DNA of 64,000 nucleotides from the NCBI GenBank assembly GCA_964023275.1, contig OZ029916.1:19748064-19812063 (forward strand), written 5' to 3'. Below the pieces are notes generated by a model. The model saw nothing but the letters and a program-made list of their open reading frames with translations, was not told where the DNA came from and ran no database searches. Shown one piece after another: positions 1-64,000 of the stretch (the stretch's first letter is position 1; each line of letters begins with the position of its first letter). The stretch is from Norana najaformis (Eukaryota; Annelida; Clitellata; Crassiclitellata; Hormogastridae). The translations under genes were made by a program, and so were the position numbers.

Positions 1-300
1 GACAATTATGCACAACTAGTAGAGGATATGCTTCTTCATTTCAACAAGCTTGGCTGCAACATGAGCATTAAAGTCCATTATCTCCACAGTCACTTAGATC
101 GCTTTCCAGAGAATCTTGGTGACTTCAGCGAAGAGCAAGGTGAAAGATTTCACGAAGACATCAAAACAATGGAAAATCGATATCAAGGAAGATGGGATGC
201 ACACATGATGGCAGACTATTGCTGGAATATTATGCGCGATTGTTCCGGCAGATGCCACACTCGGAAATCGTACAAAAGGAGCTTCTTCGGTGTCGAATGA
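1..300 (+). CDS. C-terminal part of a repetitive function-unknown protein (truncated by window start)
   Basis: The reading frame is open from base 1 to a TGA at 298-300, so the protein begins before the window; the ATG at 28 is internal to the conserved part. The visible 99 residues include HSHLDRFPENLGDFSEEQGE, then RFHEDIKTME, RYQGRWDAHMMADYCW and a basic tail. I recognise this block as the end of a multicopy protein family seen in many invertebrate genomes and often linked with mobile elements; I do not know its function or family name. An AATAAA-like word lies near 412-418, so a 3' UTR of about 110 bases is possible. No introns or upstream exons can be judged. It may be a live gene end or a transposon-borne copy. 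Confidence 0.6.
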   Translation, partial: DNYAQLVEDMLLHFNKLGCNMSIKVHYLHSHLDRFPENLGDFSEEQGERFHEDIKTMENRYQGRWDAHMMADYCWNIMRDCSGRCHTRKSYKRSFFGVE

Positions 301-2344
301 CTTGAAATTTTTATAACAAACTTGTTCTGTTTGGTATCATATAAGTACAGTTTCAGGTACTACCATTTTCTTTTAAGTATTTGTATTATTATGTTTATTT
401 AGTGTATCACATAATAAATTGAGCACTACATAATTATAGCTATAGCCTTATGTTTTATGGGCGAGCAGAGGCAAGGACTGGTATATGGCATAATGTTCTA
501 TATCTACCCTTAAATTTTCTACCTTAGTGACAGATTATTATTTGAATTTCAATCACTAGATGGCTTGACTCTCCTACCATAAGACCTTGGAAAATGGTAC
601 AAACAGATGACTAACAGTTTATGTCAAAATACATAAATCCCAAGTCTTATATTGTCAATCTCAAATTTAAGATATTAATCTTGACGCAATGTTGGCTCGT
701 TAAAACTAATTGTGTAGTTTTTAAAATAAACAAATAGTTTTATTATAGAAATAAATTATTACTCCAGACAATATGCTCAAGTTCAATTCTAATATCATCA
801 ATGTACATCTACCACATGCTACTATTACTGCAGGCCAACTGCTAAACTAACTATATCAATTAATGAAGTAATTAGATTTCTTCCCTCCCTTTGATGAGTT
901 GTAAATTGTCCAGGCCTGAGTTCTTGTGGAGATTAGTTGATTTCGAGGAAACGTCCTCGAAGAAGTGCGATTTTCAAAAGTCCCTTTCTAGGAAAACTTG
1001 GTTGATAGGCTTCCAAGAGCAGATGAAGGAAATCCGCCACTTCTTCTTGCAATTCTTCGACTATATTGTACGTAAGTTCAAGATAATTCCAGTTTATTCA
1101 ATTCACTGGACGACAAAGCTAACGAAACGTACCTTACTCGCTCGTCAAAGTACGATTACGCGATGTAGATCGCTTAGCGGTATCAAACGAAAAGTTCGTC
1201 GATTCGAATACAATTCCTATGAATGGATTACTAGTTTCTCAATCCGATACGACAACCGCCGCTTTCGGGAAACAGGTAAATCTTACGTTTCTTCAGAAGT
1301 TCCTACACTCTCCAAAGGAAACTCCTTATACGAAGAATGATCGATGTATAAGAACGATCGATCATCGACTTTTACGCACACAAATCGAACGTACATACGG
1401 AGGTTTCCAAGGTGTTTTTCCACGTCTAGCTCAACGTGCACCAACGAACGTAACTCCGTGACTGAATATATGAAACCTCCTCTTATACCAGTAAACGTTC
1501 GTCTGCTGAATAATGGCTGCCAACCGTCGTTGCCAATCTGCGCATGACCATTTCCAACTGTTCATAGCTAAAATCGTCTGCTCTTGACATCAGCTGTTGT
1601 TTAATTTTCAAATCTGCCCTGTCTGATTTATCCTTGGTAAATCGTCATGTAGGTTAACATCCGCCGTGCTGACGTGGCATAGTCCCATACGATCTAGTAA
1701 AACCATATTCCTACCTAAGTTGGCCATTTGCTATAGTCTAGCTATAACTCATATAAGTTGGCCTGCCTACAATACTATATCAACTACAGCCTTTATTCAT
1801 AAATCTACTACTACTACTACCCACTACATTAAACTACTATACACTAACTAAGTAAGTCAGTAAACTGTTCCTCAGCTTAACTTAACAAATAGAAACGCGA
1901 ATTAAAGGAAGGATCGCTACAGTGACAGCTCAAGATACTCGCATCTACCGTTTCAAAAATTATGGATATGAAACTAAAAGTAGAGATTGGTCAATTTGTT
2001 TGATAAATCTTCAGGAGTGAGGTGGCTTCCCAAGAAGAGGGTAAATTATGGCATGAACAAAAAATGGCCTTCAGCGAGAGGGAGGCTGATAATGGTTGTG
2101 ATTATTGGGCTCGAGACATCAAAGCCTCCTTTTGGAAAAGCAGTAAGAATGGGGTCCAAAGAAACTAATTAACAGAAAATGAGAAAATGACATTATGAAA
2201 CTCAGCCAGAGTTATTGGCTGGAATAAACTAAAACTGAGGGAGGAAATTTAGAGCATAATCGGCCACCGGAGGAAGGATAGTAAAGAAAACTTGAGTCAG
2301 AGCTAGGATCGCTGATGCCATTTCAAAATTTGTCTAAATGTGTC
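301..2344. other. No gene recognised
   Basis: The stretch is AT-rich, with a more CpG-rich patch at about 940-1520 that holds short overlapping open frames (up to 149 codons from 891). Their translations show no recognisable domain and they overlap each other in different frames. I see no repeat structure. Confidence 0.5.
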
Positions 2345-2612
2345 CCATTACATGCACGATGTACTTCAATGGCTGCCTGTTTCAAAACGCAATTAATTTA
2401 ATATTTTTATGCGGGTCTGGCGATGCCACTTTGGTAGAATGCGCCTGCCTACTTAAGCGGGAGTTTTGTTGCCCTGCTTCAAGTTTGGCTGGCGGCAGGA
2501 TTCTTCGCTCCACGATCCGAGGTGAACTTGTTTTCTTTTGCACGCATTTAGACGATGTAACATCGTGCCTCTTCAGAGCTGATCTTTTACCTGCAGGAAT
2601 AATCTCCCTCTA
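2345..2612 (+). pseudogene. Decayed LINE reverse-transcriptase C-terminal fragment
   Basis: Frame-shifted reading gives a phrase like LQWLPVSKR at about 2358-2384, matching the HWLPV-R-FK segment after the RT domain of CR1/L2-like LINEs. It is followed by SLAGGRILRSTIRGEL (about 2490-2535), which resembles the segment after the same region in the better copy at 54.7 kb. Frames must be switched, so the copy is dead. The family assignment is tentative. Confidence 0.4.
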
Positions 2613-3436
2613 GACCTGCTTGTCCTTTTAGCCAGGACGCCACATGCATTTTTAACCAACACTTCGTTTTTCTCCATGGTTTGGTTTGGGGCGCCTTTGA
2701 ATAGATACCTTAGAGGTGCGTTATATAAATAATCCGAATGGATGAACGAATGAATGAGATTAAGTACACGTGTGTGAAAGCGAACAGAAAAGGGACAAAA
2801 GTAAGGAGCAATGCATCAAATGATGTGTATAATCATCCTATTAGTTTATGATCTTTCGCGACAACAGCTTGTTGATAAACAGACGGTTTGGCTGATAACC
2901 ATAAAAGAAAGGCAAACAGGAAACTCATTACTCAGAGTAAACAAGCCAGTTGCGATGATAGATGATACCAAAGGTTCAACAAATTGTTTGCCTAATAATA
3001 CCACATTGAAAAATACGTTATTTCTCTGAGCTAGAAACTGTTATCTAACAATTTATAAATTAAGCTAAATTTAAAATATGTTCACTAGCCAATGTAGCTA
3101 ACCGAACCTGAGTCCAAACAACATGTGGACCAACTTCCTCTAAACCCTTATTTCATTTCTATTGCATTCTTCCTTTCTAAATTTGAAGATTTTAAATACA
3201 GAAATGTACTTAAATATGACAATGACGCCAAAGAACCGTAACATTAGACCAGATTAAATTAGATTACAAATGGTCGCTTGCTTTATAAGTGTCCTATCGT
3301 TGGGTTGCTGTGGTCGTGTTTGCGCCTCGGCCAAATAATCCGTGGACCCCGATACCACGCTTCTGAGGACTTTCTATGGAGGCGTGTAGTCAATTGTGTT
3401 ACTTTGCTTTTCAGCTAAATATTTTATGTCGCAGTT
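2613..3436. other. No gene recognised
   Basis: Nothing structured is visible apart from a 72-codon open frame at 2811-3029 with no recognisable motif. Confidence 0.5.
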
Positions 3437-3544
<108 letters not shown>

Positions 3545-4650
3545 CATAGTTCTCAACACATGTTGCAGCAGACGACATTAGTCTGCACGAGCTATGCACG
3601 AGTTCTTCCTTCTGATAGTTTCCAGTTTCTGTCCGTTGTTTCCATCCATCCGCTGCATCCTCCAGTTGTCAAACAGCCACCCTTCCGTCTGCTCATCCAT
3701 TCGTCCATTCGATCTATCCCTTCATTCATTGCCTTCTCTCGAGTTTGATGACGCTGCTGCTGACGACGATGTGACGCCAAGATGGCAAATTTCGTTCCTT
3801 CGTCGGTCTTTGATTCTTCTATACCCACCTCCTCTATACCCACGTACACTGCAAAATGCTTCTCTTACTACACCTATTCTTGATTACATCGAAACTATGA
3901 AGAGCTTCCTGTAACGGCCTAACGCAAATTTTAAAATTTATCTGTTGTTCATAAGTGTGTGCAGGAAACGGATGTTCCCTTATTTTCTATGACTGTTTTA
4001 ACTAAGATTATTTTTGCAATTAATTCCGATGTTCATTTCCATTGCATTAGGAACAGTAATAATGCCTCCATACCTAAGTTGTTGTCGTTGTCTAAAGGAT
4101 TGAAAACAAAATGTTACTGTGGGGAAAAATGAATTTCCTTTTCAAATTATAAATACAACATTCACTCAAACATTTAAGAACATATTAAGTTGCATGTCGC
4201 TTCCCTGTGCATCAAGATAATTTCACTTAATGGTGTTTTCATTTTTCAACATATAAGTGTAGACTATTCGTTCTCATTACATGTCATAGTTGTATTCAAT
4301 ATTACTCTGCTGCAATAGGATGTATTACTTCGTTTAATCAAATGATTTATATTGGTGTGGGCGGCCGACGCAGAGTAAAGCGAGACTTCACCGGCACCCT
4401 GAAATGCGGAACTTCAAATAATAGTTCTTAATTATGTTTATTATGTTTACTCAGTATAGCGACTAAATTACTTATTTACTATTACTTACTCGTATTTTCA
4501 TTGCTTTTCTTCTTCCTCTACCGTTTGTTCTTTTCAGTCCTTTTCCTGTTTGCTCATTCAATTCCGTCCGTAGATTCATCCATGTTGCGTGTTTCTTGTA
4601 GAATTAAATTCTGTCATTAATGAGCCACTCTATTCATCCTTCCTTCCATC
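3545..4650. other. No gene recognised; pyrimidine-rich then AT-rich
   Basis: 3600-3860 is rich in CCAT/TCCA words with overlapping spurious open frames on both strands. The remainder is AT-rich. A small GC-rich patch at about 4355-4405 stands out but has no recognised identity. Confidence 0.5.
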
Positions 4651-4653
4651 TTT

Positions 4654-4705
4654 GTCTGTGTGTGTCTGTCTGTGTATCTGTCTGTCTGTGTCTGTCTGTC
4701 TGTTT
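4654..4705 (+). repeat. Imperfect (TGTC)n microsatellite
   Basis: Interrupted TGTCTG/TGTG words. Confidence 0.85.
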
Positions 4706-5083
4706 ATACTCTTCCTTCATGTGTCTAAGATTTGGTCATTCCTTCCATCTGTCTCTCCCTTCCTAAGCTTTGCCCCCTGTTAATGATTCTTCTTTTCGCC
4801 TATGGATATAATTTTCTTTACAAATTAACTCTCATTGCCTTCACATATCCACTAGATGGAGTGCCATTCAACGATCCGCGCTCTCCTCCCCTTCCACAGA
4901 AAATCCACTCAACAAAACAACAGCGTGAGCGCCCCATGCTTCAAAACCCCAGAAGGGGGCTCAATTTGCTTTCGTCCACGCCGGGTAAGACTCAGGGTCA
5001 GTCAAGTCCACGGTCCATTGTAAACAACCTCACGATAGCAAGTTTATCAGTGAATGTACATGACAACAAGAATAGGCCTCACT

Positions 5084-5268
5084 CTCTGTCTCTCTCTCCC
5101 TGTCTCTCTCCCTGTCTCTGTCTGTCTGTCTCTCTCTGCCTGTCTCTCTATCTGTATCTCTCGCTGTCTCGCTCTCTGTGTCTCTCTCTCGCTCTGTCTG
5201 TCTGTCTGTCTCTGTCTGTCTCTCTCTGTCTGTCTCTGTCTGTCTCCCTCTGTCTGTCTGTCTGTCTG

Positions 5269-5299
<31 letters not shown>

Positions 5300-5300
5300 G
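5084..5300 (+). repeat. Polypyrimidine (CT)n/(CTGT)n tract
   Basis: About 215 bases almost wholly CTCT and CTGT words, ending in pure (CT)n. The overlapping Ser-Leu-Cys open frames of both strands are repeat artefacts. Confidence 0.95.
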
Positions 5301-5639
5301 AATAATTCAATCAGGCTCATTATACACGTCGCCAGCTTTTCGTTAGTCAAACTACGTAAAACTGCTCTTGAAATAATTCTGCTTACTCACTTTGAAGAAG
5401 AATAAACTCTCGGAATATTTGGGTGCATTTAACAGTCTAACAATTTACATAGGTAACAAACATGGAGCTCCTAACGAACATCCGCCTTCAAATTTTCAAT
5501 AAATATGCAATGAAGTTCATGTACTTGTTCTCATTCTGCTATGTCTATATTCTTATGGATGCAACGTTCTTGATTCTACAATTACCGGACGCCTTTGTGA
5601 CACTTTGTTTCGTCATTTTATTTTAGGTAGCAAAATCGT
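5301..5639. other. No gene recognised
   Basis: AT-rich sequence with no repeats or motifs seen. Confidence 0.5.
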
Positions 5640-6385
5640 TTAAACATGAACATTTTAGTGATGTGAACAGCGTTACTGCACCGATTAGTTGAAACGTTGT
5701 TTTGGTATTATTTTAACAAATGACAGTGATATTCCATGCTAGAACTTTTTGTTACAAACCAATCTAGAATTTTTGGTACAAATGTTTTCATTAATAATTC
5801 TTAAACTAATACCAAATGCAACGTTTTTCCTAAACGTTGCAGCCACGCTGTTCTGACCTTTCTACAGCGTTTGTGTTTAATCGATTTAGATACCTAGAAT
5901 CCTAATAAAACAAACAACGTTTAATCAACTTTCCCATAAACGATAGATCAACCATTGCTCCTGCATTACAATAATGCCAATACAATGTTACTTTATTGCT
6001 ACTGTAACGTTCCATTAAAGCTGACAAAACAACGTTTAATCGACGTTTCACACAAATGTTTTATCAACCATCAGGTCAACGTTCAGATAATGCCAAAACG
6101 ACGTTACATCATTGTTACTGTAGCGTTTTGTAACGTTTTGTGTAAACGTTTCATCAACGCAATTAAAAACTGACAAAACAACGCTTAATCAATGTTTCAC
6201 ACAAACGTTAGGCCTATATCAGCCATTATGCTAACGTCTAAATAACCCCTAAACAACGTTACATTATCGTTATTCAAACGTTCCTCTAACATTTGTACGT
6301 AAGCGTTTAATCAACGTTTAATGCAAACATTGAATCAATGTGTCCGTAAACCATATTTCAACGTTACATCAACGTTTGTCTGCTG
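5640..6385. repeat. AACGTT-saturated degenerate repeat tract
   Basis: The self-complementary hexamer AACGTT occurs about 15 times in roughly 700 bases, mostly as CAACGTTTAATC, CAACGTTACAT or TAAACGTTT. Chance expectation is well below one. Spacing is irregular (10-90 bases), with recurring accompanying words such as GACAAAACAACG and TTTCACACAAA. It looks like an old, diverged minisatellite or the core of a dispersed element. Confidence 0.7.
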
Positions 6386-6477
6386 CCCGGGAGGTCTGTA
6401 GCACGCTGCAACGAGATTCGTTCGGCGAATGAATGAATGGAGGGATGGGTGGATGGAGTGCAATTGAATGAGGTATG

Positions 6478-6562
6478 AACATTTCTTTCATTTCATGCAA
6501 ACAAATTTCAACTTCCGTTACATTTCTTTCATGTCATGCAAAGAAATTTCAACTTTCATTGC
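6478..6562 (+). repeat. Two tandem copies of a 42-bp unit
   Basis: The segment starting ACATTTCTTTCAT is repeated once with a few substitutions, ending AAATTTCAACTT in each copy. A short GAAT/GGATG microsatellite precedes it at about 6426-6460. Confidence 0.8.
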
Positions 6563-6759
6563 GTCATTGCATTAACCCATCCTTACCGAAAGTGACGCCT
6601 GAGCGATTCTTCAGCTCCAGAGCCTCATCGCTGAGAATTACTCCTTGATAGGACTATATAAATGTTCAATGACATTTTACTGCTGCGTTATTCAGGGCTT
6701 CACAGTTGCCTTTCTCTAGCTATACACTGTTGCAACCTATACAAATTCCTGAACCTTGG

Positions 6760-6903
6760 ATCCTGGAGCGGATTCTTACCCTTCCTGCCTATCGAATTTG
6801 TTTTGACGGAGCTCCTGTGAATAAGTCGCTAGTTCCCGCGACTTAACTTTCTTTAGGCGCTGTAGATATCTCGAGTTTACGATTACGATTACGATGACGA
6901 TGC
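6760..6903 (+). mobile_element. SINE-like 3' region with GATTACG tail
   Basis: It contains TTTTGTTTTGACGGAGC, then TCCTGTGAATAAGTCGC, GGCGCTGTAGATATCTCGAG and a (TTACGA)n tail. The same order of blocks occurs at 22.5 kb and 52.1 kb on the minus strand and, more diverged, at 57.9 kb, so this is the 3' part of a dispersed element with a hexamer-type tail. Confidence 0.7.
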
Positions 6904-7059
6904 TGCGAACTGAATCGCGACAGTGGAACAAAACTGGTGTCCGTGTCAGCCGACCAATCAGATTGCAGCAATCCATTACAATTGGAGAAAGTCGAACGGC
7001 TCTGGTTTAAATATATAAGAACTGCTGCAAGAGTGTATTTTAACAGTGCCTAATGGCAT

Positions 7060-7285
7060 CACTAGGCCTGTCTGTTGAAGCCATTCATCAGGCGAGGGAA
7101 GGGACGATGGAAGGAAAAAGGGAGAGGAAGACAGAAAAAACAAGTCACGAAAACGAGGATAAGCACAAGCAGAGAAGAGGCTTGAGGAGGAAAAGGAGAG
7201 GAGGAGGAGGTGGAGAAGGAGGAGGAGGAGAAGGAGAATAAGAGGAGGAGGAGAAAAGAAAGAGGAGGAAGAGGAGGAGAATTAA
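7060..7285 (+). repeat. Purine-rich (GGA)n tract
   Basis: It is almost all G and A on the plus strand, densest at 7190-7280. The Lys/Arg/Gly/Glu open frame over it is compositional. Confidence 0.85.
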
Positions 7286-7786
7286 GCTATTTCTGGCTCT
7301 TTCCTTTGTCGCCAATTATCTTTGACGAGTCCAGCGACACGTGCACGTAGCATGCATAGCCCCAATTTCCTTCCCATTCAAAAACAAAGGCAACAGTGAA
7401 TAGAGAAAGCTCTGTGCAAGCATATGATTTCTTATAGGCCTGCACAGTTAGTCGTGTAAGGCAACAACTGCACAGCGTATCCGATATCAGCTAATTTCCG
7501 GTTCGAGAAAAGTTGTTGACTTGTACATGGCTTATTTTTAGTCACTGTAGAAATACTTTTTTAATGAAATGCATATACAGAAAGTTTCTTCTTCCTGTTT
7601 ACAGAGTGTCAACGCCCTTATGGTGCTTCAGGTGAAATATACGACAAAGTTCTAGCCTCTCCTGCGCAGGGTATCTGTGCGCTGCTTTGGCAAAATATCG
7701 CTTCTGGGGAAAATTTCCAGTAGCTTTCCTTCAGCTAAGTTTTTGTTCTCATATTATTCGCGATTTGGCGGCATCTGTTGTCGCCT
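7286..7786. other. No gene recognised
   Basis: No recognisable coding or repeat structure. The segment at about 7742-7790 is loosely repeated at 8073-8128, around the MITE described next. Confidence 0.5.
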
Positions 7787-7794
7787 TTTCTAAA

Positions 7795-7923
7795 AAGAGG
7801 TAGGCAAAATACTTTTGAAAAGTAGTGAAAAGTATTTAAGAAATAGTACATGTACTTTAAATACTTCAGCAGTATTTAAAATACTGTTTAAAATAATTTT
7901 CAAAAGTATTTTACCCATCACTG
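7795..7923. mobile_element. hAT-type MITE, 129 bp, with 8-bp target-site duplication
   Basis: The right end read inward on the minus strand is CAGTGATGGGTAAAATAC. The left end reads AAGAGGTAGGCAAAATAC, so the inverted termini agree at most positions over 18 bases and continue with ACTTTTGAAAA on both sides. TTTCTAAA directly flanks both ends (7787-7794 and 7924-7931). An 8-bp duplication with CAG-type termini is the signature of hAT transposons. There is no coding capacity, so it must have moved with a transposase supplied elsewhere. The first base of the left end has changed (A for C). Confidence 0.85.
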
Positions 7924-7931
7924 TTTCTAAA

Positions 7932-9400
7932 TGTACTAAATGAGCCACGGACCTAACATCTAAAACTATTATTACATGGATGACACAAAAATCTGTGTGT
8001 GCAGCATTCTTTTTCCTATCGCTGTCTTGGTCTTTATCTTCGTCCCTCTCTCTGGCCAAGTTCAATGAAATTACTTTGTTCTCGTATTATTCGCGAGATC
8101 GCGCCGGCGTTATATGTCGTTTTCTCGAAATATATTGCACTGATCCCGCACGCACGCATGGCTATTATTATAGACATAAGAACTGCGCTTACAAGTAGGA
8201 TGCTATGAGGAAAAGTGAATTGAAGTAGTGGAGGAGGAGATCAAGAGCAGGATTGTAGCGACAGGAAATTAATCACAATGAGGGGATAGGCTAAACCGAG
8301 GGCCTACTAACTGTTCCTGCAGTGCTTTAATTTAAGAGACTATCAAACGCTATTTGCGGTCGTAAATTCCTTTGTGTACTATATACCTGAAGGTATTGGC
8401 TAAGTGTCGCGGTAGACATGTTGACTTTTTTGACGTGTCTCATTTGTTCTGACAAATATGTAAGTTATTTGGCAAATTTGCTGACTCCAGAATCCGGAAA
8501 TATTTTTTCAGCCTGCTATGTATCTCGCGTTTTGGACAATATTCGAACATTTTGAATCATCTACGCCCGACTCCATGCTGAATTTTCCGTCTTAAATATA
8601 ACATGTAGACTGACTCATCTATGGACAATGTCAAACCCAGACCTACAAATTCGTCTGCGACCGGGAAACCATAGATTCGATGACGATTGGACAACGGGAG
8701 GTATGTCCTTGTCCCATACTCTGATTCCTCGACTGACAAGGCCAGGAAGATCACCTCACCTAATGATCCAGAAGGTGGTTGAACTTATATGACATGATCT
8801 TATATGGAAACCTGTACTATGTCTTATTTAAGTGGCAAAATACTTTAGTGTTAAAAACTATTCGCCTGTTATAAAAATCCATAATTGGTTATGTTTTCTA
8901 CAAAAGTTATTAATAATTATGCTTTAATCTCATTCACCTCAGTTTGTGTAGAGACATTTTCGACTTATTGCAATGCCTACCGATAGACATTATATGTATC
9001 CACAATGTATGTAATGTGTTAATGCATGCAGAAATCGTTAGCTTGTGCGTTAAGATGAAGTTCGTGTCATTTCAAATGTTGGTCGGATGTGTGCTTCTGT
9101 GTCAATATGGAAATGACTCTTGCTATTGTATGCAGTTTATTATTAATACATTTCCACTTAATCAAATTGTCGATGATAGGGATTTTGCTGACTCTCTATC
9201 TTCAGCTGCCATTAGTCACTTATGTATACTCAATGGGATGGTCCTATCTTATTTATATCACTGAAGAGCATGGCGATCAGCCACTCCTAAATAACGAGAA
9301 TTTAGATCCTAACGGTAATTACTGTGTAAACAATCTATGCTCGAGTTTATTCAGAAGTATTTATTCATTTGGGCCCAAGTTTAATGTTCAGGACTACAAC
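7932..9400. other. No gene recognised
   Basis: Open frames of 60-106 codons (for example 8944-9264 and 9089-9403, overlapping in different frames) show no known domain. The last part may be the decayed upstream region of the LINE relic that follows. Confidence 0.5.
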
Positions 9401-9419
9401 TGATTTAGTATTATGCTGA

Positions 9420-10490
9420 CATTTCGCTATTCTGTCACATTTAACTGTTACTGTTTTGGCATTGAGAGAGACATGGCTTGATTCATCTAGCGCTGAAGCT
9501 GTATCCATAACAGGATATCACTTTGTCTATAAATGGAGAATCATAGGAAGAAGCGGGGCGTTGCCTTTTTGTTAAGGAGGGTGCTAAGTTTGATATTTTG
9601 GATTTTAATAATATAAATTCTAGTCATTATGAGAGCAGGCCCTATACTTATAACGTTGCCGCTGGATCGGGGAGTAAACTGCTTTATCAGAGGGTTTTTA
9701 ACAGACCAACTGGGCAAACACAGGACACTTTTATTATTGAAGTAGATCACTTGCTGTTTTATCTCACCAAACTGGATAAAACGTTTTCTTAGTAGGCAAC
9801 TTTTTTATTAGTAGTAGTATTTATTATTATTATTATTTTTATTTCTGCATTTACCAAGCACCACTATCCAATAACTAAGCATCAATCGATGGTGCTGAGC
9901 AATTATGAGTGAAGTAATTGCTCAAGGTCCCTACACAGTAACCGTCTCAGTAGCTCGAACCCGCACTCACCGCTTTACAAGCCGAGCGCTATTGTGTCGG
10001 CTATTGTGCCCCATTTAATGTTGACCTCTTACAGTCTGATAATTGTCTTTTAGCGTACAACTTTTCAACTGCTTGTCTTCTTATCAATTTCATCCAACCG
10101 TACTTCTACCAACTAGAATTACTACAGCTTCAGTTACTTTTGTTGATAACATCTTCAGTAATGCCTTTTTGAATCTTGTTGATTCTTCAATCGTTATAAA
10201 CGATATATCTGAGCATCTTCCTATTATGACCTGGGATGATCATAATCCTGCTTGGTCCGGTGACCAAATTCCGTCTACTATTAGACTGGTAAATGATGAC
10301 TCAATGAAATGTTTTAAGTCATAGCTTATGCAAATGGATTTGGCCTCTAAAATAGAAGCTATGCCCGCACAAATATTAGGCTATTTTCTATTAAAGATGC
10401 TGGTTCTTCCCTGTGGAACAAATTGCCTCATGATGTTCGTTTATTGCTTGGTCTACATTTATTTAAAAAACATATGCATACCTAGTTGAA
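9420..10490 (+). pseudogene. LINE relic: endonuclease domain joined to RT-protein C-terminus
   Basis: 9440-9600 in shifted frames reads like ALRETWLDSSSAEAVSI and GYHFVYK, the start of an APE-type endonuclease of a non-LTR retrotransposon. 9601-9790 continues with DTFIIEVDHLLFYLTKLDKT. 10015-10300 gives FNVDLL, SSYQFHPTVLLPTRITTASV and ISEHLPIMT. 10340-10485 jumps to SIKDAGSSLWNKLPHDVRLL and LFKKHMHT, typical of the extreme C-terminus. The reverse transcriptase between them is missing, and several frameshifts and stops are present. A SINE-like piece splits the endonuclease between GNF and FNVDLL. A possible 3' UTR runs to about 10735. Confidence 0.8.
9803..10012 (+). mobile_element. SINE-like insertion inside the LINE endonuclease
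   Basis: About 200 bases begin with a (TTA)n run and include TGCTCAAGGTCCCTACACAG and CTCGAACCCGCACTCACC, the latter like a tRNA-type B-box region read in SINEs. It interrupts the LINE reading exactly after the endonuclease motif GNF, and the LINE resumes at FNVDLL. Similar words (CTTGTCCAAGGTGGCTACGC, TCGAACCCGCGACC) occur at 24.0-24.1 kb. Confidence 0.6.
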
Positions 10491-10735
10491 CATAGTATCC
10501 ATTAGTTAAGTTTGTTTTGTTTCTGTTTGGTTTACTGTTTCAGTTGTATTTTCTGCTGGCTCTAAATGTTTTAAATGTTACAGTACAGTTACACTGTTTT
10601 AAGTTGTTCTCTCATCCCTGTATGTTTGAATCTTGTAATAGGCGGCTCCGTTAAGCGGGACTTTTGTCCTTTTGTATCTGCCTTATGCAGCCCATGGCAG
10701 AGTTACTGTGTATAATGTTATTATGATGTCATTAC

Positions 10736-11400
10736 TTGGTTCTTTAGATAAACGAACGATCGAACCAACAAAATACATGCTCTTACTGGTTGATTAATGG
10801 TTAAAAGTGCCCTCTCATCCTGCTTGTGCCCTATGGTATGCTTCATGTGTGCAAGCATTGGATTTGGTGCAGAAGAACTTAATGCCGAACAAATTAACTG
10901 CAATCATTGCTATAATAATATGCAGTATCTATAATTATACTTGCATGTAATGTTTAGAACATGCAATGATTGTTACTCATCAATCCAAAATATGTCTTCA
11001 TTGTAGCGGTACTGTATGTTGGTGGTATATGTTCAGCGTCTGGTCGGGTTTCTAGGCGTCTGGTTCGATGTTACGACTTAGCAGTGACTTCTATTAGGTT
11101 TCAGTGACGTGTATTAGGTTTCAGTGACGTCTGTTACGTTTCAAGTTGTATTTACGACAGAAATAACTCTGCAACTTCCGTGTTCTGGAGGTGCCGGTCA
11201 CAAACCTGGATAGAGGAGGAGGACGAATAATCATCTTCGTTGTTACACATCGTCGTTAAACAGAAATACCACAATAGAAATCTATTTACAGACATATGTA
11301 GAGCATAACAATATGACTATCTATTCAGATTGGCTAGTTACACTCTCAGACTGTCGACCTAACTTGAGAATTAGAGATACATCGTTTCTCCTTGTCTTGT
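10736..11400. other. No gene recognised
   Basis: AT-rich, with no convincing coding. A short duplicated phrase (TAGGTTTCAGTGACGT) occurs twice near 11095-11130. Confidence 0.5.
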
Positions 11401-11401
11401 C

Positions 11402-11422
11402 TGTTAGGGTTAGGGTTAGGCT
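11402..11422 (+). repeat. Short interstitial telomere-like (TTAGGG) run
   Basis: About three TTAGGG units. It is too short to imply a former telomere. Confidence 0.6.
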
Positions 11423-11444
11423 TAGCATTTACTTACTCATTTCC

Positions 11445-11615
11445 TCCGTAGGCTGTCTCTGTGTCTTCTGGACTCCTCTTAGGCTTTTCGAACCGGACTC
11501 ACCATGGAATTTGACTTGGACAATGATTTTGTTTAGCAGCGACCATCGACTGATGCCTTGAGCATTATTACAGTGGCGCTATAGAAGTTCTTAGATTAGA
11601 TTAGATTAGATTAGC
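11445..11615 (+). mobile_element. LINE 3' tail (TTAGA repeat tail)
   Basis: It ends with CGACCATCGACTGATGCC, TTGAGCATTATTACAGTGG, CGCTATAGAAGTTCTTAG and (ATTAG)n. The same 3' end occurs at 13.4 kb, inverted at 25.4 kb, and at 34.8 kb, where it follows recognisable LINE coding remnants. It is therefore a 5'-truncated LINE end. Confidence 0.65.
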
Positions 11616-12136
11616 GTCTCTTAAGAGCAGATTACTTTTTCGTCTAACTGAGAGTGAATCCCAATTCTGACTCTCTTAGTTTTTTCCCTTTTATACAATG
11701 CATATTTCTTCATTGGCCCATATAGGCCTGTTTACATTTTCTGTTTTTCTTTCAATATTGCGCATCTCCCTAGCATTCCATACTATTAGGACATCTACTA
11801 TTCTCAGTTAAGGCACGTCGTACTCTTTCTCCTCTCTCTAGCACCACAACTGCGAGTCTCCTCCCCATCATTCCATGCTTACTAGTCATAAATAACTTTT
11901 TCTGCCATAGCTCGGCTGCCTCTGTCTCTCTTCTTTCTTGCAATGCTTATTCTACCCATCTGCACAACACCCGCCTCCGGCATTCCATAGTTATTGGTCG
12001 TAACCCTTCCACGTGCCTTGTCATCTCTTTCTTCTCCTTTATTTCCTAAGAATAGACCTCAACAGCCTCGTACTTGCTAATGCAGTGGTCATGCTACTCG
12101 AACGAATCGTCCTCTACGTGTGTACATGATTCAGAA
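11616..12136. other. No gene recognised
   Basis: Pyrimidine-rich sequence without recognisable features. Confidence 0.5.
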
Positions 12137-12440
12137 ATACTTGCTTATAAGTCGTTCATAAGGTGTCACAATGTTTTATGTCCCATTATATGTATACATG
12201 TGTAACACTATGAGTCTCTTAAAATGTCATAATACTTGCTTATAAGTCGTTCATAAGTTGACACAATGTTTATGTCCCATTATATATATATATATATAAC
12301 AATATAAGTCTTTCTTAAAATGTCATAAATACTTGCTTATGAATCGTTCATAAAGCGTCTAAATATTTAAGTCCTATTATTCCATATATATATATATGTA
12401 TATATATATATGACCATATATCTTTCTTAAGTTGTTGCAT
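12137..12440 (+). repeat. About three copies of a ~96-bp tandem repeat
   Basis: Units start ATACTTGCTTATAAGTCG at 12137 and 12232, and diverged at 12329. Each contains TCCCATTATA or TCCTATTAT followed by a TA-dinucleotide run of differing length. Confidence 0.85.
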
Positions 12441-12897
12441 CTTACTGCTTATTAATTCTTTGTAGCATGCCCTATAATTAATCATATAACTACTTTAATT
12501 CTTGAATACTAACTACTGCCATATACATATACAGTTGAGCACATTCTCGTCTCATCGTCTTCCTCGGTTTCATTAGAGCAGATACATTTTACTGTGTAAG
12601 ACAAATTGTTGCGAGAAGTCCTACATGTATATTGTCTATATTAGGCGACTTAATATAAGTCATCAATCTGGAATAATTATATCCGACAAAAAGTGACATT
12701 TTAAGATCGCGGTGCCTTTGGGGACAGGGATTAGGCCTACGCTATATCATATAGACTGAGGTAAGGATCATACAGCCCTCGCACCCCGCAGGTAACTCCG
12801 GTGTTTCACCGGCGAAGCATATACTGCACCTGACATAGATCGTCGCAAAGGAGGTCCGTGTTTGCCATTTGATCCTTGCTATACGGCTCCAGGGTTT

Positions 12898-13131
12898 ATG
12901 TATGTTTAAATATAAGCGTATAATAATAGACCATACACACACTGCCTGTATGCAGTGTATAGTCATTCGGAACACATGTATGTTTAAATATAAGGGTATA
13001 ACAATAGACCATACACACACTGCCTGTATGCAATGTATAGTCATTCGGAACACATGCATGTTTAAATATAAGGGTATAATAATAGACCATACACACACTG
13101 CCTGTATGCAGTGTATAGTCATTCGGAACAC
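12898..13131. repeat. Three copies of a 78-bp minisatellite
   Basis: Units contain GTTTAAATATAAG at 12904, 12982 and 13060, then CCATACACACACTGCCTG and AGTCATTCGGAACAC. They are nearly identical. Because 78 is divisible by three, open frames on both strands cross the whole array; they are a consequence of the period, not evidence of a gene. Confidence 0.95.
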
Positions 13132-13374
13132 TAAGTTCAATGCTGATTAGAGGCTGAATAAAGGTTGAAGAAAGAAGTGTTTCTATACAGATCCTGGTTT
13201 CTGGCGAATTCGAGTGTCAATCCATTGTTTGATGACGCACCAAAACAATAGAATTGCGCGATTGGTCCAACAACATTGCTAATTTCTAAATGTGTAAAAG
13301 CACTCTACAATATTAAATCAGATTTCGACTGAACTTCTGCTACTAATTACGATTTTATAATACGCTTTCATCTG

Positions 13375-13450
13375 AAGCGACCATCGATTGATGGCTTGTG
13401 CACCATTATAACAACGATATACCTGTAGAGGTCGTTAGATCAGATGGCTG
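13375..13450 (+). mobile_element. LINE 3' tail fragment
   Basis: GCGACCATCGATTGATGGC, then TTGTGCACCATTATAACA and a diverged end. Same family as the tail at 11.5 kb. Confidence 0.55.
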
Positions 13451-14150
13451 GTTACATTTTTACTGTGTAGTGTATTGTCTCTTTTTTGTGCCTTCGCGTC
13501 GTTTAAAAGACTGTATGATTGTGTTTTCGGTCGTCTCCACGAGTATTTGTGGCCTCTGATAGTGTTCACATGTATAAATCTGAACATTTGTATAACGCCT
13601 TTTAAGGACCTGTCAAAACACTGAAATAGCTGTCAGAGATGTAAACACGCATACTAAGCTACTTTCATGGCTACTTAATATCCTTATTTCCCAGACCCAT
13701 CACTATTCAACTATGTCCTCTGATTGCCTGCCTCTATCTATCCCAAGAGTTAGAACTAGTCTTGGTAAACAAGCGTTAATGTCTGATGCATATATCGTTT
13801 CTTTCACGGCCATTTCTTGATTCGAAGCAGCAATTCTACCGTTTTCCTTTCTTCTTCGGTTTCGACCTATATTGGCACACATCCATACAGTCTGAGAGCA
13901 ACTGATGTCCTTCAACAGACGCGTTTCGTTGTCTCCGTTTGGTCTACGGAAGCTATTGTCCCTCAGCACGTCTCCCTTTTTCGACGCGATCCGTCATCTG
14001 ATCAGACCTAGTAGATCCATTGTTAAGTACGATTCTTCGATTGGAAATACATATAACTTAACGAAGAAACTCAGCTAATCAATTTTATCAATGGCGTTAC
14101 AATCAAATGACTACTTAAACAGGGCGACAGACAGCAATGAACATATTACA
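13451..14150. other. No gene recognised
   Basis: Overlapping open frames on opposite strands at 13703-14011 have no recognisable domain. Confidence 0.5.
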
Positions 14151-14154
14151 GCAG

Positions 14155-14325
14155 TACACAGACAGAGAGAGAGAGAGACAGACAGACTGAGACTGAGACT
14201 GAGAAAGAGAAAGAGCGCGCGAGAGAGAGTAAGACAAAGAAAGTGAGTGAGAAAATGAGAGAGAGAGAGTGAGAGTGAAAGAGAGGGAAAGAGAAAAGAG
14301 AGAGCGATTTGTCGAAATAGACAAG
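14155..14325 (+). repeat. Purine-rich (GA)n tract
   Basis: Mostly GAGA with interruptions. Ser-Leu-Phe open frames on the minus strand are artefacts. Confidence 0.9.
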
Positions 14326-14534
14326 ATCAGAGAGATGGTGGGAAAAGTTGGACACCGAAATGGACACAGAGACACACTGTTTGCAGCAGCTGCAGAAAAT
14401 CAGAGGGAAAGTGGAAAAGTGAACGACTTCATAGATAGACACGATAAAAGACGTCGAGAGCTTTGATGTTACTTGAAAGATCAGTCAGCAGACAGACGAT
14501 ATATAGGCCGAAGTTGTGGCTGTGCCTTGGAGAG

Positions 14535-14640
14535 CTTATCAATATGCTATTCTTAGTTAGTTAGTTATCTAGAAACTCAAATAGCGCCTTTAAAGCACCT
14601 CACAAAAGCGCTGCACATTATGGTACACAGATGGTGAACG
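14535..14640 (+). mobile_element. SINE-like fragment
   Basis: The TTAGTTAGTTAG run followed by AATAGCGCCTTTAAAGCACC and AAAAGCGCTGCACATTATGG resembles the conserved tail of short retroposons. No second copy in the window was confirmed. Confidence 0.3.
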
Positions 14641-15285
14641 TTTCTTCACGAGATGTAAGATAAGTTTTTCTTCATATCCAGGCGGAATCTGTATCGCTCC
14701 TCAAGCTTTCAGCTTCGCATATGGAGTCAAACGACAGAACTCGAAACTCGAGATCACTATGATAGATTCATTGCAGCAGACCTCTGAGTCTGAAGCGCTG
14801 TCTTGCGATTGATCGAACTTCCGACTTAAGCACAGACAATTGCATATCATTGACACGACCAAAGAATCGACCTCTTTTACGTGCAATAAAATTTCTGAAT
14901 TTAAAAGTGTTATGGCATATTTTGCGCATGATTAAAACGATGAATCTACTGCTATCCACAATTGCCTTTGGCTTACATACCACAAAGATAAACAAAGACG
15001 GAGCTTCATTTCTAGGTGAGTTGGGGAGCGTATCTCCGTTCCCCCACGTTGGGACGCCACGTCGATCTCCGGAAGGCATTTTCACTCTTTTCTCAGATCC
15101 ATGTTGTTGTTTACATATTTTTAATGTCCTTCTGATTTTTGCTGTTCTTGGCTGGCTCTGTGGTCTACTGAGTTGGCCTACTTTGTGAGTCTTCATAGCG
15201 ACCAACTGTCTACTTCTATGGTCACCTTCTGGTAGCGTCTTTCTTGTAGGGTTGCTCTTCTTCACTCCGTTTCTTTCTCTCACTG
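14641..15285. other. No gene recognised
   Basis: The minus-strand 171-codon open frame (14768-15283) and overlapping plus-strand frames lack any recognisable domain. Coding status is unknown. Confidence 0.45.
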
Positions 15286-15322
15286 TCTCCTGTCGCTCTT
15301 TCTGTCACTCTATCTCTCTCTA

Positions 15323-15370
15323 TGTCATCATCATCATCATCATCGTCGTCATCATCATCATCATCATTTC
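15323..15370 (+). repeat. (CAT)n microsatellite
   Basis: TCATCATCA run with CGT interruptions, next to a CT-rich stretch. Confidence 0.9.
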
Positions 15371-15627
15371 TTGAATAGATGCGATGAATACTCGCCATCT
15401 TATTCTCTATGTTATCCTCTTTCTCTCTTTTGTTCTCTCTTACACGTTCTTATCTCACCCTTCTATCTCCCTTGTTTTGTTTTGTTTTTCTCATTGACTC
15501 TCTCTTTTATTCACTCTCATTCCATCCTTCGCTCATTCACTTTTCTTATCAGTGTTTTTAGCTGTCTGATTATGTTTCTCTCAGTAAATCTGTTTCTCAA
15601 GTATTGTCCTGCTACCGCTACTGTTCA

Positions 15628-15657
15628 TATATATATATATACACACACATATAATTA

Positions 15658-15691
<34 letters not shown>

Positions 15692-15693
15692 GT
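15628..15693 (+). repeat. (TA)n, (CA)n and (TGTC)n compound microsatellite
   Basis: The TA run is followed by ACACACAC and about eight TGTC units. Confidence 0.9.
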
Positions 15694-15769
15694 GCTGGCT
15701 CTGGTCTCTCCATGATATATTTTTTCTTATTTTTCATCTCATCATCCTATATCTCAATCAATAAATAGG

Positions 15770-15770
<1 letters not shown>

Positions 15771-15857
<87 letters not shown>
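15771..15857 (+). repeat. (CT)n microsatellite
   Basis: About 43 CT units with one TATCT interruption. Confidence 0.97.
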
Positions 15858-15860
<3 letters not shown>

Positions 15861-16780
15861 CTCGGTCGCTTCCTCATTCTTTCGCTCGATTTCTCTTTCT
15901 GCGTGGGAGTTCGAGACATTGGCCTACATATGTTGATGACAGCTGACAGAAGAACATGCTTAGGCAATCTCTAAGGATCAACAGGAAGGGCTAAGATGAC
16001 CTTAGCCGACACATCGATACCCTCCGCCCTCAACAAACACCCTCTTGTGTGGCGTATACAAACGATCAGTTACAGTGGTTTTGTTTATGTAGTTCAACGC
16101 GACCAGAAACAGATGGTAATGGCATCATTGTGATATTTTCAAGAATTATGCCTCACTAAATAAAACTCAATCGTTTATAATTGAGCGAAATAGTTTCATG
16201 ACCTGCATAAAAAGACGTTAGTCAAATAGAATAGTTAATCATTTAGAATATCGAAACATTATTACATATCACTAGGCGCTCTTAAACTTTAGTTTTTAGC
16301 ATGACTCCTCACTAACCCAGCCGCCGTGAGTAACTGCGTGCTGACGTAAGCGGTCAGTCTCTCGGGCACGTCTGGACATAGAGGGTCAAGGAACAAATTG
16401 CCTATAGGTAACACGGGTGCCGGACTGGACGTGGCTAATGACTGCTAATTATCAATAAAGGTTTTTCCTATTAGGACTGACTCGTGCAGCTGTCGAGACT
16501 CGCAAGTGTTGGGAAGATAAAAATGAAGATCTGTGTAGAGTAGTAAACAGAACCCGAGGCCGTAGTTGCATAAGTTGTGCTCTGGGCAAAGAAAAATTTA
16601 TAAACTATGTGGCAAATCATACACAGAAACGAGAGTTCTACAGCTTTAGCTACTCCTGTAGTCAGTCACGGGAAGGAAAGCTTCGAGGAACACACCTGTT
16701 GTTTACGTGGAAGAAGAAATACTGTTCCAATAACTTAAAAGTTCTAGAACAAGCAAATCTCTGCAGCTGATAGAACCTAT
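15858..16780. other. No gene recognised
   Basis: Unique-looking AT-rich sequence without recognisable features. Confidence 0.5.
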
Positions 16781-16825
16781 GATTCTAGGTTCCATGAATA
16801 ATAATAATTCATGGAACCTAGAATC
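16781..16825. repeat. Perfect 19-bp inverted repeat (hairpin)
   Basis: GATTCTAGGTTCCATGAAT at 16781-16799 is exactly complementary to 16807-16825, with a 7-base loop AATAATA. There is no poly-T after it and no known hairpin RNA family is recognised. Confidence 0.9.
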
Positions 16826-19130
16826 TGCTTATTTACAGGGTTCGCATTAGTTAAAAAATCTATGAGAGAAATTTTGGGTCAGGTTAGTTCCGCCAAAACT
16901 AGGCTATGTCAAATGCTCTAGCCCTTTAATACCGTGCAGTGTACAAGTATGCTTGCAAATGCACATAACACTTAATTAATTACACAGGCAGGTAGACATG
17001 GATGGCTACCTCGGGAAGTCGTTTGGAGTTGAAGCGACAAGAAAGGTAAGAACAAGAAGTAACATCTGGGGTAAAATATACCGTGAACTATAAGGCGTGA
17101 GAAAAGAGGCTTGATCAGGGTGGTTCGGTTGCAACTAGCTTACAATGGCGCAAGATGGCTCGAAATACTGCACAGAATTATAGGCGAATAAAGAGATTTT
17201 TTGAAGTAATAGCTAACTATATTTGTCATTCGATCGGGCATCGAACCGTTGACTCGGCCGATTTGAAGCGTATACTCTTCAAATCGGGCGTTAACTCGAG
17301 AATATAATGTTAACTCGAGAAAAGACACAGTCTTTGGTTTCGTATGTATAATTAAATAAACAAACAGTTCATTGGCAACGGTACTTGAATCGTCAGCATA
17401 TAGTGTTCTAACGCACAAATCTTTCAACTCAAACTATCAACTGAGTACATGACAGACAACCGCAACAAAATCTTTTTCGCGTTCTCTTAGCAATGTCTTT
17501 GCGATCGCATTTTATAGGCTTCAACATGACGTCGTGGAAAATTCCTATGCAAATGCGAGCTTAAAACTTGCTTATTCAAGAGCGAAAAAATTACGTTTAC
17601 AAACATAGCATAAGTTACCAGTTTGTTTTAAACAGACCGTATTGCTATGTTGAAACGATTTGGTCATAACTGAAAAAACTTACTATTCTTACTATTCTGT
17701 TTTTTGCTTTGCCAATGCGCCGCAGCATTCATTTCCCTCCTTCGGCGAGATATAAATTATCCATGTGCTCTTTTGACCATATAGTTTTCTCGTGAAGTGC
17801 ACTCAGAAATAGACATGTATTTAGATATTACGCTGTCGCACTGGACGGATAAATTTGTCATTTCCATAAACCGTTTCCACTGGGACACTAGGGTACTCAC
17901 AACCCAGCTGAGGCACTCGTAGTTTGGCGCAAAGATTTCCCCAGTCCATAAAGAACTCGTGTCGTGAAATTACGCCCCAAAGCCTAATGCTTGAGTCATA
18001 GAACAACAGTTGACATCTATATGCCTACAGATAATATGGAAAACATGCAATGTCTCACGACAAGCAGAAGAAACCTGTCAGCATTAGACAAAGCTCCTAA
18101 GAGGCTTATTTAGGCCTAAAGGCCTTTTCTATATTGTGCATCTCTTAAGCATATATGTAGGCCCTGAAGGCACCAAACAGCACGTACTGAAATATATTAT
18201 CTGTCCGCTTTCAAGTTTCTACAAGACTTTTCGATTTGTTTCTGAAGACTGGACTGTAAGAATCGACTTTTATGATCTTGTTTCGCACAAAAGAGTTTGA
18301 GTGTCGTCATGGCTTATCATGTTGGCATGGTTCTTTAGCATTTGGCTTGGATCGGGGCTTTCCTGCCGAATTACAATTTTATGGCCTACACAGGAGCTTT
18401 GAATGCGGATTTGATGCGTTTTCTTCCCTCTGAAAATCACACCCTGCTGGAAAGAAAAACTGAGGAGTTTCTTCAGAGAATTGTGCAGTTCCCTAAAAGC
18501 AGACTCATATAAATAATTGATTTACAGTAGTCCTATTACACACTTGCCTGTCATTATGCATACACGTATAAGAGCGGATGCATGTATGCATGCATAACTT
18601 CATTATGCACGGTTTTATCCTCCAGACTGATGAAGTCTGAGAAACTGATAAACAAGGAGGATGCGCCATGAATAGAGATTTCACATTACCGTATTAAGCA
18701 GATCATTCCATTGCAAGTTGGACAGCCACCGAGCAGAAAGCTTAAGGACCCATAAAACCGATTGGATATCTTACATGACTTAGATAATAATGAATAAAGA
18801 CGTGAACTGATCGCTATATGTGCCTTTGTTGTTGTGCTTTTCCATGTAGGCCTCTGTAAGATTTGAGCGAAAATACCAGATAAACGAAATATGTAGAAAA
18901 CGATGGCCAAGCGGATGTTATTGATAAGATTTTGATTGAAACAACAGCGCATTTTGCTACAATCCACGGGCTTTAAGTTAGCGAAGATTACTTCTATACC
19001 GCCGTCATTAAAATCCACTACAGCACCAATGGCACGGTCAATCATCGCTTAATATCGGCGAAGGCCATTCCAAGAAAAGCATCGAAAGTGGGGGAGTCAA
19101 CGCCGCCATTTGGGTCGAAAGCCTCGAACG
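16826..19130. other. No gene recognised
   Basis: Unique-looking sequence. The block at about 17230-17420 (with GTTAACTCG and AAAGACACA) is loosely echoed at 28.4 kb, suggesting an unnamed old dispersed repeat. Minus-strand open frames (17140-17427 and 18686-19045) have no recognisable domain. Confidence 0.45.
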
Positions 19131-19149
19131 ACAAATCTCTCGCATTCTA

Positions 19150-19425
19150 ACAACGGGGGGTGGAGGAGGCGGATGAGGAACAGGAGGAACAGGAGGAGAA
19201 AGAACAGGAGGAAGAGGACGCAGATGAAGAATAGGAAGAGGAGGAGGAAAAAGAGGAGAAAGAGGAGGAAAAGAAGGAGGAGAAGAAATAAGAAGGAAGG
19301 AGGAAAATAGAAGCAGGGGGAGGAAGAAAAGGAGGAGAAGAAGACGAAGTAGTAGGAACAGGAGGATCAGGAGTAGGAAGGAAGAACAGCAGAAGGAGGA
19401 GACAGAGGAGAAGGAGGAGACGGTC
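19150..19425 (+). repeat. Purine-rich (GGA/GAA)n tract
   Basis: About 275 bases almost entirely G and A. Arg/Lys-rich and Ser-rich open frames on the two strands are compositional. Confidence 0.92.
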
Positions 19426-19804
19426 GTGTGTTTTGTCTGTCAAAAGCAGTCGTCTGATTCGACCGAGGACGACGACTTAAGTGCTCTGCAGCCAATTAAT
19501 TACGATCCCGACGACCGCAGAGAATATTACACGGATCCACGCCGAGCGACCAGAACGCCTGCTCCACCGTCCTTTCTTAGACAAATCCCCGCATTCTCAG
19601 CATATAGTCCTAATTTATATATAATATATGCAGAGGCCTATATATACACATATGTATATATATACATACACGGTACGTTGAATCATTTGACCTTAGTGAA
19701 AGCTCAGATTTTACGGGATACTTGGACTTGAGCTCTCTTGGTTCAGAAGCTATCTTGGTAACAGATGACAGCAGATCTTGTGCAATGGAATGCTTTCCCA
19801 AATT

Positions 19805-20330
19805 AAATCGGTTCACTGCGGTTTCTGCAGGGGTCGATTCCAGGTCCTTTGTTATTTTTTATTGTATTTAAACGCCCTCCCAAATTCACCCAAGTCGCTT
19901 CATTTCAAATTATTTGCAGATGGCACAATGTTTGCTCAAATCATAAATCACTTAAAGTGTTAACTGAGCTTATTAACAGCGAACATGTGTTATTTGCTGA
20001 ATGGTTTCTATTATCTCTGAATTTTCAGCTGACCTCTGAATTTAAGCAAGGCTAACTTTATCCTATTTGTTCAGATAAGAAACCAATCTCTCAAGTCAAG
20101 TTAAATATCTGTACCGACAAGCAGCAAACTGTGCAAGTGAATTTATGCAAATTTCTTTGTATCTGTATTGAAGTTTCTTAACCTGGAAGGACCATATATT
20201 TCATATATTTCGTAAAATTGCCAAAAGCATTGGAATATTGTTGCGTATTCATTATGTCCTGCCCCAATATATTCTAATAAACCAATATATTTTTTTCTTT
20301 GATTTACCAATATTTAGAAGTTAATAATTA
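19805..20330 (+). pseudogene. Decayed LINE reverse transcriptase (palm region)
   Basis: In shifted frames 19815-19900 follows the RT pattern CGV-QGS-LGP-LF. 19880-19960 then gives LPNSPKSLHFKLFADGTMF, the FADD box with D changed to G. 20170-20270 gives LTWKDHI, RKIAKSIGILLRIHYVL, typical of the thumb-side region of non-LTR RTs. Stops and frameshifts make it dead. It may belong to the same LINE group as the 9.4-kb and 36.4-kb relics. Confidence 0.7.
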
Positions 20331-20639
20331 CTTACTTACTTAGTTACTTAAAACCACGGACTCTGCTTGTAAGCTTACAGCAATCTCGCATACACCAGCT
20401 ATAATTGGAAGCACTTCTAAGGTCCTCAACCTTCCTTTCATAAGCTCCCTTAGCCTTTTTGTAAACACTGCTATCGGGCTAATCATGATGACTCATTGAT
20501 ACTCAAGGGATGCCTAGCTCCTTAAGCTAGAGCTAAGCTAGACGAACATTTAAGCTACGCATGAGCAGTGTGTTTATCCAAAGGCAGCCGATGTAGCTCA
20601 TCCCGCATCCCCAACATAAAGTTAGATTGTCAAGGCCTA

Positions 20640-21935
20640 GGCCTATATAGCTTATGCCTAAACTTGGGGCGTCTACCTGGTTTATGCGGGATAAGATCAG
20701 ATTGGCATGAGAAATGTGGTGTTGCGTTATTTTTATTAGATTTCAGTGTTTATTAGAGCTGCTATTAGATAATCGAGTCATTTATGCATATGAGTAAAAA
20801 TGTCAATGACCTTGCTACAGTTCTCGAGGACTTTGGAATTGCTGCTCCCAATATGGCTAATTTTTCATAAATGCTGACAGAATGGCTATTTCTCTACCAT
20901 GTCGTTGCTTTACTGAAGAATTTTTTAATATGATATCTTTATTTATCCATCCTATATAGTCTTATTTTCATACAATGTGCACGTCTTCATACAGCAGTCT
21001 CATTTTCATACATTGTGCATACCGCCTCAGTGGCCCGGGCATTGAGGCGGTCTCAATGGTTCGGAGTGTACTAAAGGTATCGGCGACTTGGCTGAAATCG
21101 AACCGCCTTCGCCTAAATCCTAACAAAACCCAATTTATCTGGCTCGGCAATTCTGTCCAACCTTCAAAGATTGACAAGATGGGCTTGTGTCTAACTTTTC
21201 CTCCTATTTCTTTTTCCTCTTCAGTATGCGACCTGGGAGTAACTCTGGACCAAGTGCTCACTCTGCTGGAGCATATAAAGAACGTCTGTCGCTCTTGCTT
21301 TTATCATCTACGCCAAATTCGCACAATTCGAAGCTCCCTCACGACCCAGGCCGCAACTACCCTGGTTCACGCATTCATCTGCTCGAGAAGTGATTTTGGC
21401 AATGCCTTACTCGTAGGCCTAGGATCCTCCTACACTGCACAACTCCAATCTGTCTTGAATGCTGCGGCTCGCCTGATTGGTGGCATTCCTAAGCTCGGCC
21501 ACATTCTTCATTTATGCTGGAACAATTGCACTGGCTCTCAATACGAGAGGGTATTCGCTTCAAAATCTTGACCCTTGCGAGGAACTGTCTTGTTGGCTGT
21601 GCTCCGCTTTATCTAAAGGAGCTCTGCAAACCCCCTTTCTTCTATTCCTGGCCCCAGACTACTGCGTTCGTCAGTTCAGGGCGATCTCGCCGTCTCTCTA
21701 GCGCGAATTGCCACCGCTCTGCGTCGCAGTTTTGCTACTGTTGGCCCTCCTTCCTGAAATGACTTACCTGCCGACCTTCGACGGGAGCTTCTCTCCCTCT
21801 CCCCCTCCCTCCCTCTTCCGTAAGCGCTTGAAGACCGTATTATTCCCCATCTCTGGGATGACGGGCCGGGAGCGCCGCTGATCTTGAAGCGGCCCTTTGC
21901 AAATTTTTGATTACAATTACAATTACGTTCTTTTG
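20640..21935 (+). pseudogene. CR1/L2-like LINE 3' half, frameshifted
   Basis: 20700-20757 contains ALFLLDFSVY, an RT motif A relic. After a disrupted interval, 20975-21571 is open for 198 codons with WLKSNRLRLNPNKTQFIWLG, CDLGVTLDQVL, CRSCFYHLRQIRTIRSSLT, TLVHAFICSRSDFGNALL and LQSVLNAAARLIGG. All are standard blocks downstream of the RT catalytic site in CR1/L2-type elements. The frame then shifts to 21514-21762 (HWLSIREGIRFKILTLA). The C-terminus and UTR end with a (ATTACA)n tail at about 21905-21925. It is 5'-truncated and dead. Confidence 0.85.
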
Positions 21936-22464
21936 GTGTTAATTTTTGTCTGTATTTATTGCTTCGTAGCTGGTGGCATTTTATGAGTTAATGAATAAGG
22001 TACAAACGCAATATGTAATTGTATAATTAATTAAATTAGGTGCAAGTGCAATAAATAATTTTCTGCCTTTGTTTTATTTCTGCCTTTTACCTGTCACTAG
22101 TTTTAAATAGCATTGTGAGCTTCATATTTGAATATTTGTGAAGATAGGGCCTACTCATTATTGTAATATTCTACATATAATTGTTAAAATGTGTATATAT
22201 AATACCATTTAGTTTCTATGTTTGAGTTACTGTAATAATTTTCATTTAATTATAGGCCTATCAATGCAGTGGTGAGTTTAGCTGAATTTTTTAATTAATA
22301 ATTTCTATCTTTGGATAGTCGGGACTGTTTTCTACAAGGATTTTCTAAAAATATTTAGGAAATGTGGGTTAATTCCCCAGAGGAAGTCACAGAAATAAAC
22401 AATTTGAACCTTAGACATCACAACATTAAGTATCGCTATCGATTGCACATATTGATCACATTTA
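21936..22464. other. No gene recognised
   Basis: AT-rich sequence without recognisable features. Confidence 0.5.
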
Positions 22465-22600
22465 TATGGATGCATATAATCGTAATCGTAATTCCGAGAC
22501 TTTTACAGCGTCCAACGAAAGCCACGTCATGGGGAACCGGCTTATTCACAGGCGCTCAGTCAAAACAAAATCGACAGGAGAAAGTGTCATATAATAACTA
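22465..22600 (-). mobile_element. SINE-like 3' region with GATTACG tail (inverted)
   Basis: Reverse complement of the 6.8-kb family: on the plus strand CGTAATCGTAATTCCGAGAC, then GGCTTATTCACAGGCGCTCA and GTCAAAACAAAATCGACAGG. Confidence 0.7.
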
Positions 22601-23939
22601 CGCACAGTACAGGGAAAACATTTCCACAATAATTAGGCCCTAAGGTACTTCTTTGCACAAAAGTTACGCAGTATGCACCTAAGATAACCTAGTGTGGAAG
22701 AAAACTGCATATTATTGTGCACTTTATAACTACACAATAATGTCCAGTGAAAAGTTTAACACAATTTTACCGAATAACTCTGCAGTGAAAAGTTCCACAC
22801 TATTCTGCAGAATAACACGAATGTAAATGTAGCCTACATGGTTTTCTATAGCGACTGTACGGCCTCGACCCTGCTCGGGTGAGATCCTTCATCATCGCTG
22901 CCTGTTTGAATGGGCGCCACGCCATTTAAGGCCCCTGCGCACTTACCGAGAAAGTGCGAGAGTGACAGCTGCACACTAGTGTGGTGAAGTGAGTAGTAGA
23001 ACTCCACACTTTCGACGAGAGTGTATCGCTGTTAATTTTTTTGAAAATTGCTATTTGGCTTGACTTGCATTGAACACAAACGAAACCACTTAGGCGATAG
23101 ATTCCGCAACACTGCCAGTTTCCTGACGAGTTCGTTTGAAAACTCACCTAGCTGTTCTTACACGCCACGCAAAAACAGGGGAAATGTTTAAAGTAAGGGC
23201 TATACAGACCGGATCATTGGAATAGAGTAACGCCTCTCACGCGACAGGCGGCAGCACGTTATAATCTCAGTTGTTCTTTGTTTATTCCGAGTTTACGACG
23301 GCTGAAAACAGGTATTTAGACAGGTAGTTTTACGAGTGAAGTAGGCCTAATTCCGTGCGGAGTGGACTCACTCGGCCGATGTTCCATTAGCGTTTTCATT
23401 CGTTGTTTCCCTAAAGACCGAACTTCGGATCATCCGGATCTGATATATTGCTTCGTTCGACGCCAGTTTAATACACGAAGTCTGTGGCGCCTTTCAATAA
23501 GTCTCTGCGGCGGACTTGCACAAAGACCTTGCCAACCGTAACCTCCACCAGCGGTGCATTCAAACGTTTCCTGAAATGGAGAACCCTACAGGGGTCGATA
23601 AGTAAGTACGGAGTCCGAACGAATGCGAATCAGAGTTTCGCCAGACTCGGAATTCTAGTCACGATCATAAGTCTCGACAAAGCATACGTCGTAGGGATTT
23701 GAAAGAAAAATAGTAGTGCTTATCTATGAGAATTCGCCTGGGAGCGTCAGTGAAAGTGCGAAAAACGAGTGCGACAGAGTAGGTCGGTATACATGTAAGG
23801 AAGAACAGGAAAAAAGACGTAGGAGCTCAAGAAGGAAGGAATGAAAGAAAGGTAACGGACGAAGGAAAGGACGGAGGGAGAGATGATGTCATAAAAGATG
23901 GAAAGAACAAGGAAGGAAAGCAGTAAATAACCACATGGT
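22601..23939. other. No gene recognised
   Basis: 22735-22810 holds two related phrases, CAGTGAAAAGTTTAACACA and CAGTGAAAAGTTCCACACTA. 23760-23935 is purine-rich. The 72-codon frame at 23484-23702 has no recognisable domain. Confidence 0.45.
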
Positions 23940-24145
23940 GATGATGAGCTCTGCCCGAAGGCAGGTCCATTGGCTTTATGCCACCCGGGGATGAAATGAG
24001 TGAGGTGGTTTCCAGTTGCCTTCCTCACAGACAATTGTGGGTGAGTAACTTGTCCAAGGTGGCTACGCAGTGGCTTGAGGCAGATTCGAACCCGCGACCT
24101 CCGGTTACGAGGCACAGACCGCACCACTACACCACCACGTCCCGC
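23940..24145 (+). mobile_element. SINE-like element
   Basis: It contains GAGTAACTTGTCCAAGGTGG, CTACGCAGTGGC and GATTCGAACCCGCGACCTCC, a tRNA-type B-box in reverse-read style, and ends CACTACACCACCACGTCCCG. Related words lie in the 9.8-kb insertion. Confidence 0.6.
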
Positions 24146-25394
24146 ACAACAACCACATATACGAAACCTATTAGACCTAATGTTGACTCTTTCATTGTTT
24201 AAACAGAAATTTATGTGGCATTTCTATTCAGTGTTGTCTTGCTCGTAATGTATTTCAATGTAAGACGACAGATTGCTGATGACGGCGGAAGGAAGAAGGC
24301 TGAGACCTGAGATGGCAACATGAAAAAGACCTAGAAAAGACAAACAAGCGAAGGCGGCGGCCGGATGGAAAAGCTTCGGACGAAAGAAAAGGCTGGATTG
24401 AATTGAGGCCGATAAAGTTAACATGGTGTAAGCCTTTTATCTGTTATCAATGTAAATAAACGTAAATAAAATGGAATAACACGCTTCAGACTTAAAGATA
24501 AAGACTTCCTTAAGATGATAAGATGAAAGAAAATGTTTCAGATACTAGGAAGAAGAAAATGCTTCAGTTGGTAGGAATAAATAAAGGATGAAACACAGCT
24601 GGCTTCAACTGGTTGGTTAGAAGAAAGTGCCAGGGTGAAAAACAGGTGAGACTTTGGTGACGTTTGAAAGGAATGAAAAAGCTTCGGATGACACTATTTC
24701 AAGAAAATGGAAGAAAAGACACGAAGAAAGAAGAGGAAAGATGAAAGAACGTTCAAAAGACTAAAGAAGAAACTTCAGACGGCTTCAGATAATGGGAAGA
24801 ACAGTTGATTAAATGCTTCAAAAACATATCAGATGGTAGGTTGTCAGAAATGTGCCAAGATTAAAGGAAAACCGTTAGGATGTGAATAAAGCCATCCGAT
24901 AGCAGATGAAAGAACAGGCTTGTTAAAACGGCTGTTCGTATTGTGTATTGTGTCGCGTCCAGAATTACCTCGACAGTTGCATAAAACCAGTGCTGGCCAA
25001 GCAGATGGTTTATTTCATTTCCACAATTTTCTAGTTTTAAAAAATTATATTTTATTATAGTAATTTTAAAAACGATTCTTCGGCAGTAACAGAATATTTA
25101 GTTTAAGATGCGTTGTTACGCCTTTTCCGGTTTATCATAAGTAATTCAGTGTTCTCATTGTCGGTGATAGAATGAAGCTTGTCCAGAGCCATGTATGGCA
25201 CAACGGACAGCAAGACGTCCAAGGTGTCAGCGCAAGTTGACTCTCGGCCTCAGTGGCCGTATATACGTATATACTGTATGTATATACGTACATTGCGCAT
25301 ATATAACACAATATTAATACTGGTTTCACCATAATACTTTTGAAGTGGTTCTTCATAGGCGTTGTCACATTTACCACACAATACTAGGCACTCA
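24146..25394. other. No gene; A/G-rich degenerate repeats
   Basis: 24480-24910 repeats variants of GAAGAAAATGCTTCAG and GATGAAAGAA at irregular spacing, probably an eroded tandem array. No coding features. Confidence 0.5.
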
Positions 25395-25495
25395 TTTTGT
25401 AAATTATTATTATTATTAATTAATTAATTAAAAACTTCTAGAGCGCCGGTGTCAATGCACAAGGTATCAGCCGATGGCGCTTCAGATTTAATCCG
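25395..25495 (-). mobile_element. LINE 3' tail, inverted
   Basis: The plus strand shows ATTATTATTAATTAATTAAT, then CTTCTAGAGCGCCGGTGTCA and ATGCACAAGGTATCAGCCGA. This is the reverse complement of the tail family seen at 11.5 and 34.8 kb. Confidence 0.6.
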
Positions 25496-27128
25496 CATTC
25501 AGGTCGATATCCAGAAGATCAGTGCACTAAGACCGAGAGGCAGCCTACGGCGGATAAGCCAACTGAAAAGGTAAGCCTTAAGTCGAGAACGAAATGACAT
25601 AAGAAACACATGTAAAAACAGTGTATGGAGCCATACAACACATGATCTCAGTCTATTCTTTTTCCTAACACGTAGGAAAATGTATGGATGATTCAGGAGG
25701 CAAAAGTCTTCCTTTTACTCTTTCTTTCTTGCTTGATTCTGTGAGAATGCCTTGCTCTTGTGGTTCCAGACGTAGAGACGAAGGCGACGGGATGCTTTCA
25801 TTGATTCATTCTATTCTCTGTTTTGCTGTTGGTCTGTCTTTTGTTTTCTGTTGACTTCTTTAATTTATATTTTATCGTGTAAGGAATTTTAATTTCTTAC
25901 GAGTTAGTTTAAAAAACTATAATTTAGTGGCTTTATGAATTACAGTACTAAGTGCACATAGCCATTGGTGCAAATAAGACAAACATTCCAACCAGAAGAC
26001 GACCATTCTTTCTGCGTTTAAAGTAAGTAAGTAAACCTACCATGGACGAATCCCGAACTTAATACATTGATTTGGCGCTACAGAACAACACAACTCGACA
26101 CAATGCACCACATGGAAAGTTCGAAGGAAAGAGAAACTGCTCAGGACAGACAATATAAACGAAGACATAGGGGCTAATGAGGCGTGGACTAAACATGATA
26201 GAAGTGCTGGATTCTACAAAATATGACCGAAAATGGAGACAATTTATTCGTACAAATCGCTGCCAAATGATTGGCGTCAGGAACTGATGATGATGATGAC
26301 GATGATGATGGTGATGAGATTATATGAAGCATATAAAGCATTTGATATGTTAAGTTCCCATGTTCCACTGGAACGTTGGGTATGTGTTCATTTTCTGTTT
26401 TCCGGCCTGTGAGCCGGCAATAGTCAAGGTCCTGAAAACTCGGTCAATGCATCACAACACGTTTATCCCAGATTACGCCGGTACCAATTTACCCTGCTTG
26501 GTGTCATACAACTTGTCCAGGGTCTTTACACGACATCCGCTCGATACGAACGAATCCAGGATCATTGGATTACTGATCAAATGCGCCACCAAACAGACCA
26601 CCGTGTCTCAAATATAAGAGTGCATATAAAAGAGAAAACAAATTGTCACTTCCATTTGACGTGCCGGAAATTGAACCTTTGTCACAGTTTTAAAAGGCTG
26701 GCGCTTACCTACCATATCAACCTGCCTATCATGCCACCCAAAACTCTATTCAGGTTTTCTAGTCTGAGAATCTTTGTAAGATTCTTTCCTGCAATCGCTG
26801 TGAATTTATAGTTCCTTTCTCGCACTCGTTTTTGAATGAATTACACCCATTCCGTTGGACCTTGAGGGAGAATAAAGTTTTAATAGGTATGCGCAACTCA
26901 CGGGTAACAGAACTCATTCGTTTTAGAACATCCCATTCGCCACAACTGTAATGAAATTATCTGGTTAGCAGCTTCCCATTTCACCGTTCAAACACTGTTC
27001 ACCTTGCAGAAGCGACGGATTTAGCACTGGAAGATGTAACTAATCCTTTGATTGCCTGAGGGGTTTAGCCGCCTGTTCTGGATCAAGTTTTGAATGTGCT
27101 TTAAATACAACTATACCATGCGTTATGT
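25496..27128. other. No gene recognised
   Basis: Contains a GATGAT microsatellite at about 26287-26317. The open frame 26360-26617 has no recognisable domain. Confidence 0.5.
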
Positions 27129-27129
27129 G

Positions 27130-29756
<2,627 letters not shown>

Positions 29757-29785
29757 TACATATATATATATATATATATATATAC
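29757..29785. repeat. (TA)n microsatellite
   Basis: About 13 TA units. Confidence 0.9.
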
Positions 29786-31159
29786 ATACAATGTTGATGC
29801 ATGCTTGTAATAAATGAAAGACTGATTGCCACTGAGTATACCTGGATTCATATATCCATTAATTGCATTTCCCACAATGACGTCTTTGTCTCTGCGTCGC
29901 GTTTGATGCAAGGGACGTATAATTATAGCAACATTGAAACACAGCCTGTGCTGCAAAATGATGACACTTTTTGTGTTCACTGAAATTTATTGGATACGAA
30001 ATAACAAGAAATCTGCGTTTGCCGACTTTCAGTTTGAAGTCGTGTAAGAAGGCGGTCGTCATTTTTGTCCTTCGAGCACGAAAGCCACAAGAAATTGAGT
30101 CGCCTGTCCAAAAGCAACAGCATATAGATCCATGGACGTATAAGAAACCCACATGGGAATATTGCCATATGGGCTGATAGTATATGTCCTATATATGACG
30201 TTGCTGATGGGTTCTTAATTCCAAAACGACGCGACGCTGTTCACCTCATATCCTTTCGATTGATTGACTTCATCCGCTGCGTTTTGCGATTTCTCAAATT
30301 AGGTTTTCGGGCTACTGCGTAAGTTCCTTGGAAATAAACCGAGACCCTATGCCTAATTCACTGCCATCTGTAATCAGTTTTTTGCCTGACATTTGCGTGC
30401 AGCTGGGACCCGTGCTAAATGAGCGCCTCGGAATAAGCAGCTTCCGCTGACTAAGCTATCGATGCATGGCAAGGCGAAGAAATGTCAAGGTTCAGATTAT
30501 ATAAGAGGCGAACTGCGCATCATTCACTGTTCAAAAGACCGTACAAATCGACAGCTTCGTTAAATGGGTTATTTATTCGTTACTTGACTGGGCTGAATAA
30601 TTCTTACCTTCGTCGATGTCGTTCTCGTTACTTGCATGCACGGTTAATTGGAGTATGTCGACTACAGCTTCTGCATAATACCATATGATCTGTCGATGGC
30701 GTCTTAGCCTTGGCTGCTTGGCAGTAATTAAACGCTCTATCGCACCTGTCATGTCAAGTCTCGGCTAAAAATGTCTGACTGGTCATTTGCGCTCCCGTCA
30801 CGACTTCTCTTTATCCCGCTTCGGTGCAAGTAATACACCTAAAGACGTCGACGAAGCCTTGCTCCTTCTCCTCGTCCTCCTCCTCGTCGTCCTTCTCTTT
30901 CTCGTCCTCGTCTCGTTTCCGTAGCATCTCTCAGTGTCATTGTGTAGGGATCCGGTTTGCACGCAACCAATGTACTCAGTCGGTCGGTCGGCCCCAGCAG
31001 TTGCACTACTGTCGGTGCTACTGCCGGTGCGATGGACAGACGCCTTTAAAAACCACTGTAGAATCGGTCGGGTTTTAACCTCTGACCAGGCGCCTACGTA
31101 CCGCGCTAACATCCACTCATGCGCCAGAAGCATAGGCCCTGTGCGATTACAGTGCTCGG
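29786..31159. other. No gene recognised
   Basis: 30860-30912 is CTC/CGT-rich. The minus-strand 153-codon frame (30798-31259) spans it and the CAG run and is probably compositional. Confidence 0.45.
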
Positions 31160-31212
31160 TTGCAGCAGCAGCAGCAGCAGCAGTAGCAGCAGCAGCAGTA
31201 GGAGCAGCAGTA
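31160..31212 (+). repeat. (CAG)n microsatellite
   Basis: About 16 GCA/GCAG-type triplets with TAG and GGA interruptions. Confidence 0.92.
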
Positions 31213-31427
31213 TGGCGGTTAGTACACGCTCTGGTTATGACACAGCTGCCTATCCACAATGTATCAGGTTAAATTTCAGCCAACACAGCGGTTTATGCGA
31301 ACAAGACGACGTCTGTCTTCAAGCTAATAAGCTAATAGTCCTATAAATCATCGGCTCTATGCGTATAGCCCTATGCGCCATTAAATAGAGTTTGTGCGCC
31401 CTATGCCCATTGAGAGCGACTACTTAG

Positions 31428-31796
31428 CTACCTTAAGAGAGTAGTAGTCACTCCAGGCCGTTGCCCGGCGCTTTTTTAATTTCTTCACTTTGACATATCC
31501 AATCTGCGACAAAGGTAAAGACTCCTCCCTCTCAGGAGTGGACCGGAGGTGGACTCGTGCACAATGCACTCGTCCATCAAGTGTATCGATACAGACTCCA
31601 CTGCAAATGACTTCCTGTGTGTTCGATCGGATATTGCGTATGAAACAAAAACCCAGGCAAATACTGCAATTGCTAATTGTCCATCCTATCAAACACTAAC
31701 ATCTACTGCACATCTACATCGACATTTAAAACCACTCAAAGTTGACGCCCTATTCAAAGTTAATGGTTCGTGTAAACCGAGAGTTCTTAGAACGCG
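31428..31796 (-). mobile_element. Short retroelement with diverged 28S rRNA-like 3' tail and 8-bp TSD
   Basis: CTACTTAG flanks both ends (31420-31427 and 31797-31804). Read on the minus strand, the last ~70 bases (31428-31497) run ATGTCAAAGTGAAGAAATT, then CGGGCAACGGC, GGAGTGACTA and CTCTCTTAAGGTAG. In order and spacing this is the large-subunit rRNA segment leading into the R2 target, with scattered changes. The next ~105 bases upstream are shared with the 49-kb insertion (GGAGTGGACCGGAGG and CATCAAGTGTATCGAT on the plus strand). The remaining 5' part is not shared. It is a 5'-variable, target-duplicating retroposon, either a 28S-derived SINE-like family or a truncated R2-like element. No coding domain was found. 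Confidence 0.7.
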
Positions 31797-31829
31797 CTAC
31801 TTAGAGGGCGCAACATAAATAGTCAGTTA

Positions 31830-31930
31830 CATACATACCTGCAAGCATACATGCATACATATATACATACTTCATACATATATACTTCATGCATGCATAC
31901 ATCATGCATTCAAACATACATACATACAGT
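31830..31930 (+). repeat. CATA-rich microsatellite
   Basis: Repeated CATACATA and CATGCATA words. Confidence 0.85.
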
Positions 31931-32697
31931 GATAACTAACCGGCAGGGCGTGTACAAATGTGGTTACACCCACAGCCTGGTTGGTGATCCCTAGGTTGAT
32001 CAAACATCATGCAAAATCAGCGTGGTTTGAATAATCCGCCTGAATTTGTCCGCTATTCTTCGTCCTCCCTCTGATCTTTTCCTCTGCCGCTGATTGCTAT
32101 TAAAATGGCCGCTGTTCCCTTTGATCTTCTCTCGGCAGTAGGCCTATAATTAGTGGGCTTATCGTTTTAAGTAAGTAAGTAAGTAAGTAAGTATATTCTT
32201 TATTAACCAATAGCTAATCGCACATCGGTTTACAAGTATTTAAGAACACAAGAAAACTTAATATTCATACAACATCCTAACAATAAAACATAAAAATTAA
32301 ATTTGTCGACTTCTAACTGCGAGACGCTGAAATGGGTGTGCGGATTTTATGCCAGGTAGAATGATTTTGGATTCATGCGCTAAGTGATAACTATTTACAT
32401 TGAATGCTTTTGGCCATTTTCCTACCAACAGCGAAACGACTCCAGACCAAACCAAAACGTTAGAATTGTCTTGTTTTAAAGCCAGTCCCAATTCTTCTGT
32501 ATCAGTTTATGAAATCCCAGGATTGACATGAAATGATAGGCTGTTCTGAAATGATAGGGTGCTCTGAAGTTCCAGCCACCAGCTCTTGTCCCAACATTAT
32601 TTATGATCAACAGCTCGAGTGGCCGAACGCCTGAGAAAAATCGCAGATGCATTGAGAACAGCATTGACAATATTTTAAAGCAGCAGTGTGCTGTGCT
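31931..32697. other. No gene; short (AAGT)n at 32170-32193
   Basis: Six AAGT units followed by AT-rich sequence. No coding features recognised. Confidence 0.5.
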
Positions 32698-33273
32698 GTA
32701 TGGCTGTTGGTTGTGAACGGCGGTTATTTTGCTACCAATATGGTAGTTTGTCGTTAGCGCACTTAACCTGCAATACAAAGATTACAGCTCAGAGCCTTGT
32801 GATCGGACTCGGTGTAATAACAGCCTTGGACAAATTGTTCGCACACATTTGTCTCTATCACCAGACACTATAATTTCGTACTGGCGTAAGCGTGGAAGTA
32901 AACGGCAAGTGCTGCGATACCCTAGCCCCGTGTCCAAGACCTTGTGATTCATCCATTGTCAGCTCTAGAACCGAAGAGCGAGATATGAGCTGCGCTCCAG
33001 TATAGACTTGAGAGCTTTACTTTTACTTTTTACTTATAGTTTAAACCAGTAGTTATCCATATGGATGTCGTATTATCAATCGTCTGCGTCGTACGCACTG
33101 CTTCCCTCCGCTAATGCTGTCAGATTTAACACCAAATAAAACCTAATTGCAACATTTCAAAGAACGTAAGAACAACTTTTGCTCTGGGTCTCAGAAACAT
33201 ACATCATATGAAAATTGTAAATTAAACAAGTTAGAAAGATAGGGGAGAAACTGAAATCGTGTTTATTCCTTTG
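32698..33273 (+). mobile_element. tRNA-headed SINE-like element, plus-strand copy
   Basis: Closely matches 52283-52780 in inverted orientation. The head contains GTCGTTAGCGCACTTAACCT and AGATTACAGCTCAGAGCC, recalling tRNA A- and B-box regions, followed by CCTTGGACAAATTGTTCGC and AGACACTATAATTTCG. Relative to the 52-kb copy it carries an extra ~90 bases at about 33112-33195. It ends where the next MITE starts. Confidence 0.7.
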
Positions 33274-33275
33274 GG

Positions 33276-33401
33276 CAGTGGCGGATTTAGCTATAGGCTC
33301 CCCTCAGACCAGTCACGCATATGGTGGACTGCCAGACTGTGGCGCCCTAGCTTCTGGAAATACCATTGCCCCTTCACGCAAGGAATCCTGGATCCCCACT
33401 G
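33276..33401. mobile_element. MITE with CAGTGGCGG-type inverted ends
   Basis: The left end is CAGTGGCGGATTTAG. The right end read inward is CAGTGGGGATCCAGGATTCC. A diverged relative is at 59940-60042 with shared internal words (TTTCCAGA, GCGCCACA). No clear target duplication is visible (CCTTTGGG against GGGCCTCC). The family type is not certain. Confidence 0.6.
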
Positions 33402-33546
33402 GGGCCTCCTCTACTGGAGGCGGGTTGGCCTCCGGTTGAGCCACAACCACAGCATGGCATCTGTCATGGCGGCTCCTTCTACTGCTACATCCGTAACGCG
33501 GGATCATTCTACTCAAACATACGGAACCTCTCCCATTCCATCCCAT

Positions 33547-33856
33547 TGCATATGTATATATGTATATGTATATATGTATATGTATATATGTATATGTATA
33601 TATGTATATGTATATATGTATATATGTATATGTATATATGTATATGTGTATATGTATATGTGTATATATGTATATGTATATATGTATATGTATATATGTA
33701 TATATGTATATGTATATATGTATATGTATATATGTAAATGTATATATGTATATGTATATATGTATATGTATATATGCATATGTATATATGTATATGTATA
33801 TATGTATATGTATATATGTATATGTATATATGTATATGTATATATGTATATGTATA
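33547..33856. repeat. (ATATGTATAT)n minisatellite
   Basis: About 310 bases of alternating TATATG and TATATATG units with rare changes. Tyr-Met-Tyr-Ile open frames on both strands are artefacts. Confidence 0.97.
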
Positions 33857-34540
33857 TGCTAGCGCCTTTCAAGAACATGTATGTTATATGCTTTTCAAGT
33901 ATGTATGCATGCATCCATTCATGTATGTACACACGTCCATACGTATGTACGTATGTATCAACGCCTTTCAATAATCTCATATACGCGTCTTTGAATACTA
34001 ACTAATTTAGCCCTACCGTAAACCAGTATGAACTCCTAGAGTGTCGTGTCATCCATGTGGACGAATTAGATCTAAAACGCAACCGAGATAAATATCAGTA
34101 GTGTTTATGAGAAAATCCCCAAGAAGAGCCACAAAAAACTCCTGTGTAGGTAAAGCTAAAGCTGATGCAATTGTTTACACACCTCTAAAGAAACTGCTCC
34201 GAGGCCGAAGAACTTTCGGCTCAGGCGCAAACATGCCCACAGCAATCCAACAATAGAACACCGTTTTAACTTCCGAAATTGCTTGGTACTAATTTATGTT
34301 CCTTGATCGCTCGTCGATGGATGGTGCAGCTCAAGGGCACTTCATGGACCTGCGCGTTCCTGTCTCGAGCTCAATGGGTCGATGATTAGACCGATTTGCA
34401 GCCCATAGAGACTTGTTGGTCCCACGTCTCCGCACAACTCGAGCACAACATGCTTTCTTGTATATTGGATCATCTTCCTGGAGCACTGCCTCTCTCTACT
34501 TGTCTCATTGTCTATTTTTCTGTTTTGCCTTTCTTTTGTT
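33857..34540. other. No gene recognised
   Basis: Starts with ATGTATGC-type words, then unique-looking sequence. Confidence 0.5.
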
Positions 34541-34832
34541 GTACCGAGAAGTAGAACTGTTCTTGGTGAACGAGATATTTCCGTTGCTGGACCGAAATTT
34601 GGAATTCTCTTCCGCATCTGCTCTTTCTGCTCAGTCTCTTATGTTGTTTCGGTCTCAGCACAAGACTTACCTTTTCCAGCTGGCTTATCCAGCCTAGGCT
34701 GTCTCTCTGTCTCTGTCGATTGACCTAGGTATTGACCTAATTACGGCTTGGCTTTGGTACGCCATCGGTTGACGTCTTGTGCATTAACCACCAGCGCTAT
34801 AAAAGTTTCTAATTAATTAATAGGCCTAATTA
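34541..34832 (+). pseudogene. LINE C-terminus and 3' tail
   Basis: Shifted frames read LGERDISVAGPKFGI, then SLMLFRSQHKTYLFQLAYPA, the end of a non-LTR retrotransposon protein. The 3' UTR has GCCATCGGTTGACGTC, TTGTGCATTAACC and CAGCGCTATAAAAGTTTC. This links the isolated tails at 11.5, 13.4 and 25.4 kb to a real LINE. It is 5'-truncated and frameshifted. Confidence 0.75.
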
Positions 34833-36379
34833 ATCAATCAATCACCAATCTTCCAATGAAAAATCGAACTTTATTAGCCATGAGAGCTCCAGAAGCAATT
34901 TAAGTTTACCTTATTAAGTCGTACCTAGTTTGATCTGTTAGACAGCTGTGCTTTAGAACTTTTGCGATAGGAGGTTCTCAAAAACGGTATATAAATATCT
35001 AGATGCAAACATAATTACCGACCATTAAAGAATGGCGGAATGAATGGGCGCCAGATGGCGTTGTATTCCATGGACTGTCACTCATCCAAGAACAAAGCCG
35101 GCTCGATTTGACTTAACTTCACCGTGCCCACCAACGTAGAATTGGCGAAACCAAGCGACCACCCATCATGGCAATACATCATTAAGTATTGTTTGAAGTA
35201 TTTAGAAGTTAACGGACCTGCTTACGCAGATGGTCCGTCGTCAATAAATGTTGACAAGCGAAGGTGCGAGTGAGGCGACCACGTTTGTCGTTGGATTGTG
35301 CCAAGTGCTGTTCGCTGGTGGTCGTCTCTCTGCGTCTTTGGTTAACAACATCTTAAAACAGACGATGTTCTCCATTCCGACGGTGTTCGCTGGCTCTCAT
35401 GGCCGCCTCAGATAACACCAACAGACAACGCCAGGTGGCGGCAGAGCGATCGGATTGTAGCACTAGAAGAGCCCGGGGCGAATGAAAGGCGCAATGAAAA
35501 TCACTCTGTCGATGCGAACGCGAATGCAGTTCATTGAATTTTTCTCTCGGAAGCGCTACATAATTAATTTTATTTACCCTTCGCGTGCATAAGTCACTCG
35601 TATTTACTTCTATGCCGCTCTTCTCATATCTTTCTTCTTGTCCAACAGCCTTCAACATAGAGGCGCATTAGAAGATCTCACATTCTTTAATAAACTGTAA
35701 GTAAGCTCCAACTTTCAGAGCAACGTTCCATAGACACATGTGACGTCATTGCTTACGACACGAGGTGTAAACAAAATGAAGTGCGTTGCGCTTCCGTCAG
35801 AAAAATCGATGGTTGTATCCTGGAATTAATCAGTAGATTCCAACAGTAAAGCTAAATGGAGGCTGATCGGATTTAATCTTATTAGTCAGACCGACAGTTA
35901 TTATATATACATATAATAACTAACAAATGCATACGAGTCTGGGTGGCTTACATAAAAGTATTACTATTGATCTATAATTATATAGGAATGTAAATAGCGA
36001 TAATTGCGGACGCAATTAGCCATACCGAATGTTGACGCCCTAGTTGCACTGTCCAGCACAAGGGCGTGGATGACTTGGCGATGGCCTTCGATGCGATTCT
36101 TGCCAAAAAAATTAGCAACTATGGTGCAATCTCTAAAGAATATGACGATGAACTTCCTTCCCAGAACAGAAATTCACGAAACTTGTTTTAAAAAACATGT
36201 ATCGGGTTAGAGCTAGTGAAATTTACTCAAACCAGTCACAAACTTCAGACCGTGCAAATTATGTTGTGGTCTCAGACTCAGACTCCTATCCATCTGTCAC
36301 TACTGCATCAGAAGCAGTATCAGACCATGCACATCCAAGTATATATTAGCTTTCAATAGCAGTTGGACTTCAAACTGCA
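34833..36379. other. No gene recognised
   Basis: Unique-looking sequence. The minus-strand frame 35353-35658 has no recognised domain. The last part may be decayed upstream LINE sequence. Confidence 0.5.
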
Positions 36380-36802
36380 TGAAAGAACTGGTTTACCTTT
36401 TACTTAATCAAAATCGGAAGATTTTTCTGATAACCTTCAGTCTGAAAGCACGGTTGTTAAGATTGATTCAAAAGTCTCTCCTTATATTATTCTTGGGTGT
36501 TTAATAAATTTATTGAGCTTGGATATTTCGCAGACTTGTTGAAAAGGAAATGTTGTTCAATGTATAAATGCAATGATAATTTTTTGTCTAGCTCTCGTGC
36601 AATCTCAGTACTTCCTTTTTCAAAGATTCTGTGAAAACTTGTCTAAGAGATTATTAAATTTTTTGCAATATAATAATATACTTTGTTCAAATAAATTTTG
36701 ATTTCGCGAAAAGTTCTCTATTTTGATGGCATTATTGGGCTTCGCTAATCAAATTTCAAGTGAAATGGATGATATATGTCAATCAGTGACGTATATTGTA
36801 CG
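36380..36802 (+). pseudogene. LINE reverse-transcriptase relic interrupted by the LTR element
   Basis: Shifted frames give ELGYFADLLKR, MYKCNDN, AISVLPFSKIL, RLLNFLQYNNILCSNQFGF and MALLGFANQISSEMDD. This is the fingers region of a non-LTR RT (compare the usual RPISVLP-SKI-EK, NQFGFR). Its expected continuation is absent because the Ty3/Gypsy element begins at 36803. The relic was already decayed by stops and frameshifts. Confidence 0.75.
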
Positions 36803-38982
36803 TGTGGCGTTCTCGGTCGGGCTAACAGTCCACGGGGTGGGGGTAACTCTAGCCCAGTTCTACGCTCAGAGCCACCCGCCTCACTGCCCCTTGCACTCTC
36901 ACTGTACAATGGTCTTCCCGTATCATCTCTTCCCATACTGTCTGTTCTCTCCAAGGAAGGCCTAGGATAGGTCGCTTCCCTAAGGGAATCAACACTGTAA
37001 CTCTCGGTCTTGGGATCAGACTTTGCCTCTTCCGCGGTCGCCGGATGGGCAACGTCCTGAGGATGGCCTTTACTCAGAACAGGGTTCGTTCCTTTACTGG
37101 CAATAGTCGTTCCCTTTCTCCGTGAGGACTTTCTCGTAACTACCATTCTACATCTTGTAACTCTCCCGTTACCGCCAATATTTTCAGGCACCAGTCGTTT
37201 TCTCGGTCCCGGGAACAGGGAAGTCTCACAACGAGCCTCTGTGTCTTTCCGCCCTAGGCACAAGGATATTGGGCGACACATCTTCCCACTATCTCGCTCC
37301 ATTTCCGTGTATAGGATTTCCGGAGTAAGTTTCTGCACCAGATCTCTGTTGGCAGTTATCAACCAACAGTGCTTCAGGGGATAGGATACCCCTATGGAAT
37401 ACTCAAGAGAAGGTCCCCTCTCTAACCTTCTGTAAAACACACCAACCTTCGTACCGACCTACGCACGAGGGGGCCCTTCCCCGCACTTCAGTCAGTCCTC
37501 TGATCAGTGTGTGGCGACAAGCATATAGAGGAGTCGGTATCTTCCCGTTTCGACTCCGGTGTTATCGGGGAACCGACCCGGACTATGATGTACCGGGTAT
37601 TTTCTTGGTCTGCGTTGTTTCCGGTCTCTTACGTACCGGGACTTTACTTGGTCTGCGTTAGTTCCGGTCTCTTGCGTACCGGGACTTTACTTGGTCTGCG
37701 TTAGTTTTCCGCCGGTCTTCCCGTATTCCGCTATCTGAATTTCGTCCGGGAGAACCGCGGCCGCAATTTTACCCGAGTTTCGCACAACCTGTTATCTTCC
37801 AACTATCGTGACCTACTCGACCGTCTCGCGACGTTCCAACAAGGTGGGCCCAAACCCTGCGGGACCAACGCGGAGCCAGTCAGAAATCAGACAGATTGGT
37901 TTGTTTCGGTTGCGATCTCCTCAGGAGCGCACGGACCAGTTTTCTATACGGCACGGGCTTCCTCGTACGGCAAATGCTACCCCGGGTTCACACAGACCTG
38001 TCTACTCGTATTTTCCCCGAGCCTCGCTCAGCGGCTGTTCACCAACTATCGTGACCTACTCGACCGTCTCGCGACGCTCCAACAAGGCGGGCCCAAACCC
38101 TGCGGATCAACGCGGAGCCAGTCAGAAATCAGACAGATTGGTTCGCAACGGCTGCGACGTTCCCGGGAGCGCACCGATCCGATTTTTCTCTTACGCGGTC
38201 AAAGGGGTAGCTTCCGTACTTTCCCACTTGTTTTACACAGACCTGTATATATTTCTTACGAACGGGGTCTTTCCCCGGATTCTGTCCGACCTCAACGTTC
38301 ACCGTCGTGGCCCAGGCCGCCTCGCGATCTACGGTAGAGCCCTAGCTCCACCCGGATCGGCGCCGTCCGCCCGAAGCCAGACAGTGATTGTCTCGGTCGT
38401 CCCGCCGGGAGCGCACAGATTAGTCTTTTCCGCGGACTCTACCGTCCGTATATTTTATCGTAACCGGGGCACTATCGAACACGGGCTTCTCCGGACGTCA
38501 CCCTCGTCCGTATGTATTTGTATACGCTATGAATTCGCTCACAGAACGATATCAAAACACTGTAACTCGTATATGTGAAGGCACGCATCCATCCTTCACG
38601 TCTATAGCAAATCACCATGCGACACGGTTTATTCAACCCTCGTTTCCTATTGACATCGGGTTGCTTATATATTAGCGCTTACGATAAAACGTAAATAAAG
38701 GTGTCTAAAAGTGCTCGATTAAAACAAACATCTAGAGACCTATAAATTAAAACAATTATGTGCATTATATAACTAAAAATAAACTAAGAACTTTGCTCGG
38801 CCTAAATATTAAACTATTATTATAATCAGCTTAAATTTAATAAAAATTAATTTATAAAAATTCTACACAAGTAACGCGGCCGAACCGAGCACATAAGCAC
38901 AGAATTTAATGGCTACCTAACGCGTGTCATAATTACTCCCGCCTTTTACCCAACAGGCTTGTCTTGTGGCCGATCCGCCACA
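36803..38982 (-). repeat. 3' LTR (complete, 2180 bp)
   Basis: Matches the right LTR base for base at a constant offset of 10,170. By eye there are only three differences (36804/46974, 37011/47181, 37037/47207) over 2.1 kb. In element sense U3 starts at 38982. A TATA-like TATATAATGC is at 38771-38762 and AATAAA at 38633-38628, which would make U3 short (~0.25 kb) and U5 very long (~1.8 kb). Contains three 43-bp tandem units (37590, 37633, 37676) and a ~243-bp duplication (37799, 38042). The U3 end includes a 28S-like tract at 38910-38951. Confidence 0.93.
38910..38951 (-). other. 28S rRNA-like tract (R2 target mimic) in the LTR U3
   Basis: On the minus strand this reads GGGTAAAAGGCGGGAGTAAT, then TATGAC, ACGCGTTAGG and TAGCCA. 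Conserved animal 28S rRNA around the R2 insertion point reads GGGTAAACGGCGGGAGTAAC, TATGAC, TCTCTTAAGG, TAGCCA (from memory). About 36 of 42 positions agree without gaps. The resemblance is directly visible; the origin by capture from rDNA is inference. Confidence 0.75.
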
Positions 38983-38995
38983 CTCTCCCCACCTT
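38983..38995 (-). promoter_or_regulatory. Polypurine tract
   Basis: In element sense AAGGTGGGGAGAG directly abuts the TGTGGCGG start of the 3' LTR, the expected plus-strand primer of reverse transcription. Confidence 0.9.
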
Positions 38996-39650
38996 ACTTA
39001 GATGCGGAGCATCTCCGACAAAACCGGGGACCTAAATCGATCGTGACACAGAAACATCTCCAACTCAGATCCATTTAGAGGGCAAGGAACCAATATACCT
39101 TTGGTTATAGGGCGGTTACTCTGACTCGGTAATCTCTGCTACCATGCACGTCCGCCAGCTAACGGTGAGAGCCTCAACAACTGAGTGAGCAAACAGCCCA
39201 TACGCCCAGTGCCCTTACCCTTCTTCGACCGTGTCAGCGACAGCCTCATTACTGGTGTAAGAGACTCAAACCTCCACCCTACTGGCAACCTGTCCAGTTC
39301 ACCAGATCACCAACCTTAGCGTGGCCCTCTGTCATGAAACTGAGCTCTACCTAACCGCAAATGGCAAGGAGACTTAGGAGAGAAAAGTCACCAACTATCT
39401 CCCGATCTTGCCAATACACACCAACTCCATCAGATCAGATCATGCGTGTACAACCCCGAAAAATATTGATAAGGCAACAGCTAAACCAGCAGGCCCGCAT
39501 CGCTCTGTGGTCTAAATTATTTTTTTTTTTATTTATTTATTTTTTTAAAATAAAAACTATTTACAAACATCGCTAATAACAGTACAATGCAATCAAATTA
39601 AAAGTAACTATACAAGTAGCATCATCTATACAATCGCAACCTAACAGACA
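38996..39650 (-). other. Element 3' noncoding region, first part
   Basis: No coding is recognised between pol and the 3' LTR. A T-rich run lies at about 39520-39546 (plus strand), poly-A-like in element sense. No envelope features (signal peptide or membrane anchor) are visible. Confidence 0.6.
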
Positions 39651-39659
39651 TCGCTACCG

Positions 39660-40375
39660 CAATATCTAACTATACAAGTGTCAGCCAATGCAGCGACTAG
39701 TTGCGACAGCATTAACGTATGATATACAAACAATATCCAATCGAAATTTTGTACATCAAATACTCAAATCTCAAACGTTGAAAATACCAGCGATTTTCCG
39801 CAATTAAAACAGGCGTATGCATATTTCCGCAATACAGTACATCACAGAAGCTCAATATATTCTGTTAAACACGAACTCAGCAGTTAAAGCACTAGTACTG
39901 CCAATCGTTACACAGAAATTAGCACAGTAAAAATTGTCATCAAACAGAAACGTAAATCTCTCACTCCAACCTGTCTTAAACACTCCGCAATTAAGCGGTA
40001 TCTAGTACCTCAAGTCTTTATACATTTCGGTACTAAAATATTACAGACAAGAATTATGATCAAAAGAAACTCAGTACGTATTCTTGAACAGTCCATACCA
40101 TTTCGCAAATAAACGGTAATCGCGTGTCATCATCGCAGTTACACTTAAAAACTACGATACTTCCAACATAAATTTCCATCAACACGCAACACGCACTTCG
40201 TATTTTGTAATCGGTCTGCAAAATCTTCGGAGTTAAACGGTACATATAATACAACAACTCGTAGCTAAGTAAACATACACAGTCCAAATGAAATTTCACA
40301 TCAAAAGTAAACTAAACATTCAGTATTCAAAAACAGTCGTTTAAACTCCCGCAATTAAGCGGTTATCATTGTCCT
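39660..40375 (-). repeat. Diverged ~120-bp tandem repeats in element 3' region
   Basis: The plus-strand word CCGCAATTAAGCGG or close variants recurs at 39798, 39985, 40103, 40226 and 40348; the last four are spaced 118-123 bases apart. Neighbouring words (ACAGTCC, ATCAAAAG/ATCAAACAG, TTTAAAC) recur in the same order, so these are about four to five eroded tandem units. Confidence 0.7.
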
Positions 40376-40443
40376 CGCGAAGGGACTCTTGTTTTCTTTC
40401 GGTAGCTTCGAAAGTCACTCTTAAGAATCACTCGCCGTTATGT

Positions 40444-43400
40444 CTAACAATAGTAATCGTCCATCCAACGAGGCGGCCGAATTGGTCGTCGAGGAGGGTT
40501 TACTTCGTTGCATGTTTCAGGAACAGTCAATTCCGGAGGATTCGCTTCGTTACACGTCTCGGGAACAGTCAATTCCGCCGAGGTGCCTTGAGGGTCCCCC
40601 AATTCAACCTCCGGTTCTTGCTCTCGAGACAGGACTTCTAAATTTCCGACGTCGACAATATGGTTATCCTCTTTCTCTGGTAACCAAGTCTTCGGAGGTT
40701 TACCGTGATAAGGCTTCAATTTATTGACGTGTACCACCAGTGGTGTGGCTTTGGAATTCTTCTGTATCCGATATAACACCGGACTTAGAACTTGAACAAT
40801 CAAGAAGGGTCCCGTGTAGAATCGGGCCCATTTTGCTTTCCTTCCGCTCCTAAGCCGAGGGTAGTAATAGTAAACCCAGTCTCCATATGAAAACTGACTA
40901 GGTCTCACTCGTAAGTCATACGTTTTCTTCTTTCTTTCTGCAGTTCTCTTCAGTTGCTCCCGTACTAGACGATAAGCAGTTTCCATTTTCTCTTTCTGTT
41001 TGTCCACATATTCTTCCAGGTTACCGTAGGAAGAACTCTCACGTTCCACTATCTGGGCAAGAATCAAATCTAATGGCGTATGATTCTCTCTTCCCAAGAA
41101 CAGGAAATTAGGAGTTCTTTGGGTAGCTTCATGTTCCGTCGACCGATATGCCGCCATCACATATGGTACATGAACGTCCCAGTCCTTCTGTCGTTCCGAT
41201 ACCACTTTCCCGATCAACATGTTCAGGGTTCGGTGAAACCTTTCGATCATTCCGTTGCCCGACGGCCGATAGGGAGTCGTCCGTATTTTATCAATCTCCA
41301 TCAGTTTACACAGCTCTTTAAACAGAGCTGATTCGAAACACGGTCCTTGATCCGTCAATATCTGGCGTGGCATACCGAATCGAGAAAAGACGTGCACCAT
41401 TAGAGTTTCTGCAACAGTAACGGCCTCTTGGTTTCTAATAGGTAGTGCTTCAGCCCAACGAGAGAAATAATCTATCGCGGTCAGGATATATTTGTTCCCT
41501 TTGCTGGATACCAGGTGTGGTCCAGTAATATCAATTCCAAATCTCTCCATTGGCTCACCTACCAGCGGACTCTGCAAATAACCCTGTCTTGGTGGCTTTT
41601 CTCGTCTATACCGAGCACAGCGATCACAACGTTGACAAAACCGTCTAACATCGTCCTTCCAGCCTGGCCAAAATGCCCGACGTTGTAACTGGCTCATGCT
41701 CTTACGGATCCCAAAGTGTCCTCCAGCGAAACTTCCATGCGTCAGTTCAAGCATCTCCTTTCGTCGAGATGAGGGCACGACCAACTGATAACGTTCAACT
41801 TGCCCGGTACTGCCTTGAACCCAGTCTCTGTGCAGCACGCCTTGGAGCACTTCCAACTGATTCCAGTTGCTCACCAATACTTTGATTTCTTCGCAAGAAG
41901 GCGAGAGTTCTTGTTCGGTTGGATGGTGATTGGACTCCTTCCAACTAAGAACTGGACCAATACTACGATCGTTCTGCTGCTCTCTTCGTAGAATCTCTTT
42001 AGTCCAGCTAGCTTCCTGGCCTGAATTTCCATCGGTCAAATCTGCGGGCGGTACCTCTTCGATAGGACGTACCCACGCCGCCTCTCCCATCAATCGTTTA
42101 CTGTCGTCTTCAATACACTGTCCTTCAGACGGGCCCCTGGACATGGCATCTGCATTCCCGTGTTTTGTCCCTGCTCGGTGACAAATTTCTAAGTCAAACT
42201 CTTCTATCGTCTCCAACCATCGAGCCTGCTGACCGATCGGTTCCGGAGTCCTGCGCAACCATTGAAGCGCGGAATAGTCCGTCCGCAGAAGGAATTTTCT
42301 GCCCAACAGGTACTGACGAAACTCTTTGAGAAAGTAGACCACAGCTAACAATTCTCTTCTGGTCACATTATAATTTCGCTCTGCCGACGATAATAGTCTG
42401 CTTGCATAGGAAATCACTTTTTCTTGTCCTTCCTGCACCTGTGATAACACCGCTCCGATGGCATAAGCGGAGGCATCCGTGTCCAATATGTACTGCCCAT
42501 CATCGTTGGGTAGTGCCAATACTGGTGAAGTGACAAGCCTTCGTTTTAGTTCTTCGAAAGCCTCTTGGCATTCATCGGTCCATCGAAACGGAACATTCTT
42601 CCTGGTAAGGAAGTGCAGCGGTTGGGCGATCACCGCGAAATCTGATATGAAACGTCGATAGTATGAGCAAAGTCCTATAAAGGATCTCACTTGTCGCAAG
42701 TTCCGAGGAACGGTCCAATCTTCCACAGCCTTGACCTTATTCGGGTCCGTGGCTACCCCTTCATCACTCAATATATGTCCAAGGAACAACACTTTCTGCT
42801 GAAGCAGGTGGCACTTGGATGGCTTCAGTTTGAGATTATACTCTCGTAGTCTTTTGAACACCATCTCTAACCGTCGCATATGTGTCTCTACATCCCTGGA
42901 GAACACAATTATATCGTCTAGATAAACTAGACAAATATCGTAATTAAGTCCAGTCAAGACCAAGTTCATTAACCGACAAAACGAAGCGGGGCTATTACAC
43001 AATCCAAATGGCAACACTCTGAATTGGAAACTTCCCCTTCTTGTCACAAAAGCGGTCTTATGCTTGTCTCTCGGATGCAGGGCCATCTGGTGGTACCCTG
43101 ACCTCAGATCGAATGTACTATACCATCTGGCTCCTCCAAGTGTATCCAAACTCTCACGGATTAGAGGTAACGGATGGGCGTCTTTGCGCGTTTTAAGATT
43201 TAACTGTCTGTAATCTACGCAAAAGCGCATACTGCCATCTTTCTTCTTTACCATTACGACATTGGATGCCCAATCCGACATTGATGGCTCCACAATTCCT
43301 TGGTTCAACATATCTTCTACCTGACGATCAATCTCTGGCAACATAGAAAGTGGCTGTCGTCTCAGTGGTTGACGAACAGGTTTCTCTTGCTGGGTATCAA

Positions 43401-44310
43401 TCTCATGCTGTATTATCGAAGTAAACCCATGGTCACTCTCACTCAGCGAAAACGTTGTGCTGTAGGAAAGCACTAATTCACGTAACCGTCTCCGCTCGTC
43501 CTCTGAAACGTCAGGTGGAACCTCTTCCCATAACCGTTTCAGGATCTGTTCTGCCTCAGGTTTGTTCGGCTGCTCTGTCACTCCAGTCACCATACGGATC
43601 TTCGAAGGTGTCTCTTCTTCCGTATTTTTCTGCTCTTCCCGGAACTGTTTAGCTTCGGCATCAATCAATTCAACACGTTCCAACCAACATTCGGTCCTTT
43701 TCTTGACAAGCGAGTTTTTGTTCCCAACGTTCAACATTCTTATCCACACTTTCGGTTCCTTTCCTGTAACCAAGGTGCGTCCTATCATCAGGTCTGGTGT
43801 CAGTTCCGCTGGCACGATGGTCCAGTCTCCGTTATCCTCTCGGAAATGCGGATATACTACTGATGCCGGAACGTCAACCTCGCTTCTAGGAGGAACTACA
43901 GTGTCTTCCTGAACGACTACTCTTCGGCACATAGATTCAGCAACGGCTTCTTTTAGAGGGATTCTTTCGCTCCCTAACCATACAGACCGACTAGCAAAGT
44001 CCCATCTAGCCTGATTACTCTCTAGCCAGGACAATCCCAAGATCACTTCGGTCACTTGGTCTGTCGCTAAACATGGTAACTGGTACAACTTCTTTCCAAT
44101 ACGAATCTCCAGCGTAGTTTCACCGTCCACTTTTATCTCGCTTCCGTTCGCAGCTAAGAGACGCTGCTCCGATGGTGTCAACTCGGTGCTCAGTACAAGA
44201 CGTCGTGGCACAAGTGACATCTCACTCCCTGAATCCATCAGACAATGAAGTCGCTTCCCTTCTAGTCTAGCGACGACATAAGCCATCCTGCTACCCTTGA
44301 CCAAGCGATT
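40444..44310 (-). CDS. pol: Pol polyprotein: protease, reverse transcriptase, RNase H, integrase
   Basis: An uninterrupted frame of 1288 codons follows the gag UAG directly (numbering below counts from the TTG at 44304; the first ATG is residue 7). An aspartic protease has LMDSGSEMS (D24) and ILGLSWLE. The RT runs about 300-500, with FDLRSGYHQ (D399), LPFGLCNSPASF and YLDD (461-464). RNase H has D610 (DTDAS), E651, D676 and D719. The integrase zinc finger is H856, H863, C893, C896, with the DDE triad D925 (GIDITGP), D985 (LTDQG) and E1021 (GMIERFHR), 35 residues apart. The GPF motif is at 1165-1167 within a chromatin-facing module. A duplicated ELTVPETCNE phrase lies in the tail. Every catalytic residue expected is present, so this pol may be functional. 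No own initiation context is evident; expression from gag by stop readthrough is likely. Confidence 0.95.
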   Translation of the reverse strand, partial: NRLVKGSRMAYVVARLEGKRLHCLMDSGSEMSLVPRRLVLSTELTPSEQRLLAANGSEIKVDGETTLEIRIGKKLYQLPCLATDQVTEVILGLSWLESNQARWDFASRSVWLGSERIPLKEAVAESMCRRVVVQEDTVVPPRSEVDVPASVVYPHFREDNGDWTIVPAELTPDLMIGRTLVTGKEPKVWIRMLNVGNKNSLVKKRTECWLERVELIDAEAKQFREEQKNTEEETPSKIRMVTGVTEQPNKPEAEQILKRLWEEVPPDVSEDERRRLRELVLSYSTTFSLSESDHGFTSIIQHEIDTQQEKPVRQPLRRQPLSMLPEIDRQVEDMLNQGIVEPSMSDWASNVVMVKKKDGSMRFCVDYRQLNLKTRKDAHPLPLIRESLDTLGGARWYSTFDLRSGYHQMALHPRDKHKTAFVTRRGSFQFRVLPFGLCNSPASFCRLMNLVLTGLNYDICLVYLDDIIVFSRDVETHMRRLEMVFKRLREYNLKLKPSKCHLLQQKVLFLGHILSDEGVATDPNKVKAVEDWTVPRNLRQVRSFIGLCSYYRRFISDFAVIAQPLHFLTRKNVPFRWTDECQEAFEELKRRLVTSPVLALPNDDGQYILDTDASAYAIGAVLSQVQEGQEKVISYASRLLSSAERNYNVTRRELLAVVYFLKEFRQYLLGRKFLLRTDYSALQWLRRTPEPIGQQARWLETIEEFDLEICHRAGTKHGNADAMSRGPSEGQCIEDDSKRLMGEAAWVRPIEEVPPADLTDGNSGQEASWTKEILRREQQNDRSIGPVLSWKESNHHPTEQELSPSCEEIKVLVSNWNQLEVLQGVLHRDWVQGSTGQVERYQLVVPSSRRKEMLELTHGSFAGGHFGIRKSMSQLQRRAFWPGWKDDVRRFCQRCDRCARYRREKPPRQGYLQSPLVGEPMERFGIDITGPHLVSSKGNKYILTAIDYFSRWAEALPIRNQEAVTVAETLMVHVFSRFGMPRQILTDQGPCFESALFKELCKLMEIDKIRTTPYRPSGNGMIERFHRTLNMLIGKVVSERQKDWDVHVPYVMAAYRSTEHEATQRTPNFLFLGRENHTPLDLILAQIVERESSSYGNLEEYVDKQKEKMETAYRLVREQLKRTAERKKKTYDLRVRPSQFSYGDWVYYYYPRLRSGRKAKWARFYTGPFLIVQVLSPVLYRIQKNSKATPLVVHVNKLKPYHGKPPKTWLPEKEDNHIVDVGNLEVLSREQEPEVELGDPQGTSAELTVPETCNEANPPELTVPETCNEVNPPRRPIRPPRWMDDYYC

Positions 44311-45840
44311 CTAAACTTCCTCTTGGATGTGTTCTGCTTTAGGAGGTTCATTGTTACTGCTTTCTCTACCCGTTTCGGAAACTCGTTGAGGACAAAACCT
44401 TTTTATGTGCCCTTTTTGTCTACAGATGTAACACTCGATATCAGGGTTTCTCAACCGTCCTTGCGGAAATAACCGTTTCTGCGTACCGTTCGTATCGGTT
44501 TTCCGTTGACCATCAGCGCCTCCTTCTAAACCGCCCTCTCTCTCTTGCGGTTTTCCCGGTACAAGACTGGGGTCTTGCTTACTGGTAAATCGCCCAATTT
44601 CTTTAGACAGATTCTTAATCTCCCTTTCGAGATCTTCTAAACGACGATTTTGTTGCTCGTCGGCAACCGAGGATTTTCGATCCTCTCTTGTAACTTTAAT
44701 TCGGCCATGCCTACGGTCAATATCAGTAGCCTGTGATGAAGATCGACCATAAGCGTCTAATCGAACGGCGTGCTTATACGCAGCCTCAAGGTTATCTGGT
44801 TCTTTCTCTCGCACCTTCTGAGCCAAATCTTGGTTAGCGAGCGCATCAATGAACGCGTCGCAAGCAACCGTTTCGACAATATCGCTTGTGGGTCCCGGAT
44901 AGGCCAAAGCCATCAGCCTCCTTATTTCCTGCACTACATTGCTCAAGCTTTCTCCTGGAGCCTGTCTGTAAGTGCGAAGTTTCATTCGATAAAGACTGGT
45001 CTGGTCTTCGGATCCGTATCTGGCTTTAAGCCTTTCAACGAGTTCATGCCAGGTAACATTTTGGTGTGCACCCATATCCCACAACAGTTGAGATGCGGGC
45101 CCTGTCAGAGCACACATTAATTGGTCTGCTTTCTCTTGGTCACTCCATGCGTTACAACGAGCACAGACTTCGAATTTCGCCAAAAATGCGGCAACCGCCG
45201 TTTTTCCATCATATTTTTCAAGTTTAATCCGTATCCCTCGGTCGGTCGCCTTTCCGTTTCTCTTCTCAGTAATACGCGTCTTTTCCATACGCTTTTTATA
45301 ATTCCTCGTAGTTATCTCACGATCACTTGGTTCACTTTCCTCTGCACTACTCAATGTAGACCGATGCTGGTCGGTTACATGGCCCGCGGAATTCCCGAAA
45401 TCTGCCACTTTGACTTTAGTACGAAATCTCTGGGAACTTTCCCCGTTATTCGTACGTCTCCGGCCGCGGCTGCCAATATCACTCATTGCCTTCATGTCAA
45501 AGTGGCTACGTTCTTTGAACTTAGAATTCTGCCCTGTAGAGCATTGCTCTCGTGTGGCTTCCCAAGCAGAAAGCTCTCTGTCCGTTTCTCGGTCTTCGCA
45601 GCGTCTTTCGTATTTGACGGGAGCTCCCGAGGCAAACGTATCTCTCCCAGTTTCTGGGTAAATCCCGCGTCTCTGACTTTCGCGGGACATTTCCCGAGTT
45701 TTTCGACCAAAAGCATTTCTGTCGTTTTCCGGGTACTTTCCGCGTCTCTCACTTTCGCGGGACCATTCCCGTTCTTTTCGATCAAAAACCTTTCTATTGG
45801 TTTCCGGGTTTCTCCCGTGTCTCTGACTTCCGCGGGACAT
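44311..45840 (-). CDS. gag: Gag, capsid and nucleocapsid part
   Basis: 510 codons from ATG 45840 to TAG 44313-44311. N-terminal residues 1-75 are 25-residue charged repeats (RES-RRG-YPE-R type). Residues 204-365 match the Ty3/Gypsy retrotransposon gag capsid domain (KYDGKTAVAAFLAKF, LTGPASQLLWDM, RMKLRTYRQAPGESL). A predicted coiled-coil-like stretch lies at 395-420. The CCHC zinc knuckle is C470-X2-C473-X4-H478-X4-C483. The upstream frame is open and in register beyond a TGA at 45895-45897, so this ATG may be an internal methionine of a longer gag. The terminal UAG is in frame with pol. Confidence 0.85.
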   Translation of the reverse strand: MSRGSQRHGRNPETNRKVFDRKEREWSRESERRGKYPENDRNAFGRKTREMSRESQRRGIYPETGRDTFASGAPVKYERRCEDRETDRELSAWEATREQCSTGQNSKFKERSHFDMKAMSDIGSRGRRRTNNGESSQRFRTKVKVADFGNSAGHVTDQHRSTLSSAEESEPSDREITTRNYKKRMEKTRITEKRNGKATDRGIRIKLEKYDGKTAVAAFLAKFEVCARCNAWSDQEKADQLMCALTGPASQLLWDMGAHQNVTWHELVERLKARYGSEDQTSLYRMKLRTYRQAPGESLSNVVQEIRRLMALAYPGPTSDIVETVACDAFIDALANQDLAQKVREKEPDNLEAAYKHAVRLDAYGRSSSQATDIDRRHGRIKVTREDRKSSVADEQQNRRLEDLEREIKNLSKEIGRFTSKQDPSLVPGKPQEREGGLEGGADGQRKTDTNGTQKRLFPQGRLRNPDIECYICRQKGHIKRFCPQRVSETGRESSNNEPPKAEHIQEEV

Positions 45841-45930
45841 TTCCCGAACTTCCCGACCAATTGTCTCTTTGTCGGTTTCCGGGTACTTTCCGCGTCACAC
45901 ACTTTCGCGGGATCTTTCCCGACCTAATGT
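45651..45930 (-). repeat. 75-bp (25-codon) tandem repeats within gag
   Basis: The plus-strand word TTTC(T/C)GGGT starts units at 45651, 45726, 45801 and 45876, exactly 75 bases apart, each with CGCGGGA later. The period preserves the reading frame. Confidence 0.93.
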
Positions 45931-46971
45931 CTCTCGGCCAAACTTCTGGTAAGACTTGCGTCTTTCACGTTCACGAACTATCTTCAGACCGGAATTTCTG
46001 TCACTCGATACCGCATCTCTGTCTGTCTCTGAATCGGTCGCGCCATCTGACGAAGATTGTCTCACCTCAACTTCGTATTTTTCAGTCAGAAATCGCCTCC
46101 ACAATTTTCTCGACTGTCCGTCCTGAGAAAGTTCTCGTTTCTCTGGGTAACCTTGGCTCCGCGAGTTTCCCGAAACTTCAGCCTTCGGAAATCTCTGTTC
46201 CTTCTCTGGGAACACTCGGCTCCGCGACTTTCCCGACACTTCGCCTTCGGAACATTCTTCACGTATCTCTGGGTAACCTCGGCTCCGCGAGTTTCTCGTA
46301 ACTTCATCCTCAATGTTTCCTCGGCGATCTTCCGGGTTACCTGGGCCCATAGGGTTCCCCGAAATTGCGCTTCGGAACACGTCTGAGGGTTGAGCCGTTA
46401 AAACTGACATTTCTTCCAGCCTGTTACTCAAAGTTATCACAGTCTGCCGTAGGTAAGACATCTCAGCCATCCAGTCCATTTGATTTCTGGTGGAACTGCC
46501 ATGGTCTTGGTCAGCCACCCGCGAACGCACCTCATCATCGTAACACCAACGTATCCCAAAAGTACTTGTTTCCTTCTCTCTGCATATAGGTCGCGGTCCT
46601 CCAACCTGTTCGAATGCTTTTGGCATACCTTCCACGATATTCTCGTGTATATAATAACTCTGGTTGTCCTCAGCCATTTCTGTCATCCATGGGACCATTC
46701 TTGAAAACTTTTCGTAACCCGCGAGAGAAAACAAATTTCTCTCAAGATCTCTCTGCGTCCCAGCTTCCGTTTCAATTGTACTAGGCGCGTCTTGCGCAGA
46801 TATTTCTTTACACAACGTTCGCGTATCTGGAAATATCTTTGGGCGAGCACCTCGGTAGTCCACACTTTCCTGCTCAAGGTGGGGATTATCATCTGACTCG
46901 TCATCTGCATCTTCAAGAACTTCCTCTGGTCTACGGAAAGAAAACGCTGGTACCCCACTTCTGGTACCACT
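45895..46971 (-). CDS. Gag N-terminal open segment, separated by one TGA
   Basis: The frame is the same as gag and pol. It is open from the LTR edge through the primer binding site to a TGA at 45897-45895. The first ATG in the internal region is 46698, giving about 267 codons; other starts are GTG. The protein is hydrophilic, with methionine-rich SRMVPWMTEMAE, a likely coiled coil around MDWMAEMSYLRQTVITLSNR, and three 21-codon tandem repeats (63-bp period at 46141, 46204, 46267; SGNSRSRGYPE type). 25-codon repeats begin at its end and continue past the TGA into the downstream gag. In sister repeat units the TGA position is AGA (Arg), so it looks like a nonsense change within one long gag. 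Confidence 0.65.
   Translation of the reverse strand, partial: SGTRSGVPAFSFRRPEEVLEDADDESDDNPHLEQESVDYRGARPKIFPDTRTLCKEISAQDAPSTIETEAGTQRDLERNLFSLAGYEKFSRMVPWMTEMAEDNQSYYIHENIVEGMPKAFEQVGGPRPICREKETSTFGIRWCYDDEVRSRVADQDHGSSTRNQMDWMAEMSYLRQTVITLSNRLEEMSVLTAQPSDVFRSAISGNPMGPGNPEDRRGNIEDEVTRNSRSRGYPEIREECSEGEVSGKSRSRVFPEKEQRFPKAEVSGNSRSQGYPEKRELSQDGQSRKLWRRFLTEKYEVEVRQSSSDGATDSETDRDAVSSDRNSGLKIVRERERRKSYQKFGRETLGRERSRESV
46952..46969 (-). promoter_or_regulatory. Primer binding site, tRNA-Leu type
   Basis: Three bases after the 5' LTR, element sense reads TGGTACCAGAAGTGGGGT. This is complementary over 18 bases to the 3' end of an animal tRNA-Leu (UAA-type acceptor, CCCCACTTCTGGTA plus CCA) as I remember it. 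It confirms the minus-strand orientation and the LTR boundary. Confidence 0.85.
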
Positions 46972-47472
46972 TTATGGCGTTCTCGGTCGGGCTAACAGTC
47001 CACGGGGTGGGGGTAACTCTAGCCCAGTTCTACGCTCAGAGCCACCCGCCTCACTGCCCCTTGCACTCTCACTGTACAATGGTCTTCCCGTATCATCTCT
47101 TCCCATACTGTCTGTTCTCTCCAAGGAAGGCCTAGGATAGGTCGCTTCCCTAAGGGAATCAACACTGTAACTCTCGGTCTCGGGATCAGACTTTGCCTCT
47201 TCCGCGATCGCCGGATGGGCAACGTCCTGAGGATGGCCTTTACTCAGAACAGGGTTCGTTCCTTTACTGGCAATAGTCGTTCCCTTTCTCCGTGAGGACT
47301 TTCTCGTAACTACCATTCTACATCTTGTAACTCTCCCGTTACCGCCAATATTTTCAGGCACCAGTCGTTTTCTCGGTCCCGGGAACAGGGAAGTCTCACA
47401 ACGAGCCTCTGTGTCTTTCCGCCCTAGGCACAAGGATATTGGGCGACACATCTTCCCACTATCTCGCTCCAT
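46972..47472 (-). CDS. Open frame in the 5' LTR, in register with gag
   Basis: From ATG 47472 there are 166 codons ending at a TAA (46974-46972) that straddles the LTR/leader junction; the frame opens further upstream at 47628. Composition is Arg/Ser/Glu/Pro-rich with no known domain. The left LTR has G where this TAA has A (36804 versus 46974). With that base the codon would not be a stop and the frame would run on through the primer binding site into gag. Whether it is translated is unknown. It may be open by chance in GC-rich DNA, as an antisense 256-codon frame in the same LTR shows. Confidence 0.4.
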   Translation of the reverse strand: MERDSGKMCRPISLCLGRKDTEARCETSLFPGPRKRLVPENIGGNGRVTRCRMVVTRKSSRRKGTTIASKGTNPVLSKGHPQDVAHPAIAEEAKSDPETESYSVDSLREATYPRPSLERTDSMGRDDTGRPLYSESARGSEAGGSERRTGLELPPPRGLLARPRTP

Positions 47473-49088
47473 TTCCGTGTATAGGATTTCCGGAGTAAGT
47501 TTCTGCACCAGATCTCTGTTGGCAGTTATCAACCAACAGTGCTTCAGGGGATAGGATACCCCTATGGAATACTCAAGAGAAGGTCCCCTCTCTAACCTTC
47601 TGTAAAACACACCAACCTTCGTACCGACCTACGCACGAGGGGGCCCTTCCCCGCACTTCAGTCAGTCCTCTGATCAGTGTGTGGCGACAAGCATATAGAG
47701 GAGTCGGTATCTTCCCGTTTCGACTCCGGTGTTATCGGGGAACCGACCCGGACTATGATGTACCGGGTATTTTCTTGGTCTGCGTTGTTTCCGGTCTCTT
47801 ACGTACCGGGACTTTACTTGGTCTGCGTTAGTTCCGGTCTCTTGCGTACCGGGACTTTACTTGGTCTGCGTTAGTTTTCCGCCGGTCTTCCCGTATTCCG
47901 CTATCTGAATTTCGTCCGGGAGAACCGCGGCCGCAATTTTACCCGAGTTTCGCACAACCTGTTATCTTCCAACTATCGTGACCTACTCGACCGTCTCGCG
48001 ACGTTCCAACAAGGTGGGCCCAAACCCTGCGGGACCAACGCGGAGCCAGTCAGAAATCAGACAGATTGGTTTGTTTCGGTTGCGATCTCCTCAGGAGCGC
48101 ACGGACCAGTTTTCTATACGGCACGGGCTTCCTCGTACGGCAAATGCTACCCCGGGTTCACACAGACCTGTCTACTCGTATTTTCCCCGAGCCTCGCTCA
48201 GCGGCTGTTCACCAACTATCGTGACCTACTCGACCGTCTCGCGACGCTCCAACAAGGCGGGCCCAAACCCTGCGGATCAACGCGGAGCCAGTCAGAAATC
48301 AGACAGATTGGTTCGCAACGGCTGCGACGTTCCCGGGAGCGCACCGATCCGATTTTTCTCTTACGCGGTCAAAGGGGTAGCTTCCGTACTTTCCCACTTG
48401 TTTTACACAGACCTGTATATATTTCTTACGAACGGGGTCTTTCCCCGGATTCTGTCCGACCTCAACGTTCACCGTCGTGGCCCAGGCCGCCTCGCGATCT
48501 ACGGTAGAGCCCTAGCTCCACCCGGATCGGCGCCGTCCGCCCGAAGCCAGACAGTGATTGTCTCGGTCGTCCCGCCGGGAGCGCACAGATTAGTCTTTTC
48601 CGCGGACTCTACCGTCCGTATATTTTATCGTAACCGGGGCACTATCGAACACGGGCTTCTCCGGACGTCACCCTCGTCCGTATGTATTTGTATACGCTAT
48701 GAATTCGCTCACAGAACGATATCAAAACACTGTAACTCGTATATGTGAAGGCACGCATCCATCCTTCACGTCTATAGCAAATCACCATGCGACACGGTTT
48801 ATTCAACCCTCGTTTCCTATTGACATCGGGTTGCTTATATATTAGCGCTTACGATAAAACGTAAATAAAGGTGTCTAAAAGTGCTCGATTAAAACAAACA
48901 TCTAGAGACCTATAAATTAAAACAATTATGTGCATTATATAACTAAAAATAAACTAAGAACTTTGCTCGGCCTAAATATTAAACTATTATTATAATCAGC
49001 TTAAATTTAATAAAAATTAATTTATAAAAATTCTACACAAGTAACGCGGCCGAACCGAGCACATAAGCACAGAATTTAATGGCTACCT
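46973..49088 (-). repeat. 5' LTR, main part
   Basis: Corresponds to 36803-38918 of the other LTR without indels. It has the same 43-bp units (47760, 47803, 47846), TATA-like box (48941-48932) and AATAAA (48803-48798). The remaining 64 bases of U3 lie beyond the insertion at 50185-50248. Internal end TATGGCG instead of TGTGGCG. Confidence 0.93.
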
Positions 49089-49170
49089 TAAGAGAGTACT
49101 AGTCACTCCAGGCCGTTGCCCGTTGCTTTTTGAACTTCTTCACTTTGACTTATTCAGTTAGCACTGGGCA
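49081..49170 (-). other. Diverged 28S-like 3' tail of the insertion
   Basis: Minus-strand order: TGCCCAGTGCT, CTGAATAAGTCAAAGTGAAG, ACGGGCAACGGC, GGAGTGACTAG, CTCTCTTAAGGTAGCC. 28S rRNA has the same blocks in the same order and spacing (TGCCCAGTGCTCTGAATG, TCAAAGTGAAGAAATTC, GGGTAAACGGC, GGAGTAACTATGA, CTCTCTTAAGGTAGCC, from memory). Confidence 0.75.
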
Positions 49171-50184
49171 AAACCTCCTCCCTCTCGGGAGTGGCCCGGA
49201 GGCAGATTCGTGCACGAGGCACTCATCAATCAAGTGTGTCGATGCAGTTTCCGTCACCAGTTCGGAGCATGCTGTAGTGCCCTCATCCTTCACCCCTGGG
49301 TCGGGGGATCCGGTATTTTCACCCTGCACGCAACAGGGCCACAAACTGCGAGCCAATCACTTGCCTTACAGGCGGTCGCTCCCCCACCTTCCGGTTCGAC
49401 CAGGGGCCACCAGGCACCGATCCCCAGACGGGCACCACTGCGCAGCCCCCACGACCACGGTACGTAGGCGTTTATTCCGCCCCGCATTACGTACTCCGTC
49501 CCAGTGACGGCCAGTGAGGAAGGTGCAATCACTACTGCACCGACCGGTTGGCACTCGACCCGACTCTTTTAACATTTCCGCCTTAGGGCAGCGTGGGCCC
49601 ATTCCCCTTCCGTCCTGAACGGTGATTGTCCCCTCGCAGAACGCTGTCCCTGACGGGATTTTGTTCTGCTCAGAGCGCCGGTCGCAGGCAAGGCCAACAA
49701 GAGAGCCCGTGGTTGCCTGTCAAGACGGTGGAGCAAAGGTGTTGCGGCACCCCGCTCCGGAGTCGAAGCTGATCTCACCACTCGTATCCAAGCCTTTCGT
49801 TTTCGCCGCGACGAGAGCACACGGCTACTAACTACTAAGCCTTTCCGCTCATGGTATCCAACCAATCAGCCTCTTGGTAAGGCTGAACACCTCATTTGCC
49901 ATCTAACGATTGACCGGCCGCCCCAAGCCGCGAAGCGTACGAAGAGCAAACCGGCCGGTACTCTAGGGTATCCACTATGTATCTGAGTGGTACCGTTAAA
50001 GCCCGTGAAGCATCCGCCAGACATTACCGCAGCAACCTTAGCCCAGAAGTCGCCACTCATCCAGCTAAGCATTGTTCTGCGGGGTAGACTCACCGGGAAT
50101 AGACCAACGAACTCACACACGTGATAGAGTCATAGTTACTCCCGCCGTTTACCTAATGTTTACCTAATGTCCCGATGTTTACCT
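49089..50184 (-). mobile_element. 1.1-kb 28S-associated retroelement inserted in the LTR at the R2-like position
   Basis: The LTR is interrupted between GGCTACCT and AACGCG (plus strand), and TACCT occurs at both edges (49084-49088 and 50180-50184). In sense orientation (minus) the insert has three parts. The 5' end carries an apparently exact 28-nt 28S segment (50153-50126). The interior is ~900 bp of GC-rich sequence with a broken open frame (50120 to 49290, at least two stops). The 3' tail is a diverged 28S-like stretch of ~90 bp ending CTCTCTTAAGG directly before the LTR TAGCC. The 3' ~175 bp resemble the 31.4-kb element. This fits an R2-like or 28S-derived nonautonomous element. No RT or endonuclease domain is recognised. 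Extra GTTTACCTAAT duplications lie at the 5' junction. Confidence 0.7.
50126..50153 (-). other. Exact-looking 28S rRNA segment at the insertion 5' end
   Basis: The minus strand reads GGTAAACGGCGGGAGTAACT then ATGACTCT, the conserved 28S sequence just upstream of the R2 site. It is followed by ATCACGTG instead of CTTAAGG. Confidence 0.8.
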
Positions 50185-50248
50185 AACGCGTGTCATAATT
50201 ACTCCCGCCTTTTACCCAACAGGCTTGTCTTGTGGCCGATCCGCCACA
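50185..50248 (-). repeat. 5' LTR, outer 64 bases displaced by the insertion
   Basis: Identical to 38919-38982, ending CGCCACA next to the TACG target duplication. It carries the upstream half of the LTR 28S-like tract. Confidence 0.92.
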
Positions 50249-50299
50249 TACGTACATTCACAATAAGCGGTCATGCTAATTGAATAGCCAGACCACCAT

Positions 50300-50560
50300 G
50301 CGACAAAGTGGTTCTATTCAGTTGTAGCACTGGGTCTGTAATCGGAAGGTTGTGGGTTCGTGTCTGCTGAGCGGATTTATTGTAACGACCCTAGACAAGT
50401 TGCTTGCGCGCACGTGCTTCAGACGCCAAGCAGCATAATTTGGTACCGACATAATCGGGGAAGCAAAACAAGTCCTGCGATGTTATGTCACCGGTGCGTG
50501 GCCAGGATCTCAGGAATTGTCTTCTGCCGGCTCAAGGGCCGTAGAGCGGCAAATAAGCGC
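50300..50560 (+). mobile_element. tRNA-headed SINE
   Basis: The head contains CAGTTGTAGCACTGGGTCTG and GGTTGTGGGTTCGTGTCTGC (A- and B-box-like). It continues with CCTAGACAAGTTGCTTGCG, CAGCATAATTTGGTACCG and AAGTCCTGCGATGTTATG. The body order parallels the 32.7/52.5-kb elements, so these are probably one SINE superfamily. Confidence 0.65.
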
Positions 50561-52124
50561 CTTCCCTGCGTTCCACTAGCAGTCCCGCGGAGAGGGAAAG
50601 GACCTATTGACCAGGGGACCGTCCTACCAAAGGGGCCCCGGTCGGGTGCTGCCGGACAAAATTTAAAAACGGAAAAGCTACCGATAAGGTGTTATACACC
50701 AAAGAGCTATGTAAAATAAATTCGGAGAGAAGATGACGTATCTAGATACTCATATTTTAATAAAAGGTAATAATTTTCAAGATCTAAACGTGTTGCTTAA
50801 TGAATTAAGTATATTTGATATTTGTTTACACGTATATTAGACAGATTCTTTACTAGCATAGATCTAAATTAGACAAATGCTATTTATTTTCATAATAGAC
50901 TGAAAATATTTAACGAGTGTTGCTGTGTTTAAAAATGATAAATATCTAAAAATTCCTATATGTATAAATGATTTGCCGTGACGTTTTCTTAGCTGCTTTT
51001 AACAATAATTAAATATTGCAGTTTGACTCGAATAATATTCAAAGTTCAGTTGTACCGATCACAAGACCAAAGCTCTTAAATAAACATTTATTAAGCACTG
51101 GCCACTTTTGTCCATTTTGCATCGTCAGCAATTTTATTAGCCTGATGCGCGTGCGTGTTATTAATCTGCACGGCTTGCATGTTTTACCTTCAGTTCAGTC
51201 ACCTGCTTGCCCACTACATATACACCAGGTATGACACACAGGTGCATTTTGCCTAAATCGGGAAGTTCGCAATTATCCATTCAGAAGCTCAACACATCAA
51301 CTGATTGGCCTGTATAGCAATCGAACTCCCACTAAGCACTGCTCCACGCTTCTGGAAAATTGTCCACTTATAAAGACCACATATAAAGCCTATTATTAGT
51401 TTGTTATGCACATATAAGTAATTTACTAACTTAAATTGGCCTATAGTATTGCGTAGGCAAGTTATACACATGTTACTAATGAAAGACGTGTACGCTTGTT
51501 TAAACGACAACAGAATTGACACAGTACGCACCTTTGCCAGATTACGAGTGGACTCTTCACGAGTTCAACGACTCCACCAACTCTATATTTAGAAAAGCGG
51601 TTGATCTCCCGTGCGAAACACTATCTCCGCAGGAAATATATAGACTGGCAGGTACGAAATTACCGATAGAATCAGAAAAACACGACATCCGATTCTGATG
51701 TCAACATCTCTTCTTTCATTTTTAACGCCGATTTATGATATGTATGCTTTGGCTAAGCCATTAAACGGAGCTTTGTAAGCATGAGCAGATCTGTTTAAAT
51801 TCGAGTGACGTTGAGAGTGATTTGGCAACAGTTGGAGAAAATCGACCGGAATCCATGCAGTTACAATCCGCCTGCGATGTCTGCCGACCGTGCTCTCTTT
51901 GTCAAGCGCTTCTTGTTTCTGATTGCTTGAAGCTTTTCGTCGTGATGTAAGGTTACACGCAACTCCATGAACCGCATGCACTATAACTTCGATATTCAGT
52001 CCATATCGGCCAGAAACCCTACTGAATGTAGAACATGTCAACCTATATAATCGAGCCTTTATATACTTGGTATTTCCACCTCAATTCTGCTGACGCTCAC
52101 TTGCCTTCCGCCAGTCCGTACGTT
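50561..52124. other. No gene recognised
   Basis: AT-rich in 50700-51010. Open frames such as 51733-52041 (minus) have no recognisable domain. Confidence 0.5.
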
Positions 52125-52782
52125 CATCCCTAATCGTAATCGTAATCTCGAGATTTCTACAGCGCCCAGCGGGAACCAGCTTATTCACAGGCGCTCAGTC
52201 AAAACAAAATCGCTAGGCAAAAGGGTTCGGTTCCAGGTCAAGATCCCTACACCTTAGTCGCAATAAATAGCGGCAACAGAAACAAAGGAATAAACATGAT
52301 TTCAGTTTCTCTTCCTTTCTTCTTAGCTTAATTTACAAATTTCATATGATGTATGTCCCTGAGACGCAGAGGGAAGCAGTGCGCACGAGACAGAAGACTG
52401 ATAAAACGACATCCATATGGGTAACTATTGGTTTAAACTATAAGTAAAAAGTAAAAGTAAAGCTCTCAAGTCTATACTGGAGCGCAGCTCATATCTCGCT
52501 CTTCGGTTCTAGAGCTGACAATGGATGAATCACAAGGTTTTGGACACGGGGCTAGGGTATCGCAGCACTTGTCTTTTACTTCCACGCTTACGCCAGTACG
52601 AAATTATAGTGTCTGGTGATAGAGACAAATGTGTGCGAACAATTTGTCCAAGGTTGTTATTACACCGAGTCCGATCACAAGGCTCTGAGCTGTAATCTTT
52701 GGATTGCAGGTTAAGTGCGCTAACGACAAACTACCATATTGGTAGCAAAATAACCGCCGTTCACAACCAACAGCCAACAGGC
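52125..52782 (-). mobile_element. Long SINE-like element, inverted relative of 32.7 kb, with GATTACG-type tail
   Basis: 52283-52780 matches 32698-33273 on the opposite strand. 52128-52240 is the 3' tail family of 6.8 and 22.5 kb (plus strand AATCGTAATCGTAATCTCGAG, AGCTTATTCACAGGCGCTCA). Together they suggest one ~650-bp element with a tRNA-like head and a hexamer-repeat tail. No target duplication was identified. Confidence 0.65.
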
Positions 52783-54360
52783 AATTGGGAAGAGAGATTG
52801 TAGTTGGTGGTAACTACTAACCGCCAGTCTCGACATGTAATTAACTTTCGTCGTCAACCAGGAACGAAATGGCGATGAGCAATTGCTTGAAAGTAGGCCT
52901 AGATCTACATATGTTGGCAACTGCAAGTCTGGAGCAAGAGAATAGTCAAGATTCAAGAAGCACAAACTGAAGCTATTATTATATTAAGAGGAAAAACATA
53001 ACAGCCATTGGTTAAAGAAGAAAGAAGCTGTGGTTTCTAAGATAGAGCAAAGGAACTGCACAGACAAAAGATATTTATGGTGGTTTGTGAATGTGAAGCG
53101 ACATTGTAATGCAATGTAAATTAATGTACAGACGAGTTCGCTTTTGAGACCTTAGTGCTCTATGAATTTATGAAGCGTCACATCTCGGGTGAAAGTCTTT
53201 CGGCTTCGGAAGAACCTGATAGATATTCAGTGTTGCCAACGATTCTTTAAATTCCGTACAGGACTTAATCCTTTTACTGCTGGGCTAAATGTGATTAAAT
53301 TGACAGATAGAACGTGCAGTGTTCTCAGTTTAAGTGGTGGTGGAGTTGTAAAGGCCCGTGAGCTGGATGTCTCGGGTATGTGACCCAGGACAGGACTTGT
53401 CTTGTGGTCTCTCGTACTGCATGAAAAATAACAATTGCAACCAAAGACGAAACTATCGTCTTTGAGTAACGGCCACTTAATTATTTATTCTGTAAATGGG
53501 GACTTTGTAGCAGGCGATTAGAATGAGGTCTCTGGAAGTTAATTCATCAAACGAAGAAGGGTTGGACATGCCGGGGGTTGGGAGATTTGACCTTCGTTGA
53601 CCAAAAGTCAACGCCCGGCCGTGATAAATAATCGGTTTTGGATTCGGCTGCACATCCCTGGCAAAGTTCACCCCATTAAGTATCCTTTGTCCGTACTCTA
53701 GATTAAATATTACATAGCTATAACTAAGTTCCAAACTGCTAATGGGATACCGCCATAGATGATCTATAGTTTTTTCTTTGGCTGAACTCGCAATGGATGC
53801 ATGCAATTAATGTAGGCTAACAGTCGTGTAGCCCTGCCTACCGACAACAGTTGGCTGCAGACCTGGATGTACCGAGCGTCTTGGAATTGTTCATTCCTGC
53901 CGAACTCCAGGTCAAAGGTCAACCTTCCCAATCTTCATTAAAACGTTCAGGCTGAGGCGATGGTTCTAACTCCCTGGCAACACCCTTTGGCTTACGCACA
54001 ACTGCGCTTTAAGCGTCAATTATTAAATAGATATATTCAAAACATGCGCTCTAAAACCGGGTTACTCACACTTTTACGCCTTTTAAAATGACCGAATATT
54101 GGCTTAATGTTATGTTATTTGCAGCACTGATGCTCAATAAAAGCGTTTGCGCAATAAAATCGTTGACGAATAGGAATTGTTCAATATAAATTTTTAACAG
54201 ATACGTTCTAAAACCGTTGGCGTCCACGACTCCGTCCCGGACCCCCCCCCCCCCGAGGACTTAAAGACTGGGTTAAAAGTCGACCACTGAGTTTTGATCA
54301 GTTTTAAGGTTTTAGTAGCGTAAGTGCGCCTAATTTTTCACCGTGTAATTAAATCGCGTT
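52783..54360. other. No gene recognised
   Basis: A C14 homopolymer lies at about 54242-54255. Open frame 53477-53806 (minus) has no known domain. Confidence 0.5.
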
Positions 54361-54364
54361 ATGT

Positions 54365-54560
54365 AATGTTGGTCCAGTGGTTGGCCTGCTGGACTGTCAA
54401 CCCAGAATAGGTCTTGGGTTCAAATCCTCTCCAGGACAGAAGGATACTTTAAGATTTTAGTTCCACTAGCGATCCCTAGCAAATTCGGCTACAGAGTGAG
54501 TTCACTGACCGTACATTGTCAGTGATCATGCGGCGAGAGATAGAACTAGCCACCCACCCT
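54365..54560 (+). mobile_element. tRNA-headed SINE
   Basis: GTCCAGTGGTTGGCCTGCTG and GTCTTGGGTTCAAATCC are good A- and B-box matches with a tRNA-like anticodon arm (CTGG...CCAG). The acceptor ends do not pair, so this is a SINE head rather than a tRNA gene. Confidence 0.6.
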
Positions 54561-54654
54561 CAAATGCCTAAAAACCAAGAAAATGAAGTCGCTAACACTT
54601 CATACCCATCGCTGCCCTAGGGGATAAAGGACTAGCTCAAAGGACTGTCCTATT

Positions 54655-55017
54655 TCTTCTTCGGGAGCGTATCGAATTCAAAATTCTGGTTCTTGTGCAT
54701 AACTGTCTCACTGAATGTGCCCCACTATTCCTAAGGGAACTTTGTGTTCTGACCTCTATCCTCTGCGGCAGATTGCTTCGTTCGACGTTGATCTGCTTGT
54801 CCCAATGGTTCGACCAGCCACTGCTCAGCGCAGAAGTTTTGCTGTAGTCGGCCCTACTTCTTGGGATGGTCTGCCTGGTGACCTGCAGCTCCTCTCTTCC
54901 ACAAGCACTTAAAGACCATTTTGTTCCCCAGTGGCTCTGGGTTGCCCGGCCGGAAACGCCTGTGGTGAGTCTATCTTGAAGTGGCGCTTTATAAATTCTT
55001 GATTATGATTACGATTC
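54655..55017 (+). pseudogene. CR1/L2-like LINE C-terminus and 3' tail
   Basis: Reads RERIEFKILVLVHNCLTECA, PLFLRELCVLTS, LLVPMVRPATAQRRSFAVVG, PTSWDGLPGDLQLL in near-continuous frames. Then comes a 3' UTR with CTTGAAGTGGCGCTTTATAA and TTGATTATGATTACGATTC. It aligns with the end of the 21-kb relic and extends it. 5'-truncated. Confidence 0.75.
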
Positions 55018-57844
55018 TTCGCATTCTTCTTCTTCGCATTCATTGCTGTCACGTTCCTCGCCTCACGTGTCGTCGTCGTCAGCACGTGCGTCCGTTGGTG
55101 CCCTCTGGTGATCACGGATGGTAGCTGGAGGTCCGCGTCGGCGGGAAATTTGGACACTCACCTGATGTGAAGGAGTGCCAGACAGCGTACTGGTGAAATG
55201 CAAGACTCGAGCGAGGGAGTGTCAAACTAGTTTAAAGGGGAGGGGAAGTGACTCTTAGACCGATACAGACTGGAATCAGACCGAAGAAGAGACCGAGAGA
55301 AAGATTGATCCGAATTGTCAGGCGATGTTTGACGTGCTGAACTGCTGTTAAACTTTATTTTCGGTCGAAGTAACGTCTCAGCTAAATAATAATAAAAGGC
55401 TTCTATTCGATGAGACTCGGCATCGTGACAATTGCATTCTTCTTCTTCCTCTTCTTTTGTGTAATGTTATGAGCATTTACTTCGTATCCAAATGAAAGAA
55501 CAAAAACATTATAAAAGTCATTCATTTCAACAACTTAGGCCTATATATTAGAAAAGTCCCATTTAAAATGAACTGAAAACCAAATGGGGAGATTTTAAGT
55601 GGGGTGGCATTGGTGTGTAGAAAGGGAGATTACATTTCGGCAGGGGAGACTTCGTTCCGACACAGACACTCTGGAGGGAGACATTACTAATGCAGAGCAG
55701 ACTCGCTTGGGAGAGACAACACCGGCGCAGTTGATAAGTAATTAAGAACTGCGTGTGCATCATGTCAACAACGCGAAAATGTATTTGCAAAAAACCACAT
55801 CCGGTTCTAGGCTTTCTCTGAAGGCTTAAATGAAGACAGTTTCTCATAACAAATTTAAACGGACTCAACATCGCAGGCGAGTCCATTCGACAAAGGAAGT
55901 CTTCTATTAAACAAAATTAATTTTTGATTTGCATATTGCTTTTGGGTTACTAATTGTCTTATTTCATTATTCAGTGCTTCGCAATATTCTTCTTGACGCT
56001 TCCTAGATTCCTATTTTTAAGCCGCATATTTGAAAACTTCCTCGATCTCTTATAATATAATCGATGAAAAAACTGTTTTAAATATAATTGCGTATATTTA
56101 TCACGAGATTGCGCTAAGATAGCAAGTTTAAGACAATATGTAAAATTGAATATAATATTACTTTTAACTAATGTAAATTAATATTAATGTAGATTAATGC
56201 TAATTTAAAAAATTGTAAATGAAATTGAAATTGAAACTGGAATTAATATATGATATTAATATTAAAATTAATTAATGTTAACGTTAACTAATGTCATTTT
56301 AATATTTATATATTTATATCAGTTGCAATTAATATAAACATTTTAAGTACAAAACATGGCCTTTCCCAGCAGTACCGCTCCTTGTCCTGGAAGGAGTGCT
56401 TTTGCAATAGCCCGAATCCATTCGCTGAGGGCTTCGGATAGCCCGGATTTCTTGAAACGGCGCTTAGTTCGCATGCCAGTCCTGCGCATAAATCTACACT
56501 CCTCGTCAGATCACGGAGTCAGATGGATAGCAAGAAGGGAGCCAACAGTATTGGCTGTCCGGAGCCTCATGCGGAAGGCTACCCGGTCCACTGACCTCCA
56601 TCCTCAAACTGTGACCTCTTTGATGACTGTGTCTGGCCGTGAGTAGAGGCAATACGTGGGAACAATTTTACGTAGCCAACTATAATGCAGTATTTGTGTT
56701 ACGTGCAGCTTCTATGGGTCCTGCTTTAACGAAGCTTATTAAGTGTCAGATCGTCGACAAACAGGGAGAGAAATTGATGTATCGAATCTCGGGTCAGGCT
56801 GACAAATCGAATCGTGTCGAAGGGTGAGCTCTATTCGACAGGTCTGCCACTCATGTACGAACTAATTACAACCGATTCCGTTGCTAAATCTCGGGCGGAT
56901 GATCCCTGGGAATAACAACAGGACGAAGACAGATGGGCAAAATATTCAAACACTCATACGAGCGGGGGAGCGGGAAAACGTGCGCAGCCGACAAGATACA
57001 GACAGACAGACGGATGTAGAAATGAGAGGGGCAGACAACTGTATAGAAAACAAAGTATTTGATGTTGACGAGGGTAGCGGACCCTACGGAAACGGAAACC
57101 TTAACTGGCGTGGCACCCCCGGCATATAATCAAGAGGGGCGGGGGGAACCGCCCGCCCACCTATAGCTAAATACGCCAGTTCAGTTTTCTTAGCCTCGTT
57201 ATATGAGGGCAGTGGCCAGTCCTCTCCCTCGCCGTATGATCTTCCCACCGACAGTGTACGGTCAGTGTACTCATTTCATAATTAAGTTTGATGCGAGGCA
57301 TAAGTCGAGCAGAAACCTCGAAATATATTTCCGCTCTCTCGTTTAACAGTTTCACAGGCTAACCATAAGATCATCGCACGAGAAGCAATAATTTAAGAAC
57401 AATAATTTAAGAACAATAGTTCTTTGGAGCAATTCGCTCATTTTTTCCAGATTTCATCTGCATCATTTCTTCGGAATTAGGCAACGGCAATCAACGACCA
57501 GCGTTTCAGAGTTCATTCTGCACAGGGTTTCTTCGTTCTCTTGGGTCATTCAGAGTTCAAGGACCCGCAAGACGAATAGCCTCAAAGATCCGTCGGTTAT
57601 TAATTATTTCGCTTTTCGAGATTGGATTTGAAGATGACGCCGACCGCAGAGCAACAGTTACTGTTAACGAGAGTCGCGTCGTTTATAATGCATAACCCGA
57701 TGGCATGCATGTCTCACTTTTTCAAGAAATCCCACCCTGATCAGTCTTCCAATTTCTCTCAGCTTAAGCACAACCCACCCTAGTCTCCTCTCCCTTCCTT
57801 TCTCTGGTCTTCTGACAAATGGACTTGGTTGTTGACATGGCATC
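55018..57844. other. No gene recognised
   Basis: 56040-56340 is extremely AT-rich (TTAATATTAA words). The 96-codon frame at 56356-56646 and the 107-codon frame at 55563-55886 (minus) have no recognised domain. Coding status is unknown. Confidence 0.45.
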
Positions 57845-57945
57845 TCTGGACAACCTTACGGACTTGACGCAGCGCTCGTGAATAAGCTGGTGCCCTGCTG
57901 TTAGCTTTTAAATAGCACTTTAGAAATTTCGATTTTACGTCTCTC
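57845..57945 (+). mobile_element. SINE-like 3' region, diverged
   Basis: GACGCAGCGCTCGTGAATAA, GCTGGTGCCCTGC and GCACTTTAGAAATTTCG follow the block order of the 6.8-kb family, without a long tail. Confidence 0.45.
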
Positions 57946-59158
57946 CGTCTCGTAGTCCGTCCGTCCATCCGTTCGTCCATCCAAGCGTCCATCCATCTGA
58001 CAAGTCCATCTGTTCATCCGTCAACAGCCAAACAAAGACAGCAGACATTATAAGACACGACCAAGTTGTAAACCAACACAAGAGCCGTTGTTCGATGGTC
58101 TATTCAGTGCTTGTCTTTGAACACTCGATCCGTTGATTTGCTCCATTTGACCGTCCAAAGTGGAGCTGCGAGTCGCAAAAGACGCGTTACTTTCGATCAC
58201 TATCATCCCTTTAAACTAATCACAGCAAACTGCAGCATCTCACTTTACATGGCACTCTTGTTAATACCGCAGACGCTTTTAATAACACTGATTTATAATC
58301 TTGACGCTTTAATGCCACAATCAGAGGGAAGATCGAAGGTCATATTGGCAAGTAAGTAAATAAATAAGTAAGTAAGTTAGTTAGTAATTTGAAATAGTAG
58401 GCCTAGTAAGGAAGTACGTAAGTAGGTATGCATGCGTATGTGCACCTGTGCCTTAATTCTTACACTTAAAGACCCCAAAATCTGTTCTATGACAGATTCT
58501 TGGCGATTCAAAAACATCGGGAAAACGGTGCCAAACATTACACAGATTAAGATGCTATTGACTTGTTTTAATTCTATCTTTTAACTTGTAAGTTACACGA
58601 CTGAACAACAAATTAGTAATTTGAAATAGTAGGCCCAGTAACGATAAGCAAATCGCCATAATGGCGTCTCCTGCTAAAGCCTTCGTTTTCGTAACTCAAG
58701 TTGAATTCTTTCACTCATATAGGCTAAACATCTCTAGAACGCATAGATCATTGCAAGGAGGTGGTATTAATTTGGGATTTAGAAGAGAATTTTGACGCTT
58801 AACTGAATGAAAGCCTCGAGTAGTTCGGGGGTAGAGAAGTCTTAGAATTAATCAGGAAAGATTGGACGCAATTTCTTTTTACTGGTGCCATAGAAATCCC
58901 GAAACCGCGAGCGTGACAACTGAGACCGCTGCAACGACTTCCGGCTGGCTGTTAGCCGCTCGTAAGACATGGCGGGAATTCCATCCAATAACTTCTGTAG
59001 CGCAAAGCTCCCAGCTGGCGGGCTGGCGAAGGTGATTTTCCTGAACACTGTTTGCTTACTGGTGAATTTTTGGCTGTAAGTGAATCTCAGCACATTCAGG
59101 CTAGCGTAGACAGCGGTTTTATACATGAGTTACTTGAAAGCGCAATATACTGTGTCTA
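57946..59158. other. No gene; short (AAGT)n at 58350-58380
   Basis: Unique-looking sequence apart from AAGTAAGT units. Confidence 0.5.
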
Positions 59159-59263
59159 TATAATTAGCTAACTAACTAATTAACTAACTGACTGACTGAC
59201 TGACTGACTGACTGACTGACTGACGGACCGACCGACCGACCGACCGACCGACTGACAAGTAGC
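59159..59263 (+). repeat. Compound tetranucleotide repeat (TAAC, TGAC, CGAC)
   Basis: (CTAA)n passes into about ten CTGA units and then about seven CCGA units, suggesting successive unit mutation and spread. Confidence 0.93.
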
Positions 59264-59939
59264 TAAAATCATTGAAACTCTACGTGTCTAAATAGGAAAG
59301 AATATCAGGTCGGCACAGAACATACATTGACAGAAAAACGTTCGATTACAAGAAATGTAAATAATGTAAAATCAGCGAGTTGATTGGTTGACTTTTTAGT
59401 TTGTGCAAGATGGCCATGGTGCAAATTCTTGTTTAATATGAAAACTAGTGACTCACTCCTAGGACCAAATAGTTGATATAACAAATTCTATGTGAGTTTT
59501 GTCACTGCAGAAAAATTCTGAACCCAGTGGGGGGACCCTCGGTCATCGGAAGTCCCTTGCATTGCACATTTTGCATATTAGTTAAGCCGGCACTGCTGCC
59601 ATATGAATGCAGTCGGTTCAATGTTTCAGAGAGGGTAGTAAACCATATTTCCTATGTCTAAGCACACACGTCGTCGTTGACACAGAGTTGCGCTATAGTG
59701 GCAGCCTGTGAGTTGAATTTCATACATCTTAGGCCTACACCTATCGCCTATAAACTGTTACCCCTCTTGGCTTAGCTTATGAAATAGCTAGAACGAATTC
59801 ATAAACTAAATTCAGGTCGTTTTCACTATTACTCAGATTACTTCAAAAAGACCTCAAATGCGTATACAATAGGCTATATAATATAACAATAATAACAACA
59901 ATGCAATATAACACATTTTAACAGCAAATATTAAACGTC
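59264..59939. other. No gene recognised
   Basis: No recognised features. Confidence 0.5.
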
Positions 59940-60042
59940 TATGATGGCGCCCATCAGACCAGACTCGAGCATGGTAGAATGTGGCGCTCCTCTGGAAATG
60001 ATCTTGCCCCCCCCAACGCAAGCAATCCTGTAGCCGCCACTG
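59940..60042 (-). mobile_element. MITE fragment, CAGTGGCGG family
   Basis: On the minus strand it starts CAGTGGCGGCTACAGGATTG and continues with TTTCCAGAGGAGCGCCACAT, parallel to the 33.3-kb MITE. The other terminus is not found. Confidence 0.55.
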
Positions 60043-60292
60043 GCGCCAACATTCGTAGCCTACCCATGCCTGCATCTCGGGATAAGCTTAAGGGATTTTG
60101 CTCTTCTTCTCTTCAGTTCTTTATTGAATGAAACAACGAAGAAAGAAAGCTTTATATCGGCTTCATCAGATAATCGTCGTTCCATGGTCTTCGTCTCTGT
60201 CTTTGTCACATTAGGCCCTTTCTGTTTTGTAACCTCCATGGTATTCATGCTATCAGCGGAATAGGTGCCTAACATGCAACATAAAAAGGAAC

Positions 60293-60293
<1 letters not shown>

Positions 60294-60340
<47 letters not shown>

Positions 60341-61025
60341 CATCATTGTTATTGTCATTTTTTATTGTCATTGTTTTTTACTGTCATTGTTTTTATTGTC
60401 ATTGTTTTTTACTGTCATTGTTTTTTACTGTCATTGTTTTTTACTGTCATTGTTTTTTACTGTCATTGTTTTTTTCTGTCATTGTTTTTACTGTCATTGC
60501 TTTTACTGTCATTGTTTTTTACTGTCATTGTTTTTTACTGTCATTGTTTTTACTGTCATTGTTTTTACTGTCATTGTTTTTTACTGTCATTGTTTTTTAC
60601 TGTCATTGATTTTTACTGTCATTGTTTTTTACTGTCATTGTTTTTTACTGTCATTGTTTTTTACTGTCATTGTTTTTTACTGTCATTGTTTTTACTGTCA
60701 TTGTTTTTTACTGTCATTGTTTTTACTGTCATTGTTTTTTACTGTCATTGTTTTTTTACTGTCATTGTTTTTACTGTCATTGTTTTTTACTGTCATTGTT
60801 TTATGTCTGGTCATGTCTGGTCATGTCTGGTCATGTCTGGTCATGTCTGGTCATCGTCATCGTAATGGTCATGGTCATCGTCATCGTCATCGTCATGGCG
60901 GTCATCGTCATGGCGGTCATCGTCATGGCGGTCATCGTCATCGTCATGGCGGTCATCGTCATGGCGGTCATCGTCATGGCGGTCATCGTCATGGCGGTCA
61001 TCGTCATGGCGGTCATCGTCATCGT
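60294..61025 (+). repeat. Composite of four adjacent tandem arrays
   Basis: (TTA)n at 60294-60340. About 25 units of a 16-18-bp repeat (TTTTTTACTGTCATTG) at 60350-60803. Five 10-bp TGTCTGGTCA units at 60804-60852. (GTCATC/GTCATGGCG)n at 60850-61025. All but the first contain GTCAT. Long open frames on both strands are repeat artefacts. Confidence 0.93.
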
Positions 61026-61376
61026 AATTATTTATAATAATAATTACATCAACGTCATCAATATTATAATAATTATATCAACAAATAATAATAATGATAA
61101 TAGTAATTATTGTGTTTAACCTGATGTAGAAATGATCCCTCAGGAACTAAAAAATTAAGTTAGGAGCATAAAATGATTGATTTCTGCTTATTATTATATT
61201 GTTGTTGTTGTTCTTATTATTATTACTACTACTACTACCACTACTACCACTACTACCACCACTGCTACTACTATTACTATTATTATTACATCAACGTCGT
61301 CAATATTATAATAATTACATCAATAATAATGATGATAAATTATTATTATTAATTATTATTATCATCATTATTATAA
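61026..61376. repeat. (TTA/TAA)n and (ACT)n low-complexity sequence
   Basis: Interrupted triplet repeats. Confidence 0.85.
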
Positions 61377-61909
61377 TTACGACTATAGTAGGCCTACAAG
61401 TTGGTGCTGTGTTTCTCGCCTACACCCCATATAGGTTAAATGTTTTAAATACAGAAACATAGATAATGACTTCGAATCGTATTGGATGTTTGATTATATA
61501 TATACATATATATATTGTTGCATGCTGGAAAGAGATCAGGCTCGTAGAGGTATAGGCCGAACCAGCATACATCGTTCGTTGGTTTAAAACTCTGTATTCT
61601 CGAATCCAAAACGGCAACAACAGCTTCAACTCAGCGAACTTCCTCCAACACGGCAATATCTGACCCATAACCTTTTCTCACGGCAATATCTCCCAAGAAC
61701 TTTCCACTCACTCTTTTATACATTCTTCTCTCACAACAAGACGACCACTCCTTTAAACACTCCCTCAAACACTCCTTTCAACACAAGTGCATGCGCTCGT
61801 GTTCCTAACCGAATGTTGCATGGGCACGTGTCACCTTCTGACCAAACCCAACCTCCCTTCCACACTTGCCCTTGCAACAATATATATATATATTCTCACC
61901 ATCATATAT
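61377..61909. other. No gene recognised
   Basis: CA-rich in 61740-61880. No coding features. Confidence 0.5.
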
Positions 61910-61913
61910 ACAA

Positions 61914-64000
61914 ATATGATGGTGACAAAACCGATTGAAACCGCGACTCGGGACCTGCAAAAACTTCGAAAAATATGATGGTGATAAAATCGGGCCTAAC
62001 CGCGACTCGAGACCTGCAAAAACTTCGAAAAAATATGATGGTGATAAAATCGGGCCTAACCGCGACTCGGGACCTGCAAAAACTTCGAAAAATATGATGG
62101 TGATAAAATCGGGCCTAACCGCGACTCGGGACCTGCAAAAACTTCGAAAAATATGATGGTGATAAAATCGGGTGAAACCGCGACTCGGGACCTGCAAAAA
62201 CTTCGAAAAATATGATGGTGATAAAATCGAGCCTAACCGCGACTCGGGACCTGCAAAAACTTCGAAAAATATGATGGTGATAAAATCGGGCCTAACCGCG
62301 ACTCGGGGCTTGCAAAAACTTCGAGAAATATGATGGTGATAAAATCGGGCCTAACCGCGACTCGGGACCTGCAAAAACTTCGAAAAATATGATGGTGATA
62401 AAATCGGGCCTAACCGCGACTCGGGACCTGCAAAAACTTCGAAAAATATGATGGTGATAAAATCGGGTGAAACTGCGACTCGGGACCTGCAAAAACTTCG
62501 AAAAATATGATGGTGATAAAATCGGGCCTAACCGCGACTCGGGACCTGCAAAAACTTCGAAAAATATGATGGTGATAAAATCGAGCCTAACCGCGACTCG
62601 GGACGCGCAAAAATTTCGAAAAATATGATGGTGATAAAATCGGGTGAAACTGCGACTCGGGACCTGCAAAAACTTCGAAAAATATGATGGTGATAAAATC
62701 GGGTGAAACCGCGACGCGGGACCTGCAAAAACTTCGAAAAATATGATGGTGATAAATTCGGGCCTAACCGCGACTCGGGACCTGCAAAAACTTCGAAAAA
62801 TATGATGGTGATAAAATCGGGTGAAACCGCGACTCGGGACCTGCAAAAACTTCGAAAAATATGATGGTGATAAAATCGGGCCTAACCGCGACTCGGGACT
62901 TGCAAAAACTTCGAAAAATATGATGGTGATAAAATCGGGTGAAACCGCGACTCGGGACCTGCAAAAACTTCGAAAAATATGATGGTGATAAAATCGGGCC
63001 TAACCGCGACTCGGGACTTGCAAAAACTTCGAGAAATATGATGGTGATAAAATCGGGCCTAACCGCGACTCGGGACCTGCAAAAACTTCGAAAAATATGA
63101 TGGTGATAAAATCGGGTGAAACTGCGACTCGGGACCTGCAAAAACTTCGAAAAATATGATGGTGATAAAATCGGGTGAAACCGCGACTCGGGACCTGCAA
63201 GAACTTCGAAAAATATGATGGTGATAAAATCGGGTGAAACCGCGACTCGGGACCTGCAAAAACTTCGAAAAATATGATGGTGATAAAATCGGGTGAAACC
63301 GCGACTCGGAACCTGCAAAAACTTCGAAAAATATGATGGTGATAAAATCGGGTGAAACCGCGACTCGGAACCTGCAAAAACTTCGAAAAATATGATGGTG
63401 ATAAAATCGGGCCTAACCGCGACTCGGGACCTGCAAAAACTTCGAAAAATATGATGGTGATAAAATCGGGTGAAACTGCGACTCGGGACCTGCAAAAACT
63501 TCGAAAAATATGATGGTGATAAAATCGGGCCTAACCGCGACTCGGGACCTGCAAAAACTTCGAAAAATATGATGGTGATAAAATCGAGCCTAACCGCGAC
63601 TCGGGACGCGCAAAAATTTCGAAAAATATGATGGTGATAAAATCGGGTGAAACTGCGACTCGGGACCTGCAAAAACTTCGAAAAATATGATGGTGATAAA
63701 ATCGGGTGAAACCGCGACGCGGGACCTGCAAAAACTTCGAAAAATATGATGGTGATAAATTCGGGCCTAACCGCGACTCGGGACCTGCAAAAACTTCGAA
63801 AAATATGATGGTGATAAAATCGGGTGAAACCGCGACTCGGGACCTGCAAAAACTTCGAAAAATATGATGGTGATAAAATCGGGCCTAACCGCGACTCGGG
63901 ACCTGCAAAAACTTCGAAAAATATGATGGTGATAAAATCGGGCCTAACCGCGACTCGGGACTTGCAAAAACTTCGAAAAATATGATGGTGATAAAATCGG
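61914..64000. repeat. 59-bp satellite array (about 35 units, continues past the window)
   Basis: Near-identical 59-bp units carry GACCTGCAAAAACTTCGAAA and ATATGATGGTGATAAAATCG. Two main variants have GGGCCTAACCG or GGGTGAAACCG. The unit is stop-free in all three minus-strand frames, which gives long meaningless open frames (up to 361 codons) repeating every 177 bp. The first unit at 61917 is the most diverged. Confidence 0.98.

What the first reader, a model, noticed from the sequence alone, without database searches (positions are those of the whole stretch)
49081..50248. A 28S-associated element has inserted exactly at the R2-equivalent position of the LTR mimic
R2 elements cut 28S between CTTAAGG and TAGCC. 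In the LTR mimic the matching junction is GTTAGG/TAGCC, and the 1.1-kb insertion breaks the LTR there, in the same orientation as R2 would use. The insert begins with an exact-looking 28S upstream flank and ends with CTCTCTTAAGG before TAGCC. This suggests target recognition by an R2-type machinery outside rDNA, i.e. one mobile element using bait carried by another.
Basis: partly seen in the sequence, partly recalled or inferred. Interest (0 to 1): 0.9.

Follow-up and report, generated by a model that had tools for sequence, protein, structure and literature searches.

The report
R2-derived element in retrotransposon decoy
A short, gene-less relative of R2, a jumping element that normally inserts into ribosomal RNA genes, has inserted into a copy of its ribosomal target that a different jumping element carries in its ends, and other copies in this genome have done the same.

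Summary
A young Ty3/gypsy-type element (minus strand, 36803-50248) carries in its LTR a 42-nt copy of the 28S R2 target (36/42 identical; score 30 against at most 17 in 500 shuffles). One LTR is empty; the other is interrupted by 1,096 nt (49086-50181) at the R2-equivalent junction GTTAGG|TAGCC, placed within a 5-nt ambiguity (AGGTA).

The insert is one of a dispersed family: 154 exact 3'-end 16-mers genome-wide, 0 in the reversed control. It starts with 28 nt identical to 28S. The other ~1,035 nt match the end of an R2-type element (L064+L047) that has the same 28S head, decayed R2 coding pieces and a 56-bp target duplication. It is best read as an R2 SIDE (short internally deleted element) inserted by target-primed reverse transcription.

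Six copies read end in this LTR family at that position, with differing 5' ends or duplications, so probably independently; 4 of 53 consecutive listed places. Specificity is relaxed: of 12 targets with clear duplications, 7 read AGG|TA and 5 do not. No HDV-like ribozyme was found. One exact 28S pattern gave 0 matches, so rDNA sources were not seen.

The parts
36803..50248 (-). Ty3/gypsy-type LTR retrotransposon that carries the bait
   Evidence: protease, RT, RNase H and integrase Pfam matches in 40447-44310 and gag in 44314-45894; LTR pair; TACG on both sides
36803..38982 (-). LTR with the empty site
38910..38951 (-). 28S R2-target mimic in the empty LTR, 36/42 identical to 28S from about -36 to +6; R2-equivalent junction between 38915 and 38916
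46973..49085 (-). larger part of the filled LTR; 2 mismatches in 2,111 aligned bases to the empty LTR
   Evidence: the low end is 2 bp beyond the BLAST match
50182..50248 (-). first 67 bases of the filled LTR, 0 differences to the empty LTR
49086..50181 (-). insert, 1,096 nt (edges ambiguous by 5 nt, AGGTA)
50154..50181 (-). 28-nt junction filler of TTAGGTAAAC-like repeats
   Evidence: read; shown
50126..50153 (-). 5' head of the R2 SIDE, 28/28 identical to 28S
49083..50117 (-). body of the SIDE (element positions 37-1071), shared with the distal 3' end of the R2-type element in L064+L047
49083..49169 (-). diverged 28S-like tail at the 3' end of the body, ending CTCTCTTAAGG
31428..31594 (-). 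second, 5'-truncated copy of the family in the window (element positions 906-1071, ~83%)
   Evidence: no target duplication found (best score 17)

Best explanation
The insert is an R2 SIDE: a non-coding R2 derivative in which a 28S/R2 5' end is joined to the end of an R2 3'UTR. An R2-type protein supplied in trans nicked the bottom strand of the LTR at GG|TAGCC, in a 28S-like stretch that the LTR carries, and copied the SIDE RNA there by target-primed reverse transcription; the 5' end was joined through short TTAGG/TAAAC homologies, which left the filler. Shown: junction, mimic, common ends with an R2-type element, recurrence in the LTR, target duplications. Inferred: which R2 protein acts; that the RNA is cut from a 28S co-transcript (full-length heads begin near -40 of 28S, and several types of 28S/body junction exist); that the upstream part of the mimic, and not only its AGG|TAG core, is recognised.
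For: LTR mimic above shuffles; junction at the R2 position within 5 nt. Common ends with R2: in L064+L047 a 28/28 28S head stands directly before decayed R2 coding pieces (PDB match E 3.8e-14 for one piece), and the body runs to the same 3' end; the whole unit has a 56-bp duplication, 50/56 identical, score 82 against 29 in 300 shuffles. The same coding-to-body junction lies in L062/L063, two copies of one duplicated locus. R2-type proteins with open frames of 1,110 and 1,138 aa exist in the genome (1,070 aa of one: E 5.3e-151 to 8gh6_A, 4.1e-93 to a chain named R2 retrotransposon protein). Recurrence: L001, L010, L018, L032, L061 have LTR on both sides, L033 on the 3' side only; L010 has a 13-bp and L018 a ~78-bp duplication; L032, L061 and L033 are 5'-truncated at element positions 952, 259 and 1012. 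4 of the first 53 places listed, all read, are in the LTR, the window copy included. Recent: 2 differences between the two LTRs.
Against: Targets are not uniform: 5 of 12 with clear duplications lack AGG|TA, and 45 of 57 copies gave no duplication by the strict test. No HDV-like ribozyme signal clearly above shuffles in the one copy tested (L019), and no HDV family in the Rfam search of 46001-52000. No 28S site found with the one pattern tried. The R2-type element that shares the body is decayed; no intact one of that type was seen. L032 fails the strict duplication test because its match stops 131 nt before the 5' junction.
Confidence: 0.82

Rival explanations
1. No recognition of the mimic: a loosely nicking R2-like or other LINE machinery is at work, and the SIDE RNA 3' end (TTAAGGTAG) anneals wherever TTAAGG|TAG-like bases occur; the LTR merely offers them in many copies.
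For: Targets such as L009, L015, L031 and L056 share only the short core; 5 of 12 lack even that. LTR copies are abundant (450 candidates). The duplication test counts the last 10 element bases, so sites resembling the element end are easier to detect.
Against: 4 of 53 listed places fall on one position of one LTR family. The number of TTAAGGTAG sites in the genome was only estimated from base composition (about 11 per Mb), not counted, so this rival is not excluded.
Confidence: 0.25
2. Recombination or gene conversion between 28S-like tracts carried the SIDE into the LTR.
For: 28S-like tracts lie in the LTR and at both ends of the SIDE.
Against: Target duplications in L010 and L018 and 5' truncations in L032, L061 and L033 are marks of target-primed reverse transcription.
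Confidence: 0.05
3. The long LTR is ancestral and the short one lost 1.1 kb by deletion between short repeats.
For: AGGTA occurs at both edges.
Against: 40 of 40 scored LTR matches lack the insert (with the selection noted above); the empty LTR is collinear with 28S across the junction; the same insert lies at many unrelated sites.
Confidence: 0.03
4. Chimeric assembly.
For: No reads were available.
Against: The arrangement occurs at other loci with different ends and the retroelement keeps its TACG on both sides.
Confidence: 0.02

Closest known systems
R2 SIDEs of Drosophila (PMC3414825; passages read)
   Same: Non-coding; R2 5' end joined to R2 3' end; variable 5' junctions; moved by an R2 protein
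   Different: Those lie in 28S genes and carry an R2 ribozyme; this family is dispersed, uses an LTR mimic among other sites, and no ribozyme was found
Fish R2 lineage with 28S-derived 3'UTR (PMC5035012; abstract, Results part 2 and Discussion read)
   Same: Diverged copy of the 28S just upstream of the R2 site at the element's 3' end
   Different: Those are full R2s in 28S, with 110-130 bp of 28S replaced; here the family is non-coding and mostly shows no loss of target, or duplications
R2 families without target specificity, R2NS-1_SMed and R2NS-1_CSi (PMC5035012), and R2-like elements of Blattella (PMC7650587; passages)
   Same: R2-clade elements outside rDNA
   Different: Here a preference for R2-like sites, including a mimic in an LTR, remains
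R9 of bdelloid rotifers (title seen in the reference list; 126-bp duplication recalled)
   Same: R2-clade with a long target duplication
   Different: R9 sits at a 28S site; duplications here vary from about 10 to about 125 bp and lie outside rDNA
SINE28 and other rRNA-derived SINEs (seen as listing entries; otherwise recalled)
   Same: 28S-derived sequence in a short retroelement
   Different: Here the body comes from an R2 3'UTR, and the 28S head is an R2 5' flank

Membership tests
R2 SIDE | 5' end of an R2 insertion (28S/R2 junction) | tested here: met
   28S head shared with the R2-type element in L064; several 28S/body junction types
R2 SIDE | 3' end shared with an autonomous R2 | tested here: met
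   L064+L047 and L062/L063; the R2 copies seen are decayed or truncated
R2 SIDE | No coding region of R2 | tested here: met
   tblastn of the 388-aa R2 piece against loci and window found no match in the element itself; stop-free frames up to 202 aa exist in some copies and were not searched further
R2 SIDE | HDV-like ribozyme at the 5' end | tested here: not met
   Home-made descriptor on one copy (L019), 18 start points, none clearly above shuffles; no HDV family in the Rfam search. An unusual ribozyme could be missed
R2 SIDE | Copies at the R2 site of 28S genes | not testable with these tools
   0 matches to one exact 28S pattern; Rfam 28S search not answered
R2-type retrotransposition (TPRT) | 5' truncations and target duplications at a defined 3' end | tested here: met
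   12 of 57 copies with duplications, control 1 of 400; truncated copies
R2-type retrotransposition (TPRT) | Insertion at CTTAAGG|TAG | tested here: inconclusive
   7 of 12 targets read AGG|TA, 5 do not
R2 (autonomous) | Own RT and endonuclease | tested here: not met
   absent from the insert; present in other loci
SINE (Pol III type) | Internal Pol III promoter or tRNA-type head | tested here: inconclusive
   ARAGORN found no tRNA gene in the window; A and B boxes were not searched for

The most novel reading that the evidence does not exclude
An LTR retrotransposon family carries a working decoy of the R2 target and so offers R2 machinery and its SIDEs hundreds of landing pads outside rDNA. 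The SIDE also brings its own 28S-like target at its 3' end, re-targets itself and builds tandem arrays. R2-type elements could leave the rDNA by following bait, without first losing specificity.
Probability: 0.55. Interest if true: 0.88.

Novelty: new variant of a known kind. Interest (0 to 1): 0.77.

Why it matters
R2 is the model for site-specific target-primed reverse transcription and is being developed for gene insertion into 28S (recalled). How strictly it keeps to 28S in nature, and how such elements change target, is open. Here is a natural set of insertions into partly mismatched targets (GTTAGG or CTTTAGG in place of CTTAAGG), with empty sites for comparison and at least one recent event. 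It also shows one transposon supplying the target of another.

Tried and rejected
Long LTR as the ancestral state: disfavoured. HDV-like ribozyme: nothing clearly above shuffles. Viral contigs: 0 matches to a 22-base piece. 28S in the assembly: the exact 28-mer gave 0. Never answered: the Rfam 28S search, a count of TACTCTCTTAAGGTAGCC and a search with L047:1-640 for further coding-to-body junctions (one search used L047:220-560).

R2 copies with poly(A) directly ahead of SIDE copies: L066, L073 and L077, 3 of the 8 loci printed (of 12 loci fetched). L066 is the locus from which the R2 query came, so it is not an independent case: without it 2 of 7. A template jump was considered and not settled; in L066 a 30-bp repeat lies between poly(A) and SIDE and again upstream of the R2 in L065, which argues for a separate R2 insertion. 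In L073 two SIDE-like copies also lie upstream of the R2. For the C6 array a tandem duplication is an alternative to self-targeting.

Selection: L001-L030 are the best matches to the query, which included LTR bases, so L010 is favoured there. The count 4 of 53 uses the listed order (C1 to C5:31804003; 53 of the 100 places listed and of 154 counted); one locus is present there as two duplicate copies (L045, L046). L018 has CTTGAGG and L061 lies on C8, so neither is in the 53. Rows with identical junctions were dropped before the counts of 46, 57 and 66.

Full report
WHAT IS THERE. The window lies in an unnamed 608-Mb genome of 17 contigs (C4:19748064-19812063); that the host is an animal is inferred from its R2 elements. 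Positions 36803-50248 hold a Ty3/gypsy-type retrotransposon on the minus strand, with protease, RT, RNase H and integrase matches in one open stretch and gag in another and TACG on both sides. The two LTRs differ at 2 of 2,111 aligned bases, plus 0 of 67, so this copy is young, and the insert, present in one LTR only, is younger still. Bases 32-73 of the LTR align without gaps to 28S around the R2 cut, 36 of 42 identical, score 30; the best of 500 dinucleotide shuffles of the LTR is 17. Related LTRs carry diverged forms with CTTTAGG|TAGCC (L010, L018, L032).

THE JUNCTION. In one LTR 1,096 nt stand between GTTAGG and TAGCC, the place that corresponds to the R2 cut CTTAAGG|TAGCC, in R2 orientation. 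AGGTA occurs at both edges, so the point is ambiguous by 5 nt. 40 of 40 scored LTR matches run straight through the site; these are the best of 450 candidates, a choice that favours empty copies.

THE INSERT. Read 5' to 3': 28 nt of TTAGGTAAAC-like filler; a 28-nt head identical to 28S; ~1,035 nt of body, whose last ~87 nt are diverged 28S ending CTCTCTTAAGG. It is a repeat: 53 matching rows from 40 scored of 819 candidates; the 16-base 3' end occurs 154 times, the reversed control 0 times. Many full-length copies start at GCGCGGG, CGCGGG or GCGGG, near -40 of 28S, and several types of 28S/body junction occur. That is what new 5' junctions formed in 28S genes would give; this step is inference. 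In 37 of 46 copies the 3' end is followed by TAG, after up to two A; in L009 and L015 the element ends TTAAGGTAG(C) and a target beginning TAG follows, so TAG can belong to the element.

KINSHIP WITH R2. L023 holds, next to a copy of the element, an R2-type protein piece (E 3.9e-66 to 8gh6_A; that this chain is Bombyx R2 is recalled). In L064+L047 the 28S head stands directly before decayed R2 coding pieces, and ~275 nt after the last coding similarity the element body begins and runs to the same 3' end. The unit is flanked by a 56-bp duplication, 50 of 56 identical, score 82, shuffled maximum 29 of 300. The same coding-to-body junction lies in L062/L063, which are two copies of one duplicated locus. 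The insert thus has both ends of this R2 type and lacks its coding part, the anatomy of a SIDE (PMC3414825, passages). A second R2 family has open frames of 1,110 and 1,138 aa, a 3'UTR of ~290 nt, often with poly(A), and non-rDNA flanks in the 8 loci printed. Which R2 serves as helper is unknown.

TARGETS. Six copies read end in this LTR family at the homologous place: L001 (window); L010 with a 13-bp duplication; L018 with ~78 bp; L032, 5'-truncated, with LTR sequence repeated from the site on, though the match stops 131 nt before the 5' junction; L061, 5'-truncated at element position 259; L033, 5'-truncated at 1012, with LTR on the 3' side only. Different ends make separate events the simplest reading; spread of a filled LTR by its own element was not tested. 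Among the first 53 places listed, all read, 4 are in the LTR, one of them the window copy. A strict test found duplications in 12 of 57 unique copies, control 1 of 400. Seven of these 12 targets read [A/T]AGG|TA: two LTRs, an earlier copy of the element, and L009, L015, L031, L056. Five do not: L016, L021 (listed as L041), L026, L030, L040. The test allows the last 10 element bases into the match, which favours sites that resemble the element end. Element sequence follows the 3' end directly or nearly so in L002, L044, L082 and L095, of 66 unique 3' flanks, and the C6 array has four copies with a period of 1116. This fits re-use of the element's own CTTAAGG|TAG end; tandem duplication is the alternative.

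MECHANISM. Most likely SIDE RNA is released near -40 from a 28S co-transcript; an R2 protein binds its 3' end, nicks the bottom strand of the mimic at GG|TAGCC and starts reverse transcription there; the top strand is cut at varying places, downstream in L010 and L018, close by in the window copy and L061; 5' ends are joined through short homologies. Shown: anatomy, kinship, recurrence, duplications. Inferred: helper, transcript, recognition of more than the AGG|TAG core. No HDV-like ribozyme was found in the one copy tested, unlike the R2s of PMC3774820 (abstract, Results and Discussion part 1 read; cleavage reported up to 36 nt upstream).

PRINT. PMC5035012 (abstract, Results part 2, Discussion read) describes fish R2s with 28S-derived 3'UTR and two R2s without target specificity. 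The listings show no title on an R2 or SIDE using a 28S mimic in an LTR; the library lacks most subscription papers and I read only four of the papers, none in full.

LIMITS. 28S genes were not found with the one exact pattern tried; the helper is not identified; the genome-wide count of filled LTR sites did not complete; there were no reads.

Noticed in passing
L066 (same locus as L023), L073/L078, L077: R2-type elements with poly(A) lie directly ahead of copies of the SIDE in 3 of 8 loci printed (2 of 7 without the locus that gave the query); in L073 SIDE copies flank the R2 on both sides.
   Followed up: partly
G000 C6:26540650-26545072; C15:4588488-4591514; C3:17253135-17254984; C7:9264914-9266592; C6:21294609-21296713: SIDE copies in tandem or close clusters.
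   Followed up: partly
SIDE body in L014, L021, L024: Stop-free frames of 202 aa in a body that otherwise looks non-coding.
   Followed up: no
window 40444-46971 (-): The gag-pol frame of the young LTR element is continuous apart from two in-frame stops, between the gag and pol pieces and inside the gag part.
   Followed up: no
window 61911-63923: Array of a 59-bp tandem repeat.
   Followed up: no
window 32696-33111 and 52366-52780: Inverted pair of a 416-bp repeat, 96% identical.
   Followed up: no
window 37766-38185 and 47936-48355: Duplication of about 180 bp (84%) inside each LTR.
   Followed up: no
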